The notes beneath the pieces are model-generated. The model was not told the origin of the DNA, did no database searches, and saw only the letters and a list, made by a program, of their open reading frames with translations. The translations under genes were made by a program, and so were the position numbers. Positions 1 through 43,523 of a stretch of DNA of 43,523 nt are shown in pieces. Origin of the DNA: a virus; IMG/VR virus record IMGVR_UViG_3300042936_000932, positions 1 to 43,523 of that record; one strand, given 5' to 3'. Numbering within the stretch: the stretch's first letter is position 1; each line of letters opens with the position of its first letter.

Positions 1-3000
1 TGTCTGTTATAGGTTGTTTGTCCAGCTTTTTGGTCTGCAACTAATTTGTTTCCAGAGTAGTAACGTGTGCCAGCTTTTGTTTCTCTAGCTGTAATTCTTT
101 GAGACTGTCCTGGACCAGCAGGGGTTGCCAGCTTTTGCTTTGCCTTAGTCTCTTTGACTGTTTCTTTTTTGTTTTCTTTTACTGCCTTTGTAGCTGCAAC
201 TTTTTCTTTTGTTGCTTTTTCTGTAGCTTTTGTTTCTTTGTTAATTACAGAAGCTTGTTTTGCGGTAGCACTTGTTTTTGCTTTTTCTGCTTCTTGAGAT
301 TTTGCGAATGCCCTAGCAGACTCGTCTTTTTGAGCTTTAGTAAGTTTGTCAACTTTGGCCTTTGCCCTAGCGTCAGCCTTTGCTGTTGCCGCTTCTTGAT
401 TTTTCTTAACAGCTTCATCCTTAGAAGGATCGTATTTTCTACTTCCTAATGTTTCATAAAAACCTTTTCCTGGATTCTTCTTTGCAAAATCATCCCTAGA
501 TTTTAGAACTGACGCAGCAAGCCTTCCTTGATTTGGTTTTGGATCTCTTCTTGCCAGCTCTTGCATAACTTTTGATCCGCCAGCAGTAGAAGGAGATATT
601 CCCTGACTTAACAGCTTTAACTGTTTGTTAAGTTCTTTTTGCGATACGCCCAGCTTTTTGGCTAGAGCCTCTTGCCCCTTTGGATCCATCATGCCCTTTA
701 AAGCATTCTGGGTGCTTTTTGTTCCGCCGCCGCCTTTTTCTAGATTAGCTTGAGCAGCGTACCTATTAACCATTGGGTCATCTGCCAGCAAGCTCCTGGC
801 CATCCAGGACTTGGTGGGGACTTGTCTTCCAGCTACTGAAATCTTGTAGCTAGACTGCTTAACGTGAGCAGCATCTGGAGTTGCTTTAAGGAGAGATCGT
901 TCTTGACTTGAAGAAATTTTTCTTCCCTCTTGTCTCATTTTTTCAAGTTCTGCTTTTTTGGCAGCCATTTCTTTATCCATGCCAGCCCAGGACTTTAGTT
1001 CGGTTTGCCTTCTGACCTCGTCTGGAGAGCTACTGAACCCACTACCCGCAACTTCTCTTTTTGCAATTGCCCTAACATAGTCTACGTCGCCCGTACCGTT
1101 TCTAAACCCAGGAATATTTCCAGAAATTAATGCTTGAATAAATCCACGATATTTTTCTGCTTTTTCTGCTGGGATAACTGCTTCTCCAGGAGAGAGCATG
1201 GCTGGAACAACGTCTCCAGCACCCTTTGGCCCAGGCACTGAAAGAATTCCAGAAGCTAGCTTCTTAGGAGATTTTGCTCCTCTTCCTATAGCCATTGGAG
1301 TTCCAGCAAAAGCAGCTTGCTTTAAGATTGCTCTTTCGTATGCGGCAGTCAATCCATTTATAGCTGCTGCTTCAGAAGTAAATGTTTGTTTTAGTTTTGT
1401 ATGCACCTGATCTAGAGAGGCTGCTACTGCAGCTGCCTCTAGCTGTTGCTGAGTCATGTACTCAGTTTGCATTCCTAGCTGTGTGCTAGCACTTCCAGCT
1501 TTATTCATTGCGGTTTTAAAGAATACAAATCCCTTTATTACGTTTGCTACACCGTTAGCAATAAGACCAAAGCCCATTAGGAATATTGGACCAATTACTC
1601 CAGCAATAGCTGTTAGGCCAACAACAAATCCCTTTGCGCCTTCATCTAGCTCATCAAACTTTTTAAGTACGCTAGTTCCAAACTCTAGCAGTGGGGTAAC
1701 TGCCTTTAGGAATGCCTCGCCAAGTGGTACGAGAGTTACTTTAATGTCTTCCAAAGCTTTTTGGAATTTAAACATTGGAGAGTCTTCAATTTTCTTAAGC
1801 TCTCTTTCGGAAAGAACTGCTAGTTCAGCAGTGGTGGCATTTGTTAGCTTTAAGACACGACTTGCTTGGTTTCCATCCTTAATAACGTTTTGGAATAAAG
1901 TTGATAGACGAGAGAATTGAAACTTTCCAAATAGCTGTTCAATTGCTCGTGCACGATCTAGGGGGGCTAGCTCATCGAGTGCTGAAGCAAAGTCTATAAC
2001 TAGACCTTTTACATCTCCAGCATTTGCTTCAACAATGCCCTTGATGTTAATACCAAACCCTGCAAGCATCTCGGACGCTTTTCCAGTTGGGTTAATAAGA
2101 GCTGCAAGACCAGACTTTAGTGCGTTAGCACCTTCAGAGGCATTGATTCCACCCTCACGCATAGCTGTTAGGAAGAACGTAAGGTCTTCAACATCTCCAC
2201 CAAGCTGTTGTACGACTGGACCAGCTTTGGGAATAGCAATGGTTAGGTCTTCAATAGAAGTAATAGTTTGGTTTTCAACAGCGTTTAGGAAATCAATCTT
2301 CCCTGCTAGATCTTCTGCAGAAACTCCAAAGGCGTCTGTTAATGATATTGTTGCTTGTAGGGCCTCTGCTTGCTCTACCCCACCAAGCACGGCTAGCCTT
2401 GTTGTTTCTGCAACTTGAGCGGTAAGCTCTGCACCCATCTTGCCAGTAGCTGCAATGTCAGCAGCCAGTTCCATAGTTTTTGATACAGCGACACCATACT
2501 TTGTAAACTCATTTGCAAGATTCTTTATATCCTGAAGAGCCTTATTGGTTTCCTCTGTTGTAGTAAACATTTCGCCATAGACACGCTTAAATCTTACAGC
2601 TTGCTTTTCCATGTCCATGAATGTTTTAGCTGCAACGCTACCAAGCATTATTAGGGGTACGGTAAAACCAACCATAAGCTGACGACCAGCCCACTGGGTA
2701 TTCTTACCAAAGTTTAGAAGATTAGTAGATCCCTGCTTAAGCATTTGATTAAGAAGGGCTTGGCGCTGAGCAGCAATTTGAGTTTTTGTTGCTAGGTTTT
2801 CCATGTCAAGCGATAGCGGTCTAACCGCAATGGCTCGCATCGCTCCATTTGCATCTCTACCCATTTTAATATACTGGGTCTGCAAATCCTTAACACGTTC
2901 ACGTGCTACCTTGTTTATTGTCTCAAACTCTGATGAGAAAAATCTTCCAAAGCTCTTTGTGGCTGCAGCAGAATACCTAAAGTATTCCCCCATAGAGAGT

Positions 3001-3257
3001 TTATTTTTTTGAAGCGAATTGGTAAAAGAGTCTGTGGTAGTTTTTATAGTTTTAATACCAGCAGAAAATTGACCAGTCTTATTTATACCATTAATTAGGC
3101 TTTGCTGCAACTGTAAAGAAGATGCAGTAGCCTGCGCACTGGACTTTGCCAGAGAGGTGTGGAAAGTTGATATCTGCCGTTGGAGATTCTTAATATTGGC
3201 CAGCGCTGCGGCTGTGTCAATATCGACTCTTATTCTGGCATTGGCGTCTTCAGCCAT
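1..3257 (-). CDS. Phage tail tape measure protein, partial (C-terminus beyond the window)
   Basis: The frame is open from the ATG at 3257 to the left edge, so at least 1085 residues. Residues about 229-392 match the TP901-type tape-measure core (AADIAATGKMGAEL, then an amphipathic helical block ending EGGINASEGANALKSGL). Hydrophobic segments lie near residues 190-212 and 539-575, as expected for a protein that enters the cell envelope. The common tape-measure motif MLSPGEAVIPAEKAEKYRGF lies near residue 690. A long Lys/Ala/Glu-rich probable coiled coil covers about 965-1050. A GAGGG ribosome binding site precedes the ATG by 9 bases. It follows the tail chaperones directly, the standard siphovirus order. 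It would set tail length and be ejected with DNA. Any C-terminal lysozyme or peptidase domain would be outside the window. Confidence 0.93.
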   Translation of the reverse strand, partial: MAEDANARIRVDIDTAAALANIKNLQRQISTFHTSLAKSSAQATASSLQLQQSLINGINKTGQFSAGIKTIKTTTDSFTNSLQKNKLSMGEYFRYSAAATKSFGRFFSSEFETINKVARERVKDLQTQYIKMGRDANGAMRAIAVRPLSLDMENLATKTQIAAQRQALLNQMLKQGSTNLLNFGKNTQWAGRQLMVGFTVPLIMLGSVAAKTFMDMEKQAVRFKRVYGEMFTTTEETNKALQDIKNLANEFTKYGVAVSKTMELAADIAATGKMGAELTAQVAETTRLAVLGGVEQAEALQATISLTDAFGVSAEDLAGKIDFLNAVENQTITSIEDLTIAIPKAGPVVQQLGGDVEDLTFFLTAMREGGINASEGANALKSGLAALINPTGKASEMLAGFGINIKGIVEANAGDVKGLVIDFASALDELAPLDRARAIEQLFGKFQFSRLSTLFQNVIKDGNQASRVLKLTNATTAELAVLSERELKKIEDSPMFKFQKALEDIKVTLVPLGEAFLKAVTPLLEFGTSVLKKFDELDEGAKGFVVGLTAIAGVIGPIFLMGFGLIANGVANVIKGFVFFKTAMNKAGSASTQLGMQTEYMTQQQLEAAAVAASLDQVHTKLKQTFTSEAAAINGLTAAYERAILKQAAFAGTPMAIGRGAKSPKKLASGILSVPGPKGAGDVVPAMLSPGEAVIPAEKAEKYRGFIQALISGNIPGFRNGTGDVDYVRAIAKREVAGSGFSSSPDEVRRQTELKSWAGMDKEMAAKKAELEKMRQEGRKISSSQERSLLKATPDAAHVKQSSYKISVAGRQVPTKSWMARSLLADDPMVNRYAAQANLEKGGGGTKSTQNALKGMMDPKGQEALAKKLGVSQKELNKQLKLLSQGISPSTAGGSKVMQELARRDPKPNQGRLAASVLKSRDDFAKKNPGKGFYETLGSRKYDPSKDEAVKKNQEAATAKADARAKAKVDKLTKAQKDESARAFAKSQEAEKAKTSATAKQASVINKETKATEKATKEKVAATKAVKENKKETVKETKAKQKLATPAGPGQSQRITARETKAGTRYYSGNKLVADQKAGQTTYNR

Positions 3258-3276
3258 CCACTAGCACCCTCTTTAC

Positions 3277-3597
3277 TTAGGCATTTACAAGACCAAGAGA
3301 TGCCTCTGAGAGCTTAACCCCAGATGCTTCTTCTACAATCTTGTAGACTGTTGGAAGATCTAGATTATCTTCCAAAGCCTTTAAATCTTCAGCCATTTCT
3401 GGCTTGTACTGTCTCATTGCAATTTGAACACATTCCATCAGTAGGCTCATAGACTTGTCGTTGTCTTCTGCTACTGCTGTAATACCCTCAAACTTTTTCA
3501 TAAATGGACGTAGCAAAGAAATCTTTAGTGGGCGCACCTTAACTTCTGTTCCGTCAATTAACTTAATTGTTTTCTCTTCGTATACTTCTGTACTCAT
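3277..3597 (-). CDS. Tail assembly chaperone, short (G-like) paralogue
   Basis: A 106-residue protein immediately upstream of the tape measure gene, where siphoviruses encode the chaperone that coats the nascent tape measure protein. Residues 10-95 align with the first 95 residues of the upstream gene: both have KLIDGTEVKV/SLIDGTEINL, a conserved helix RPFMKKFE/REFMEAFE, MRQYKP/MQQYHP and LEDNLDLPTVYKI/LEDSMDLPGIYKV. It has no T-like extension. Its stop is only 20 bases before the tape measure start, so there is no room for a frameshifted tail. It has its own extended -10 box and a GGAAGGA ribosome binding site. Tandem duplication is visible; the chaperone role is inferred from position. Confidence 0.8.
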   Translation of the reverse strand: MSTEVYEEKTIKLIDGTEVKVRPLKISLLRPFMKKFEGITAVAEDNDKSMSLLMECVQIAMRQYKPEMAEDLKALEDNLDLPTVYKIVEEASGVKLSEASLGLVNA

Positions 3598-3631
3598 ATT
3601 TTTGTATTCCTTCCGCTATGAGGCTTTATTA

Positions 3632-3640
3632 ATTATAACA
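3632..3640 (-). promoter_or_regulatory. Extended -10 promoter for short chaperone and tape measure genes
   Basis: The minus strand reads TGTTATAAT (TG-N-TATAAT) in the gap between the two chaperone genes, about 35 bases before the ATG at 3597, with a purine-rich ribosome binding site between them. No clear -35 box is seen. Confidence 0.5.
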
Positions 3641-3649
3641 CAAAAAGCT

Positions 3650-4351
3650 TTATTTTTTAGGCTTTTTAGTCAAGTCTTCATATCCAAGGCCCATTCCAAT
3701 TCCAAAACCAGCCTTTTGAGCATTAACTCCTTGGAGGGCTAAGACGTCATTTCCGTCCTTAGCTTTTCCACCACTGAACACTCTGGCCTTCATGTCTTCC
3801 CACTTATTCTCTGGAGCTTGGCTATTGTTCTTATCTATGTCAACCCCCTGAATAGCGGCCAGGAACTTCTTTTCTTGATAGTCAAGTTCTCTTTTTGACT
3901 CTAAGGTTATTAGGAGCTCTGGCATAGACATGCTAATTTCTAATTCTTCGTAGTCTTTCCAAATGCCCAGCAAAAAAGCTTCTGCTTCAAGCTTAGCTAA
4001 ATCAAGCTTGTCCCAAGAAGATCCGCCATCCCCAGCCTGATCTTTTACAGAGTCTTCAGAATCTTCATTAATTTTTATTCCAGCAGCAATTTCTAAGACC
4101 TTGTATATTCCTGGCAAATCCATAGAATCTTCTAGCTCGGCAATTGTTGCTATTTTGGGATGGTACTGTTGCATTGATATAGCAGCACAATTTGACAGAA
4201 ATATGATAGCTTCTTCATCGCTATCTGCAGTTTTTACAAGCTCAAAGGCTTCCATAAATTCTCTAAGATACTTTATTTTTAATGGAGATAGGTTAATCTC
4301 AGTACCGTCAATTAAGCTGACTTTTCCCGTTTTATATATTGTTGTTGCCAT
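3650..4351 (-). CDS. Tail assembly chaperone, long (fused G-T-like) paralogue
   Basis: A 233-residue protein from the ATG at 4351. The N-terminal ~100 residues are paralogous to the next, shorter gene. The C-terminal ~120 residues (LGIWKDYEELEISMSMPELL, then LDYQEKKFLAAIQGVDIDK) resemble the T-type extension that other siphoviruses add by programmed frameshifting. Here both parts are in one uninterrupted frame. An in-frame ATG at 4375 is rejected as the start because it lies in the terminator's T-rich tail. The ATG at 4351 lies exactly six bases after a TATACT -10 box, giving a leaderless mRNA. It lies between the tail tube and tape measure genes. The chaperone role is inferred from position and paralogy. 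Confidence 0.8.
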   Translation of the reverse strand: MATTIYKTGKVSLIDGTEINLSPLKIKYLREFMEAFELVKTADSDEEAIIFLSNCAAISMQQYHPKIATIAELEDSMDLPGIYKVLEIAAGIKINEDSEDSVKDQAGDGGSSWDKLDLAKLEAEAFLLGIWKDYEELEISMSMPELLITLESKRELDYQEKKFLAAIQGVDIDKNNSQAPENKWEDMKARVFSGGKAKDGNDVLALQGVNAQKAGFGIGMGLGYEDLTKKPKK

Positions 4352-4357
4352 TATATA

Positions 4358-4363
4358 AGTATA
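4358..4363 (-). promoter_or_regulatory. -10 box of a leaderless promoter for the long chaperone
   Basis: TATACT on the minus strand, six bases before the ATG at 4351 and directly downstream of the terminator that ends the tail-tube transcript. This arrangement gives the chaperones separate, probably lower expression. Confidence 0.5.
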
Positions 4364-4366
4364 CCG

Positions 4367-4402
4367 CAAAAACAAAATTACCCAGCCTAAAAAGACTGGG
4401 TA
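4367..4402 (-). terminator. Rho-independent terminator after the major tail protein
   Basis: The minus strand reads TACCCAG, a 10-base loop region, CTGGGTA, then a T-rich stretch (ATTTTGTTTTTG). The stem is seven perfect pairs, extendable inside. It lies 22 bases after the tail protein stop codon. Confidence 0.8.
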
Positions 4403-4423
4403 ACTCTGCGTTGTTAGTTTGTA

Positions 4424-5092
4424 TTACGATACTGCTGGGATAGTGCGGTCTACGATCTTACCGTAGGATGCAGCATCGTTTGGCAGTAGACGGAATGAAA
4501 CCTCGTACATAGTTGGCTCATCACGCTTTGCAGAAACTGTAACACTCTCAATAGAAAGTGCACGGTATGCAACGTAAATACGCTCAATCTGCTCGTCTGG
4601 GTCACAGTCACCTGTACCTGGACCAACAGCAACTAGGCCACGCTCAACTGGACACTCACCGATGTCACCTGCTGATAGGTTTAGGGTTGGGGATCCAACC
4701 TTAATTCCTGTTGCTCCTGCGCTTGATGTGAGATCTGCATCTCTACCAGCCAAGGAGAACAGCAAGTTCTCTAGTGTTGCTTCAGCAAAAGCAGTGTTCA
4801 GGTTAACCTGCATACCCTGCTTGTATAGCTTTGCAACGTCAAGAACCTGATCAACCTGTACCTCGCCAAAATCTGGCTGGAACTGTAGCTCTAGACCGTT
4901 CATTGTATAACCAACGTTACGGAAGGCTGCAGAGTCAGCTAGGGTTTCACGATATGTTCCTGTTGTGTTTCCAACAGATCCTTCAGCTTCATAAGCTGGA
5001 AGACCTGCGTCTGTCAATACTCCTGCTTCGTAAGTAAACAAAGCAGCTGCTCCAACAATAATGTTGGTGCTTGTACCTCTTGTATATGCCAT
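4424..5092 (-). CDS. Major tail protein (tail tube)
   Basis: A 222-residue protein starting MAYTRGTSTNIIVGAAALF, a beginning typical of tail tube subunits of actinobacterial siphophages. The rest is rich in predicted beta strands and Gly/Ala/Thr, with few charged repeats, as expected for the tube fold. It follows the neck and terminator genes and precedes the tail chaperones. A strong terminator directly after it and an AGAGGTG ribosome binding site fit high expression. An extended -10 box lies about 50 bases upstream of the ATG. Assignment rests on sequence character and conserved gene order. Confidence 0.85.
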   Translation of the reverse strand: MAYTRGTSTNIIVGAAALFTYEAGVLTDAGLPAYEAEGSVGNTTGTYRETLADSAAFRNVGYTMNGLELQFQPDFGEVQVDQVLDVAKLYKQGMQVNLNTAFAEATLENLLFSLAGRDADLTSSAGATGIKVGSPTLNLSAGDIGECPVERGLVAVGPGTGDCDPDEQIERIYVAYRALSIESVTVSAKRDEPTMYEVSFRLLPNDAASYGKIVDRTIPAVS

Positions 5093-5142
5093 TTATTTCA
5101 CCTCTTCTTTTTATAGATAATAGGCGTGTTTCCTCAAGCTTA

Positions 5143-5151
5143 AGTATATCA
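5143..5151 (-). promoter_or_regulatory. Extended -10 promoter for major tail protein
   Basis: TGATATACT on the minus strand (TG-N-TATACT), about 50 bases upstream of the ATG at 5092, overlapping the start of the intergenic gap. It would drive the tail tube gene separately from the neck genes. Confidence 0.45.
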
Positions 5152-5157
5152 GCTTAT

Positions 5158-5781
5158 TTAAATAATCTGTTTTACTGGTAAAATTCTTTCTGGAACCCAG
5201 TCTGAATTAGTCATGCTTGGCATCTGGTGGTAGTCATATTCAATAATAATCTTGTTACCGCCATAGGTTCTAGCAGTTCCGAAGTCAATTATGTCTCTAG
5301 ACTCTTCTAGCTGATACACCTTAAAATCGTGAAAATAGAACATGTTATCTACAAGCAATTCTGGGTCAGTTGGATTACCACTACTGTCAAATCTGCCCAA
5401 ATTTATCTGCCTATTTGCTGACCAGTTATTTACTTCTTGAGCTGTTTCATCGCCACGGTCCATTAGTCTCAAAACCTGCTCTTGAATCTGAACCATCTTT
5501 TCAATAGGGTTTTCTCCGTTTGCGTAGAAGTAGTACATAATCTGCTCACACTTAATGTGTGGAAAACTCTTCTTGTTCATTTTAATTAGTCTGTCCCAGG
5601 TAGCCATTGTTCCACCAGTAGGAAAATAAGAAGTTAAGTCATTAATTGTAGAAGGCAGAGTTGGAAAAAATGGAGTATCTAAGCTAGTACTATCTAGAAT
5701 CTTGCTTTGAAGATACTTGTTTATCCATAACACTGGAGTATTTAGTAATGAGTCATTAGCCAACCTTAGCCACCCCCGCAT
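5158..5781 (-). CDS. Tail completion / tail terminator-like protein
   Basis: A 207-residue protein between the neck protein and the tail tube, the usual place of the tail terminator or completion protein. Residues 60-140 (WDRLIKMNKKSFPHIKCEQI, then a helix MVQIQEQVLRLMDRGDETAQ) and a C-terminal beta region fit the alpha/beta fold of such proteins. The longest start overlaps the previous gene by 26 bases. A TTG at 5763, preceded by GGGGGTGG and giving MANDSLLNTPV, is an equally good start. Function is inferred from order; I do not recognise a diagnostic motif. Confidence 0.65.
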   Translation of the reverse strand: MRGWLRLANDSLLNTPVLWINKYLQSKILDSTSLDTPFFPTLPSTINDLTSYFPTGGTMATWDRLIKMNKKSFPHIKCEQIMYYFYANGENPIEKMVQIQEQVLRLMDRGDETAQEVNNWSANRQINLGRFDSSGNPTDPELLVDNMFYFHDFKVYQLEESRDIIDFGTARTYGGNKIIIEYDYHQMPSMTNSDWVPERILPVKQII

Positions 5782-6433
5782 TTGCTACCCAGCGATATCC
5801 AGTAGACACTCCGCCTGCCTTGCCAGTTCTTTTTCCTTTTGACAAATTCTTTTTATATACTGTAGGGTTTTCCAGATAAGCTGCCATACCGCTGGCCCTC
5901 AAGAAAGCTTGAGTAAAGTATTTATTGAAGAAGTTATCAAAAACTTCTTGAAACTTTCCTTCAGTATTTCCTCCAGGATTTTGAACATACACTGGTCCTT
6001 TTGTAAAGACTTCTTCTCCATTATCCATATACCTTAATACCTGAGCATTTACTGGAACTATGGTAACAGGAATACCCTCTTCCATAATTCGTGCCTTGTC
6101 ATAAAACGGTGTGTTTGACCCATTTTGAATGGTTGTAGACTGTCTAAAAGAAGAGTTAAAAGAGAGCCCCAGATTGCTTACGGAATATCCTATGTCATAA
6201 AGTCTTGCGGTCGGACTACCGATCCTATTCCACTCATAAACGTGATGAAGTATTGATGGGTTTACCTTTGCGTTAGAGTCTATATAGCTTTTTAAAATTT
6301 CTATTGTTTGAACTCCTAGAGAGTGCATAAGCTGTTGCTTGCCCATCTGTATACCATCTAGGAATCCAGCTGAATAGTCCATCATGTTTTTCATGTCTCT
6401 GCCAAACTGTCTTCCATCAAACTTAATCCTCAT
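5756..6433 (-). CDS. Neck / minor tail (HK97 gp10-type) protein
   Basis: A 225-residue protein with an N-terminal helical region (residues 12-55, MKNMMDYSAGFLDGIQMGKQ) followed by a beta-rich core and a basic C-terminus (KKNLSKGKRTGKAGG). This matches the size and make-up of neck proteins encoded between the head-closure and tail-terminator genes. Its ATG overlaps the stop of the previous gene (ATGA), indicating translational coupling. The specific neck role is inferred from position. Confidence 0.6.
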   Translation of the reverse strand: MRIKFDGRQFGRDMKNMMDYSAGFLDGIQMGKQQLMHSLGVQTIEILKSYIDSNAKVNPSILHHVYEWNRIGSPTARLYDIGYSVSNLGLSFNSSFRQSTTIQNGSNTPFYDKARIMEEGIPVTIVPVNAQVLRYMDNGEEVFTKGPVYVQNPGGNTEGKFQEVFDNFFNKYFTQAFLRASGMAAYLENPTVYKKNLSKGKRTGKAGGVSTGYRWVANAGVAKVG

Positions 6434-6879
6434 AGGTCTGCCGCCTGATTCTCTGATCTACGAACAACAACCTTGTAATACTCTACTGATCCAAATGGCC
6501 CCATAAAAGGCTCAACAGTTGCTACCTCAAATAGGGTAGACCTTCCAGCTCTTGGGCCTGCTGTTTCTAAAAAAACCTCATTAAGATTTCTGTCTTTTAT
6601 GTTAGTCACAATAATGTTTGTAATTGAATTTTGAGCATTTTCATTTGAAAACCGAATGTCTGTTTTTACTCTGCCTAGCATTATGCTATCCTGTGTAATG
6701 TTTGCGTTAGGCTTTATGTCTTCTTTCCAAGCTGTTCCTGCTGAATTAAAATTACAGGCAATTGTTCTATCGTGAATCCAAGTTTTTTGAACATTTCCAT
6801 ATGCTCCTTGGTCAACAATTGGGTAGTATACGTCTGCAAGCATTGGAAAAATAATTGACGTATTTTCGCAGGTAGCCAT
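6430..6879 (-). CDS. Head closure (stopper)-like protein
   Basis: A 149-residue, mostly beta protein located between the adaptor and the neck protein, matching the position and size of head-closure proteins that plug the portal-adaptor channel. A conserved-looking segment is PFMGPFGSVEYYKVVVRR at the C-terminus. Start and stop overlap both neighbours by one to four bases, so it lies in a tightly coupled block. There is no motif that proves the role; the call rests on synteny. Confidence 0.6.
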   Translation of the reverse strand: MATCENTSIIFPMLADVYYPIVDQGAYGNVQKTWIHDRTIACNFNSAGTAWKEDIKPNANITQDSIMLGRVKTDIRFSNENAQNSITNIIVTNIKDRNLNEVFLETAGPRAGRSTLFEVATVEPFMGPFGSVEYYKVVVRRSENQAADL

Positions 6880-7766
6880 TATAAGACTCCAAGTCTAGTA
6901 ATAGACTTAGCATACTTTGAAAGTATCTTGTCTACTATGATGTTTCCTGTTCCCTCGAATACCCTGCTATCAAACTGTAGTCTAAACTGGTCTGTGTTAT
7001 AGGCAGAAATATATCTTTGGTAGTAGTCATTTCTGCCACACTTAATATCGTCAATAAGCAGAGTTGCTGCTCTAACGACGTCTGAGGGCACTGTAGGGTA
7101 TCCCACCTCTAAAACAAACTTGTAGTCGTATCCATTAGGAAAGCCCCGCAGAGGCGGCAGAACGGTGTCTACAAGGTCTGAGGCTGCTGCTGGCAAAATT
7201 AATAGAGCCTGCTCATTACGATTAACTCCGTCAAGAACTGTTTCTGTTATTGCAGTTTTATCTCTAGTTATTTCATAAGTACGATCTTCAACTAAAACAT
7301 TATTTTCATAGACGGATAAAATTCTTTTTGCTTCCCACCACAAGGGGATGTAGTCTGCCCCGAGACCAACAACTTCCAGGGTTCTTTTTTTGTAGTAAAA
7401 TCCTTCTGGAATAACAGAGTCAAGAATTGCTCTTGCAATTTCTTCATACTTAGTATATTCCGCAATTTCTGAGGCGGTTGTGCCCAAGGTATCTGGATTG
7501 ACATATGGTCTACGTATCTCATATGTTTCATCGTGAATGACATCACCAGATGCATCTGTAATTACAACACGATAGTCTGTATCATATTTACCAGATAGAC
7601 CTATTGTCCAAACATAGTTTGCATTGTCTGTTACGGTTTTTGTTGTAAAAGAAAGGTCCGCTAGATCAGTAATCGTTGCCACAAAAGCCTCATTTAAAAC
7701 ATAAGCAGCTGGAATTGTAAATGTAATATTTACGTCTTGATATGGCAGAACCCTTAAAATTTCCAT
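6879..7766 (-). CDS. Head-tail adaptor protein with N-terminal beta extension
   Basis: A 295-residue protein. Residues 1-90 look like an immunoglobulin-like or jelly-roll beta module (LPYQDVNITFTIPAAYVLNE, SGKYDTDYRVVITDASGDVI). The C-terminal ~200 residues carry the helical head-tail adaptor pattern: a first helix TKYEEIARAILDSVIP, a beta hairpin, a helix VVRAATLLIDDIKCGRNDYY, and a tail DKILSKYAKS with final GVL. Adaptors bind the portal clip. The additional N-terminal beta domain is unusual compared with the ~100-150-residue classical adaptors and may decorate the neck. Confidence 0.65.
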   Translation of the reverse strand: MEILRVLPYQDVNITFTIPAAYVLNEAFVATITDLADLSFTTKTVTDNANYVWTIGLSGKYDTDYRVVITDASGDVIHDETYEIRRPYVNPDTLGTTASEIAEYTKYEEIARAILDSVIPEGFYYKKRTLEVVGLGADYIPLWWEAKRILSVYENNVLVEDRTYEITRDKTAITETVLDGVNRNEQALLILPAAASDLVDTVLPPLRGFPNGYDYKFVLEVGYPTVPSDVVRAATLLIDDIKCGRNDYYQRYISAYNTDQFRLQFDSRVFEGTGNIIVDKILSKYAKSITRLGVL

Positions 7767-8206
7767 TAAATTCCGTACTCTCCAGCAACTTCTTCTGGAG
7801 TTGCAATTCTAATGTGGTCACGTTCTGCCCATTTTTCTGCGGCTTGCTTAGTGACAATATTATACCCCTTAGAAACCTGACCAACTCCAGACCAAGTAAC
7901 ATTTTTTGTAGAGTATACGGCTACGCTTTCTTTTTCAATAACTGGCTCTTGCTTGGCAGTTTCTTTTCTATCCGCACTACCAGAACCAATAACATTATCG
8001 TCGTTTGATACAACTGATGGGTTAGGGCTTGTGGCCAGCTTGTCAAAGGAAATTACGTTATTGATTTCTGACTCTTTAGACTCTTCAATATGTTTATTTT
8101 TAAGCTCTTCTACTGCTTCTTTGTATTTTTCAACAAGTGGGTGTGGAATTAGTGATTCGCCATCTTGTAGTTGGGCAGGAGCTACATCTATATTTTTTTC
8201 TGACAC
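7766..8206 (-). CDS. Small head protein downstream of capsid, unknown
   Basis: A 146-residue protein with a GTG start preceded by a very good AGAAGGAGA site. Residues 1-85 are charged and low-complexity (helical, Lys/Glu/Ser rich). Residues about 95-146 form a compact domain (VAVYSTKNVTWSGVGQVSKG, then AAEKWAERDHIRIATPEEVA). Similar short C-terminal domains occur in proteins encoded between capsid and adaptor genes of actinophages. It may be a head-to-tail or head-fibre protein. Its own extended -10 box lies after the capsid terminator. Confidence 0.6.
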   Translation of the reverse strand: MSEKNIDVAPAQLQDGESLIPHPLVEKYKEAVEELKNKHIEESKESEINNVISFDKLATSPNPSVVSNDDNVIGSGSADRKETAKQEPVIEKESVAVYSTKNVTWSGVGQVSKGYNIVTKQAAEKWAERDHIRIATPEEVAGEYGI

Positions 8207-8230
8207 TTAAGTCTCCTTCTTTATCTTTTA

Positions 8231-8239
8231 ATTATAACA
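8231..8239 (-). promoter_or_regulatory. Extended -10 promoter after the capsid terminator
   Basis: TGTTATAAT on the minus strand between the capsid terminator and the GTG start at 8206, about 25 bases upstream of the start. It restarts transcription of the connector genes. Confidence 0.5.
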
Positions 8240-8245
8240 GATATT

Positions 8246-8284
8246 AAAAAAGGGAGCAGGAGATTTTACTCACCTGCCCCCTTT
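8246..8284 (-). terminator. Rho-independent terminator after major capsid gene
   Basis: The minus strand reads AAAGGGGGCAGG, a 12-base loop, CCTGCTCCCTTT with one mismatch, followed by a run of T. It lies about 20 bases after the capsid stop. It is one of the strongest hairpins in the window. Confidence 0.85.
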
Positions 8285-8302
8285 AATAGGTTGCGTTAGA
8301 CT

Positions 8303-9412
8303 TTAGGAATCGCTAGAGTTTGAGTCAGCGAACGCAATTGCGTCCTCTTCCTCCCACTGAATACCAAAACGTACGAATACGGTGTATTCAATAGTGTCCT
8401 TCTTAGGAACATACTGGCGGTTCACTGTGATGTCTCTCTGGAAACCCCATACACGGTTCTGTGGGAATGTAAGGTCTACATATCCTGCAGGGTAGTAAGG
8501 AACTTCCTGAACATCAATGCCTAGAACACGAGTAGTGCGAGCACCACCGAATGTCTGGCCCTGGCCGTCAAGGTAAGCCTGGGTATTAGCCTGGGTATTA
8601 CCGTTCTGACCTAGTGCCTCAGCAATTGCATCTGATAGGGTACCGTTGTTCTTAACAATTCCCTGGAATGCGTCTGTACCAGCATAGAACTTAAGATTGC
8701 TCTTAAGTGCACGGTACTTCCTTGGCAATGCAAGAATAATCTTCTGCATTACGTCTGGTGTCCATGCGTTGTCCGCAACTGTTACAACTGCTTCGTGTGC
8801 GTCTCCAGTAGTAGCCTTGTTAACAAATCCGTCCATGATGGATAGGAATGCGTCTGAGCCAGTGCCAGTACCGTTGATAGCTAGATCTTCGATGTCATTT
8901 GCAAATGCATTTGTCATCAAGCGAACTAGGTGATCTTCGAGAGCACCTCCTTCAACGTTGTCTTCTAGTGCTTCAGCTGAAACTTCCCAGTCCAGACGAA
9001 TTTTCTTGGTAGAAAGTTCGACCTTTGAGAATGTTGCACCTGTGTTTGTGTATACGGCATCAGCCTGAGCTGCTGCACGAATTACACGTTCGCCTACGTT
9101 AACTTTTTCAAGTTCCATAGAGTTGGCTCGCATAGTTACACGACGACCATCTTTGGCGAGAATAGTAGCGTCCCATACGTAGTCAATAAAACGACGTGCC
9201 TGTTCAGGGCGTAGGATACCACTTGCCGCATCACCCGAAGGATTTACGGCATTTGGACCACTTGTTACTCCTAGTGTTGCTGTTGGGATGTTGCCCAGTG
9301 TGTCTGCACCTGGGTCAGTTACACCACCAATTCCTCCAGACGCAAATGCTCCTTGGCCATTGACCTCGTTAGCACCAGTACCTGGATAGTTTTTAATAAT
9401 CTCTTCCGACAT
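8303..9412 (-). CDS. Major capsid protein (HK97 fold)
   Basis: A 369-residue protein. Residues about 1-60 are Gly/Ala/Asn rich and disordered. From residue 70 it has the pattern of HK97-fold capsids: RFIDYVWDATILAKDGRRVT (N-arm), EKVNVGERVIRAA (E-loop/spine region), STKKIRLDWEVSAEALEDN, NAFANDIEDLAINGTG (spine helix), and a C-terminal domain ending RFGIQWEEEDAIAFADS. The ATG at 9412 is chosen because AGGAGG precedes it by 8 bases; a GTG at 9421 would overlap that site. It is followed by a strong terminator and preceded by the protease/scaffold gene. Codon choice looks optimised relative to neighbours, consistent with high expression. Confidence 0.93.
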   Translation of the reverse strand: MSEEIIKNYPGTGANEVNGQGAFASGGIGGVTDPGADTLGNIPTATLGVTSGPNAVNPSGDAASGILRPEQARRFIDYVWDATILAKDGRRVTMRANSMELEKVNVGERVIRAAAQADAVYTNTGATFSKVELSTKKIRLDWEVSAEALEDNVEGGALEDHLVRLMTNAFANDIEDLAINGTGTGSDAFLSIMDGFVNKATTGDAHEAVVTVADNAWTPDVMQKIILALPRKYRALKSNLKFYAGTDAFQGIVKNNGTLSDAIAEALGQNGNTQANTQAYLDGQGQTFGGARTTRVLGIDVQEVPYYPAGYVDLTFPQNRVWGFQRDITVNRQYVPKKDTIEYTVFVRFGIQWEEEDAIAFADSNSSDS

Positions 9413-9437
9413 AATTGTCACCTCCTAGTGATTTTCT

Positions 9438-10043
9438 TTATTTGAATAGATCGGCAGTTTTGAGGAAACGTCCGCCCCATAGGGATTTCTGAACCTGTTG
9501 TGGTTCAGATTCCTGAACGATCTCGCCTAGATCGCCAGACTTGCGGAAAGCGGTATCTGCTTCTACTGCGTCTACCCTCTTTCCAAACTCATTAAACTGC
9601 CCCTTGGCCTCTGTTACCTCATTTTTTACAGAGTCAATTGACTTGTTTAGTGCAGATACCTGCTCGTGTAGAGCTTTTACGGTATTTGCTAGATCGCTAA
9701 AGGCTGATGTTAGAGTACCCTGAATTTCAGCAACTGCATCAGCAATTACTTCATTCGACTTAGATACCTGATCTACCTCTGTTACAGCTTCTGCCTTCAT
9801 TTCATCCTTAGACTTCATTTCTTCGTCTTCGTCCATGTCGTCAGATTTCTTTTCCTCATCCATGTGTCCAGACTTAATTGCTTCGTCTTCGTCCATGTCG
9901 TCAGATTTCTTGTCTTCTTCAATAGAATAAGACTTCTCTGCTGTATCTTCAGTTGGGGCATCTGCCTCTGGAGCGACCTGTGATTCTTCTACTACCTCGT
10001 CAGACTTCTCAACGATGTCTTCTGTGATTGTTTTTTTACTCAT
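9438..10043 (-). CDS. Nested in-frame scaffolding protein (internal start within the protease gene)
   Basis: Inside the protease gene, an ATG at 10043 (MSKKTITEDIVEKSDEVVEE) is preceded by AAGGAGGT, the strongest ribosome binding site in the region, 8 bases away. It would give a 201-residue product made of the acidic repeat region and the coiled coil, without the protease domain. This is the lambda C/Nu3 arrangement. The site is seen directly; production of the shorter protein is inferred. Confidence 0.6.
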   Translation of the reverse strand: MSKKTITEDIVEKSDEVVEESQVAPEADAPTEDTAEKSYSIEEDKKSDDMDEDEAIKSGHMDEEKKSDDMDEDEEMKSKDEMKAEAVTEVDQVSKSNEVIADAVAEIQGTLTSAFSDLANTVKALHEQVSALNKSIDSVKNEVTEAKGQFNEFGKRVDAVEADTAFRKSGDLGEIVQESEPQQVQKSLWGGRFLKTADLFK

Positions 10044-10802
10044 AGGACTTACCTCCTTCTTAATCTCAATTGTATTAATGCCTTTAGCACTATCAACCAA
10101 GAACTTTATCATATCTGTTTTTTCGTTATCGTCTTTCTCAACGAAACCTATGTTCTGCATTGGAGCACCAGATGTTGGGCTTTGCTCTGCTTCATTTTCT
10201 GACAACATGACTATGCCAGATTCTGCGTCCCAAAAGACATTTTCAATTGGGGTGTCTAAGCTTTCGCCCTTAATCATATCTACTCCGTTAACTTTTTCGA
10301 CGGATAAAACATTTGCAAACTGATTTGCTGGATTATCTACGAGAGACAATTCTACCAGATCATAGTCTTTAATTATTCGAATTTTTGAATCCATTTTTTC
10401 GTCATACCCGTCATCCCACTTGTTCATTTTTCCACCAATGGAAAAACCAGAAAGTGTGCCGTCCAAAACTTTTTCCCAGGTGTTCTGAGCACCCTTTGAA
10501 ATATATGTTGAGACATAAACACCAGAATAGAACTTCTTGGCTTCTGGGTCAAAATACTTGTCTTCTTTAAAAGAGATCATCTTTCCAACTGCTGTTGGCT
10601 GGTGCATTTCTCTGATGTTGCCACGAAACTTGGAGAAGGCCTTTACGCTGGCTTCTGTTGTAACTATGTCAGCCTGCTTGTCGATGTTATCAAGTGTGGC
10701 AAAGCCAGAGACAATACGTCTCTCTACGTCCACTTTACTGAACGGCATTGATAGGCGAACGTTGTCGCCCTCAGTGTCCCAATGGGCTTTTTGCATAGTC
10801 AT
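9438..10802 (-). CDS. XkdF-like prohead protease fused to scaffold-like C-terminus
   Basis: A 454-residue protein. Residues 10-185 match the XkdF-type phage serine protease: GFATLDNIDKQADIVTTEA, the likely catalytic His in IREMHQPTAVGKM, and the likely catalytic Ser in DGTLSGFSIGGKMNKWD, with DLVELSLVDNPANQFANVLS closing the domain. Residues 255-330 are very acidic and contain an imperfect repeat of KSDDMDEDE. Residues 345-415 form a predicted coiled coil, typical of scaffolding. It lies between portal and capsid. An in-frame internal start (see 10043) probably makes the scaffold separately. Confidence 0.85.
   Translation of the reverse strand: MTMQKAHWDTEGDNVRLSMPFSKVDVERRIVSGFATLDNIDKQADIVTTEASVKAFSKFRGNIREMHQPTAVGKMISFKEDKYFDPEAKKFYSGVYVSTYISKGAQNTWEKVLDGTLSGFSIGGKMNKWDDGYDEKMDSKIRIIKDYDLVELSLVDNPANQFANVLSVEKVNGVDMIKGESLDTPIENVFWDAESGIVMLSENEAEQSPTSGAPMQNIGFVEKDDNEKTDMIKFLVDSAKGINTIEIKKEVSPMSKKTITEDIVEKSDEVVEESQVAPEADAPTEDTAEKSYSIEEDKKSDDMDEDEAIKSGHMDEEKKSDDMDEDEEMKSKDEMKAEAVTEVDQVSKSNEVIADAVAEIQGTLTSAFSDLANTVKALHEQVSALNKSIDSVKNEVTEAKGQFNEFGKRVDAVEADTAFRKSGDLGEIVQESEPQQVQKSLWGGRFLKTADLFK
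9830..9915 (-). repeat. Imperfect direct repeat encoding acidic SDDMDEDE motifs
   Basis: About 25 bases (CGTCTTCGTCCATGTCGTCA and flanks) occur twice about 60 bases apart, with a more diverged copy between them. They encode KSDDMDEDE-type peptides in the scaffold part of the protease gene. Confidence 0.6.
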
Positions 10803-10811
10803 GTTATTTCA

Positions 10812-10817
10812 ATTATA
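10812..10817 (-). promoter_or_regulatory. -10 box upstream of protease/capsid genes
   Basis: TATAAT on the minus strand in the 47-base gap after the portal stop, nine bases before the ATG at 10802. It lacks the TG extension. It would give a leader of only a few bases. It probably drives protease, scaffold and capsid. Confidence 0.4.
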
Positions 10818-10849
10818 AGGCTCTTTTATGAAAAGTATCAAAAATGATG

Positions 10850-12481
10850 CTATTCTGAAGACCTTCCCTCTCCAGCTGGATTTCGTCCAGCCAAAGTGGC
10901 AGAGCTATCTGAAGAGTTATTGGCTCTTTCAGAATCTCTTTCTCTGTTCTGAGAGGTGTTAGCTCTTGCATCTGCGGCTTGCCTAGTAGACATTTCAAAT
11001 GGCTCATCGCCGTCTGGTCTCTGGGGTAGGCCAAGCTTTTCACGAGCTTCGTTGGGAACCATAATCTGAGTCTTTACATATCTTTCAAGGATCTGTGACT
11101 GAGCAATCTCGTCTGTCAGGGTTAGCTCATTAAACTTAAAGTCTAGAATATCAGTCTTTTCTCTAACAACCTTCTGGATCATCTTTTCTAGATTTGCCTG
11201 AGCTGGCCTTGCTACCTGCTCTTTAAACGTACGGTCTTGTGCTAAAGCAGCTGCAATGTTAGAAGCATCTCCTCCACCAATCTTTGACAATGGCACTTGG
11301 TGCGCAACTAGTATGTCATCTCTATTTCTAAGCCGATAGTCATTAAAGGAAGCCTCCTGAACGCCTGCCTCAATTGGCTCCATCTTGAACTCTACCTTAT
11401 TAGTATCAGTATCTGCTGGCAAAGGAATATAAAGGGTTCTGTGAGACTGACCCTTTAGGCTAGTCTGAAGGAACCTAAACATCTTGTCTTCTGCGTCAGA
11501 GGATAGCTTGGCTCCCTTTAGTGTTACGATATATCTTGGGACACCCTTGTTTCCAAAGTAATCGATGTTGTACTGAGAGGCCAACTGGTCTCCATGCAAA
11601 GATGAAATTGCAGACATAATATCTGGAACTCCATAGAATGTGTTTAGCGGTGAGTATTCTTTGTAGTGAATAATCTCATTTGGTCTTGGGTCTGCAGTAA
11701 TTGGGTTCTGATTCTTTGCCGCAAAGTTCTTAAAATAAACAACCTTTTGACCAATAATCTGAACATAGCCATCACGAAGTCTTCGAACTCTCATAGTTGT
11801 GGATGGTATGTGACCAAGGTAACCAATCTCACCAGTTACGGTTCTTCCAACCTCTAGGTAACCATTTCCAGTTGCCTGAACGTCTGTGTAAAACTTCATC
11901 ATTGTATTAGAGAAAGAGTCATCGCTATTCAGAGTTTCTAGCCATTCACGCATTTCAACTTTCGCTCTTTCAATACGCTTCCTGGCCTTGTCTGTTGCAG
12001 TTTCGCTAGTAGAAGCCTCAAGCTGCATCATGGTCCTTTTTGAAACCTGGAAGTCATATCCAAGGCCAACAATGTTTTCTACCTTTGCGTCAATTGCTGC
12101 ATGATTAGCAAAAGAAGTGTCGTAATAATTTGCAAGCTCATAAAGGTTCCATGGCGGAGTAATAACGTCAAACATTCCATATCCGTTATGGAATACTGAT
12201 CCAGGATTGATCTCTTTGGATCTTGCACCGTTTTGTCCAAAACTTGTAGCTAGAGCCCTATCCTGATATCCCTCGCTTAGGGTGTCTACTCCAGTAAAAG
12301 AAAGACTGTCGTATGCTTTTACAATACGATCAGAACGTCTTTTAAAATTTTTCTCTAGGCCGTAAAAACCTTTTAGATCATCCCATTTTTTGCTAAAGGG
12401 GTCTTGCTTCTTAAAAAGATCTTCTTCTTGCTCAGGCTCTGGGGTAAAGGCCTGTATTGGATACTGATACTCATCAGACAT
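10850..12481 (-). CDS. Portal protein
   Basis: A 543-residue protein. Motifs typical of SPP1/HK97-type portals are visible: NPGSVFHNGYGMFDVITPPW near residue 95, YYDTSFANHAAIDAKVENIV (residues ~115-135, wing), TGNGYLEVGRTVTGEIGYLG (~205-225), DPRPNEIIHYKEYSPLNTFY with GVPDIMSAI (~260-290), and DILVAHQVPLSKIGG in the stem region. The C-terminal 45 residues are polar and disordered. It forms the dodecameric DNA channel in the head vertex. It overlaps the next upstream gene by one base (TAATG). No terminase genes lie next to it in this window. Confidence 0.9.
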   Translation of the reverse strand: MSDEYQYPIQAFTPEPEQEEDLFKKQDPFSKKWDDLKGFYGLEKNFKRRSDRIVKAYDSLSFTGVDTLSEGYQDRALATSFGQNGARSKEINPGSVFHNGYGMFDVITPPWNLYELANYYDTSFANHAAIDAKVENIVGLGYDFQVSKRTMMQLEASTSETATDKARKRIERAKVEMREWLETLNSDDSFSNTMMKFYTDVQATGNGYLEVGRTVTGEIGYLGHIPSTTMRVRRLRDGYVQIIGQKVVYFKNFAAKNQNPITADPRPNEIIHYKEYSPLNTFYGVPDIMSAISSLHGDQLASQYNIDYFGNKGVPRYIVTLKGAKLSSDAEDKMFRFLQTSLKGQSHRTLYIPLPADTDTNKVEFKMEPIEAGVQEASFNDYRLRNRDDILVAHQVPLSKIGGGDASNIAAALAQDRTFKEQVARPAQANLEKMIQKVVREKTDILDFKFNELTLTDEIAQSQILERYVKTQIMVPNEAREKLGLPQRPDGDEPFEMSTRQAADARANTSQNRERDSERANNSSDSSATLAGRNPAGEGRSSE

Positions 12482-12852
12482 TAATACTCATCTCCATAAA
12501 GCTCTAGGGTTTTCTTTGCTGCCATAACAGCGCCAATGTCATTCATTGATGGAATTAGTCCTTGTTTCATTCTGTCTACCTGTTCGCTATATTCTTCATC
12601 GCTAATTCTTGATGTTCCTGGAAAAAACACGGGCGTTCCGTCGGGCTCACCGTGATAAGCAGCTGTTTGCTTTAGCTTAGCTATTTGATCTTTATCGCCC
12701 TTATTGGCTGGAATGTTTAAAATGTTGCCATTTCCATCAGTGAACCACTTTCCGTTAGATTTTTTCCAAACGTATACTCCCCAAGCATACCCAGTTTGCT
12801 CAACTAGGGTTACTTTTGCTTTACCAATTGCTTCTGCGAATTTGTCTTCCAT
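12481..12852 (-). CDS. Hypothetical protein upstream of portal
   Basis: A 123-residue protein of unknown function. Residues 12-50 look like a beta sheet (TLVEQTGYAWGVYVWKKSNG); residues 85-120 are helical and charged (DRMKQGLIPSMNDIGAVMAA). No motif is recognised. The ATG at 12852 is preferred over the in-frame GTG at 12858 because a TATACT -10 box lies seven bases before it, matching other leaderless starts here. The stop overlaps the portal start, so the two are translationally coupled. It could be a head maturation or small terminase-related protein, but nothing proves this. Confidence 0.65.
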   Translation of the reverse strand: MEDKFAEAIGKAKVTLVEQTGYAWGVYVWKKSNGKWFTDGNGNILNIPANKGDKDQIAKLKQTAAYHGEPDGTPVFFPGTSRISDEEYSEQVDRMKQGLIPSMNDIGAVMAAKKTLELYGDEY

Positions 12853-12859
12853 GACCACT

Positions 12860-12868
12860 AGTATACCA
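12860..12868 (-). promoter_or_regulatory. Leaderless extended -10 promoter for portal operon
   Basis: TGGTATACT on the minus strand (TG-N-TATACT); the box ends seven bases before the ATG at 12852. It overlaps the stop region of the preceding gene. Confidence 0.45.
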
Positions 12869-12870
12869 TA

Positions 12871-15800
12871 TTATACAGCAGGAAGGATACGGGTTTGCCA
12901 AGTAATTCCTTGATAGGCAGTATATTCATACTTATTTACTGTTAAAGGCACATCGTCATCAATAATTATCTTGTTTGTTCCAGTATAAGTTTTATAAATA
13001 TCTGATGGATTTACCCCAAAAATGTTTGACTGGCTTGCAATTAGAACACCATTCCAAGTAAAATCTTGATTCCAGAAGTTCCACTCTGTCAAATTAATCG
13101 AAGCCAGGAACCAGGATCTAAGGGTATTTCTTTGAATTTCTTGCAAGCTAGTTGCTTGATATTGAGAAATGTTATTGACTAATACCGATCCAGTAAACCT
13201 GAGTCCGCCAGGATAAGAGTCAAAGTCTAGGACTCTTGCAAAGGACACACCAAGGACTCCCCAGTCGCTCAGGGTAATAACTGGCTCCCTGACAAGGTTT
13301 CCGTTCCAGTAAAAAGCGATTCCATTTTCAAAATCACCAGTTTTAGCATTAATTCCATAGATACGTGCTCTTTTGCCACTAATGTCATTAGCAACAATAT
13401 AAAATTTTATATATGTATCCTTGCTCTCAATTTCAAATATTTGCTCTGGCTCTGAAGGAAAGCTCTCTTTTCCGTATCTAAGAAAAGCCTGCATGGCAAT
13501 AACCTTATAGCTATCAGCTACGTCTTTGTTGACTGGTACAGAAAAACCACGATTAACAAACTCATCGTAGTCCCCAACCTTTTCTATACCGCTATTTTTT
13601 GTGAGGTATAGGTATGGACTACTACCCTTATAAATTCTATAAGGATTTCTAGATTTGTAGTCAAAGTAAGATCCATATTTTAGATAAGGGAAAACTGGAG
13701 AACCAAACCTTGTGCCAACAGGGTTTGAAGACACCTCGTTAAAAGCCTGAGACGCATACTGCATTTTTTTAACCACTAAAGGATTAGAGATAATTCCTGG
13801 AACAGTCCACTCCAAATGAGTTACAAGAGAGACATCTGTAATTCTAATTCCTTTTGGAGGGTATATAATTGTTCCATCTACAACTTCATATTTTGTAGTT
13901 ATCCATTCTGATCCAGGAGAAACCACATTATTTTGAGATGCTGGCATTGTTGTAAAGTAAGAGTTTTTTGCAGACGGATTATTTTTTAAATATTGAAAAG
14001 ATACATAAGACTTAACCATGTTTTGAGAGGTATCGTACTGCCCGTTTTCAAAATTTTCTAATGCTGGATAGTCTATGTTAAATTGAACAAAGTCTACGTC
14101 ATAATATTTCTTATCTTGAATGTCGGAGACGTACTGTGCAAAATACGTTAGTGGTTGGTAATCTTCCCAATATCCGTCTATTGCAATATCCATTATTATA
14201 GTATTAAAGTTTATTTTTGGAATTAGGGTATAGCTTGCAGTAAAGTCTTTTATCGCATCAAAGGTCAGGGAGCTATAGGAATTCCAAGCTCCACCGTCTA
14301 ATTCGTCTGTAGGCAATAAGCTAGAGATTTCTCCTGCGTCATAAAAAGAGTCAACTATATGATCGTCAAAGTAGTTTTCATAATTAAAATAGGTTAGCAA
14401 CCCTTTTTCATCAAACAAGGGTGAAATTTTGCTTAGGCTTCTTTCACTACAAAATCCTACTTTGTATATTTTTCCAGAGAATGTGTTGCCGAACTCCTGG
14501 CTTCCTCCAACAAACAAAGAGAGCTGATTCTTGTTTCCAAAAAACGTTAATGCCTGATTGCCAAAGTATTCCGAGAATGACTGTATGTTAATACCTACAG
14601 ATAAGCTTTGTCCAGGAATAGCGGAGGCTTCTTGATATAGAGTTGTTAACGTTCCATCAAAGTATAGTTTGTAACACAAAGTTCCCGATTCAGTGTATAT
14701 TTCTAAATAGTTTGAGTTGCTGTTGTCCTGTATTTTAAAAAGTGTTTGTTTGGTTGATGGAAAAGATTCTGGGAGGCCAAATACACCAAAGAGCGCTTTT
14801 GCATCTTGTTTTATAACGTTCATGTTTTCAAAAAACAAATATCCATTTTTATTAACAAAACTTATAAAAGGATCTGCTTGCTGACCACTACTCTGATATA
14901 GGCTTTGGTACCAAGAGCTGATTGTTGAGTTGTCCTGAAACACTGCAACTGGAAGCTTACATTCTGGTACAGAAATTGAATCGTCAACTATGGACAGGTT
15001 CTCAACAATGCCCTGATTCCAACGACCAATATCTGGATAGCTATAGTTGCTAGTATAGTCTGCAAAAGCATAATCTATAAGTACGGATGTTCCTCCATAA
15101 GCGCTATTTGCATTTTCTGGAAACTCAACTGCTTGTCCATAGGCAAATCTTCTTTTTGCAACTACTGCTGGGACTAGGTACGAATAGATAGCTACACAGT
15201 CAATATCTAAGAATGGGACATTTGGCGAAGCGTAAAACCCTAGCCAGTCATTGTTTTTTTCTGCACCACCCTGAACGATTGTCTCTGGTGCCAAAGATAT
15301 ATCTTCTGTTGAATAATTTATTTCTATAACCTGTTCTCCGTTTATTAATAATGATGCGGAGTTTTCGATAATTTTAAAATCTAGAAGCATTGGCCTATAC
15401 CATTCTGTAATTGGATGAGCTCCAACAGAATCTCCTACTTTAATTTTTATGAAGGGACCATCTACATAAATTCCATCTTGTGATCCAATTGGACCAAATA
15501 TTCTTGTTGCCGTTGTTGCTTTAGAATCAACCCTTACCCACATTTCTGCAGTATATTCTCGATATCTACCAGATTCATTTAAAAATCCTTGTCCAGGAAT
15601 AATCAGGGATGGATCAGTGCCGTTTGGCAAAACTCTTGTCACATTTGACGATCCATAAACAATTGGAACTCCAGAATTTCTTGCAGTAAGGGACCCATTA
15701 TTGATAAAGTAGTACCCGTCCAAGTCTTGTAATCCATAAGAGCTTGCCGTAATTGCAGAATAGGTAAATGGAACATCGGAGGGTAGGGCTTGACCAAAAA

Positions 15801-16416
15801 CTCCAGAAGATATTGCTGAAAATTCTTCTGACCACTGCCCAAAAGTTACCCCATTGATATAAAATTTGTATGTGCTTGGATCTCCGCCAGCATTAGCATG
15901 AGTAATTCTTATTACAATTTTTATTGGATTTGCTGTTGCTGGGATTCCAAAAGTTTCCGATATTAATCCCCACCTACCATCAACCTGAGAGTCAAATTTT
16001 CTTAAAACTGGAGCAGCTAGTCCGTCATAAGTATAACCAATTTCATAGGAAAGAATGGTTGGGGTATCTGCAAAAACATAAGCTCCTATTGAAAAAGTTT
16101 CTAGAGAGCTATTCATTGCTAAGGGGCTAACCACTCCTGAACTTACTAATGTAATTACATTTGTTGTGTCTAATCCAAGAGTTGCTGTAACTGTTGTTAC
16201 TGAGGTGTCTGGGAGTGGCTCATTGAGTATTGTAGAGTTTACAGCTTTTGTACCGCCCGAGATCGTCCAGGCATCTAGGCTTGGAGATGCTTGATAGGCA
16301 TTTCTTTTAGAGTTTGTAATTAAAGATACATAGTCAGCCTGATCATCTAACGCCCACATCGCAATGGGATGTTCGCTAAAAATTTTTTCTGCATACAGAT
16401 TAGATGGGTTTACCAT
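12871..16416 (-). CDS. Large minor tail protein with concanavalin/LamG-like regions
   Basis: A 1181-residue protein beginning MVNPSNLYAEKIFSEHPIAM, an opening seen in large minor tail proteins of actinophages. It contains several regions with the make-up of concanavalin/LamG-type beta sandwiches (for example residues ~285-405 with YREYTAEMWVRVDSK, and SLLINGEQVIEINYS followed by NDWLGFYASPNVPF). It is rich in Tyr, Phe and Asn and has no long repeat. Such proteins sit at the tail tip and can bind surface glycans. The start lies six bases after a TAAAAT -10 box (leaderless). It is unusual in lying upstream of the portal rather than after the tape measure gene. Confidence 0.75.
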   Translation of the reverse strand: MVNPSNLYAEKIFSEHPIAMWALDDQADYVSLITNSKRNAYQASPSLDAWTISGGTKAVNSTILNEPLPDTSVTTVTATLGLDTTNVITLVSSGVVSPLAMNSSLETFSIGAYVFADTPTILSYEIGYTYDGLAAPVLRKFDSQVDGRWGLISETFGIPATANPIKIVIRITHANAGGDPSTYKFYINGVTFGQWSEEFSAISSGVFGQALPSDVPFTYSAITASSYGLQDLDGYYFINNGSLTARNSGVPIVYGSSNVTRVLPNGTDPSLIIPGQGFLNESGRYREYTAEMWVRVDSKATTATRIFGPIGSQDGIYVDGPFIKIKVGDSVGAHPITEWYRPMLLDFKIIENSASLLINGEQVIEINYSTEDISLAPETIVQGGAEKNNDWLGFYASPNVPFLDIDCVAIYSYLVPAVVAKRRFAYGQAVEFPENANSAYGGTSVLIDYAFADYTSNYSYPDIGRWNQGIVENLSIVDDSISVPECKLPVAVFQDNSTISSWYQSLYQSSGQQADPFISFVNKNGYLFFENMNVIKQDAKALFGVFGLPESFPSTKQTLFKIQDNSNSNYLEIYTESGTLCYKLYFDGTLTTLYQEASAIPGQSLSVGINIQSFSEYFGNQALTFFGNKNQLSLFVGGSQEFGNTFSGKIYKVGFCSERSLSKISPLFDEKGLLTYFNYENYFDDHIVDSFYDAGEISSLLPTDELDGGAWNSYSSLTFDAIKDFTASYTLIPKINFNTIIMDIAIDGYWEDYQPLTYFAQYVSDIQDKKYYDVDFVQFNIDYPALENFENGQYDTSQNMVKSYVSFQYLKNNPSAKNSYFTTMPASQNNVVSPGSEWITTKYEVVDGTIIYPPKGIRITDVSLVTHLEWTVPGIISNPLVVKKMQYASQAFNEVSSNPVGTRFGSPVFPYLKYGSYFDYKSRNPYRIYKGSSPYLYLTKNSGIEKVGDYDEFVNRGFSVPVNKDVADSYKVIAMQAFLRYGKESFPSEPEQIFEIESKDTYIKFYIVANDISGKRARIYGINAKTGDFENGIAFYWNGNLVREPVITLSDWGVLGVSFARVLDFDSYPGGLRFTGSVLVNNISQYQATSLQEIQRNTLRSWFLASINLTEWNFWNQDFTWNGVLIASQSNIFGVNPSDIYKTYTGTNKIIIDDDVPLTVNKYEYTAYQGITWQTRILPAV

Positions 16417-16422
16417 AAGTCT

Positions 16423-16431
16423 ATTTTAACA
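16423..16431 (-). promoter_or_regulatory. Leaderless extended -10 promoter for the large minor tail protein
   Basis: TGTTAAAAT on the minus strand; exactly six bases separate the box from the ATG at 16416. Confidence 0.5.
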
Positions 16432-16474
16432 CATTAAAGGGTTAAAGTTATAGGTTATTTTTAAATATTAGCTA

Positions 16475-16918
16475 TTAGCTTTCTTCTGGTGGAGAGAAGC
16501 TTTCTCCATCCCATGTCCACCAATAAGAGACATCTTCTGAAAAATCAGTTATATCCATTCCAATTACGGCACCCGTACTAAATGCAGCCTCAAAAGAATT
16601 TTTAAGCAGTGAAAGACTGTCCGTTAAGTCTAATACCATAAAAACCAATTTTTCTTTGTCAAGCAAAGCGTACCTTTTTTGATTTGAATTAGTCTCAAAA
16701 ATAATGCTATCCTCTGGGAGATGGGAGTTATCAAAGCTCTCGCCATTCCAAATTGATCCAATTGCTATATTTGGGATGCCGCTTATGTCTAGCCCTGTTG
16801 GCTCATTTAAAAAGCCATTTGACCATCTTAAAAAAACCTCATCTTCATAATTGCCTGCTATTGGCATAATGTGAAAAATTTCATTTTCTACTAAAAAAGC
16901 ATATCTTTTCTTTTCCAT
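16475..16918 (-). CDS. Hypothetical protein with tandem copies of a ~70-residue domain
   Basis: A 147-residue protein made of two similar halves. Each begins KRYAFLVENEIFHIM or KRYALLDKEKLVFMV and ends with a Trp-rich strand (GSIWNGESFDN or YWWTWDGESFSPPEE). The 89-residue protein at 34930-35199 contains one copy of the same domain (VFALVTDNEVFHKW ... GWTVDGDNFLPPE). The family is not recognised; linkage to adsorption genes suggests a structural or folding role. The start at 16918 is chosen over an ATG at 16927 that overlaps the TATAAT box. Confidence 0.7.
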   Translation of the reverse strand: MEKKRYAFLVENEIFHIMPIAGNYEDEVFLRWSNGFLNEPTGLDISGIPNIAIGSIWNGESFDNSHLPEDSIIFETNSNQKRYALLDKEKLVFMVLDLTDSLSLLKNSFEAAFSTGAVIGMDITDFSEDVSYWWTWDGESFSPPEES

Positions 16919-16925
16919 ATTAATC

Positions 16926-16931
16926 ATTATA
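16926..16931 (-). promoter_or_regulatory. Leaderless -10 promoter
   Basis: TATAAT on the minus strand, seven bases before the ATG at 16918; preceded by GGG rather than TGN. Confidence 0.4.
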
Positions 16932-16957
16932 CCCTAATCTATCTATAAGTTTTATAA

Positions 16958-17476
16958 TTACGCTGCACACGTGCCAGCTAGACACCTGAATGGTGAGACG
17001 CACGGAGGGCTACAAGAGGCAAACCTAGGTGGGAAGAATGGTGGGAAGAATGGTGGGAAGAATGGGAACCTAGGTGGGAAGAACGGTGGGAAGAACGGTG
17101 GAAAGAATGGCGGGAAGAATGGCGGGAAGAATGGCGGGAAGAATGGCGGGAAGAATGGCGGGAAGAATGGCGGGGTAGTTATAACTGTATCAGAATACTC
17201 AGACCACTCACTCAACCCAACAGCATTTTGTGCACGAACACGATATGCCTGTGAGGTAGATCCTTCTTGAGCAACTAGAACCGATGTCCCAGCTGTGCTT
17301 CCACTTTTAGCGTCGTTGCTTTCCCAGTAATAAAGAGTTATGGGACTTCCTCCATCATGTGGGGCTATCCAACTAACGGTATCTTGATTAACTTGCAAAG
17401 TTATAGTTGGTGCAACTGGTGGTCGTGGGACAAAGGGACCGATAGCCCCAAAAAGTGCACCTAGAACACCAGCCAT
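16958..17476 (-). CDS. FN3 domain protein with (PPFF)n repeats and Cys-rich C-terminus
   Basis: A 172-residue protein. Residues 1-20 are hydrophobic (MAGVLGALFGAIGPF). Residues ~18-102 form a fibronectin type III domain (APTITLQVNQDTVSWIAPHD ... YRVRAQNAVGLSEWSEYSDT). Residues ~103-152 are about twelve FFPP units interrupted by PRF. The last ~20 residues contain four cysteines (CSPPC, then FRC and GTC). It is paralogous to the FN3-PPFF part of the Hint-domain protein at 28147-29424 but lacks the Hint domain. It overlaps the upstream fibre gene by one base. A role as an adsorption accessory is inferred from neighbours. Confidence 0.75.
   Translation of the reverse strand: MAGVLGALFGAIGPFVPRPPVAPTITLQVNQDTVSWIAPHDGGSPITLYYWESNDAKSGSTAGTSVLVAQEGSTSQAYRVRAQNAVGLSEWSEYSDTVITTPPFFPPFFPPFFPPFFPPFFPPFFPPFFPPFFPPRFPFFPPFFPPFFPPRFASCSPPCVSPFRCLAGTCAA
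17022..17173 (-). repeat. 12-bp tandem repeat encoding FFPP
   Basis: On the plus strand, about twelve copies of GGTGGGAAGAAT (variants GGCGGGAAGAAT and GGTGGGAAGAAC), with two interruptions containing AACCTAGGT. Neighbouring units are identical, so recent copy-number change by slippage is likely. Confidence 0.9.
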
Positions 17477-18507
17477 TAGGTCAATCCATTACCAGAGGCT
17501 ATCCACGTAGTTGCTTCTACTTTTACAATTGTTGCTATTCCGTAAGCTGCTAAAGTCCTGGTGCCCGTAGTAGCGGTTCCAGCAAGCCTGAGAGTATCAG
17601 TTGTAATTGCAATAGAGCTGGTTAGGTTTGCATTTATAATAGCAATGGTTGTTCCAATTTCAAACGGTACTGAAGAATTATCTGGAATAGTAATTGTCTG
17701 ACTTGAACCAGTTACATAAATGTGTTCACCTGCGTGAGCCTTGCTTAAAGTTAATCCGCCAGAGGCAAGTAGTACTTGTGGCATCCCAATATGGCCAACC
17801 GATGACGCTGTGTTAGTATTTGCGGATGGCTCAGCTGCCAAAAGACCAGACTTTGCATTAATCTGGGTCTGAATCGAGGATGTTACTCCATCTAAATATC
17901 CGATCTCGGTGTCAGACACATTTGTAACTTTGTCCTGCTTATTACCAAGAGCTGTAGTAACTGTTGATGCAAAGCTGGCATCGTCATTGATTGCAGCTGC
18001 AAGCTCGTTTAGTGTGTCTAGAGCACCAGGAGCTGAGTCAATTAGGTTGCTTACTGCAGTAGATACGAAAGCTGTGGTTGCAACTTGTGTAGTGTTTGTT
18101 CCTGCTGTTGCTGTTGGAGCAGTAGGGGTGCCAGTAAGTGCAGGCGAAGCTAAAGGAGCCTTGTTATTTAACTGAGTCTGGATTGCTGAGGTAACTCCAT
18201 TAAGATATCCAATTTCAGCATCCGATACGTCAGTAACCTTGTCTTGTTTTGTTGATAGATCTACAGTTGCCCAGCTAGCAGCCGTACCATTTGTAGTTAA
18301 AAATTTGCCAGAATTGCTTGTTTGAACTGGAAGTGCCTTGTCAGCAATTGACGTTAAGGAGTTCCAAGCAGTGGTTCCGTCGCCAACTTTAATAACATTA
18401 GCATCATAGGCAACTCCAATTTCACCAACAGCCAAAATGGGGTTTGCAGTAGACCATTGGCTGGCAGTTCCACGTCTTTGAATCATTCTATATAGTGAGG
18501 TTGCCAT
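17476..18507 (-). CDS. Tail fibre / receptor-binding protein
   Basis: A 343-residue protein. The N-terminus (RRGTASQWSTANPILAVGEI, then DGTTAWNSL) is the small attachment domain found at the start of many phage fibres. The middle carries repeats KQDKVTDVSDAEIGYLNGVT and KQDKVTNVSDTEIGYLDGVT with SAIQTQLNNK, a trimeric coiled-coil shaft, and LTGTPTAPTATAGTNTTQVA. The C-terminal ~75 residues (ITIPDNSSVPFEIGTTIAII ... TWIASGNGL) resemble the ends of the proteins at 36118-36747 and 29437-31521. The start lies six bases after a TAAAAT box. It overlaps the FN3-PPFF gene. Confidence 0.85.
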   Translation of the reverse strand: MATSLYRMIQRRGTASQWSTANPILAVGEIGVAYDANVIKVGDGTTAWNSLTSIADKALPVQTSNSGKFLTTNGTAASWATVDLSTKQDKVTDVSDAEIGYLNGVTSAIQTQLNNKAPLASPALTGTPTAPTATAGTNTTQVATTAFVSTAVSNLIDSAPGALDTLNELAAAINDDASFASTVTTALGNKQDKVTNVSDTEIGYLDGVTSSIQTQINAKSGLLAAEPSANTNTASSVGHIGMPQVLLASGGLTLSKAHAGEHIYVTGSSQTITIPDNSSVPFEIGTTIAIINANLTSSIAITTDTLRLAGTATTGTRTLAAYGIATIVKVEATTWIASGNGLT

Positions 18508-18513
18508 ATCTCT

Positions 18514-18522
18514 ATTTTACCA
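18514..18522 (-). promoter_or_regulatory. Leaderless extended -10 promoter for fibre gene
   Basis: TGGTAAAAT on the minus strand, exactly six bases before the ATG at 18507. It is divergent from the plus-strand promoter at 18553. Confidence 0.5.
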
Positions 18523-18552
18523 TATGATTATTCTATTTATCAGTTTTAGCTA

Positions 18553-18561
18553 TGATACAAT
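18553..18561 (+). promoter_or_regulatory. Extended -10 promoter for plus-strand oxygenase
   Basis: TGATACAAT, 17 bases before the GTG at 18579 with an AAGGAGG site between. Its position rules out the upstream ATG at 18552. Confidence 0.45.
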
Positions 18562-18578
18562 TAATTAAGGAGGTTTTT

Positions 18579-19220
18579 GTGTCAGTTCAGGTTATAGACA
18601 GCTTTATTTCAGATAATGAGGCTAAGGCTATTATTGAAGCCTTATCCCCGCATTTGGTGGCTAGTCAGAGATTTGCCATGGCAGAAACCCAGTTTGAAGA
18701 TTATATGAAAATCTTGAAGAGTATCTATGATGGCAAATCAATATTTGAAAACGAAGAACATTCTGAAGCTGGGCTCTTATTTACAGAAACAATAAATAGA
18801 GTTGCCAAGGAAATTGGTACATTTTATGGAGTAGACGTTGTTCCGATAAACCCAATGCTTGCTGAAATATCTGAGGGTGGTCAAAATGAGGGATTACATT
18901 GTGACTCTGTTCAGCTAGATGGAAGTCCTTGGGATGATGGAAATACCGCTTTAGAGGACCTTGAATTTTCAGCATTGGTTTACTTAAATACCTCTGGAAT
19001 TGACTATGATGGTGGATCAATATACTTCCCAAATCAAGAGCTAGACCTCAGGCCAAAGGCTGGACAGTTGATATTTTTTCGAGGAGATATAGACCATCCT
19101 CACGGAGTTTCCATGGTAACTTCTGGAAATAGGTATACCTTAGTACTATTCTATGGACGCTCTGATCGTGTTAAAGCTTATTTGCAGTATAAAGCTGGGG
19201 AGCCAATGGGGGAACGTTAG
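18579..19220 (+). CDS. 2OG-Fe(II) dioxygenase, prolyl-4-hydroxylase type
   Basis: A 213-residue double-stranded beta-helix oxygenase. Iron ligands H107-x-D109 (LHCDSV) and H175 (HPHGVSMV) and the 2-oxoglutarate-binding R185 (+10, SGNRYT) are all present. The strand YDGGSIYFPNQELDLRPKAG between them is typical of the P4H family. GTG start with AAGGAGG five bases away. It is the only P4H-like enzyme of the cluster on the plus strand and leads a four-gene plus-strand group. The family hydroxylates proline or other residues using 2-oxoglutarate and O2; the substrate here is unknown. Confidence 0.85.
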   Translation: MSVQVIDSFISDNEAKAIIEALSPHLVASQRFAMAETQFEDYMKILKSIYDGKSIFENEEHSEAGLLFTETINRVAKEIGTFYGVDVVPINPMLAEISEGGQNEGLHCDSVQLDGSPWDDGNTALEDLEFSALVYLNTSGIDYDGGSIYFPNQELDLRPKAGQLIFFRGDIDHPHGVSMVTSGNRYTLVLFYGRSDRVKAYLQYKAGEPMGER

Positions 19221-19250
19221 GCCCGTAAATTTTACAAAAACTACCCCTTA

Positions 19251-19259
19251 TGATATAAT
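19251..19259 (+). promoter_or_regulatory. Extended -10 promoter
   Basis: TGATATAAT (TG-N-TATAAT) 35 bases before the ATG at 19295, in the gap after the oxygenase. Confidence 0.45.
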
Positions 19260-19294
19260 ATTTAAACCAAATTTTTAAAAGATAGGATATAGCA

Positions 19295-19480
19295 ATGAAT
19301 AAAAATAAAGTAGTAGAAAAAATGGTTGCAATTGCAGAAGAATACAATATTTTGGCAATACAAGGGGCTGGGATGCCAGAGGACCAGATTGAGCAGATGA
19401 TTAATCAGGTTAGGCCTCAGCTCTATACAATTCAGGGTGAGATTTATGATTACCTTCTTTCCCAAGGAATAATTAAATAA
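19295..19480 (+). CDS. Small helical protein, unknown
   Basis: A 61-residue, mainly alpha-helical protein (KVVEKMVAIAEEYNILAIQG, then DQIEQMINQVRPQLYTIQGE). No family recognised. It has an upstream extended -10 box and is followed after 3 bases by the cupin gene. Confidence 0.6.
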   Translation: MNKNKVVEKMVAIAEEYNILAIQGAGMPEDQIEQMINQVRPQLYTIQGEIYDYLLSQGIIK

Positions 19481-19483
19481 ACT

Positions 19484-20065
19484 ATGAAGGAAGTCTGGGC
19501 TGAAGCCAAACTAAATAAAAAAATTTTACTTTTTGAAAACTTCCAAATTCCAGAAATTACATGGGAAGACGTTATGTCTTTTGTATATGAATTATCCAAA
19601 ATTGAAGCTGATGAAAATTTAAAACAGAGGGCAGCTAGATCTTTTGGCGGCAACGCCTCTCTCTTCGGTAGCGTGATATTTAAAGACGGCTACTTTCTTT
19701 TTGAGGAGAGCTATCTTTTTCCAATGTTTAAAGGTATTGCCAGACTTATGGAAAAAGTTAATGGAGGCAATAGCGGAGAAAAATGTGACTATTATGCTAG
19801 CCATAGCTCATGTAGCTGTGGCGGACAATGGCACATACAAGCCCTTAGAGTTTCAATAGGTGAATATGGTGTTTCCAACCATAATGATCCTAATGACGTG
19901 CTTTATTGGCAAGTACTGGGAAACTCTCAATGGACAATGAATGATAATGTTGAGTATATTTTGAAACCAGGAGATCTTTTGTACTTTAACCAAGAAGACG
20001 TTCACAGAGTTTTTCAAGATGGTCCCAGAGCTGGGATTATCATTGATGGCCCTAGAACATTATAA
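19484..20065 (+). CDS. Cupin / JmjC-like 2OG oxygenase-fold protein
   Basis: A 193-residue protein. The C-terminal half has the JmjC/cupin pattern: H133-x-D135 (SNHNDPNDVLYWQVLG), SQWTM strand, the turn LKPGDLLYFN, and H174 (EDVHRVFQDGPRAGIIIDGP). This supports a metal-binding double-stranded beta helix, probably 2OG-dependent. Residues 101-112 carry a small Cys cluster (CDYYASHSSCSC). It differs from the P4H-like proteins of the cluster in order and spacing. The ribosome binding site is weak and the gene is probably coupled to the 61-codon gene before it. Confidence 0.7.
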   Translation: MKEVWAEAKLNKKILLFENFQIPEITWEDVMSFVYELSKIEADENLKQRAARSFGGNASLFGSVIFKDGYFLFEESYLFPMFKGIARLMEKVNGGNSGEKCDYYASHSSCSCGGQWHIQALRVSIGEYGVSNHNDPNDVLYWQVLGNSQWTMNDNVEYILKPGDLLYFNQEDVHRVFQDGPRAGIIIDGPRTL

Positions 20066-20074
20066 ATAACTAAT

Positions 20075-20269
20075 ATGAAGGACAATATGGAATTTAAATA
20101 CCGTGCTACCCCAGACTTTGCTCTAGATTTTTACAAGGAAAATGGACAAGAAATATCTTTTGACGTAGACTTATTTAACGCTACACTAATGATAGAAGCT
20201 GCTGATGAAGATACCGCAGATAAAATTAGAATGACAATTACTGACATTAGAATGTGGGAAAAGATTTAG
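20075..20269 (+). CDS. Small hypothetical protein
   Basis: A 64-residue acidic protein (FALDFYKENGQEISFDVDLF, LMIEAADEDTADKIRMTITD). No family recognised. An internal ATG at 20087 follows AAGGA closely, so a 60-residue version is possible. It ends one base from the convergent minus-strand oxygenase gene, with no terminator between. Confidence 0.55.
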   Translation: MKDNMEFKYRATPDFALDFYKENGQEISFDVDLFNATLMIEAADEDTADKIRMTITDIRMWEKI

Positions 20270-20270
20270 T

Positions 20271-20837
20271 TTAATTAAATAATTCTTTTTTTAATTTTGC
20301 TGGTTCGTCTTTTGTTCCATAGACAAAAGCTGTTGAAAAATACCTAGACCTGTTTCCAACAACTGGCCTAGATCCATGCAGGATGTTTCCTCCGTGAATA
20401 TATAGGGAATTTTCTTTTGGCTTAATGACTAGACCTATATCTTCATAGTCTAGCTCACCACCCAGATAGTCGTCGTTGTAGTACAATAGTACGCCATACG
20501 AAACGTATAGTGGTGTAGCTACATTCCAAACATCCTTATGATATTTTATGCTTTGCCCTGGCTCGTATCTCTGTAAACAGGTGTTATCTGGATACATAGA
20601 AAAGGACTCAAAAAGATCTTTTATCTTTTTATTAATAACAGGAAATATTGTATCCCCCTCAAAATCGATGGTTTTGCCATACCAAAAGTTTGCTTGATCC
20701 TGGTTTAAAAATGTGTCTTCTGAAAACCAGTCTTGCTCAGAAATATTTTTAATTATTTCAAAAACTTCTTTTAGTTCTTGCTTTGTCAGAAAATCTGCAA
20801 CCTCATAAATATCTTCGTGGAGTTTTGTAATCTGCAT
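20271..20837 (-). CDS. 2OG-Fe(II) dioxygenase, prolyl-4-hydroxylase type
   Basis: A 188-residue oxygenase. Iron ligands H100-x-D102 (KYHKDVW) and H154 (NILHGSRPV); R163 (GNRSRYF) is placed to bind 2-oxoglutarate. It also has the YNDDYLGGELDYEDIGLVIK strand pair characteristic of the family. It is the last gene of a minus-strand run of six starting at 24464, 4 bases after the SDR gene. Substrate unknown. Confidence 0.85.
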   Translation of the reverse strand: MQITKLHEDIYEVADFLTKQELKEVFEIIKNISEQDWFSEDTFLNQDQANFWYGKTIDFEGDTIFPVINKKIKDLFESFSMYPDNTCLQRYEPGQSIKYHKDVWNVATPLYVSYGVLLYYNDDYLGGELDYEDIGLVIKPKENSLYIHGGNILHGSRPVVGNRSRYFSTAFVYGTKDEPAKLKKELFN

Positions 20838-20841
20838 ACTA

Positions 20842-21510
20842 TCACATATACTTACTATTAAAGATATTGCTAACCTCTAGATGGTTAACATTAAAATGTT
20901 TTGGCAAAGAGGCTACCCAGCGAATAGCCTCTGCCATATCTTCTGCCGTTAATGAATATGGCTTACTCTCTTCTTGGGTATCGATGGTTCCTGGACAAAT
21001 TTCTGTCACCTTAATTCCGTATTCTGGAAATTCCATTCTCATGGTATCTACTAGGGCCATCTCGCCCCTCTTGGCATTGCTGTAGTTTCCTCCGCCACGA
21101 AAGGGAACCTTTCCAGATAAGGAGGTGACAAAAATGATAGTAGGAGATTCCGATCTTTTAAGAGCTGGCACAAAAAGCTGGGAGAGATACATTGGACCAG
21201 AAACGTTTATCTCGTAGGCAGTCTTAAAGTTATCCATTGTCTCATTGATAATACTTGTTGGACTAGCTCCGCCACCTGCATTATTAACAAGAAGATCTAT
21301 GGTTAAGTCGCCATATTTTTCAAAGAATAGTTCAATTTGTTTTGGCTGGGTAATATCTAGCCTGTATGTTTCAACATTTTCAGACTCTAGCTGTGAGACC
21401 CTTGATAGATCTCTGGATACGGCAATAACCCTATACCCATTTTCAGATAGGAGCTTTACTGTTGCATATCCAACACCCTTACTTGCACCAGTTACTATAG
21501 CAGTTTTCAT
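20842..21510 (-). CDS. Short-chain dehydrogenase/reductase
   Basis: A 222-residue classical SDR: Rossmann motif TGASKGVG (residues 7-14), NNAG (76-79), catalytic S130, Y143 and K147 (YSNAK), and PGTIDT after the sheet. The family uses NAD(P)(H) to interconvert alcohols and ketones. It overlaps the upstream oxygenase gene by four bases (ATGA), so it is coupled to it. In this context it could act on the same substrate as the dioxygenases, for example oxidising a newly made hydroxyl or carrying out sugar chemistry. This is an inference; SDRs occur as auxiliary metabolic genes in other phages. Confidence 0.9.
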   Translation of the reverse strand: MKTAIVTGASKGVGYATVKLLSENGYRVIAVSRDLSRVSQLESENVETYRLDITQPKQIELFFEKYGDLTIDLLVNNAGGGASPTSIINETMDNFKTAYEINVSGPMYLSQLFVPALKRSESPTIIFVTSLSGKVPFRGGGNYSNAKRGEMALVDTMRMEFPEYGIKVTEICPGTIDTQEESKPYSLTAEDMAEAIRWVASLPKHFNVNHLEVSNIFNSKYM

Positions 21511-22358
21511 AGGCCCAACAGCACAATCTCTTTTTTATAGTATTCTTCAAACTCTACCCAAAATGGAATATTATTTGTTATCTCTACGTTATTACTGTCT
21601 CTGTTGAACTTAAGTCTTTTTTCTTCTAACTCCCGCCAAAGATCCTCTCCGTACTTTTCTTGAAGCTTTAGCCAAAGAGGGTGTCCAGGGTAATCGTATC
21701 TCCAATAATTTCTAATTATATACTTTTCCCCATTAGACACTGCCTTTACTCCGTGATAGTGTGGTGGGCCAGATGGAAATACAACAATGTCTCCAGCCGA
21801 TGGCTTATAAGAGTAATCTTCTTTTATAACTGATCGATCGTTTTTATCAAGGAATCGGAACATAACATCTCCACCATCATAATCTTCATTTAGATAGAAA
21901 ACAGCAGTAAGTCCGAACTTTAATCCAGGATTATAAGCAAATTCTCTCTGAAAGTCTGTGTGGTGCATCATAACATAGTCTTTGTGCTTTTCTAAATTTG
22001 GAACATATTTAGCAATATTCCATCCATCAACAGACCAATTATCTAAAACAAAATTATTACTTTCTGCATAAAGTTTTGTAGCGTAATAAAACAAATCATC
22101 TATTTGGTTTGCAAAATAGTCTTTACCGCCAATGGCTATGTCAGAGTAAGGCTTTGACTCTTCCCACTCTTCTGTAGTTGGAAATTTTTTAAAGGTTACG
22201 GCTGGCCATCCAGGCCCTTCTGACATTTTGCCAAACGTGTACCAGTCTTGCCATTCTTGATTACCTTCAAAATATTCTACAAAATCTTTAGGATTTTTTA
22301 TAGCACCTTTAAAGACCCAAACTAAATCATTTATTTTTTGAATTTCAAAATTATACAC
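21507..22358 (-). CDS. 2OG-Fe(II) dioxygenase, prolyl-4-hydroxylase type, with C-terminal extension
   Basis: A 283-residue oxygenase. Iron ligands H133-x-D135 (MMHHTDFQ) and H202 (PHYHGVKAV), with K212 at +10 (GEKYIIRNYW) in the 2OG-carboxylate position, as Lys does in animal collagen prolyl-4-hydroxylases. Core strand YNEDYDGGDVMFR-like (LNEDYDGGDVMF). About 65 residues after the core are charged and helical (LWLKLQEKYGEDLWRELEEK), longer than in its neighbours. It overlaps both adjacent genes. Confidence 0.85.
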   Translation of the reverse strand: MYNFEIQKINDLVWVFKGAIKNPKDFVEYFEGNQEWQDWYTFGKMSEGPGWPAVTFKKFPTTEEWEESKPYSDIAIGGKDYFANQIDDLFYYATKLYAESNNFVLDNWSVDGWNIAKYVPNLEKHKDYVMMHHTDFQREFAYNPGLKFGLTAVFYLNEDYDGGDVMFRFLDKNDRSVIKEDYSYKPSAGDIVVFPSGPPHYHGVKAVSNGEKYIIRNYWRYDYPGHPLWLKLQEKYGEDLWRELEEKRLKFNRDSNNVEITNNIPFWVEFEEYYKKEIVLLGL

Positions 22359-23052
22359 TGCATCCCTTTTTCATATCCATATCATTGTGAATCCAGTGGC
22401 TAGGAACCATATACTTTACCCCAGATTTTACTGTGTGTGCAATGTGATAGTATGGTGCTGAGGATGGAAATATAATAACACTTCCAGCACTAGGCTTTAC
22501 CCCAAAGTCTATTTGGTTATTTGCTACGGCAACCCCATAGTCTAGGTCTGGGCTAACCACCTGATTGTGGTCTTCATAATCAGACAGCTTAAAGGAGATT
22601 TCTCCCCCTTCTGGAACCTCATTGAGATACATGACAAGAGAATACCTCAATGTCTTGTCTCCGTCTAGCTGGTCATAGTGGGCCCCCATGGATGCCCCAG
22701 TATTATATCTTTTAATATTAAAGACTGGGAATAGCCTTGGCTCATCATGATCCCCAACCGACTCAGCATAGTCTTTGGAAACAGCATAAAGTGCCTTCAT
22801 AATGTTAATATAAACATACTCCATCTTACTTCTGTATGGCTCTGACATTTGATTAATTTGAGCAAGGTCAAATGTTTGTGTCTCTCCATAAATAAAATCT
22901 TTATCGTCTGAAGCTGTCCAAGTATCCCAAAGCCTACCATTTTCTGCACTATTTATTTCAGCAAGTTCAGAAATAGTTTTCATTACTTCTTCAAAATTTT
23001 CAATAGCGTCCTCGTAGTAGTAGACCTTTTCGTGCAATATATTTTTTTTCAT
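22351..23052 (-). CDS. 2OG-Fe(II) dioxygenase, prolyl-4-hydroxylase type
   Basis: A 233-residue oxygenase. Iron ligands H125-x-D127 (GAHYDQLDG) and H203 (APYYHIAHTV), with K213 (SGVKYMVPSHW) at +10. A loop insertion of ~25 residues (DHNQVVSPDLDYGVAVANNQ) separates core strands. The ATG at 23052 is preferred because it begins two bases after the upstream stop and follows AGG; ATGs at 23082 and 23073 would overlap the upstream gene by up to 29 bases. Coupled to the next gene by an eight-base overlap. Confidence 0.85.
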   Translation of the reverse strand: MKKNILHEKVYYYEDAIENFEEVMKTISELAEINSAENGRLWDTWTASDDKDFIYGETQTFDLAQINQMSEPYRSKMEYVYINIMKALYAVSKDYAESVGDHDEPRLFPVFNIKRYNTGASMGAHYDQLDGDKTLRYSLVMYLNEVPEGGEISFKLSDYEDHNQVVSPDLDYGVAVANNQIDFGVKPSAGSVIIFPSSAPYYHIAHTVKSGVKYMVPSHWIHNDMDMKKGCSV

Positions 23053-23053
23053 G

Positions 23054-23713
23054 TTAATACCTATTCTTTTCATAATGGTCAATTTCTTTTATAAAGCCAA
23101 CCAAAACATAGCGAATTGGACCTTCTGATACAGCCTCTACGCCATGTTCGTACTTTTCGTTACCTGGAAAAATTAACAAAGTTTTTGGTTTAGGCCTTAG
23201 CTTTATGTCTAGATTTTTAAAAAATAGCTCTCCATTAACATAGTCATCATTTATGTATAGAATAGCTGCATAAGATATTGAGGGATCTGTACGATTATCT
23301 GTATGAGACTTTAGGTCTACCCCTGGTTGCATTCTTTGTATTGTAGCTAGTCCACTAAGCTCTAAATTAGACTCAGTTTTTAGAGTTAGGCTATTTAGCC
23401 TTTCATAAAAAACACGATACTCTTGAGAATCACTAACGTTTAAGTTTTTATCATTCCAGTTTTGAGTAATCTCAAACTTTCCTTCAGAAACCAGATTATC
23501 AACGTCTTCCCTGCCAAACTTTTGAAGACAGAAACGTTTTAAATTTGAGGTATACTCTACTTCCCAATCTTCTTGTGTTGCTGAACCTATTCTATTCCAA
23601 ATAAAGTCTAGCTCTTCATCTGTAAGAAAGTTTTCAATAGAAATAAGCTCGTCTGTAATTTCTGTAAACAGAATATCATTTTCTTTAAATATTTCTTTTA
23701 GCTTTTCAATCAT
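23054..23713 (-). CDS. 2OG-Fe(II) dioxygenase, prolyl-4-hydroxylase type
   Basis: A 219-residue oxygenase. Iron ligands H137-x-D139 (LKSHTDNRTD) and H190 (EKYEHGVEAV); R201 (GPIRYVLVGF) at +11. Strand INDDYVNGELFFKNLDIKLR replaces the usual GG with NG. The N-terminal 100 residues are helical and longer than in the shortest family members. Overlaps the upstream oxygenase by eight bases. Confidence 0.85.
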   Translation of the reverse strand: MIEKLKEIFKENDILFTEITDELISIENFLTDEELDFIWNRIGSATQEDWEVEYTSNLKRFCLQKFGREDVDNLVSEGKFEITQNWNDKNLNVSDSQEYRVFYERLNSLTLKTESNLELSGLATIQRMQPGVDLKSHTDNRTDPSISYAAILYINDDYVNGELFFKNLDIKLRPKPKTLLIFPGNEKYEHGVEAVSEGPIRYVLVGFIKEIDHYEKNRY

Positions 23714-24464
23714 CTAAATCGCCATTCATCTTATAAGGATTGCCGTCTAGATCTAGCTTATATCCATCTTTAAGCAAATCTTGCCATTCTTTTTTTTCTA
23801 CTTCTTGAGACTCTCTAATTTTTTTCATTTCTTCTACCCAGGCATCTCGGACTTCTTGTGGGTAAGCGTCTTCAGTGCGATCGTCCCAAAAAGAACCTAT
23901 GGTATATCTAACGCCAGACTCTATTAGAGTTACTTCGTGCATATTATTAAATCCACCATCGAATGCCGCCAGCATTCCAACCTTTGGAGATATCTCTAAG
24001 TCTTGTTTAGGAAACTTTAAAGTTCCACCAGAAAAATCATCATTTAAATAAAGAAATGCTGCATATCTACTTCTTGCAAATGGTCCAGAGTTTCCGTGTT
24101 CGTCTGTGTTGTCAGAGTGTACTCTAGCATATGCTCCTGGCTCCCACTTCTGAGTGTGATAGCCTATCTCTACTATTGTGGCTGGATCTAGGTCATGGAC
24201 AGAGGCTACTGCTTCAACTATTTTAGCTTTAATTTGTTCAAAAATGTCTGATGGCAATCCAGCTTTTTCTATTTCTGGATCTCCTTTTTGTGGCAAAACC
24301 GAAGAGTAGGATTCATAAAAAGAAATTGGCATCCAGGTAATTGTGCCATTGTCGGCAACTGAGTCTAGCACTGAAATAATCTTTGAAGAATCTTCTGAGC
24401 TTAAAAAGTTTTCGTAGACCACAAGATCTTTTGTTAGCCTGTTTTTGTTATTTAAGTTTACCAT
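23706..24464 (-). CDS. 2OG-Fe(II) dioxygenase, prolyl-4-hydroxylase type
   Basis: A 252-residue oxygenase. Iron ligands H116-x-D118 (ARVHSDNTD) and H176 (NNMHEVTLI), R186 (SGVRYTIGSFW) at +10. Core strand LNDDFSGGTLKFPKQDLEIS. The last 60 residues are charged and probably helical (VRDAWVEEMKKIRESQEVEK). It begins a new minus-strand transcription unit: an extended -10 box lies upstream, with GGGAG between box and ATG. Confidence 0.87.
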   Translation of the reverse strand: MVNLNNKNRLTKDLVVYENFLSSEDSSKIISVLDSVADNGTITWMPISFYESYSSVLPQKGDPEIEKAGLPSDIFEQIKAKIVEAVASVHDLDPATIVEIGYHTQKWEPGAYARVHSDNTDEHGNSGPFARSRYAAFLYLNDDFSGGTLKFPKQDLEISPKVGMLAAFDGGFNNMHEVTLIESGVRYTIGSFWDDRTEDAYPQEVRDAWVEEMKKIRESQEVEKKEWQDLLKDGYKLDLDGNPYKMNGDLDD

Positions 24465-24483
24465 ATAAAGATTCTCCCTTAAA

Positions 24484-24492
24484 ATTATACCA
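24484..24492 (-). promoter_or_regulatory. Extended -10 promoter for the downstream oxygenase group
   Basis: TGGTATAAT on the minus strand overlapping the stop region of the upstream oxygenase, 19 bases before the ATG at 24464, with a GGGAG site in between. Confidence 0.5.
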
Positions 24493-25165
24493 CGACTTGG
24501 GGCTTTTCCTGGTGACGCAAGATTGTCCAGAAGAATGGAACGGTATACCTAATTCCAGACTTTATCTCTGTTACCCCGTGAATATAGTTTTTATCTCCAG
24601 GGAAGAAATAGGCTGCCCCAGCTTTTGGTTTGAACTGAATGCCCTGGTTTGGAAAGTATAACTCTCCGCCCTCATAGTCATCATTTATATAGAAAAGTCC
24701 AGCTAGATCGTAGTATGGAAAATCATTAGGCTTGCCAGCATCTGGACCAGTATGCAACTCTTTATCTGCATGTGGCATTTGTAGCTGTCCAGGAAGCCAT
24801 CTGACCATAGCTGGGCTAGTAGGATCGGCATCAACGCCAAAGAACTTGTCCACCTCAATCTTTAGTCTTCGAACCATTTTTTCTATAATAACTGGGACTT
24901 CAAGGCTACCTTTTTGAATTGTTGGATAAGTCGCAACACGATTTGCCCAGTAGTCTGCATCGTAAGTCACTGTGCCGTTTTCGTTGTGATGAGTTTCTGT
25001 AACATCCCAGTTAGTATTACTTCTAATAAAATCATTTAGCTTTGACAATTCTTCTTCAGTCATAAAGTTTTCAAGTGCTACGATGTTATCTGGAGAATCT
25101 CCAAAAAACCCAGATGGTGTTATTGACACTCTCTCTACAAAGTGATTATTTCTTAAATCTTCCAT
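24485..25165 (-). CDS. 2OG-Fe(II) dioxygenase, prolyl-4-hydroxylase type
   Basis: A 226-residue oxygenase. Iron ligands H132-x-D134 (MPHADKELH) and H196 (YIHGVTEI), R206 (SGIRYTVPFFW) at +10. Core strand INDDYEGGELYFPNQGIQFK is a near-consensus P4H segment. ATG preceded by AGGAG. It follows the unknown gene at 25178 by 12 bases. Confidence 0.87.
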   Translation of the reverse strand: MEDLRNNHFVERVSITPSGFFGDSPDNIVALENFMTEEELSKLNDFIRSNTNWDVTETHHNENGTVTYDADYWANRVATYPTIQKGSLEVPVIIEKMVRRLKIEVDKFFGVDADPTSPAMVRWLPGQLQMPHADKELHTGPDAGKPNDFPYYDLAGLFYINDDYEGGELYFPNQGIQFKPKAGAAYFFPGDKNYIHGVTEIKSGIRYTVPFFWTILRHQEKPQVVV

Positions 25166-25177
25166 AAAAACATTCTC

Positions 25178-25903
25178 CTATTCGTACTTTCGTTTTTCCC
25201 AAACATCTTTTAAGTATACGCCACCATCTGGAACCCTATACTTTTCAGAGTTTTTCATATTCTTTTTCATGATAGATATTCCAGATTCTTTAAGATACTC
25301 AGATGTCCAATCTTCTCTCTTGAATGGCATCATTTGCATATAAGGAGTTCCTGCTGGAAGAATCCCTACCCAATCTTTTACAACAAAGAATGGCATAGTC
25401 CCTGGAAGATTTACCTTATCATTGTCAATTATACCGCTAGTTGTTAAAAATGGTAGGTCGTACCTGTCATAAGGCTGAGAGTATAAAACGCTGTATCCTT
25501 CTGGCACCTCTACCGCCCAGTCTGGATACCAAGCAAAATGTTTTTCGTGATAACCCAGAGGGCCATCAAACTGAGGCATCTTTTCTCTATTTTGAATAAA
25601 ATCTGCATATTTTGGATCTAAAACTTTAGCAGAAATTTTTTGATTTGAGTCAAGGAAGAACTCAATATCGCAAGGGGTTTTATAAACGTATCCAGTAGTC
25701 AGGATGTCATACATTGCTGGGCAAGCTTTCCAGGTTGGAACCTTTCCACCATCTGGACCAACATAATTTTCTCCATGTGGGTTTTTGTAAAACCTATCTG
25801 CAGAAATATACCACTCTGGCAAACTTTTTGATGTGGGCTTTGGGGCAGAGGCATCATCTTCAGAAAGCCATCCCTTATTTGTTACAAACTTAATCTTTGG
25901 CAT
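25178..25903 (-). CDS. Conserved phage protein of unknown function
   Basis: A 241-residue protein. Visible conserved-looking blocks are TSKSLPEWYISADRFYKNP near the N-terminus, CPAMYDILTTGYVYKTPCDI, then a centre HFAWYPDWAVEVPEGYSVLY followed by YDRYDLPFLTTSGIIDND, and PAGTPYMQMMPFKREDW. The pattern 'egySvLy..P..R.DLPF...sGiID.D' resembles uncharacterised proteins encoded near oxygenases in other large phages. The make-up (short beta strands joined by Gly/Pro turns) suggests a beta-sandwich or cupin-like fold. Overlaps the upstream gene by 14 bases. No catalytic motif can be asserted. Confidence 0.7.
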   Translation of the reverse strand: MPKIKFVTNKGWLSEDDASAPKPTSKSLPEWYISADRFYKNPHGENYVGPDGGKVPTWKACPAMYDILTTGYVYKTPCDIEFFLDSNQKISAKVLDPKYADFIQNREKMPQFDGPLGYHEKHFAWYPDWAVEVPEGYSVLYSQPYDRYDLPFLTTSGIIDNDKVNLPGTMPFFVVKDWVGILPAGTPYMQMMPFKREDWTSEYLKESGISIMKKNMKNSEKYRVPDGGVYLKDVWEKRKYE

Positions 25904-26609
25904 TATCTTTTACTTTCATCAAAATTTTCTTAGCTTCGTGATATCCAGCTGGGCATCCATTATGATCAACTGCGTCTCTATAAAAGTGTGTCCACTCTCC
26001 CTTAGAGTTCATTACCTGGCTAGCCTCTCCTCTTTTAATCATGTTTTGTTGCCACTCTTGTGTTTCATATTCTGGCCTACCGCTTTTAATCTCTAGCTCA
26101 TTTTCCTGGATATCCGATAGGGATATTGGCAAGATAGCTGCAATCGGAGTATTGGCTGGAATAGTTATCTCAATGTTTGGCTCAGTAATCATCCAAGCAA
26201 TCGGAAAATCATTTGCCAACACTGATGTGCTGATTAGGGTAGTTATGCACTGTGCCCCTCTAATAAACTGATTTGGCACTGGCATTGTCAGTAGCGTCAG
26301 GTTTTCTTCATTTTCACCAACAAAAACAATGTCAGTATGAAAACTAACCGTCCTGTTTCCACGAAGTGACATCGCATACTTTTCTCCCGATAATATTTTT
26401 ACATGATCTGCGGTTGAATCGTTTATACCATCCCATATAAAAACTATGTCTTCTGGATAGGATATTCCCCAACCCAGTCTATTTGATAATGACATTGGAA
26501 AGCATTGATAGGCATGTCTATCAAACGTTATGTCCATCCAGTCACGGTGCATAGGTAGCTGATCAACACGTGCTAACTTACCCTGAGTATAGGCAAAAAC
26601 TTTTTTCAC
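25890..26609 (-). CDS. Conserved protein of unknown function, DUF6065-like
   Basis: A 239-residue protein with a GTG start overlapping the upstream TAG (TAGTG) and preceded by GGAAG. Blocks LPMHRDWMDITFDRHAYQCF, PMSLSNRLGWGISYPEDIVF, and FPIAWMITEPNIEITIPANT followed by PIAAILPIS resemble the DUF6065 pattern (RdWMD..., lNaLGWei, fP..W...P.v...GePfa.i.P). I recall this only in outline, so the family name is tentative. The central part aligns loosely with its neighbour (both have a 'PaGTP/PANTP ... iPi/mPF' turn), hinting at a related fold. Confidence 0.6.
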   Translation of the reverse strand: MKKVFAYTQGKLARVDQLPMHRDWMDITFDRHAYQCFPMSLSNRLGWGISYPEDIVFIWDGINDSTADHVKILSGEKYAMSLRGNRTVSFHTDIVFVGENEENLTLLTMPVPNQFIRGAQCITTLISTSVLANDFPIAWMITEPNIEITIPANTPIAAILPISLSDIQENELEIKSGRPEYETQEWQQNMIKRGEASQVMNSKGEWTHFYRDAVDHNGCPAGYHEAKKILMKVKDNAKD

Positions 26610-27331
26610 TAGCTTCCAGTTTCTTCATAAAACTTTGGATTGTGATATTTATCCGAATAGTCAATCATTGTAACAATCGAATGCTTTATCCCAGACTCAA
26701 CTGGCAAAGACTTGTGGGGATACATAAAGTTAGATGGAAAAATAAACAAGTCTCCAGCCCTAGGCTTTGCCTTTATGCCCTGCAACCTAAACTCCAACTC
26801 TCCACCAACATAGTCATCGTTAGGATATGCAACCAAGGACACTACGCAGTTATAAGAATACCCGTGGTCTGTGTGCTCTTGAAAGTGTTGTCCTGGACCA
26901 TATTTGACAAAGTTCATTGCCTCCCAGTATCTTAACTCTCCAACATTAAAATTTCTTGAGTAATGCTTTACTGCTGAAAGCTTTCTATCATAAAGGTCTT
27001 GCCATAACTGTTGAAGTTTTTGTGAGCTTGGGGATGGATCATTCATAATATCTGTTTTCTTAAACTTGAAATCATAGCAATCCCTATACTCTGGCATTTT
27101 CATTCCATAGCCAACCATGGCTTCCATGTAGTTATAGTAGTTTGACGGGTCATTAAGAACCTCTTCAAGCCTTTCTACAATATTCATATCTTTTGGCAAT
27201 ACGTCGTGATATACGAAAATTCCAGGAGCTAGCTGCTCTACTGACGACCAGGACTCTTGCCCAATGTTGTAGTATTCTTGAATTCTATTGTGTGTTTCTA
27301 AGATGTCTTCTTTTATGCTGTTATCGTTCAT
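26609..27331 (-). CDS. 2OG-Fe(II) dioxygenase, prolyl-4-hydroxylase type
   Basis: A 240-residue oxygenase. Iron ligands H153-x-D155 (FQEHTDHGYS) and H206 (MYPHKSLPV), K216 (SGIKHSIVTMIDYSD) at +10. It is a close paralogue of the upstream gene: both share NFVKY.G.G.HF..H.DHG and the C-terminal MTDY/MIDY ending. Together they form a subfamily distinct from the other seven. Confidence 0.85.
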   Translation of the reverse strand: MNDNSIKEDILETHNRIQEYYNIGQESWSSVEQLAPGIFVYHDVLPKDMNIVERLEEVLNDPSNYYNYMEAMVGYGMKMPEYRDCYDFKFKKTDIMNDPSPSSQKLQQLWQDLYDRKLSAVKHYSRNFNVGELRYWEAMNFVKYGPGQHFQEHTDHGYSYNCVVSLVAYPNDDYVGGELEFRLQGIKAKPRAGDLFIFPSNFMYPHKSLPVESGIKHSIVTMIDYSDKYHNPKFYEETGS

Positions 27332-27342
27332 TTTTTTACCAA

Positions 27343-28086
27343 TCAGTATGTTAGTTTATTTTGATCTTCTTCTCTATACGGGAAGTACCGAAGTCCACCA
27401 CGGCTATTGTAGTCTGTCATTACAACTACGGAATATTTTGTACCGCTCTTCATTGGCAAGGAAGCATGTTCATAGACATAAGTCGATGGGAAAACAACAA
27501 TATCCCCCTGCTTTGGTTTAATGGTTAGGTCAAATCTTGGGAAATATATTTCTCCGCCCTCATAGTCATCATTTAGGTATGCTACCACGGATACTGTAGT
27601 TACGTATGCGGGACCGTGGTCAGCATGGATATTAAAATGTTTTCCAGCACCCTCGTACTTTACAAAATTAAAAGCTTCATAATAAGAGATGCCAACACCC
27701 CAGTATTTTCCATAGTCTTGAACATTTGGATGAATTGCATCAAATGTAATTTGATGGATATCGTAGAAATCTGAGTTTTCTTCATTTCTAGGGCCATAGC
27801 TGTTGCTACTAATCTTAAAGTCAACGCAGTCTCTGGCGTCAGTGCTTACAGAGTCTGATTCAGTAACCATTGCTCCCTGCCACCTGTACATCTGGCTAGA
27901 ACTATTTGTTAGCCTTGATTCTAAGGTTTTTATAATTTTTTCAGAGTTTTCTGGGGAGATTGCATTGTTGTATAGATTTATACCCATTGCTGGATTCGAA
28001 ACAACTACGCCTTCGACAGTAGTCCTGTCTGGCATTCTATTTTTATCTGTTTCTGATCTATCTTTTGTTAACCATTCATTATTCAT
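27343..28086 (-). CDS. 2OG-Fe(II) dioxygenase, prolyl-4-hydroxylase type
   Basis: A 247-residue oxygenase. Iron ligands H154-x-D156 (FNIHADHGPA) and H207 (YVYEHASLPM), K217 (SGTKYSVVVMTDYNS) at +10. Core strand LNDDYEGGEIYFPRFDLTIK. First gene of the minus-strand oxygenase operon. The ATG at 28086 lies six bases after an extended -10 box, giving a leaderless mRNA; an ATG at 28104 is upstream of the box and is rejected. Confidence 0.87.
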   Translation of the reverse strand: MNNEWLTKDRSETDKNRMPDRTTVEGVVVSNPAMGINLYNNAISPENSEKIIKTLESRLTNSSSQMYRWQGAMVTESDSVSTDARDCVDFKISSNSYGPRNEENSDFYDIHQITFDAIHPNVQDYGKYWGVGISYYEAFNFVKYEGAGKHFNIHADHGPAYVTTVSVVAYLNDDYEGGEIYFPRFDLTIKPKQGDIVVFPSTYVYEHASLPMKSGTKYSVVVMTDYNSRGGLRYFPYREEDQNKLTY

Positions 28087-28092
28087 AAACAA

Positions 28093-28101
28093 ATTATAGC
28101 A
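28093..28101 (-). promoter_or_regulatory. Leaderless extended -10 promoter for oxygenase operon
   Basis: TGCTATAAT on the minus strand, exactly six bases before the ATG at 28086. Confidence 0.55.
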
Positions 28102-28146
28102 CACCTGCCCACAAGGATCAAGCCCCGCCCCTGGCTTTGAGAAAAA

Positions 28147-29424
28147 CTATTTATTATGAACTAGGTATCCACCAGCTACGAACCAGTCTTGTGGCTCGCA
28201 GGCAATTAGATAGGTCATTTCTGGTATCTCTACTTCGTGAAGTGTTTCAATAACTTCTTCTCCATAAGTTCCGTTTTCTAAGACCTTTATCAAAATGTCT
28301 CCAACAACCAGCTCTAGGGTTGGCAATATCTTGTATAGTCCATCTCTCTTAACGTATATGGTTTGAGTTATTGAAAACTTTGCAGACTCGTTATTGTTAA
28401 AGTATCTACACGGAGACATCTTTGGAGCTAAGTCTGTAATTTCAGTCTCAACAACTTCTCCGAATGTAAGAGTTTCTGATGACCAAGCAAACATAGATGG
28501 CTTATCATCTCCAGGAGAAGTATCTGTGTTTTCTGCTAGTAAAGGAACAAGAATCTTGTCTCTAAGAACAACATCTTTTGCTGGAATCTCGCCTCTAGCT
28601 GTTCTAACCAAGGTGTCTTCATGTATACACCAAGCGTGGAACCTAGGAAACCTTGGTGGAAAAAATGGAAAGAACGGAAAGAACGGTGGGAAGAACGGGA
28701 ACCTGGGTGGAAAGAATGGAAAGAATGGAGGAAAGAACGGAAAAAACGGTGGGAAAAATGGAAAGAACGGTGGGAAGAACGGAAAGAACGGTGGGAAAAA
28801 TGGCGGAGTAGTCGTAATTTCTCCAGAATATGGAGACCATGCTCCTGGGCCATTTACGTTTTCTGCACGGACACGATACTTTTGAACAGTTGATCCTTCT
28901 TGAGTAACAGTAACAGATGTTCCAGTAGTGGTATTGGTTTTAGGAGTTGCACCATCTAGTTCGAGACTTTCCCATCTGTATAGAGTAATTGCACTCCCAC
29001 CACTAGCGGGAGCAACCCAACTAACTATATCTTGAAGTGCATTTGGAGAAGAGGCAGTTGGTGCAGCTGGTGTTGCAGGCACAGTTGTTACTGCTACTGT
29101 AGTTGTTAAAGATTCTGGAGATGTTCCTGCAGCGTCTGTTACAGTTACACTTACAGTATAGGTTGTTGAAGATCTAAGGGTTTCTACTATGATTGGGGAG
29201 GTGGCTCCTGTAGCTGTTCTGGTTGTCTCCCCAGCTGCAACGGCAGTTACTGTAAATGAAATTGCTGCAGGAGAACCTGCTGGTAATTCAAAAGATACTG
29301 AAGCCGCTCCATCATCAAATGCCCTGCTTGTTCCAACATTTGTGGCAACTACGTTTATGGGGGCGGGGGAACTTAAAAAGTCATTTTGTTGTGATGACCT
29401 TCCTCCCGATTCTTTCTTTGCCAT
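28147..29424 (-). CDS. Tail-associated FN3-(PPFF)n-Hint protein
   Basis: A 425-residue protein. Residues ~15-105 and ~107-205 are two fibronectin type III domains. Residues ~206-262 are repeats of FFPPFFP with PRF interruptions. From Cys266 (AWCIHEDTLVRTARGEIPAK) to the end is a Hedgehog/intein (Hint) domain. It ends YLVHNK, so the usual C-terminal His-Asn is followed by a single Lys. The block-B His of the TxxH motif seems absent (ITQTIYVKRDG). The N-terminal part is paralogous to the protein at 16958-17476. Hint domains cleave or transfer at their first Cys, so processing could release or attach the FN3-PPFF part. The gene follows the fibre gene by 12 bases. Confidence 0.8.
   Translation of the reverse strand: MAKKESGGRSSQQNDFLSSPAPINVVATNVGTSRAFDDGAASVSFELPAGSPAAISFTVTAVAAGETTRTATGATSPIIVETLRSSTTYTVSVTVTDAAGTSPESLTTTVAVTTVPATPAAPTASSPNALQDIVSWVAPASGGSAITLYRWESLELDGATPKTNTTTGTSVTVTQEGSTVQKYRVRAENVNGPGAWSPYSGEITTTPPFFPPFFPFFPPFFPFFPPFFPFFPPFFPFFPPRFPFFPPFFPFFPFFPPRFPRFHAWCIHEDTLVRTARGEIPAKDVVLRDKILVPLLAENTDTSPGDDKPSMFAWSSETLTFGEVVETEITDLAPKMSPCRYFNNNESAKFSITQTIYVKRDGLYKILPTLELVVGDILIKVLENGTYGEEVIETLHEVEIPEMTYLIACEPQDWFVAGGYLVHNK
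28641..28806 (-). repeat. 21-bp tandem repeat encoding FFPPFFP
   Basis: On the plus strand, units of GGTGGGAAGAACGGAAAGAA (21 bp with the next C) repeat about seven times with variants. They belong to the same G/A-rich family as the 12-bp repeat at 17022-17173, but the unit is 7 codons instead of 4. Confidence 0.85.
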
Positions 29425-29436
29425 TTATTCTGCCCC

Positions 29437-31521
29437 TTAAGCCTTAAGATCTCCATAGAGAATCCAGCTATCTGTTCCACGCTTTAATATTGTAGCAGAT
29501 GACCACTGTGTTCGTAGCTTATTTCCTGGAGTTCTGTTTAAAGTCACACCCACAACGGCATCAATAGTTACCTCTCCAGTGTTTGTTTGGAAAATGTCCA
29601 TAGATGCTCCAATTGGCCAAGCTAATGTTGCATTAGTTGGAATTGTAAAAGTCATCGGGCTGGTAGAGTTCATCTCAATAACGCTATCTTGATGTACAAG
29701 AGTATCTAAAGTATAACTTGCAGTCTTTTCTACAAATGTAGTTAGTGATGGGACACCAGCCTTAGTCTGGGTGCCGTCAGAAAAAGCTACTCCAGAGCTA
29801 GCCGTAACTACACCAGAAAATGTTGGGGCATTGACAACAGACACCTGAAGACCCGAAACGCTAACGTTAGTTCCAGCAGTAACTGTTCCAGCTCCAGAAA
29901 ATTGTGCCCACAGAATGTTATCGGTTCCAATAGTATTTACTTCATTTTCAACGACCCACGAAGTAGTGTTGTAAAGTGTTCCATTTTCTATGAATGCTAG
30001 GTCACCTCCAGCTATTTCGGCTGCTGAGTTAAAGTCATCTGCCCTAGTAAGAACAGTTGAAGAGGTTCTCACATAAATACCATTATGGGCTGCGTTTGCT
30101 TGATTCTTAACAAGAATGCGGTCTCCGTTTGTTAGGGTATGGCCATCAATAACAGTTAAGGCAGTTCCAAGAACTAGAGTTGCTCCAACTCCGTCAGTTC
30201 CATTATCATAGGTGACTGTTCCTCCAGATAAAACTGCCAAAGTATCAGGTGTAGCGATATGTGCGGCTTCATGAATATGCAGTCCTGCTGAAACATTATC
30301 TACATATGCCTTTGTAGCTGCATGTAAGGCTTGTGTTGGATCTCCATCAAGAATAATTTTTCCAGTCATAGTGCCGCCAGAAAGATTTAGCTTAGCATCT
30401 AAAGCAGTCTGCTGAGCTGTGGAGATGGGCTTGTTGGCATCTGAAGTGTTGTCGACATTTCCAAGACCAACCATAGAAGAAGTAATACCAGAAACAGTGC
30501 CCGTAAAAGTTGGGGCTGCAAGATTTGCTTTTGTTGTCTCCAGATTTGTAAGTTGAGTCTGAACAGAAGAAGTTGCACCATTCAGATAACCAATTTCTGT
30601 TGCAGAAACATCTCCAATAGAAGTGGTGCCTGGAAGGGATACAGTGCCACCAAAAGTAGGGCTATTAAGTGGTGCATAGATTCCAGTTGCCGTTGCTGAG
30701 CTTAACTTGGCATCAATTTGAGTTTGGAGTGCTGAGGTTACCCCATTCAGATGGCCAAGTTCATCAGCAGATACGTCCCCGATTGTTGTTGTTAGTGGAA
30801 GCACCACGTTTCCTGTAAAAGTTGGGGCGGCAAGGTTTGCCTTTGCTGTGTCTAAATTTGTAAACTGAGTTTGGATAGCTGAAGTAACCCCATTAAGATA
30901 TCCAATTTCAATATCTGATACGTCAGTAACCTTGTCTTGCTTGTTTCCAAACTGGGTCTGAATTGCAGAAGTTACTCCATTTAGATATCCGATTTCAGTA
31001 TCCGATACGTCAGCAACCTTGTCCTGTTTAGAATTATTTATTGAAGTAATAGAATTATTTATTGTACTAATAGAAGTATTTATTGTACTAATGTCTCCCT
31101 CGATCACGCCATCAGCTAATTGAAGAGCAGTGTCAAGGTTCAATATGGACGTATCTACGTAGCTTTTTGTTGCTGCGTGTAAGTTTGTTGTCGGGGCTCC
31201 AGAAAGTGTCAGGGCACCAGTCATAGAGTCTCCAGCTCTAGCTACAAAGTCACCTCCACCGCCAGCTAACAGATTACTTCCGACTCCTATTGAAGCTGCA
31301 GATAAATCAATATATGCACCACGATTTGATCCGCCTTTATCAAAAATACGAAGTTTGTTTTGATGAATATCGATAGCTATGTCACCAGATAGGGTTGTAT
31401 TTGTTTGTGGTTTAGCTAGGTTTAGCTGGCCACCCTCGTCTCCCCCGACAGCGGCAGCAGTTATCTCACCATTAACGTCAAGTCCATTTTTGACTTTAAA
31501 GTTTTTGTTTGAAGTTGCCAA
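29437..31521 (-). CDS. Large tail fibre protein
   Basis: A 694-residue protein with a TTG start preceded by GAGGTG. The N-terminus (NKNFKVKNGLDVNGEITAAA) is a fibre attachment motif shared with the next gene. Residues ~165-350 are four to five repeats of KQDKVTDVSDTEIGYLNGVT followed by SAIQTQ, alternating with AAPTFTGNV, a trimeric coiled-coil shaft. Residues ~420-570 hold a module LHIHEAAHIATPDTLAVLSG ... GTDNILWAQFSGAGTVTAGT also found in the next gene. The end (FTIPTNATLAWPIGASMDIF ... SWILYGDLKA) is a probable beta-rich tip shared with 36118-36747. It forms a tail fibre trimer by inference. Confidence 0.85.
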   Translation of the reverse strand: MATSNKNFKVKNGLDVNGEITAAAVGGDEGGQLNLAKPQTNTTLSGDIAIDIHQNKLRIFDKGGSNRGAYIDLSAASIGVGSNLLAGGGGDFVARAGDSMTGALTLSGAPTTNLHAATKSYVDTSILNLDTALQLADGVIEGDISTINTSISTINNSITSINNSKQDKVADVSDTEIGYLNGVTSAIQTQFGNKQDKVTDVSDIEIGYLNGVTSAIQTQFTNLDTAKANLAAPTFTGNVVLPLTTTIGDVSADELGHLNGVTSALQTQIDAKLSSATATGIYAPLNSPTFGGTVSLPGTTSIGDVSATEIGYLNGATSSVQTQLTNLETTKANLAAPTFTGTVSGITSSMVGLGNVDNTSDANKPISTAQQTALDAKLNLSGGTMTGKIILDGDPTQALHAATKAYVDNVSAGLHIHEAAHIATPDTLAVLSGGTVTYDNGTDGVGATLVLGTALTVIDGHTLTNGDRILVKNQANAAHNGIYVRTSSTVLTRADDFNSAAEIAGGDLAFIENGTLYNTTSWVVENEVNTIGTDNILWAQFSGAGTVTAGTNVSVSGLQVSVVNAPTFSGVVTASSGVAFSDGTQTKAGVPSLTTFVEKTASYTLDTLVHQDSVIEMNSTSPMTFTIPTNATLAWPIGASMDIFQTNTGEVTIDAVVGVTLNRTPGNKLRTQWSSATILKRGTDSWILYGDLKA

Positions 31522-31539
31522 ATATATTCACCTCGATTA

Positions 31540-31548
31540 ATTATAACA
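31540..31548 (-). promoter_or_regulatory. Extended -10 promoter for large fibre gene
   Basis: TGTTATAAT on the minus strand, 18 bases before the TTG at 31521, with a GAGGTG site in between. Confidence 0.5.
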
Positions 31549-31592
31549 GATTATAGTGAATTATGGCATTAAAATAGACGAATACCGCTTTT

Positions 31593-31615
31593 GGGGGATT
31601 TTGAAAGGATCCCCC
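31593..31615. repeat. GC-rich inverted repeat between fibre genes
   Basis: GGGGGAT, nine bases, ATCCCCC: a perfect seven-base-pair stem in the gap between the two large fibre genes. Neither strand has a following T run, so it is not a standard terminator. Confidence 0.5.
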
Positions 31616-31629
31616 TAACCTTTAATATA

Positions 31630-33519
31630 TTAAACTAGCAGTGTTCCCATTACTGTAACTGTAGAGCTGGCATTAACTGGAGTTACACGTAGTCTTACGT
31701 TAGTTCCGTCAATATCAGCAGAAATTGCAGAAGAAGAACCGTTGGTTCCTACAACTGCATACTCAGTTATTGCAATGTTATCGCTTGTGTCTAGAGTTAG
31801 AAGTACCTCCGAAATCTCAGTGTGGGTGCTGTAAGCAACCTTAACCAAGAATTTTGCTGAACGATAAGATGCCTTAGCAAAAGCAAAAGCTGTTACAGCA
31901 GTAGCTGCTGTTGGAGCAGAAACTGTAGCCGCAACCTGTCTTGCTATATTGTTTACCTCTACCGCTGTAAAGTCTGGAACAACTGCCTCTAGAGCTGTTA
32001 CTGCACGAGCATTTGTAAAGTAAAGGTTTGTGTTTTCTTCAATAACAGCTGTTGTAATTGCGTCTACTGCTGTGGTAATGTCTGCAGGGGTAGCCTTAGC
32101 ATTTAGCTGTGTCTGAATTGCTGATGTAACACCATCCACATAGTTAAGCTCTGTTGCAGTTGCTGTAAGAACAACATCTTCATTAATTTTAGGTGAGGTT
32201 AAAGTCTTGTTAGTAAGAGTCTGAGCGGTTGTCTTGTCTACTAGGTAGGTAAGATCTGGAGAGATTGCACCTGTTGTGTCGTTGTACGACAAACCAGTTC
32301 CAACTGCGTTACCTACTGCATCTTGTGCTCTTTCAACTGTGAAGTACTCGTTTGTTCCTTCTGGAAGAGTTGTTGTGCTTACCTCAGAAAGGTCAAGAAC
32401 AAACTCTGTTCCGTTTAGGTCTAGACCAGTTCCAGCGGTAAATGTTCCAGCACCAGAGAACTGAGTAAACTGAAGTGGATCTGTTCCAATTGTAGCTGGC
32501 TTAAGGGTTTGAACCCAACCAGTGTTTGCATAGGTTCCAGCACTTACGAAAACAAAGTCTCCGCTGTCTATTTCTGTTGCAGTGTCAAAGTCTGTTGCAC
32601 GAAGAGCCTGGCCAGAAGCCTGGACAACATATATACCGTTTTCAGCAGTGTTTGTCTGATCTTTAAGAAGAACACGGTCTCCTGTAACAAGTGTTACTCC
32701 ACCAGCAGTATCTCCATTTTCAAGTGCAGTGGCAATTGCGATGTTTCCGTTTACTGCAACTCTAGCTGCCTCGTGAACGTGCAGTCCTTCAACAGCAGCA
32801 TCTACATAAGCCTTTGTTGCTGCGTCTGTAGATTCAGTTGGAGCTCCAAGACCTGTAATCTTACTAGTACCCATTGCAATGGCACCAGTCATGGTACCGC
32901 CAGCTAATGGTAGTTTTGCACCTAGCTGAGTCTGAATTGAACTTGTAACTCCGTCAACGTAGTTTAGCTCTGTAGTAGTTAGAGTTGCACCATCTAAAAT
33001 ATTTAACTCTGTAGCTGTAGCAGTAAGAACAACATCCTCATTAATCTTTGGTGAGGTAAGTGTCTTGTTGGTTAGAGTCTGAGTATTAGTTGTTCCAACT
33101 ACTGCACCAGTTGCACCATGGGCCTCTGTTGCACTTGTGTGAGTTGTCAGGTTGCCTGCAACTGTTGATGCTGAACCGTATGCATCATATGTGTTTGCGG
33201 TTACAGAGATTGCACCAGTTGAATCTGTATATGTAAGACCAGTTCCAACAGCATTTCCTACTGCATCCTGAGCTCTTTCATCTGTAAAGTACTTGTTTGT
33301 AGAACCTTCAGCTAGGGCGTCTGTGTTTGAATCAGCAACACCATTTTCAGCTACAAAGCTTACTAGTTTTGTAGTTGGGTTGTATGTTACTGAAATGTTT
33401 GTCTGAGTACCGCCAGTAATGGCGTCCTCTGTAATAATATCTGAGGCGTTGATGGTACCGTTTGTACCTTCAACAACCAAACCTGACTTAATTCTAAAGT
33501 CTTTAGTTACTGTTGCCAT
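31630..33519 (-). CDS. Large tail fibre protein
   Basis: A 629-residue protein beginning MATVTKDFRIKSGLVVEGTN, the attachment motif shared with its neighbour. It contains two copies of KYFTDERAQDAVGNAVGTGL (second copy YFTVERAQDAV), two of LTNKTLTSPKINEDVVLTAT, and ELNYVDGVTSSIQTQLGAKL shaft repeats. A central module (LHVHEAARVAVNGNIAIATA ... QFTQFSGAGTFTAGTG) is homologous to residues ~420-570 of the next fibre. The last ~85 residues (YRSAKFLVKVAYSTHTEISE ... VTVMGTLLV) match the C-terminal half of the protein at 33537-33983. ATG preceded by AAGGAGAT. Confidence 0.87.
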   Translation of the reverse strand: MATVTKDFRIKSGLVVEGTNGTINASDIITEDAITGGTQTNISVTYNPTTKLVSFVAENGVADSNTDALAEGSTNKYFTDERAQDAVGNAVGTGLTYTDSTGAISVTANTYDAYGSASTVAGNLTTHTSATEAHGATGAVVGTTNTQTLTNKTLTSPKINEDVVLTATATELNILDGATLTTTELNYVDGVTSSIQTQLGAKLPLAGGTMTGAIAMGTSKITGLGAPTESTDAATKAYVDAAVEGLHVHEAARVAVNGNIAIATALENGDTAGGVTLVTGDRVLLKDQTNTAENGIYVVQASGQALRATDFDTATEIDSGDFVFVSAGTYANTGWVQTLKPATIGTDPLQFTQFSGAGTFTAGTGLDLNGTEFVLDLSEVSTTTLPEGTNEYFTVERAQDAVGNAVGTGLSYNDTTGAISPDLTYLVDKTTAQTLTNKTLTSPKINEDVVLTATATELNYVDGVTSAIQTQLNAKATPADITTAVDAITTAVIEENTNLYFTNARAVTALEAVVPDFTAVEVNNIARQVAATVSAPTAATAVTAFAFAKASYRSAKFLVKVAYSTHTEISEVLLTLDTSDNIAITEYAVVGTNGSSSAISADIDGTNVRLRVTPVNASSTVTVMGTLLV

Positions 33520-33536
33520 GGGTTTATCTCCTTATT

Positions 33537-33983
33537 TTATGCCTTAAGTCCAACACGAGCGAATCGTGCTGTGACTGGCTTAACTGCAGGGTTTGGAATA
33601 ATACTTAATACTAAGTTTGATCCTACCCTTGAGACATCAACGGTTCCTATATCCCCATCATTGTCTATAATTCCATACTGACTAATGTTAATGTTTGTTC
33701 CATCAATCAATATGGTAAATTCTGTTGCGTAAAATTTATTAGCTCCGCCTGTCGTTTTTGACAAAGAAACCATATACTTTACGAGTCTCCAGCTTGCTAC
33801 TGGAATACTTTCTAAAACTGTCGTGTTTTCAATACCAGAAACAATATTCTCATTGTTTCCATCTGAGCCAAGATCCGTTGCTTGAGCAGCTAATGTATCA
33901 ATAAGGTCTACGTAGTCTTGCCCAGTAGGCTTATCCCCTGTCTCAAATTTTGATTTTAGCGTGTTTAAGTTAATCTTGGCCAT
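33537..33983 (-). CDS. Short fibre / baseplate protein sharing the fibre tip domain
   Basis: A 148-residue protein. Residues 1-35 (LKSKFETGDKPTGQDYVDLI) match the attachment motif found at the start of many phage fibres. Residues ~60-148 (WRLVKYMVSLSKTTGGANKF ... TARFARVGLKA) match the beta-rich C-terminus of the large fibre encoded next. It may be a short fibre or a cap. The start lies exactly six bases after a TATAAT box. Confidence 0.7.
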   Translation of the reverse strand: MAKINLNTLKSKFETGDKPTGQDYVDLIDTLAAQATDLGSDGNNENIVSGIENTTVLESIPVASWRLVKYMVSLSKTTGGANKFYATEFTILIDGTNINISQYGIIDNDGDIGTVDVSRVGSNLVLSIIPNPAVKPVTARFARVGLKA

Positions 33984-33989
33984 ACTAGT

Positions 33990-33998
33990 ATTATATCA
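33990..33998 (-). promoter_or_regulatory. Leaderless extended -10 promoter
   Basis: TGATATAAT on the minus strand, six bases before the ATG at 33983. Confidence 0.55.
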
Positions 33999-34010
33999 TT
34001 GTTTGTAATT

Positions 34011-34235
34011 TTAAAGGATATAATTATTTAAGCCAATAACGGCAATGCCAATTGGGGCTGGATTGCTTGCAGAGTATCCTGGAACCATTATGTTAGTAAA
34101 TCTAATTCTAAAAGGAAGAACTTCACTAATTTTTGCGGTTCTTTTACCCTCGGAAATTTTAACAATTGGGTAGTTTTTTGTACCTAAAGATCTGACTTTT
34201 TGTTTTTGTTTAGTGGATATAACCGCAGAGGCCAT
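34011..34235 (-). CDS. Small structural-region protein, unknown
   Basis: A 74-residue basic protein with beta-strand character (FRIRFTNIMVPGYSASNPAP, IGIAVIGLNNYIL). The start overlaps the stop of the BppU-like gene by one base (TAATG). The gene order BppU-like then small protein repeats that at 38602-38522, suggesting equivalent parts of two copies of a module. Confidence 0.6.
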   Translation of the reverse strand: MASAVISTKQKQKVRSLGTKNYPIVKISEGKRTAKISEVLPFRIRFTNIMVPGYSASNPAPIGIAVIGLNNYIL

Positions 34236-34645
34236 TAGTCAGTAACGTCTTCTAGGATAATTACGCTACCCTGAGCTACTGTCCAAACAATCTGATCTTG
34301 AGCTGTAGATAGCTCTATATCAAAAATGTCTCCAGTTTGCAAAATTTGTGACTGGGTCGCTGTAAGAGATACGGTGAATTCTCCAGCCAGGTCATCTGGG
34401 TCCTGTTCTGGAGTTAGGGTTAAAATTAAAGTTGCGGCATCTGTAATTACTCCAGAGGTTGCACCACTTGTTGGTCTCTTTATCTTCATTGAGATAGACC
34501 AGTCATCAAGATTCAAGGGGGCTTTTGCGTCATCTGTAACGTATACCTTAAATGCAGCGGTATCACCACGAACAATAGTCCAAGTTACCCTTGGAGGAGT
34601 ATTGCCCACATTATAAGAACTAGAAGATCCTCTGAGCGTAGCCAT
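34235..34645 (-). CDS. BppU N-terminal domain-like baseplate protein
   Basis: A 136-residue protein. The segment TWTIVRGDTAAFKVYVTDDA, then PLNLDDWSISMKIKRP, matches the N-terminal domain of BppU-type upper baseplate proteins (rGDt..f.v.v.d..g.p.dLtg). The end (GDIFDIELSTAQDQIVWTVA, GSVIILEDVTD) completes the beta sandwich. It is paralogous to the proteins at 38602-38982 and 38124-38513. It probably holds adsorption fibres at the tail tip. The start is six bases after a TATAAT box. Confidence 0.7.
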   Translation of the reverse strand: MATLRGSSSSYNVGNTPPRVTWTIVRGDTAAFKVYVTDDAKAPLNLDDWSISMKIKRPTSGATSGVITDAATLILTLTPEQDPDDLAGEFTVSLTATQSQILQTGDIFDIELSTAQDQIVWTVAQGSVIILEDVTD

Positions 34646-34651
34646 AATAAA

Positions 34652-34660
34652 ATTATATCA
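34652..34660 (-). promoter_or_regulatory. Leaderless extended -10 promoter
   Basis: TGATATAAT on the minus strand, six bases before the ATG at 34645. Confidence 0.55.
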
Positions 34661-34690
34661 TAGTATATAGCTTTAAAATGATTATAAAAG

Positions 34691-34930
34691 CTACCAGTTA
34701 CCCACTGGACACTCTGCACCCTTTAGCGTTGTCTTAAGATGCATTATGCAGCCACACTTTTTGCACTGACCAGTTGCTTTAATTAAGAATGGGCATGCCT
34801 TGCAAATATCCATTCTTCTAGAAGCTTCTTCGTCTTCAACATATTCAGTTTTAGGATTTAGCAAGTCCCACGGTCTAGTTGTACCAAGGTTCTTTTTCCA
34901 TTGCTGGTATGGCGTAAGTTTTTCTTCCAT
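34691..34930 (-). CDS. Four-cysteine-pair zinc-ribbon-like protein
   Basis: A 79-residue protein. The C-terminal 45 residues carry RMDICKACPFL, CKKCGCIMHLKTTLKGAECP and terminal GNW. A very similar protein lies at 39642-39842 on the other strand (ICKVCP, CSKCGCFMELKSTLLEAKCP, GKW). The spacing C-x2-C, C-x2-C-x-C and a final C suggests one structural zinc site with an extra Cys. This Cys pattern is common in small phage proteins of unknown role. It overlaps the upstream gene by one base. Confidence 0.75.
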   Translation of the reverse strand: MEEKLTPYQQWKKNLGTTRPWDLLNPKTEYVEDEEASRRMDICKACPFLIKATGQCKKCGCIMHLKTTLKGAECPVGNW

Positions 34931-35199
34931 TAGTTGTCCCCTGGATTTTCTGGGGGAAGAAAGTTATCCCCATCTACAGTCCATCCAAAACCAATTTCAT
35001 CATAATTTTTATCAGTAATGTCAATAACTACTGGTTGAGATTGAAGCCCATAAATTAACGATGCCATGATTGGATCAGAATAATTTTCTTCTACATACCA
35101 TTTGTGAAAGACTTCATTATCTGTAACTAAAGCAAAGACTCTTTGAGGTCTTTGGGTCTGTTCTGTTTCAAAATTTTCTTTTTGTGTCATCTCATCCAT
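34930..35199 (-). CDS. Hypothetical protein, single copy of a Trp-rich domain
   Basis: An 89-residue protein with an acidic N-terminus followed by a ~70-residue domain (VFALVTDNEVFHKW ... VVIDITDKNYDEIGFGWTVD, GDNFLPPE). The protein at 16475-16918 has two copies. Family not recognised. The start is six bases after a TATAAT box. Confidence 0.65.
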   Translation of the reverse strand: MDEMTQKENFETEQTQRPQRVFALVTDNEVFHKWYVEENYSDPIMASLIYGLQSQPVVIDITDKNYDEIGFGWTVDGDNFLPPENPGDN

Positions 35200-35205
35200 T
35201 AGAAA

Positions 35206-35214
35206 ATTATATCA
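35206..35214 (-). promoter_or_regulatory. Leaderless extended -10 promoter
   Basis: TGATATAAT on the minus strand, six bases before the ATG at 35199. Confidence 0.55.
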
Positions 35215-35216
35215 TA

Positions 35217-36110
35217 TCAGACTGCGTTGCAGGATATTGTTGTTGAGCTGCTGGATATTAGGTTACCAGTACATGCGTCATATACTTTTGTTGTTCTAAT
35301 TCTTGTTTTTTTAGACCCACACCCACCGTAAGTAATAACAGTATTTGTCTTACACCTTGAATCTCTATCTAAATACGTAGTACAATCTGTGTTTTGACAA
35401 GTTCTTGCTCTTTGCTCTTTATTGGTATCGCTTGGAACAGTGCTCCATGGTGACCAGGAACCGCATACCGCTTGGCAGCAAGCCGTATACTGTGTATAAG
35501 AAAATGTACTGCAATCTTTGTTAGTTCCTGATACTGTCCTCTCTTTTGTTCCAGATGAGCTAAGTGCAAAGGCTGCATTGCAAACGCTGTATGCTCCATA
35601 ATTTGTTGTTGCTGTGCATGTAGTTGGTGGAGTAACATAACCACAACTACCGTCTACATAGGCACTAGGAGTACTAATAACTCTATCAGTACAATTATTA
35701 TCATAAGACGTTGTTGTTACCCCAGTAATGTTGTTTGTTACAGTTATTGTTTTTCTACGTTTGGTTATTTTGTTTGCATAAACAGTCAGCTTACCCTCGC
35801 ATGAAGCTGTGGCTGCAGATTCTTCTCCATAAGTTTCACATGGCCCTGTCGTTATTGTATCTGCAATAAAGTTTCCAAAGTTTACAAGAATTGGTGTTTC
35901 GTAGTCTACCAAAGTTCCTGCAGCTGGTTGCTGAGATAGGGCTTTGCCACCTTGTAAAGAATTGTTTGTAGCAATTAGTCCAGAAAGACTATCGAGAGTT
36001 AGCCCTGAAGATGCCAGTTGGGTTGTTACCGTGCCACTAGTAAGTCCTGAAAAATCAGGAACAGCAACCATTCCTTTAGATGAGCCATACCTAGCAACAA
36101 AACCTAACAT
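35217..36110 (-). CDS. PASTA plus cysteine-rich thrombospondin-type-1-like protein
   Basis: A 297-residue protein. Residues ~14-80 form a PASTA domain (VAVPDFSGLTSGTVTTQLAS ... ALSQQPAAGTLVDYETPILV), a module that binds peptidoglycan or beta-lactams in bacterial kinases and PBPs. The rest has about 24 cysteines. It includes CGSWSPWSTVPSDTNKEQRA followed by RTCQNTDC, which matches the WxxW...R...R.C...C core of thrombospondin type 1 repeats. A second related repeat is NYGAYSVCNAAFALSSSGTK with ERTVSGTNKDC. The cysteines would form disulfides outside the cell. Its place among fibre genes suggests a virion adsorption protein. ATG preceded by AGGAT. Confidence 0.75.
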   Translation of the reverse strand: MLGFVARYGSSKGMVAVPDFSGLTSGTVTTQLASSGLTLDSLSGLIATNNSLQGGKALSQQPAAGTLVDYETPILVNFGNFIADTITTGPCETYGEESAATASCEGKLTVYANKITKRRKTITVTNNITGVTTTSYDNNCTDRVISTPSAYVDGSCGYVTPPTTCTATTNYGAYSVCNAAFALSSSGTKERTVSGTNKDCSTFSYTQYTACCQAVCGSWSPWSTVPSDTNKEQRARTCQNTDCTTYLDRDSRCKTNTVITYGGCGSKKTRIRTTKVYDACTGNLISSSSTTISCNAV

Positions 36111-36117
36111 GGCTATC

Positions 36118-36747
36118 CTATGCCGTCAAATCACCGATTAAAATCCAGGTATCTGTATCTCTTTTTATCAGAGTTGCTGGAGAATACCTTGCAGCAACTT
36201 TTTTATTAGAGTTTTTACTTAGAAGTGTGACCCCGCTTGCTGCGGTAAAAATTAATTGTCCAGCACCAGTTTGAATAAAGGCAATCTGAGTTCCTGTTAG
36301 AAATGGCACAGAAGCATTGGTTGGTATTGTAACAGTTACTGCTGTTGCAGAGTCAACGTCTAAAGTTCTTCCAGAATCTGATAACGATAATGTAAAGTTT
36401 GATGACTTTGTAAACAACTGGGCATTGTCTCCATAAACTCTCCAAGATCCATTAAAGTAATACTGAATTTGATTTAAGACTGCCCCATCATCTGTCTGTC
36501 TAACAAATGCAACAAGACCATTTGTTGGTGAAGTAATAACGGTATCTCTAGAGTTTGGGTTTAAAAAATTATTTACCCCAGCTTTTGCATTCAATACAGA
36601 AGCAAAGTTTACAGTATTTGTAAAATCATGGACTCCAGACCAAGAATACGGCACGGTTGTGCTTGCATATCCAGCAACTGGATACCATTTGTCGTCTGAC
36701 AGATCGTATACATAAGCAACTTTTCCAACGGAATCAATTGTAGCCAT
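36118..36747 (-). CDS. Tail fibre-like protein with shared beta tip
   Basis: A 209-residue protein. N-terminal ~110 residues are unique and beta-rich (VAYVYDLSDDKWYPVAGYAS, FVRQTDDGAVLNQIQYYFNG). The C-terminal ~95 residues (TVTIPTNASVPFLTGTQIAF ... LIKRDTDTWILIGDLTA) are clearly related to the ends of the fibres at 29437-31521 and, more distantly, 17476-18507. This looks like a trimer-forming tip domain. It overlaps the upstream gene by one base. Confidence 0.75.
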   Translation of the reverse strand: MATIDSVGKVAYVYDLSDDKWYPVAGYASTTVPYSWSGVHDFTNTVNFASVLNAKAGVNNFLNPNSRDTVITSPTNGLVAFVRQTDDGAVLNQIQYYFNGSWRVYGDNAQLFTKSSNFTLSLSDSGRTLDVDSATAVTVTIPTNASVPFLTGTQIAFIQTGAGQLIFTAASGVTLLSKNSNKKVAARYSPATLIKRDTDTWILIGDLTA

Positions 36748-37235
36748 TAGCTCATGTCACCGCCTATTTCTTTCCATCCAACGGTTCCGTCATAAACGTA
36801 CATGGTTAGTGGGTCAGAGCCCTTGTCTACCCAGAGAGAACCCTCTGCAATAGTTCCAGTTGGAGTAGTTGTCTGATATCTTGCAACTGCAACTGGTGTC
36901 AGGCCATTAATATTAAAAGTTGGTGCAGATGAAGTTGCGTCAACCCAAACAAATCCATCTGGGATGGCTGTTTGTGCTAGATTTTGTGGGGTAGGAATTG
37001 AAGAAGAATAAACAGAACCAATACCAGTAGTTTCTAGACTAACCACACGATTAGATACAGCTTTTAAGTGTCCAGCTATAGAGTTTTCTAGAACTGCAGC
37101 CATGTTTATTGGTGGAATTTTTGTACCATAATGGTAAATTCTTAAGGCATCTTGAATGTTTGCATTTTCTGATAATTCTGGAATGCTGGTGTTATATGGC
37201 CCACTACCGCCAGCGTTATCAATATTTTCTGCCAT
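36747..37235 (-). CDS. Minor tail / adsorption protein
   Basis: A 162-residue protein. The N-terminal part (IPELSENANIQDALRIYHYG) and a short helix LKAVSNRVVSLET look like a small trimeric stalk. The C-terminal part repeats a pattern GFVWVDATSSAPTFNINGLT and GSLWVDKGSDPLTMYVYDGT, seen in connectors between fibres. The ATG at 37235 is chosen for its AAGGTG site seven bases away; a TTG at 37241 is the alternative. Confidence 0.65.
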   Translation of the reverse strand: MAENIDNAGGSGPYNTSIPELSENANIQDALRIYHYGTKIPPINMAAVLENSIAGHLKAVSNRVVSLETTGIGSVYSSSIPTPQNLAQTAIPDGFVWVDATSSAPTFNINGLTPVAVARYQTTTPTGTIAEGSLWVDKGSDPLTMYVYDGTVGWKEIGGDMS

Positions 37236-37253
37236 AATCAATCACCTTCTTAA

Positions 37254-37262
37254 ATTTTATCA
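37254..37262 (-). promoter_or_regulatory. Extended -10 promoter
   Basis: TGATAAAAT on the minus strand, 18 bases before the ATG at 37235, with AAGAAGGTG in between. Confidence 0.45.
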
Positions 37263-37269
37263 CAATATA

Positions 37270-38124
37270 CTAAATTAGTGGCAGATTTCCAATACCTGCA
37301 ACAAGAACAAAGTTTAAGTCTCTTACACCATTTACTTTTTGCCAAGTTAACAACGATCCAGGACTAAAGGGAATGGTCTCTGTTGCTGTTATATTAACTG
37401 GAAGATAAAGTGTAGAGCCAATTGTTGTTAAAGGAGATATTGTTATACCAGAGGATATTGGGGTTTCGTTTCTAATTATATACTGAACGTTAAAACCAGA
37501 AGTTGCTCCAAGCGCAATCTCCTCTGCGCTAAAGTAAGAAGCAATTGGAAAAAATAAACCAGTTTGTATTGTTGCAAAATTTATCCAAGCAGTTCCAGAG
37601 TAAGCTTTTAGTATTGGTGATGGGGATTGGCTAATATCTAGCCAAAACATTCCAGCTGTTGGTGTGGATGGCGCCGTAGAACTTATAGTAGTTACAGCAA
37701 GAATACCATCTATAATTTCTGAAGTTGGAGTTGCTGGAACAGTTGGGGGAATTGCTGCTATATATGTTAAAGCATATTCTGTAGGAACAACTGTCCTAGC
37801 AATTCCATCAATAAACACAACTGGTATATTGGCAAGAGCTGTGCTTGGAATAAGTCTTAATAGTTTTGACCAACCAAGAGTTCCATTTACACTGCCATAC
37901 TGGTATAAAAACAAAAACTCAAAGTCGGATGGCAGTAGGTTTATATAAAGATCTTGTGGTAGCGGTGCAGTTGAAAAAGTTACAGCTACATCTGTTGGTT
38001 TTCCTGGGCCAGTAAAAATAAGACTACCACGAACTCCTGGAGCTCCATAGTCAACGTTAACGTCTACTGATGCTGGGCCACCAAAAATAGATAGAGTTTC
38101 ATTCGATAATAATATGTCTACCAT
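37270..38124 (-). CDS. Baseplate / minor tail protein
   Basis: A 284-residue protein, beta-rich, with N-terminal VDVNVDYGAPGVRGSLIFTG followed by PGKP, a Gly-rich start common in adsorption proteins of related phages. It contains GMFWLDISQSPSPILKAYSG, related to the WVD...YDGT pattern of the next gene. The C-terminus (PFSPGSLLTWQKVNGVRDLN) has no recognised family. It overlaps the upstream BppU-like gene by one base. Confidence 0.6.
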   Translation of the reverse strand: MVDILLSNETLSIFGGPASVDVNVDYGAPGVRGSLIFTGPGKPTDVAVTFSTAPLPQDLYINLLPSDFEFLFLYQYGSVNGTLGWSKLLRLIPSTALANIPVVFIDGIARTVVPTEYALTYIAAIPPTVPATPTSEIIDGILAVTTISSTAPSTPTAGMFWLDISQSPSPILKAYSGTAWINFATIQTGLFFPIASYFSAEEIALGATSGFNVQYIIRNETPISSGITISPLTTIGSTLYLPVNITATETIPFSPGSLLTWQKVNGVRDLNFVLVAGIGNLPLI

Positions 38125-38513
38125 TAGCTTAAGAACGCCTCCGAAGCGCCAGTAATTTGTTCTGTAACAGATATTGTTCCAGTAAGAAGTGTTATCACGC
38201 TGTCATATGGTGATCCAGATTTAAAAATTTGTACGTCATAAACGTAGTTTAGGCTAAAGTCCATGTCTATTCCATTTTCTGGAAGTATGGCGCAATCAAT
38301 GTAGGTTGCATCTGAAGATATTCTGGCATAGCCCTGTAGCTGATCGCTAATTCCAGACTGTCCACGCTCTGTTGACATTGTAAACTTTGCACCAGAAATT
38401 GGGTTATAGCCAGTCAAAGGGAATTGATTACCGCTAGCATCTTTCGGGTATATCCTAAATTCATAGGTGTCACCCCTGTAATATGAAATATTAAAAACTG
38501 CTGGAAATGCCAT
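38124..38513 (-). CDS. BppU N-terminal domain-like baseplate protein
   Basis: A 129-residue protein with NISYYRGDTYEFRIYPKDAS, FPLTGYNPISGAKFTMSTE and a closing beta segment VYDVQIFKSGSPYDSVITLL. This is the clearest of the three BppU_N-like proteins. AAGGAG lies 5 bases before the ATG. Its stop overlaps the start of the next gene by one base. Confidence 0.7.
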   Translation of the reverse strand: MAFPAVFNISYYRGDTYEFRIYPKDASGNQFPLTGYNPISGAKFTMSTERGQSGISDQLQGYARISSDATYIDCAILPENGIDMDFSLNYVYDVQIFKSGSPYDSVITLLTGTISVTEQITGASEAFLS

Positions 38514-38521
38514 GATTCTCC

Positions 38522-38602
38522 TTAAACCTTGTAGACCTTGCCTTGTACTTTGATTACTGGTGGTAAGTTAGTTTTTACTGTTGAAATCTTTACGGTTGCC
38601 AT
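38522..38602 (-). CDS. Very small protein (26 residues) in adsorption operon
   Basis: Reads MATVKISTVKTNLPPVIKVQ then GKVYKV. Its ATG shares a base with the upstream stop (TAATG) and its stop precedes the AAGGAG site of the next gene, so it sits exactly between two coupled genes. It is basic and beta-like. Function unknown; it may be a small capping peptide. Confidence 0.55.
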   Translation of the reverse strand: MATVKISTVKTNLPPVIKVQGKVYKV

Positions 38603-38982
38603 TATAGAGTTCCCGCCGTGACATCAGCAGCTACCTTGATTGTTCCAAGAACTGGAGTCCAGATTATATCACCAATCTGTACTTCTAGATCAAAAGCAAT
38701 CTCGGCTACTGTCTTGTTATAGCCAGCTCCCCAAGCAGAAGTAATTTCTGGCGGGGCAATAATATTAACATATCCTGACCCCTTTTCAACTGTCAAAGAG
38801 TCTAGAATATCTCCAAAATTATCATATGTTGTAGATGCAAAGTTCCAAGTACTTATGTTAAAAATAGTTGTTTCATCATTTTGAAGAAAATCTACACGCA
38901 GCCTAGCTGTATCCCCACGAACAATGTTCCATTTAACTATTGCTGGGGTATTGCCAAATGATTCAGGTATAGACATAGTCAT
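38602..38982 (-). CDS. BppU N-terminal domain-like baseplate protein
   Basis: A 126-residue protein with VKWNIVRGDTARLRVDFLQN, a Trp-containing middle strand (FNISTWNFASTTYDNFGDIL), and the closing IAFDLEVQIGDIIWTPVLGT. It is most similar to the protein at 34235-34645 (W.IVRGDTA, then FD.E...D.I.WT...G...V..DVT). The ATG at 38982 lies seven bases after a TATAAT box; the longer frame from 39048 runs back through the terminator and is rejected. It is the first gene of the late minus-strand block. Confidence 0.7.
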   Translation of the reverse strand: MTMSIPESFGNTPAIVKWNIVRGDTARLRVDFLQNDETTIFNISTWNFASTTYDNFGDILDSLTVEKGSGYVNIIAPPEITSAWGAGYNKTVAEIAFDLEVQIGDIIWTPVLGTIKVAADVTAGTL

Positions 38983-38989
38983 AATATTG

Positions 38990-38998
38990 ATTATATCA
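38990..38998 (-). promoter_or_regulatory. Leaderless extended -10 promoter for adsorption gene block
   Basis: TGATATAAT on the minus strand, seven bases before the ATG at 38982 and just downstream of a terminator. Confidence 0.55.
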
Positions 38999-39007
38999 CA
39001 GAAAACG

Positions 39008-39061
39008 TTAAAAAGACTAATACTCAGGTTGGTGGGTATGAGAGACAAACCCGAGTATTAG
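39008..39061 (-). terminator. Rho-independent terminator between membrane protein and adsorption block
   Basis: A 14-base-pair stem with one mismatch (CTAATACTCGGGTT on the minus strand paired with AACCTGAGTATTAG), a 17-base loop, then TCTTTTTAACG. Confidence 0.85.
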
Positions 39062-39064
39062 CCT

Positions 39065-39226
39065 TATAGATTATAACATATCAAACGTTATAATATCGTT
39101 ATAAAGTATTTGCACTTAAAAATAAAAAGTGTGGTATATTGTTATAATTAGGTTTTAAGATATATATGATATAAAGTGTATAAGAATATAAAGTATATAG
39201 TATAGTTTATATATTATATATAATAA
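39065..39226. other. Very AT-rich non-coding stretch
   Basis: About 160 bases of mostly A and T, with many TATA steps. A near-repeat GATATAAAGTGTATAAG / AATATAAAGTATATAG occurs in tandem. A plus-strand extended -10 box (TGTTATAAT, 39140-39148) is present, pointing into the antisense of the neighbouring gene. I see no gene here. Confidence 0.5.
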
Positions 39227-39478
39227 TCACTTTTTCGTTTTAACAACTGTGACTGGTTTTGTCTGTTCTAGCAAAATATCATAAATTTTATCAACTTTTG
39301 ATTCCAGTTTTGAATGTTGGTTTTCTAGTCTGTTAACCTGATCTTTTAAAGAAGATCCTCCATTAGGTCTTAATTCAGCAAAATAGTGCTTTACTAGCCA
39401 CTTGATTCCAAAAGCCAGGGAACCCAGAATAGATATAATACCTACAATAACAGCCACTAAGGATTCGAGCATATTCAT
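39227..39478 (-). CDS. Single-span membrane protein with coiled coil, possible holin-like
   Basis: An 83-residue protein. Residues 3-30 (MLESLVAVIVGIISILGSLA) form one membrane helix. Residues ~44-70 (SLKDQVNRLENQHSKLESKV) are a coiled coil, followed by a basic tail. The layout (short N-terminus outside, one span, charged cytoplasmic coil) is found in small holin or holin-associated proteins of many phages. No endolysin is next to it, so the holin role is weak. A TATAAT box lies nine bases upstream of the ATG. Confidence 0.65.
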   Translation of the reverse strand: MNMLESLVAVIVGIISILGSLAFGIKWLVKHYFAELRPNGGSSLKDQVNRLENQHSKLESKVDKIYDILLEQTKPVTVVKTKK

Positions 39479-39585
39479 AATGGTTTAATTATAATAGCGT
39501 TTATGAAACATAAAAGCTCGGCGTAAAAAAGTATTTAAGTTTCGACGATTTTAAGCACGGCGATAATAGAGATACAAAACACATA

Positions 39586-39620
39586 CCTACAAAATATGCA
39601 TTACAAATGCACTATGTAGG
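39586..39620. repeat. 35-bp imperfect palindrome upstream of small zinc-ribbon gene
   Basis: CCTAC and GTAGG form the ends and TGCATT and AATGCA the inner arms of a nested dyad. It ends seven bases before the -10 region of the gene at 39642, so it overlaps the usual -35 position and could be an operator. Confidence 0.5.
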
Positions 39621-39626
39621 AACAGG

Positions 39627-39635
39627 TGCTATAAT
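39627..39635 (+). promoter_or_regulatory. Leaderless extended -10 promoter (plus strand)
   Basis: TGCTATAAT, six bases before the ATG at 39642. The dyad at 39586-39620 covers the -35 region. Confidence 0.55.
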
Positions 39636-39641
39636 TAATAT

Positions 39642-39842
39642 ATGGCTGATGACGTAACCTTTTTTGATCTATTTGATCCTAGCCAGCCTAGAAGTGACCA
39701 AGCGCTTATTGAGCAAAGACTAGAAATTTGCAAGGTATGTCCAGCATTCAGACCTAGAACAAAAAGATGTAGTAAGTGTGGATGCTTTATGGAATTAAAG
39801 AGTACGCTCTTAGAAGCAAAATGTCCTATCGGCAAATGGTAA
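39642..39842 (+). CDS. Zinc-ribbon-like small protein
   Basis: A 66-residue protein. Cys pattern: RLEICKVCPAF, CSKCGCFMELKSTLLEAKCP and terminal GKW. It is the paralogue of the 79-residue protein at 34691-34930 but on the opposite strand and isolated from other genes. The leaderless promoter and the upstream dyad suggest separate regulation. Role unknown. Confidence 0.75.
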   Translation: MADDVTFFDLFDPSQPRSDQALIEQRLEICKVCPAFRPRTKRCSKCGCFMELKSTLLEAKCPIGKW

Positions 39843-40040
39843 TATAAAATCGCTGTACGCCTCTATACGGGCTTCAAATATCAAATACGTCTTCCAGTAT
39901 GCCAGATGTGTCAAAAGTCCTCAGAGAAGGCTTGTATGGCTTTATAGAGTTATATGTGTGTAATTGATAATGAGGGTTTTTGACTATCAGGAGAAATGTC
40001 CTGATTTGTACCCGAAAAATTTATATGCTTATAGCATGAA

Positions 40041-40062
40041 AGAAGATAGGCCCAAGGCCTAT
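40041..40062 (-). terminator. Probable terminator of the micro-gene pair
   Basis: The minus strand reads ATAGGCC, TTG, GGCCTAT, then CTTCTTTC: a perfect seven-base-pair stem with a pyrimidine-rich tail. Confidence 0.5.
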
Positions 40063-40065
40063 TAT

Positions 40066-40100
40066 GTTACCAAATTGTAACTATTTCGTTACCAAATTGT
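40066..40100. repeat. Two direct repeats with 22-bp period (iteron- or operator-like)
   Basis: GTTACCAAATTGT occurs at 40066-40078 and 40088-40100. Each is also nearly palindromic (GTTAC...GTAAC in the first). The second runs straight into a plus-strand TATAAT at 40101. The 22-bp spacing equals about two DNA turns, as for cooperative protein binding. Confidence 0.6.
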
Positions 40101-40106
40101 TATAAT
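40098..40106 (+). promoter_or_regulatory. Extended -10 promoter next to the direct repeat
   Basis: TGTTATAAT directly adjoining the second copy of the 22-bp repeat. No plus-strand gene follows within 500 bases, so a product, if any, would be RNA or the box may be accidental. Confidence 0.3.
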
Positions 40107-40107
40107 A

Positions 40108-40149
40108 TTAGTTCTTACCACATTTGCAGTTATCGCAATTGCAATCCAT
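40108..40149 (-). CDS. 13-residue cysteine-rich micropeptide (putative)
   Basis: Reads MDCNCDNCKCGKN, stop. Four cysteines in a CxCxxCxC arrangement are suited to binding a metal. It starts two bases after the stop of the upstream membrane micropeptide, with AGGGAT seven bases before the ATG. The order promoter, two micro-genes, terminator supports translation, but so short a reading frame cannot be proven from sequence. Confidence 0.35.
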   Translation of the reverse strand: MDCNCDNCKCGKN

Positions 40150-40151
40150 GA

Positions 40152-40232
40152 TTAATCCCTATCTTTATTAATGATCAGGACATAGATGCAGATTGAGCAT
40201 ACCCCCAAAAATAACATCGTTGCTATATCCAT
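40152..40232 (-). CDS. 26-residue membrane micropeptide (putative)
   Basis: Reads MDIATMLFLGVCSICIYVLI then INKDRD. One short membrane span followed by a charged end. The ATG lies exactly six bases after TATAAT, the same distance as the leaderless starts elsewhere in the window. Confidence 0.45.
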   Translation of the reverse strand: MDIATMLFLGVCSICIYVLIINKDRD

Positions 40233-40238
40233 GTATCT

Positions 40239-40244
40239 ATTATA
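40239..40244 (-). promoter_or_regulatory. -10 box for the micro-gene pair
   Basis: TATAAT on the minus strand, six bases before the ATG at 40232; no TG extension. Confidence 0.4.
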
Positions 40245-40272
40245 CTCCTTTTGATGGATCAGGAGAAGGACC

Positions 40273-40281
40273 TGTGGATAA
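40273..40281 (+). other. DnaA box
   Basis: TGTGGATAA, the complement of a perfect TTATCCACA DnaA box. Two more lie at 41259 and 41271. The following ~100 bases are AT-rich with no gene. Confidence 0.55.
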
Positions 40282-40419
40282 CTTTGAATACCCTGGAAAT
40301 CTGAAAAATATTTCAAATTAGGGAAAATCTGAATATTTGTTAGTTATGTATGATGCAGAAATTGAATAAAAAAATTTGCTTTTCTTATAGCGCACACACG
40401 CCAACCAAAAAAATAATGA

Positions 40420-40453
40420 GTGGTGCCAGCATTTTATTTTTGACTGGCGCCAC
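40420..40453. terminator. Bidirectional terminator
   Basis: A ten-base-pair stem (GTGGTGCCAG with CTGGCGCCAC, one G-T pair) and a 14-base loop. The plus strand continues with TTTTTATTTTTT and the minus strand with TCATTATTTTTTT. On the minus strand it ends the four-gene small operon. Confidence 0.85.
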
Positions 40454-40464
40454 CTTTTTATTTT

Positions 40465-40665
40465 TTATTTGATAATGCTTAGACTTGCCAAAGCATCTTC
40501 CGCATTGTCAAACATTTTCACAAAAGCATTTTCAGCTTTTTTGTTTTTACAAAATTCTAAAGTGTGAATTGTGTCCCAACTTTTTTTCATCTTGTAATAA
40601 GTTCCAACCTGCTTGTCGGAATACTCGCAACCCTTACAAGTCCAAATTCTCATTGCTACTGTCAT
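40465..40665 (-). CDS. Small protein with Cys-x2-Cys motif
   Basis: A 66-residue protein. MRIWTCKGCEYSDKQVGTYY has a CxxC pair; a third Cys is at LEFCKNKKAE. The ATG overlaps the upstream stop (ATGA). An internal ATG at codon 5 is possible. Last gene of the minus-strand small operon. Unknown function. Confidence 0.65.
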   Translation of the reverse strand: MTVAMRIWTCKGCEYSDKQVGTYYKMKKSWDTIHTLEFCKNKKAENAFVKMFDNAEDALASLSIIK

Positions 40666-40763
40666 TTATTTTTTTCCTTTTCTGCTATTGCGATTGTTAG
40701 TGAGGTGATAGAAGAAATAGCATTGTCGTATTCTTCCCAAGTGTCAAAGGTGAGAGTTATCAC
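40662..40763 (-). CDS. 33-residue acidic small protein
   Basis: Reads MITLTFDTWEEYDNAISSIT then SLTIAIAEKEKNK from a GTG overlapping the upstream stop (GTGTGA). Its stop overlaps the next ATG. Overlaps on both sides make it likely to be translated. Unknown function. Confidence 0.5.
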   Translation of the reverse strand: MITLTFDTWEEYDNAISSITSLTIAIAEKEKNK

Positions 40764-40909
40764 ACTCTACCCCCGATACTTTTGACTAACTTAGTTAGTG
40801 ATAGCAACTCACTTTGGAATTGTGGCGTAAGTTCTACGCCAAGAGCTATTGAGCTTTTGGCAACTTTTGCCATAGCGTCGTATTGTTTTTGTAATTGTAA
40901 TTTATTCAT
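40760..40909 (-). CDS. 49-residue small helical protein
   Basis: Reads MNKLQLQKQYDAMAKVAKSS, then IALGVELTPQFQSELLSLTK. Mostly alpha-helical. AAAGGAATT lies 6-7 bases before the ATG. Second gene of the small operon. Unknown function. Confidence 0.6.
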   Translation of the reverse strand: MNKLQLQKQYDAMAKVAKSSIALGVELTPQFQSELLSLTKLVKSIGGRV

Positions 40910-40923
40910 TTTCTAATTCCTTT

Positions 40924-41070
40924 CTAGAATTCCATTAGCTCTACGCCGTAAGCGTCAAAGCAAATCTCACAGCCAAATTCTTTGGCTTCTTCTACCCAAA
41001 CTTGAGTGGTGTAGTTATCGCAAATCTCGCAAATTGCTAATCTTTGTTCTTGTATTTTCATCTTGTTCAT
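40924..41070 (-). CDS. 48-residue protein with two CxxC motifs
   Basis: Contains RLAICEICDNYTTQVWVEEA and FGCEICFDAYGVELMEF. CEIC occurs twice 20 residues apart, as in a zinc finger or rubredoxin-like knuckle. AGAAAGG precedes the ATG. First gene of the minus-strand small operon under the DNA-damage-type promoter at 41098-41122. Confidence 0.65.
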   Translation of the reverse strand: MNKMKIQEQRLAICEICDNYTTQVWVEEAKEFGCEICFDAYGVELMEF

Positions 41071-41097
41071 TTTTATAACCTTTCTTTCTATACTCTA

Positions 41098-41122
41098 AAC
41101 CTATCACATACCCCCGACATTT
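41098..41122 (-). promoter_or_regulatory. RecA-NDp/PafBC-type promoter (minus strand)
   Basis: The minus strand reads AAATGTCGGGG, eight bases, TAGGTT. It matches TGTCRGTG-N8-TAnnnT at all but one defined position and lies 28 bases before the ATG at 41070. Confidence 0.6.
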
Positions 41123-41155
41123 TTGACCATTTTTAGGGTATTTTGGGCAATTCTT

Positions 41156-41175
41156 TTATAACAAAATTGTTATAA
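41156..41175. repeat. Perfect 20-bp dyad with promoter boxes on both strands
   Basis: TTATAACAAAATTGTTATAA: nine-base arms with a two-base centre. The plus strand reads TGTTATAAT across its right edge and the minus strand TGTTATAAA across its left edge. It could be an operator between divergent promoters. It resembles the AAATTGTTATAAT part of the repeat at 40088. Confidence 0.55.
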
Positions 41176-41198
41176 TTCTATCGGCGTGTCGGCTTGAC

Positions 41199-41223
41199 AA
41201 ATGTCCCTGCCACCCGATAGGAT
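41199..41223 (+). promoter_or_regulatory. Degenerate RecA-NDp/PafBC-type promoter upstream of G-rich tract
   Basis: AAATGTCCCTG, eight bases, TAGGAT. The TGTC, the N8 spacing and TAnnnT are kept but GGT is CCT. Preceded by GGCGTGTCGGCTTGACAAA, which recurs at 41627. Its transcript would begin inside the G-rich tract. Confidence 0.4.
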
Positions 41224-41224
41224 A

Positions 41225-41253
41225 GGGAGGGGAGGCGGGGGAGGGAGGCTGGG
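41225..41253 (+). other. G-quadruplex-forming tract
   Basis: Six G runs of two to five within 29 bases: GGGAGGGGAGGCGGGGGAGG, then GAGGCTGGG. The pattern G3+ N1-7 is met at least four times on the plus strand. Highly unusual in this AT-rich genome. It lies 6 bases before two DnaA boxes. Confidence 0.75.
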
Positions 41254-41258
41254 CGACC

Positions 41259-41279
41259 TGTGGATAACTCTGTGGATAA
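41259..41279 (+). other. Tandem DnaA boxes
   Basis: Two perfect TGTGGATAA sequences (complement of TTATCCACA) 12 bases apart at 41259 and 41271. An inverted repeat GTTTAC...GTAAAC follows at 41282-41306. Together with the G tract this is a candidate origin. Confidence 0.65.
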
Positions 41280-41323
41280 CTGTTTACCTAATGTTCACTA
41301 AGTAAACCCCTGAAATGTGCCAG

Positions 41324-41348
41324 AAATGTCTTAGGGTCGTGTTAGGCT
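41324..41348 (+). promoter_or_regulatory. RecA-NDp/PafBC-type promoter, partial match
   Basis: AAATGTCTTAG, eight bases, TAGGCT, 25 bases upstream of the ATG at 41373. TGTC, the last G, N8 and TAnnnT are kept. Confidence 0.45.
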
Positions 41349-41372
41349 AATGGTGTAAAGAAAGGAGTTCAG

Positions 41373-41609
41373 ATGAACTTAGTAGAAATCAGAAAGGGTG
41401 GAATCGGAAACGGTTTCACTGTAATCAACCCGCAGGACGGCTACCGCAAGGACAACACCGTCTGGTTCGGAACTTGCTCTAACTGTAATGAAATGGTTAG
41501 CTCTAGCAGGTTTAGCTCAGAGTCTGGTTGGACTCACTCAGTAGTTGTTAGACTTATCGGAACTACTGGTAAAGAAATAAAGTCAGTAGACTACTGCCCA
41601 AAGGGTTAG
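41373..41609 (+). CDS. Small protein with zinc-binding Cys pattern
   Basis: A 78-residue protein with WFGTCSNCNEMVSSSRFSSE in the middle and VDYCPKG at the end. CxxC plus a late Cys suggest a small zinc ribbon. AAAGGAG precedes the ATG by six bases. The codon use is more GC-rich than its neighbours (ATCAACCCGCAGGACGGC). The gene is flanked by G-rich tracts on opposite strands. Unknown function. Confidence 0.7.
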   Translation: MNLVEIRKGGIGNGFTVINPQDGYRKDNTVWFGTCSNCNEMVSSSRFSSESGWTHSVVVRLIGTTGKEIKSVDYCPKG

Positions 41610-41657
41610 TAGTTTACGCCTAACGGCGTGTCGGCTTGACAAACCCGACAAAAAATT

Positions 41658-41693
41658 TCCCACCCCCAGCCCTCCCCTCCCCACCCCCACCCC
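41658..41693 (-). other. C-rich tract (G-quadruplex-forming on minus strand)
   Basis: Minus strand: GGGGTGGGGGTGGGGAGGGG, then AGGGCTGGGGGTGGG; seven G runs of three or more. It mirrors the plus-strand tract at 41225-41253 in inverted orientation around the 78-codon gene. Confidence 0.75.
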
Positions 41694-41747
41694 GTTACAC
41701 CCTATATTCCCTTTATGAAGATCTATTAAAAACCCCCGAATTTATTT

Positions 41748-41776
41748 CCCAGAAATTACCCTGGGCCTTTTTTCTT
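41748..41776 (+). terminator. Rho-independent terminator
   Basis: CCCAG, eight bases, CTGGG, then CCTTTTTTCTT. It ends the transcript of the 78-codon gene. The stretch 41610-41859 holds this, the C-rich tract and no gene. Confidence 0.7.
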
Positions 41777-41859
41777 GGAGATGTCAAGTTAAGACACGAC
41801 AAAGAATCCCCCTAAATTTTGTGATAATCTACAATAGGAAAATACGGCGTTTCTGTTGT

Positions 41860-41884
41860 AAATGTCGGTGGTTTGTGATAGGGT
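41860..41884 (+). promoter_or_regulatory. RecA-NDp/PafBC-type promoter, full match
   Basis: AAATGTCGGTG, eight bases, TAGGGT; exact match to TGTCRGTG-N8-TAnnnT. It lies 30 bases before the ATG at 41915. Confidence 0.7.
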
Positions 41885-41914
41885 TTTAGTAAGCCAAAAG
41901 AAAGGAAATAGCAA

Positions 41915-42055
41915 ATGGACAAGATGTGTGTTTACTGCGAGAGTGTTTTCACTAGCGACACGATTGTTTGCCACAACTGTAATGAGTATGACGGAATGAT
42001 GCCGTTAGAGCAAGCGATTGACTACCTAAACCTTGACCCTAACGACTATCTATAA
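41915..42055 (+). CDS. 46-residue zinc-knuckle-like protein
   Basis: Reads MDKMCVYCESVFTSDTIVCH, then NCNEYDGMMPLEQAIDYLNL. Two CxxC pairs (CVYC and CHNC) 12 residues apart. AAAGGAAAT lies upstream. Its stop overlaps the next promoter (AAATGTC begins at 42054). Unknown function. Confidence 0.65.
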   Translation: MDKMCVYCESVFTSDTIVCHNCNEYDGMMPLEQAIDYLNLDPNDYL

Positions 42056-42078
42056 ATGTCGGTGGGGTATGCTAAGTT
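42054..42078 (+). promoter_or_regulatory. RecA-NDp/PafBC-type promoter, full match
   Basis: AAATGTCGGTG, eight bases, TAAGTT; exact consensus match. 21 bases before the ATG at 42100. It overlaps the stop of the previous gene. Confidence 0.7.
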
Positions 42079-42099
42079 GGATTCTATGAAAGGAAAAAA

Positions 42100-42288
42100 A
42101 TGAACAAAAATGAATTGCTAGAAGCTATTGAGGAAATGGAAACAGCAGAGCTAATAGAGCTTGTTGGTATCAAGACAGGATTTGATAGACTTGGGTCTTA
42201 TGCTTATGCTTTATCTTTATTCTGGCACTTGTCAGACAACAAGCTAAAGAGTAAGATTGTAAAGATGATAGATGAGGAGAGCAACTAA
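42100..42288 (+). CDS. Small acidic helical protein
   Basis: A 62-residue protein (MNKNELLEAIEEMETAELIE, then SLFWHLSDNKLKSKIVKMID). Alpha-helical and acidic; no family recognised. GAAAGGAAA precedes the ATG. Shares one base with the next gene (TAATG). Confidence 0.65.
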   Translation: MNKNELLEAIEEMETAELIELVGIKTGFDRLGSYAYALSLFWHLSDNKLKSKIVKMIDEESN

Positions 42289-42467
42289 TGACTGAGGAAA
42301 TGTTTGATGATTGGCTAGATGAAGTTTACCTGCCTTATCACATTGAGGCGATAACCTTGCGTCCCTCGCAAATACTAAAAAATTGTGACCCTATCGCTTA
42401 CAGAATTGCGTTATCAGAATGGGAAGATAGAGAAGAAGAATGGAAAGACTACCTTGACAACAAGTGA
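42288..42467 (+). CDS. Small acidic protein
   Basis: A 59-residue protein (MTEEMFDDWLDEVYLPYHIE, RPSQILKNCDPIAYRIALSE, WEDREEEWKDYLDNK). Highly acidic at both ends. The pattern 'LRPSqiLkn.dP.aYria..eW' is common in small phage proteins, but I cannot name the family. Translationally coupled to the gene before. Confidence 0.65.
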   Translation: MTEEMFDDWLDEVYLPYHIEAITLRPSQILKNCDPIAYRIALSEWEDREEEWKDYLDNK

Positions 42468-42549
42468 ATTGGAAATGTTGATTTACCAAATTGACCTAAT
42501 GCTAACCGAAGATGTTGGCGAATTGTTTACAACACCAGAGGAGAAATAA
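42454..42549 (+). CDS. Small protein, 31 residues (TTG start) or 24 residues (ATG at 42475)
   Basis: Reads MTTSELEMLIYQIDLMLTED then VGELFTTPEEK. GGAAAG lies six bases before the TTG. It overlaps the previous gene by 14 bases and ends where the next gene starts. Its stop region contains the GAGGAG site for the next gene. Unknown function. Confidence 0.45.
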   Translation: MTTSELEMLIYQIDLMLTEDVGELFTTPEEK

Positions 42550-42666
42550 ATGGGACACATCTTTTCTTATGGAATGGATGACGAAGTTATGCGTTGCGAA
42601 GATTGTGGCGTGAACATTTTATCAGACAGGGCTAAAATACTTTGCCCTTATGCGGAGGAGAAATAA
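42550..42666 (+). CDS. 38-residue zinc-knuckle-like protein
   Basis: Reads MGHIFSYGMDDEVMRCEDCG, then VNILSDRAKILCPYAEEK. A CxxC pair plus one more Cys. Preceded by GAGGAGAAATAA, directly adjoining the previous stop. Unknown function. Confidence 0.6.
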   Translation: MGHIFSYGMDDEVMRCEDCGVNILSDRAKILCPYAEEK

Positions 42667-42807
42667 ATGGAATGGATAATTGGAATTGCGATTGTTGCGT
42701 TTTTGATTGTTGTGTTTGTTGTTATTCAACTAATAGGAATTTTATTTTTGTTAGATGAAAACAGAAGAATTAGCGAAGAGCTAGAAAAAAACTCACCGCC
42801 GTTTTGA
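42667..42807 (+). CDS. 46-residue single-span membrane protein
   Basis: Reads MEWIIGIAIVAFLIVVFVVI, then QLIGILFLLDENRRISEELE. One long membrane helix (residues 3-29) followed by a charged cytoplasmic helix. GGAGGAGAAATAA precedes the ATG. Last gene before a terminator. Unknown function. Confidence 0.65.
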   Translation: MEWIIGIAIVAFLIVVFVVIQLIGILFLLDENRRISEELEKNSPPF

Positions 42808-42817
42808 TTTGACAAAC

Positions 42818-42846
42818 GCCCCGAAAGGGGCCCTGGGGCTTTTTCT
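42818..42846 (+). terminator. Rho-independent terminator
   Basis: GCCCC GAAA GGGGC with a second GGGGC just before TTTTTCTT, so two alternative stems are possible. It separates two promoter-gene cassettes. Confidence 0.75.
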
Positions 42847-42915
42847 TGATCTTGTCAAGTCTAATTAAGAGGTGGGTTAAGATCCCCCCAAAATTTCCTG
42901 GCGTGTCGGTATCAC

Positions 42916-42940
42916 AAATGTCGGTGGCTAATGATAATCT
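42916..42940 (+). promoter_or_regulatory. RecA-NDp/PafBC-type promoter, full match
   Basis: AAATGTCGGTG, eight bases, TAATCT; exact consensus match, 28 bases before the ATG at 42969. Preceded by GGCGTGTCGGTATCAC, a variant of the element at 41182 and 41627. Confidence 0.7.
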
Positions 42941-42968
42941 TGTTTTTATCAAACAGAAAAGGAAACCA

Positions 42969-43487
42969 ATGGACTACTACGCAATTTATTCAGACCTAGC
43001 AAAAAAGGCTACCTTTGGTCAGGTAGAGCAAGCAAGCAAGTGGTATGTGGACGCCGAGAAGGTTGCCCATGAGGTAGCTAGAAACTTAGACACTTATCTT
43101 GAAGTTGGTGCAAGTGTTGTATCTGCATTCTCACCTAGAGAGCGTTGGACTACCAATGTTGCTAAGGCTATTGCATTCTCACTTGGCAATGATGTTGCAG
43201 GATTCAAGAACAACATGGTCATGGCTAACAATTCTTTGACACTTGGCTTTGGTGCATTGAAAGGTCTCAAGACTAATTCATTCGCTAAAGCTATTGCAGG
43301 TGATGAGCAGGCTGTTGTGATTGATGTTTGGATGTTGAGAGCTGTTGGAATTGAAAAGAAAACACCTAACCAGTCACAATACAATGAGCTAGCAAGTGCA
43401 GTAAAAAAAGTTGCATTTGATTTTGGCATGACACCTAGAGCAATGCAGGCTTTGATTTGGATAATGATTAGAGGTAGCGGTGAGTAG
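42969..43487 (+). CDS. DUF7178-like protein, possibly HhH glycosylase-fold
   Basis: A 172-residue protein. The centre (VVSAFSPRERWTTNVAKAIA, then GALKGLKTNSFAKAIAGDEQ, AVVIDVWMLRAVGI) matches a family found widely in actinophages and annotated DUF7178. The order 'aLSP...W..N...A', 'G.Kt.sF...I.G', 'V.iD.w..raa' resembles the helix-hairpin-helix and Asp region of HhH-GPD DNA glycosylases; this similarity is my reading and unproven. The ATG at 42969 follows AAAAGGAAAC; the frame upstream to 42846 runs through the promoter and is rejected. Confidence 0.75.
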   Translation: MDYYAIYSDLAKKATFGQVEQASKWYVDAEKVAHEVARNLDTYLEVGASVVSAFSPRERWTTNVAKAIAFSLGNDVAGFKNNMVMANNSLTLGFGALKGLKTNSFAKAIAGDEQAVVIDVWMLRAVGIEKKTPNQSQYNELASAVKKVAFDFGMTPRAMQALIWIMIRGSGE

Positions 43488-43523
43488 CGAACACGTTATG
43501 CTTATAGCGCTTGTTTGGATTCT
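43480..43523 (+). CDS. Start of a further gene, partial
   Basis: GTG at 43480 begins MSSEHVMLIALVWI and is open to the right edge. It overlaps the previous gene by eight bases, and GAGGT lies eight bases upstream. Too short to identify. Confidence 0.35.
   Translation, partial: MSSEHVMLIALVWI

Follow-up and report, generated by a model that had tools for sequence, protein, structure and literature searches.

A conserved phage operon of prolyl-4-hydroxylase-type oxygenases and its probable substrate, a Phe-Pro-repeat protein

Introduction

Why should a phage genome hold nine different prolyl-4-hydroxylase (P4H)-type genes side by side among its structural genes? The question is raised by the window studied here, the whole stretch of 43,523 nucleotides of IMG/VR virus record IMGVR_UViG_3300042936_000932. 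Aquatic phages commonly encode P4H-like 2-oxoglutarate (2OG) oxygenases (PMC12774648), and the literature found treats these as metabolic genes; a 2022 study states that viral use of prolyl 4-hydroxylase "remains cryptic" (PMC9301287). A first-pass annotation of the window regarded the number of such genes as unusual. The island is real, but many 2OG oxygenases in one phage had already been published: 24 are reported in cyanophage S-SCSM1, spread over the genome by their ORF numbers and interpreted by its authors as host reprogramming (PMC9602691).

Results

The nine-gene island

Profile search places nine PF13640 P4H-type 2OG-Fe(II) oxygenase genes within 9.5 kb, all above the family cut-off and with no internal stops in the matches (Table 1). 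When whole proteins were scanned against Pfam, eight of the nine exceeded the cut-off and that at 20271-20837 fell narrowly below it (26.4 versus 27 bits). The ORF bounds of the island, 18552-28104, lie at most 27 bases from the limits given previously. The alignment contains the invariant HxD and distal His in all nine proteins, followed in each by Lys or Arg at +10 or +11 after the distal His, with 20271 carrying one additionally at +9. The first-pass description of nine genes with an intact iron triad, none decaying, is thus borne out, as is its division into a Lys group (21507, 22351, 26609 and 27343) and an Arg group comprising the remaining five. Its cupin/JmjC-like tenth gene and its short-chain dehydrogenase/reductase (SDR) were both matched, and 26 island loci, among them that of the window, contribute to the cluster of the latter; the two proteins left as unknown are present and can now be placed as phrog_7084 and DUF6065.

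Table 1. Location and assignment of the island genes and their neighbours in the window
Feature	Coordinates	Strand	Description	Evidence
Z2	16958..17476	-	second FN3-like + (FFPP)n protein, other end of island; second probable substrate	phrog_6977 minor tail protein, E 2.5e-5
Tail-fibre-like protein	17476..18507	-	adjoins Z2	phrog_2631 tail fiber, E 2.6e-32
P4H a	18552..19220	+	accessory, opposite strand; Arg at +10	PF13640, tree clade
J	19484..20065	+	accessory; cupin/JmjC-like (JmjC_2-like)	PF08007, 25.1 bits (cut-off 22)
P4H b	20271..20837	-	accessory; Arg at +9 and +11	PF13640, tree clade
S	20842..21510	-	accessory; SDR	PF00106, E 3.3e-39
P4H c	21507..22358	-	accessory; Lys at +10	PF13640, tree clade
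P4H d	22351..23082	-	accessory; Lys at +10	PF13640, tree clade
P4H e	23054..23713	-	accessory; Arg at +11	PF13640, tree clade
P4H f	23706..24464	-	accessory; Arg at +10	PF13640, tree clade
P4H g	24485..25165	-	core; Arg at +10	PF13640; conserved position behind D/U
U	25178..25903	-	core; phrog_7084, dUTPase/dCTP-deaminase-like fold	phrog_7084, E 6.7e-30
D	25890..26609	-	core; DUF6065 protein, probably related to U	PF19541, E 2e-27
P4H h	26609..27331	-	core; Lys at +10	PF13640; AlphaFold2 model, pLDDT 92.4
P4H i	27343..28104	-	core; Lys at +10	PF13640; follows Z in conserved operon
Z1	28147..29424	-	structural, FN3 + (FFPP)n + possible C-terminal Hint-like domain, ending HNK; first operon gene, probable substrate	fn3 PF00041, E 1e-6
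T	29437..31521	-	structural protein, upstream of Z1	phrog_30390 (unknown), E 8.6e-24; phrog_2647 head decoration, E 2.8e-17; several tail families

The nine proteins are only 20-26% identical to the first row of their alignment and hence are no recent copies. Recent tandem duplication was rejected on this ground and because a quickly built tree (152 P4Hs, 18 sources) groups every paralogue with sequences from other phages; long branches were flagged in this tree, and 40 of its 149 inner branches are open. By these sequence comparisons the paralogues of the island are old, and their orthologues occur in other phages; P4H i matches 267 phage records.

The AlphaFold2 model of P4H h adopts the double-stranded beta-helix P4H fold, the other eight P4Hs being assigned by profile alone. 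Its best match is 3gze, in which an algal P4H was solved together with (Ser-Pro)5 (VIA-align Z 20.5; rmsd 2.1 for 175 residues; 21% of the structurally aligned residues identical). Further prolyl hydroxylases tie with it or come close, and the Pseudomonas P4H with EF-Tu (4iw3) is among the top matches. Judged by these best fold matches, modelled h resembles peptide prolyl hydroxylases. PolD of Streptomyces cacaoi also appears among the fold and sequence matches, and when the nine P4Hs are compared with PDB sequences, their relatives include it and other non-peptide enzymes, such as Tet-like DNA dioxygenases. Core h has weak sequence matches (E 0.008-0.02) to the lysyl hydroxylase-glycosyltransferase 6ax6 and human LH3.

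Phe-Pro repeat proteins at both ends of the island

Two FN3 proteins with (Phe-Phe-Pro-Pro)n runs (FFPP) flank the island, and both had been overlooked. In Z1 the repeat spans residues 207-257 (nucleotides about 28654-28806) and consists of 53% Phe and 45% Pro; in Z2, a protein of 172 residues whose fn3 match is below the cut-off (E 0.011), it spans residues 102-150 (about 17027-17173) with 12 Pro-Pro pairs. Across the collected proteins Phe and Pro make up about 88% of the segment. The Z1 run is encoded by mixed codons (TTT 13, TTC 14; CCG 9, CCA 12, CCT 1, CCC 1) and follows the FN3 domain in frame, which rules out a repeat artefact at the DNA level. On the + strand, a GGKNGG ORF at 28394-28885 is the antisense frame of this run. 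The repeat proteins of the window's island are of Phe-Pro and not of collagen Gly-X-Y type; of 68 accessory proteins taken from other islands, 2 matched a Collagen family.

From weak family matches and the neighbouring genes, Z is probably a tail-region protein. The HNK end is shared by 23 of 68 long-tailed Z proteins. A profile scan gave no match to Hint families in the window's Z1, and those of its relatives L148 and L210 are below the cut-off (best E 2.2e-5 and 0.017 in two scans); the motif and these weak matches suggest a Hint-like C-terminal domain.

A recurrent gene order and its partners D and U

In related viral contigs the genes recur in the order structural gene, FFPP protein, P4H i, P4H h, DUF6065, phrog_7084, P4H g and then variable P4Hs. 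The core Z-i-h-D-U-g is kept across diverged phages, while accessory P4Hs and other genes differ between relatives.

D and U match each other by profile with a probability of 83%. The AlphaFold2 model of U (pLDDT 92.4) finds 3ecy as its best Foldseek match (E 7.4e-4) and aligns with 2y8c over 122 of 241 residues (VIA-align Z 10.0, rmsd 2.9), a moderate match that points to a dUTPase fold. U also holds a GIIDxD stretch, in which Asp160 and Asp162 are invariant and which we take to resemble dUTPase motif III; no solved relatives of U were found by sequence. At least 591 viral-contig stretches encode U. A search of 50,697 phage records (E 1e-5, low-complexity filter on) gave no match for Z1 or D. 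U matched 49 haloarchaeal virus records, at 23.7-30.4% identity among the 30 matches listed, and the annotation shows no P4H less than 6 kb away from one of the matched genes, HSTV-2 gene 40.

Co-occurrence of FFPP genes and P4H genes

The clustering is no chance event: searching viral contigs with P4H h left 80 loci, some of them from near-identical contigs, and every one holds at least three P4Hs. In these loci 68 of the 74 FFPP genes that have room are followed by a same-strand P4H within 1.5 kb, 63 of them within 200 bp, and on the upstream side the count is 2 of 55. When loci were fetched through the FFPP DNA pattern alone, the corresponding counts were 61 of 88 downstream, leaving 27 genes with room and no such neighbour, and 0 of 64 upstream. 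All 119 FFPP-pattern loci entered this count and 80 of them were put through PF13640. The family was matched in 70 of those 80 listed records, three or more times in 51, versus 7 and 0 of the control records obtained with an arbitrary pattern, which number only 17 and are shorter (median 15.7 vs 21.9 kb); among records of at least 15 kb, three or more P4Hs occur in 40 of 54 FFPP-pattern and 0 of 9 control records. The seven control records with one or two P4Hs indicate that single phage P4Hs are common without FFPP. A custom P4H profile matched two (L218 and L256) of the ten FFPP records lacking PF13640; several PF13640-negative FFPP genes stand at a contig end, but L188 and L253 are on contigs of 36.8 and 38.4 kb.

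Loci anchored on U gave a similar picture: P4Hs are present in 80 of 80 kept, at least three in 78, and an FFPP gene lies within about 5.7 kb in 41 of the 45 with upstream room (35 within 4 kb). Of the four without FFPP, three were read, and these have an FFPxFCP-type run in the same sort of FN3 protein. The gene block thus recurs in related viral contigs linked to structural genes, with its P4Hs neither single nor dispersed, as the first-pass reading implied.

Sixteen relatives collected through the protease extend for 18 kb or more on the side of the island. FFPP is found in exactly five of them, with 8-13 P4Hs per record, and the other 11 hold 0-4; L040, L061 and L079 (<18 kb) were omitted from the tree and table, and counting all 19 gives five with FFPP (8-13) and 14 without (0-4). 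The protease tree contains only three supported independent co-changes, all three in agreement (sign test p 0.25). In the close relative L017, whose portal, protease and major head protein are 87-92% identical, the island is missing and the homologues of both FN3 proteins carry FSPFxAFGF-type runs and no FFPP, although the region keeps one P4H-like gene. The FFPP pattern occurs in 17 stretches of bacterial genome contigs, of which only L320, L324, L331 and L332, all on MAG contigs, resemble the phage FFPP proteins; P4Hs accompany it in L320, L324 and L332.

Glycosyltransferases and other accessory genes

PF11397 glycosyltransferases, presumably the Gnt1 family, occur in some islands (L299, L123, L161 and L135; E 1e-25 to 6e-22), and in L156, L161, L164, L165 and L299 only 19-39 bp separate these enzymes or homologues from a P4H. 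At L269:5519-7057 a glycosyltransferase-like part is fused to P4H i, and L021 has glycosyltransferase-like genes at the corresponding place. Pfam scans detected no PF11397 gene in the window's island, and the enzyme of L161 has no solved relatives by sequence. Sugar-pathway families gave few matches among the 68 accessory proteins scanned from islands (part of 84 picked, and a few others), and Sulfotransfer_2 matched two. A sulfotransferase assignment for the P4H-fused C-terminal domains of L137 and its relatives L129, L131 and L138 was discarded, the likeness being by eye alone and Pfam giving none for L137 at 0.01; another relative, L294, has a sulfotransferase match at E 0.032.

Discussion

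We consider it likely that the P4Hs hydroxylate prolines, and perhaps phenylalanines too, in the Phe-Pro repeats of the tail protein, the genes forming a dedicated operon for virion-protein modification. In the model, the first gene would provide a tail-region FN3 protein with a low-complexity Phe-Pro-Pro repeat, in which the core enzymes i, h and g would hydroxylate proline, assisted in some way by DUF6065 and the dUTPase-fold phrog_7084, probably related to each other. The extra P4Hs (here a-f; their number varies by phage) would act on further positions, possibly Phe, or on other sites of the same protein, and in some phages the new hydroxyls would then be glycosylated. The tail would thereby gain a rod or an adhesive segment that is hypermodified and resembles extensin or collagen. 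We infer the repeat as substrate, proline as the residue, the presence of the product in the virion and its role there from this arrangement. Modification of virion proteins, as first proposed, is strongly supported by the genomic context and is sharpened to the Phe-Pro-repeat FN3 protein heading the operon; the accompanying idea of several different substrates fares less well, since distinct old paralogues fit different sites on one repeat protein equally well.

Action of P4Hs on repeat proteins is already known. Chlamydomonas P4H-1 (2jig/3gze), of algal/plant type and solved with (Ser-Pro)5, shares fold and active site with the phage enzymes; the targets of algal and plant P4Hs are repeat proteins rich in proline, and sugars are added to the resulting hydroxyprolines, the chemistry of extensins. 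The phage island differs in its nine paralogues and in its own repeat protein, whose run is Phe-Pro and not Ser-Pro. The collagen P4H of Paramecium bursaria Chlorella virus-1 (5c5t) is virus-encoded and has the fold of the h model (Z 17.6), but its virus, unlike this phage, is eukaryotic, and we know of neither an FFPP operon nor a partner of the DUF6065 or phrog_7084 type there. Evidence of hydroxyproline in viral proteins is announced by the title of a reference cited in PMC9301287. In 6ax6, which we take to be a mimivirus enzyme, and in LH3, a 2OG oxygenase is joined to a glycosyltransferase as in the L269 fusion, but these act on Lys of collagen in a eukaryotic setting and not on Phe-Pro repeats. 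The Dictyostelium Skp1 pathway (PMC3515798) likewise passes from a P4H (PhyA) to a glycosyltransferase (Gnt1 on hydroxyproline), the sequence of activities suggested by some phage islands, but concerns one proline of a ubiquitin-ligase subunit in oxygen sensing of a protist. Cyanophage 2OG-Fe(II) oxygenases (PHROG 61) share superfamily and PHROG profiles with the island P4Hs; those of S-H9-1 are dispersed in the one region read, whereas the island genes are clustered.

The oxygenases might instead tailor a small molecule, such as a sugar, lipid or nucleotide-linked block for a tail glycan, in a pathway including the SDR, cupin and dUTPase-fold proteins. SDR and cupin genes are indeed in the window, U has its dUTPase-like fold and GIIDxD stretch, PolD recurs in the matches, and glycosyltransferases are found in some islands and in L021; yet modelled h finds its best fold matches among peptide prolyl hydroxylases, it is a repeat protein and not a sugar gene that accompanies the P4Hs most constantly, and sugar-pathway matches are few, which leaves this explanation unlikely. 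Still less probable are auxiliary metabolic genes that shift host 2-oxoglutarate levels, as suggested for cyanophage 2OG oxygenases (PMC3037559 and PMC9602691), or that modify host proteins such as EF-Tu, a role that would fit the 4iw3 match: the location amid structural genes, the recurring order beside the FFPP gene, the old distinct paralogues and the joint absence of P4Hs and FFPP from close relatives would be unexpected for a metabolic drain. It is very improbable that P4Hs merely gather in a gene-exchange hot spot of the tail-fibre region without acting on the neighbouring repeat protein, since the core order recurs across diverged phages and the FFPP-P4H adjacency is directional, even if accessory P4Hs and other genes vary among relatives and L021 carries glycosyltransferase-like genes there instead.

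The modification of the tail protein's repeats by its neighbouring P4Hs may reach further. We see an even chance of a self-contained hypermodification system in which about 4 to 12 dedicated P4H paralogues act on many sites, with Phe a target besides Pro in some lineages, followed by glycosylation or other capping, to give a hydroxyproline-rich, extensin-like adhesive or rigid rod; no comparable phage fibre is known to us. The system would be widespread in aquatic phages, and those carrying the operon probably infect Actinobacteria. In the open-licence PMC literature we found no description of the operon, the substrate or the phage setting, and nothing relevant to "FFPP" among the matches listed. 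With a candidate substrate named, the question of what phage prolyl hydroxylases act on becomes directly testable. If the proposal is true, prokaryotic viruses possess hydroxyproline-rich structural proteins of their own, which virome proteome searches would overlook unless they allow for +16 Da on Pro or Phe.

The P4H island and its Phe-Pro repeat neighbours

The window, a single virus record of 43,523 bases, contains nine matches above the cut-off to PF13640, the 2OG-Fe(II) oxygenase family used here to count prolyl-4-hydroxylase-like genes (P4Hs); as whole proteins, eight of the nine exceed it. All nine carry the HxD motif, the distal His and a Lys or Arg at +10 or +11, confirming the P4H island described in the first-pass annotation, whose division of the enzymes into Lys and Arg groups was also correct. 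Within their catalytic part, window P4Hs are matched by PHROGs 274, 2297 and 3531, families whose names are 'DNA endonuclease V', 'DNA endonuclease' and 'ferrochelatase', and the P4H matches in cyanophages (KJ019099.1 and other records) carry the annotation 'ferrochelatase'; the families and proteins named endonuclease or ferrochelatase are probably misnamed 2OG oxygenases.

Just outside the island, and absent from that annotation, FN3-type proteins with a Phe-Pro run flank it on both sides (FFPP genes), and the mixed codons of the run suggest selection on the protein. Across loci, some of them overlapping, 192 proteins with such runs were gathered, mostly of the types FFPP, FFP, YFPP and HFPP. 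The run lies within 40 residues of the end in 104 of the 181 C-terminally complete proteins, and more than 100 residues extend beyond it in 68. The C-terminal part of 28147-29424 looks Hint-like by motif, with profile matches from relatives only, all below cut-offs; Hint-like C-termini behind the run are seen there and in L148:7712-9088 and L210:3-785, and some end in HNK. If the domain were self-cleaving, the Phe-Pro run would become the end of the protein. Elsewhere in the structural region of the window, protein 35217-36110 contains a PASTA domain (E 1.5e-6).

Positions of head genes and FFPP genes in the window
Position	Feature	Phe-Pro run
8303	Major head protein	
9438	Protease	
10850	Portal	
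16958-17476	FFPP gene	Residues 102-150, 12 PP pairs
28147-29424	FFPP gene	Residues 207-257, 53% F, 45% P

Linkage of FFPP genes and P4Hs

With P4H h, a core enzyme of the island, as query, 334 relatives were found in viral contigs and 80 loci were retained, every one with at least three P4Hs and 73 with an FFPP gene. Where at least 1.5 kb followed the FFPP gene, a same-strand P4H started within 1.5 kb downstream in 68 of 74 cases (63 within 200 bp); on the upstream side one was found in 2 of 55. Since this set had been chosen by a P4H, loci were also fetched by the FFPP DNA pattern alone. Among the matches listed, a same-strand P4H lay within 1.5 kb downstream in 61/88 (29/88 within 200 bp) and upstream in 0/64, and 70 of the 80 records listed had a PF13640 match, 51 of them at least three, compared with 7 and none of 17 arbitrary-pattern control records, which were shorter. 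When only records of at least 15 kb are considered, three or more P4Hs occur in 40/54 FFPP-pattern records versus 0/9 controls. The phrog_7084 protein U, the third anchor, gave at least 591 relatives, of which 80 were retained: all had a P4H and 78 at least three, and an FFPP gene lay within about 5.7 kb upstream in 41 of the 45 loci with room. The three of the remaining four that were read (L379, L382 and L385) encode an FN3 protein of this type whose run takes the variant form FFPxFCP.

Of 19 records related to the window by protease, the five that hold 8-13 P4Hs all have the FFPP pattern, and the 14 that hold 0-4 all lack it; for the 16 records whose island side spans 18 kb or more (worked out by hand) the values were 5/5 versus 0/11. 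The protease tree requires at least three changes, and the two characters change jointly in all three independent pairs, a result that is non-significant because there are only three such pairs (sign test p 0.25). L017, which lacks the island and still has one P4H-like gene in that region, encodes homologues of both FN3 proteins, their runs being FSPFxAFGF, without PP pairs. In the close relative L021, a GT2-type gene and a gene GT61-like by eye (L021:3-614 and 633-1697) occupy the place of the window's island, next to the tail-fibre gene; one scanned accessory protein, not individually named, matched the GT61 family.

Gene order, structures and partner proteins

The commonest order is a structural gene, the FFPP gene, P4H i, P4H h, the DUF6065 protein D, U and P4H g, followed by varying P4Hs, an SDR and others; i-U-h-D-g is an alternative arrangement, and some loci depart further. 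D and a P4H are fused in L296:4769-6016, and a glycosyltransferase-like part precedes core P4H i in L269:5519-7057 (Gly_transf_sug E 0.019, below cut-off); less clearly, a P4H in L172 is joined to another P4H-like region. Four P4Hs (L137:9763-11205, L129:3825-5240, L131:5008-6423 and L138:12810-14252) have a C-terminal domain that is sulfotransferase-like by eye, for which Pfam gave no support. When 152 P4Hs were placed on a quick tree, each of the window's nine grouped with sequences of other phages and not with the rest of the nine.

The AlphaFold2 models of U and h each have a mean pLDDT of 92.4. The best alignment of h was to 3gze, the algal P4H with bound (Ser-Pro)5 (Z 20.5, rmsd 2.1, 175 residues), tied with a Trichoplax HIF hydroxylase (Z 20.4) and the Pseudomonas P4H with EF-Tu (19.6), followed by human PHD2 (19.4). 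At the sequence level, a profile of all nine P4Hs matches bacterial P4H, prolyl 3-hydroxylase 1, LH3 and chlorovirus P4H, and also PiuC-type, Tet-like and PolD enzymes. The fold of the U model resembles that of dUTPases (Z 10.0, rmsd 2.9, 122 of 241 residues aligned). D is probably related to U; possible roles for the two are scaffolding, binding of the repeat as a subunit, or enzymatic action on nucleotides. Homologues of U occur in 49 haloarchaeal virus records (23.7-30.4% identity among the matches listed); in the one region read, around NC_020159.1 28213-28893, no P4H is annotated.

Further enzymes and hosts

Glycosyltransferases of PF11397, which we take to be the family of the enzyme adding GlcNAc to Skp1 hydroxyproline, occur in L299, L123, L135 and L161 (E 1e-25 to 6e-22). 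Their homologues are found in 12 loci, 11 of which have a P4H, and lie 19-39 bp from it in L156, L161, L164, L165 and L299 (by homology only in L156, L164 and L165). The Skp1 pathway is described in PMC3515798. In an FFPP island, a radical SAM/SPASM gene (L260:9171-10172) lies 44 bp from a P4H, an arrangement that resembles RiPP pathways; TauD-type oxygenases also occur among related loci.

The window protease resembles Streptomyces phage proteases over its full length (39-40% identity, 20 listed of 139 records). A search of 35 related records, many of which are fragments, matched WhiB (PF02467) in 20, and four island records above 100 kb (G023, G030, G033 and G035) have two matches each; among 14 control genomes the profile matched in Corynebacterium only. 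WhiB and the protease together point to actinobacterial hosts.

Proposed mechanism

In the open-licence papers found, phage 2OG oxygenases are read as metabolic, through modulation of 2-oxoglutarate (PMC3037559) or through host reprogramming, S-SCSM1 having 24 such genes (PMC9602691); human EGLN3 is the human protein most often matched among phage proteins with Phold (PMC12774648), and viral use of prolyl 4-hydroxylase 'remains cryptic', with collagen in tail fibres mentioned (PMC9301287). No description of a Phe-Pro-repeat phage protein or of this P4H operon was found in the open-licence PMC literature searched. The enzyme family is already known; the operon, the repeat protein and their spread appear to be undescribed.

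The modification of virion proteins or their glycans suggested in the first-pass annotation is the correct type of explanation and is too general in its specifics; the chemistry is putative. In some relatives, proteins near P4H islands appear to contain collagen-like GPT repeats (L138:4244-9175; antisense PVG/VGP frames in L148, L151 and L156), and such proteins are a possible second P4H substrate. For the Phe-Pro run we propose a model whose first step we infer from context and fold, the remaining steps being held with lower confidence. Late in infection, the FN3-FFPP protein would be made along with its P4Hs. The core P4Hs would hydroxylate prolines of the run, accessory P4Hs would place hydroxyls at other positions, and in some phages sugars would then be added. 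Once modified, the run would probably act as a stiff or adhesive segment of the tail.
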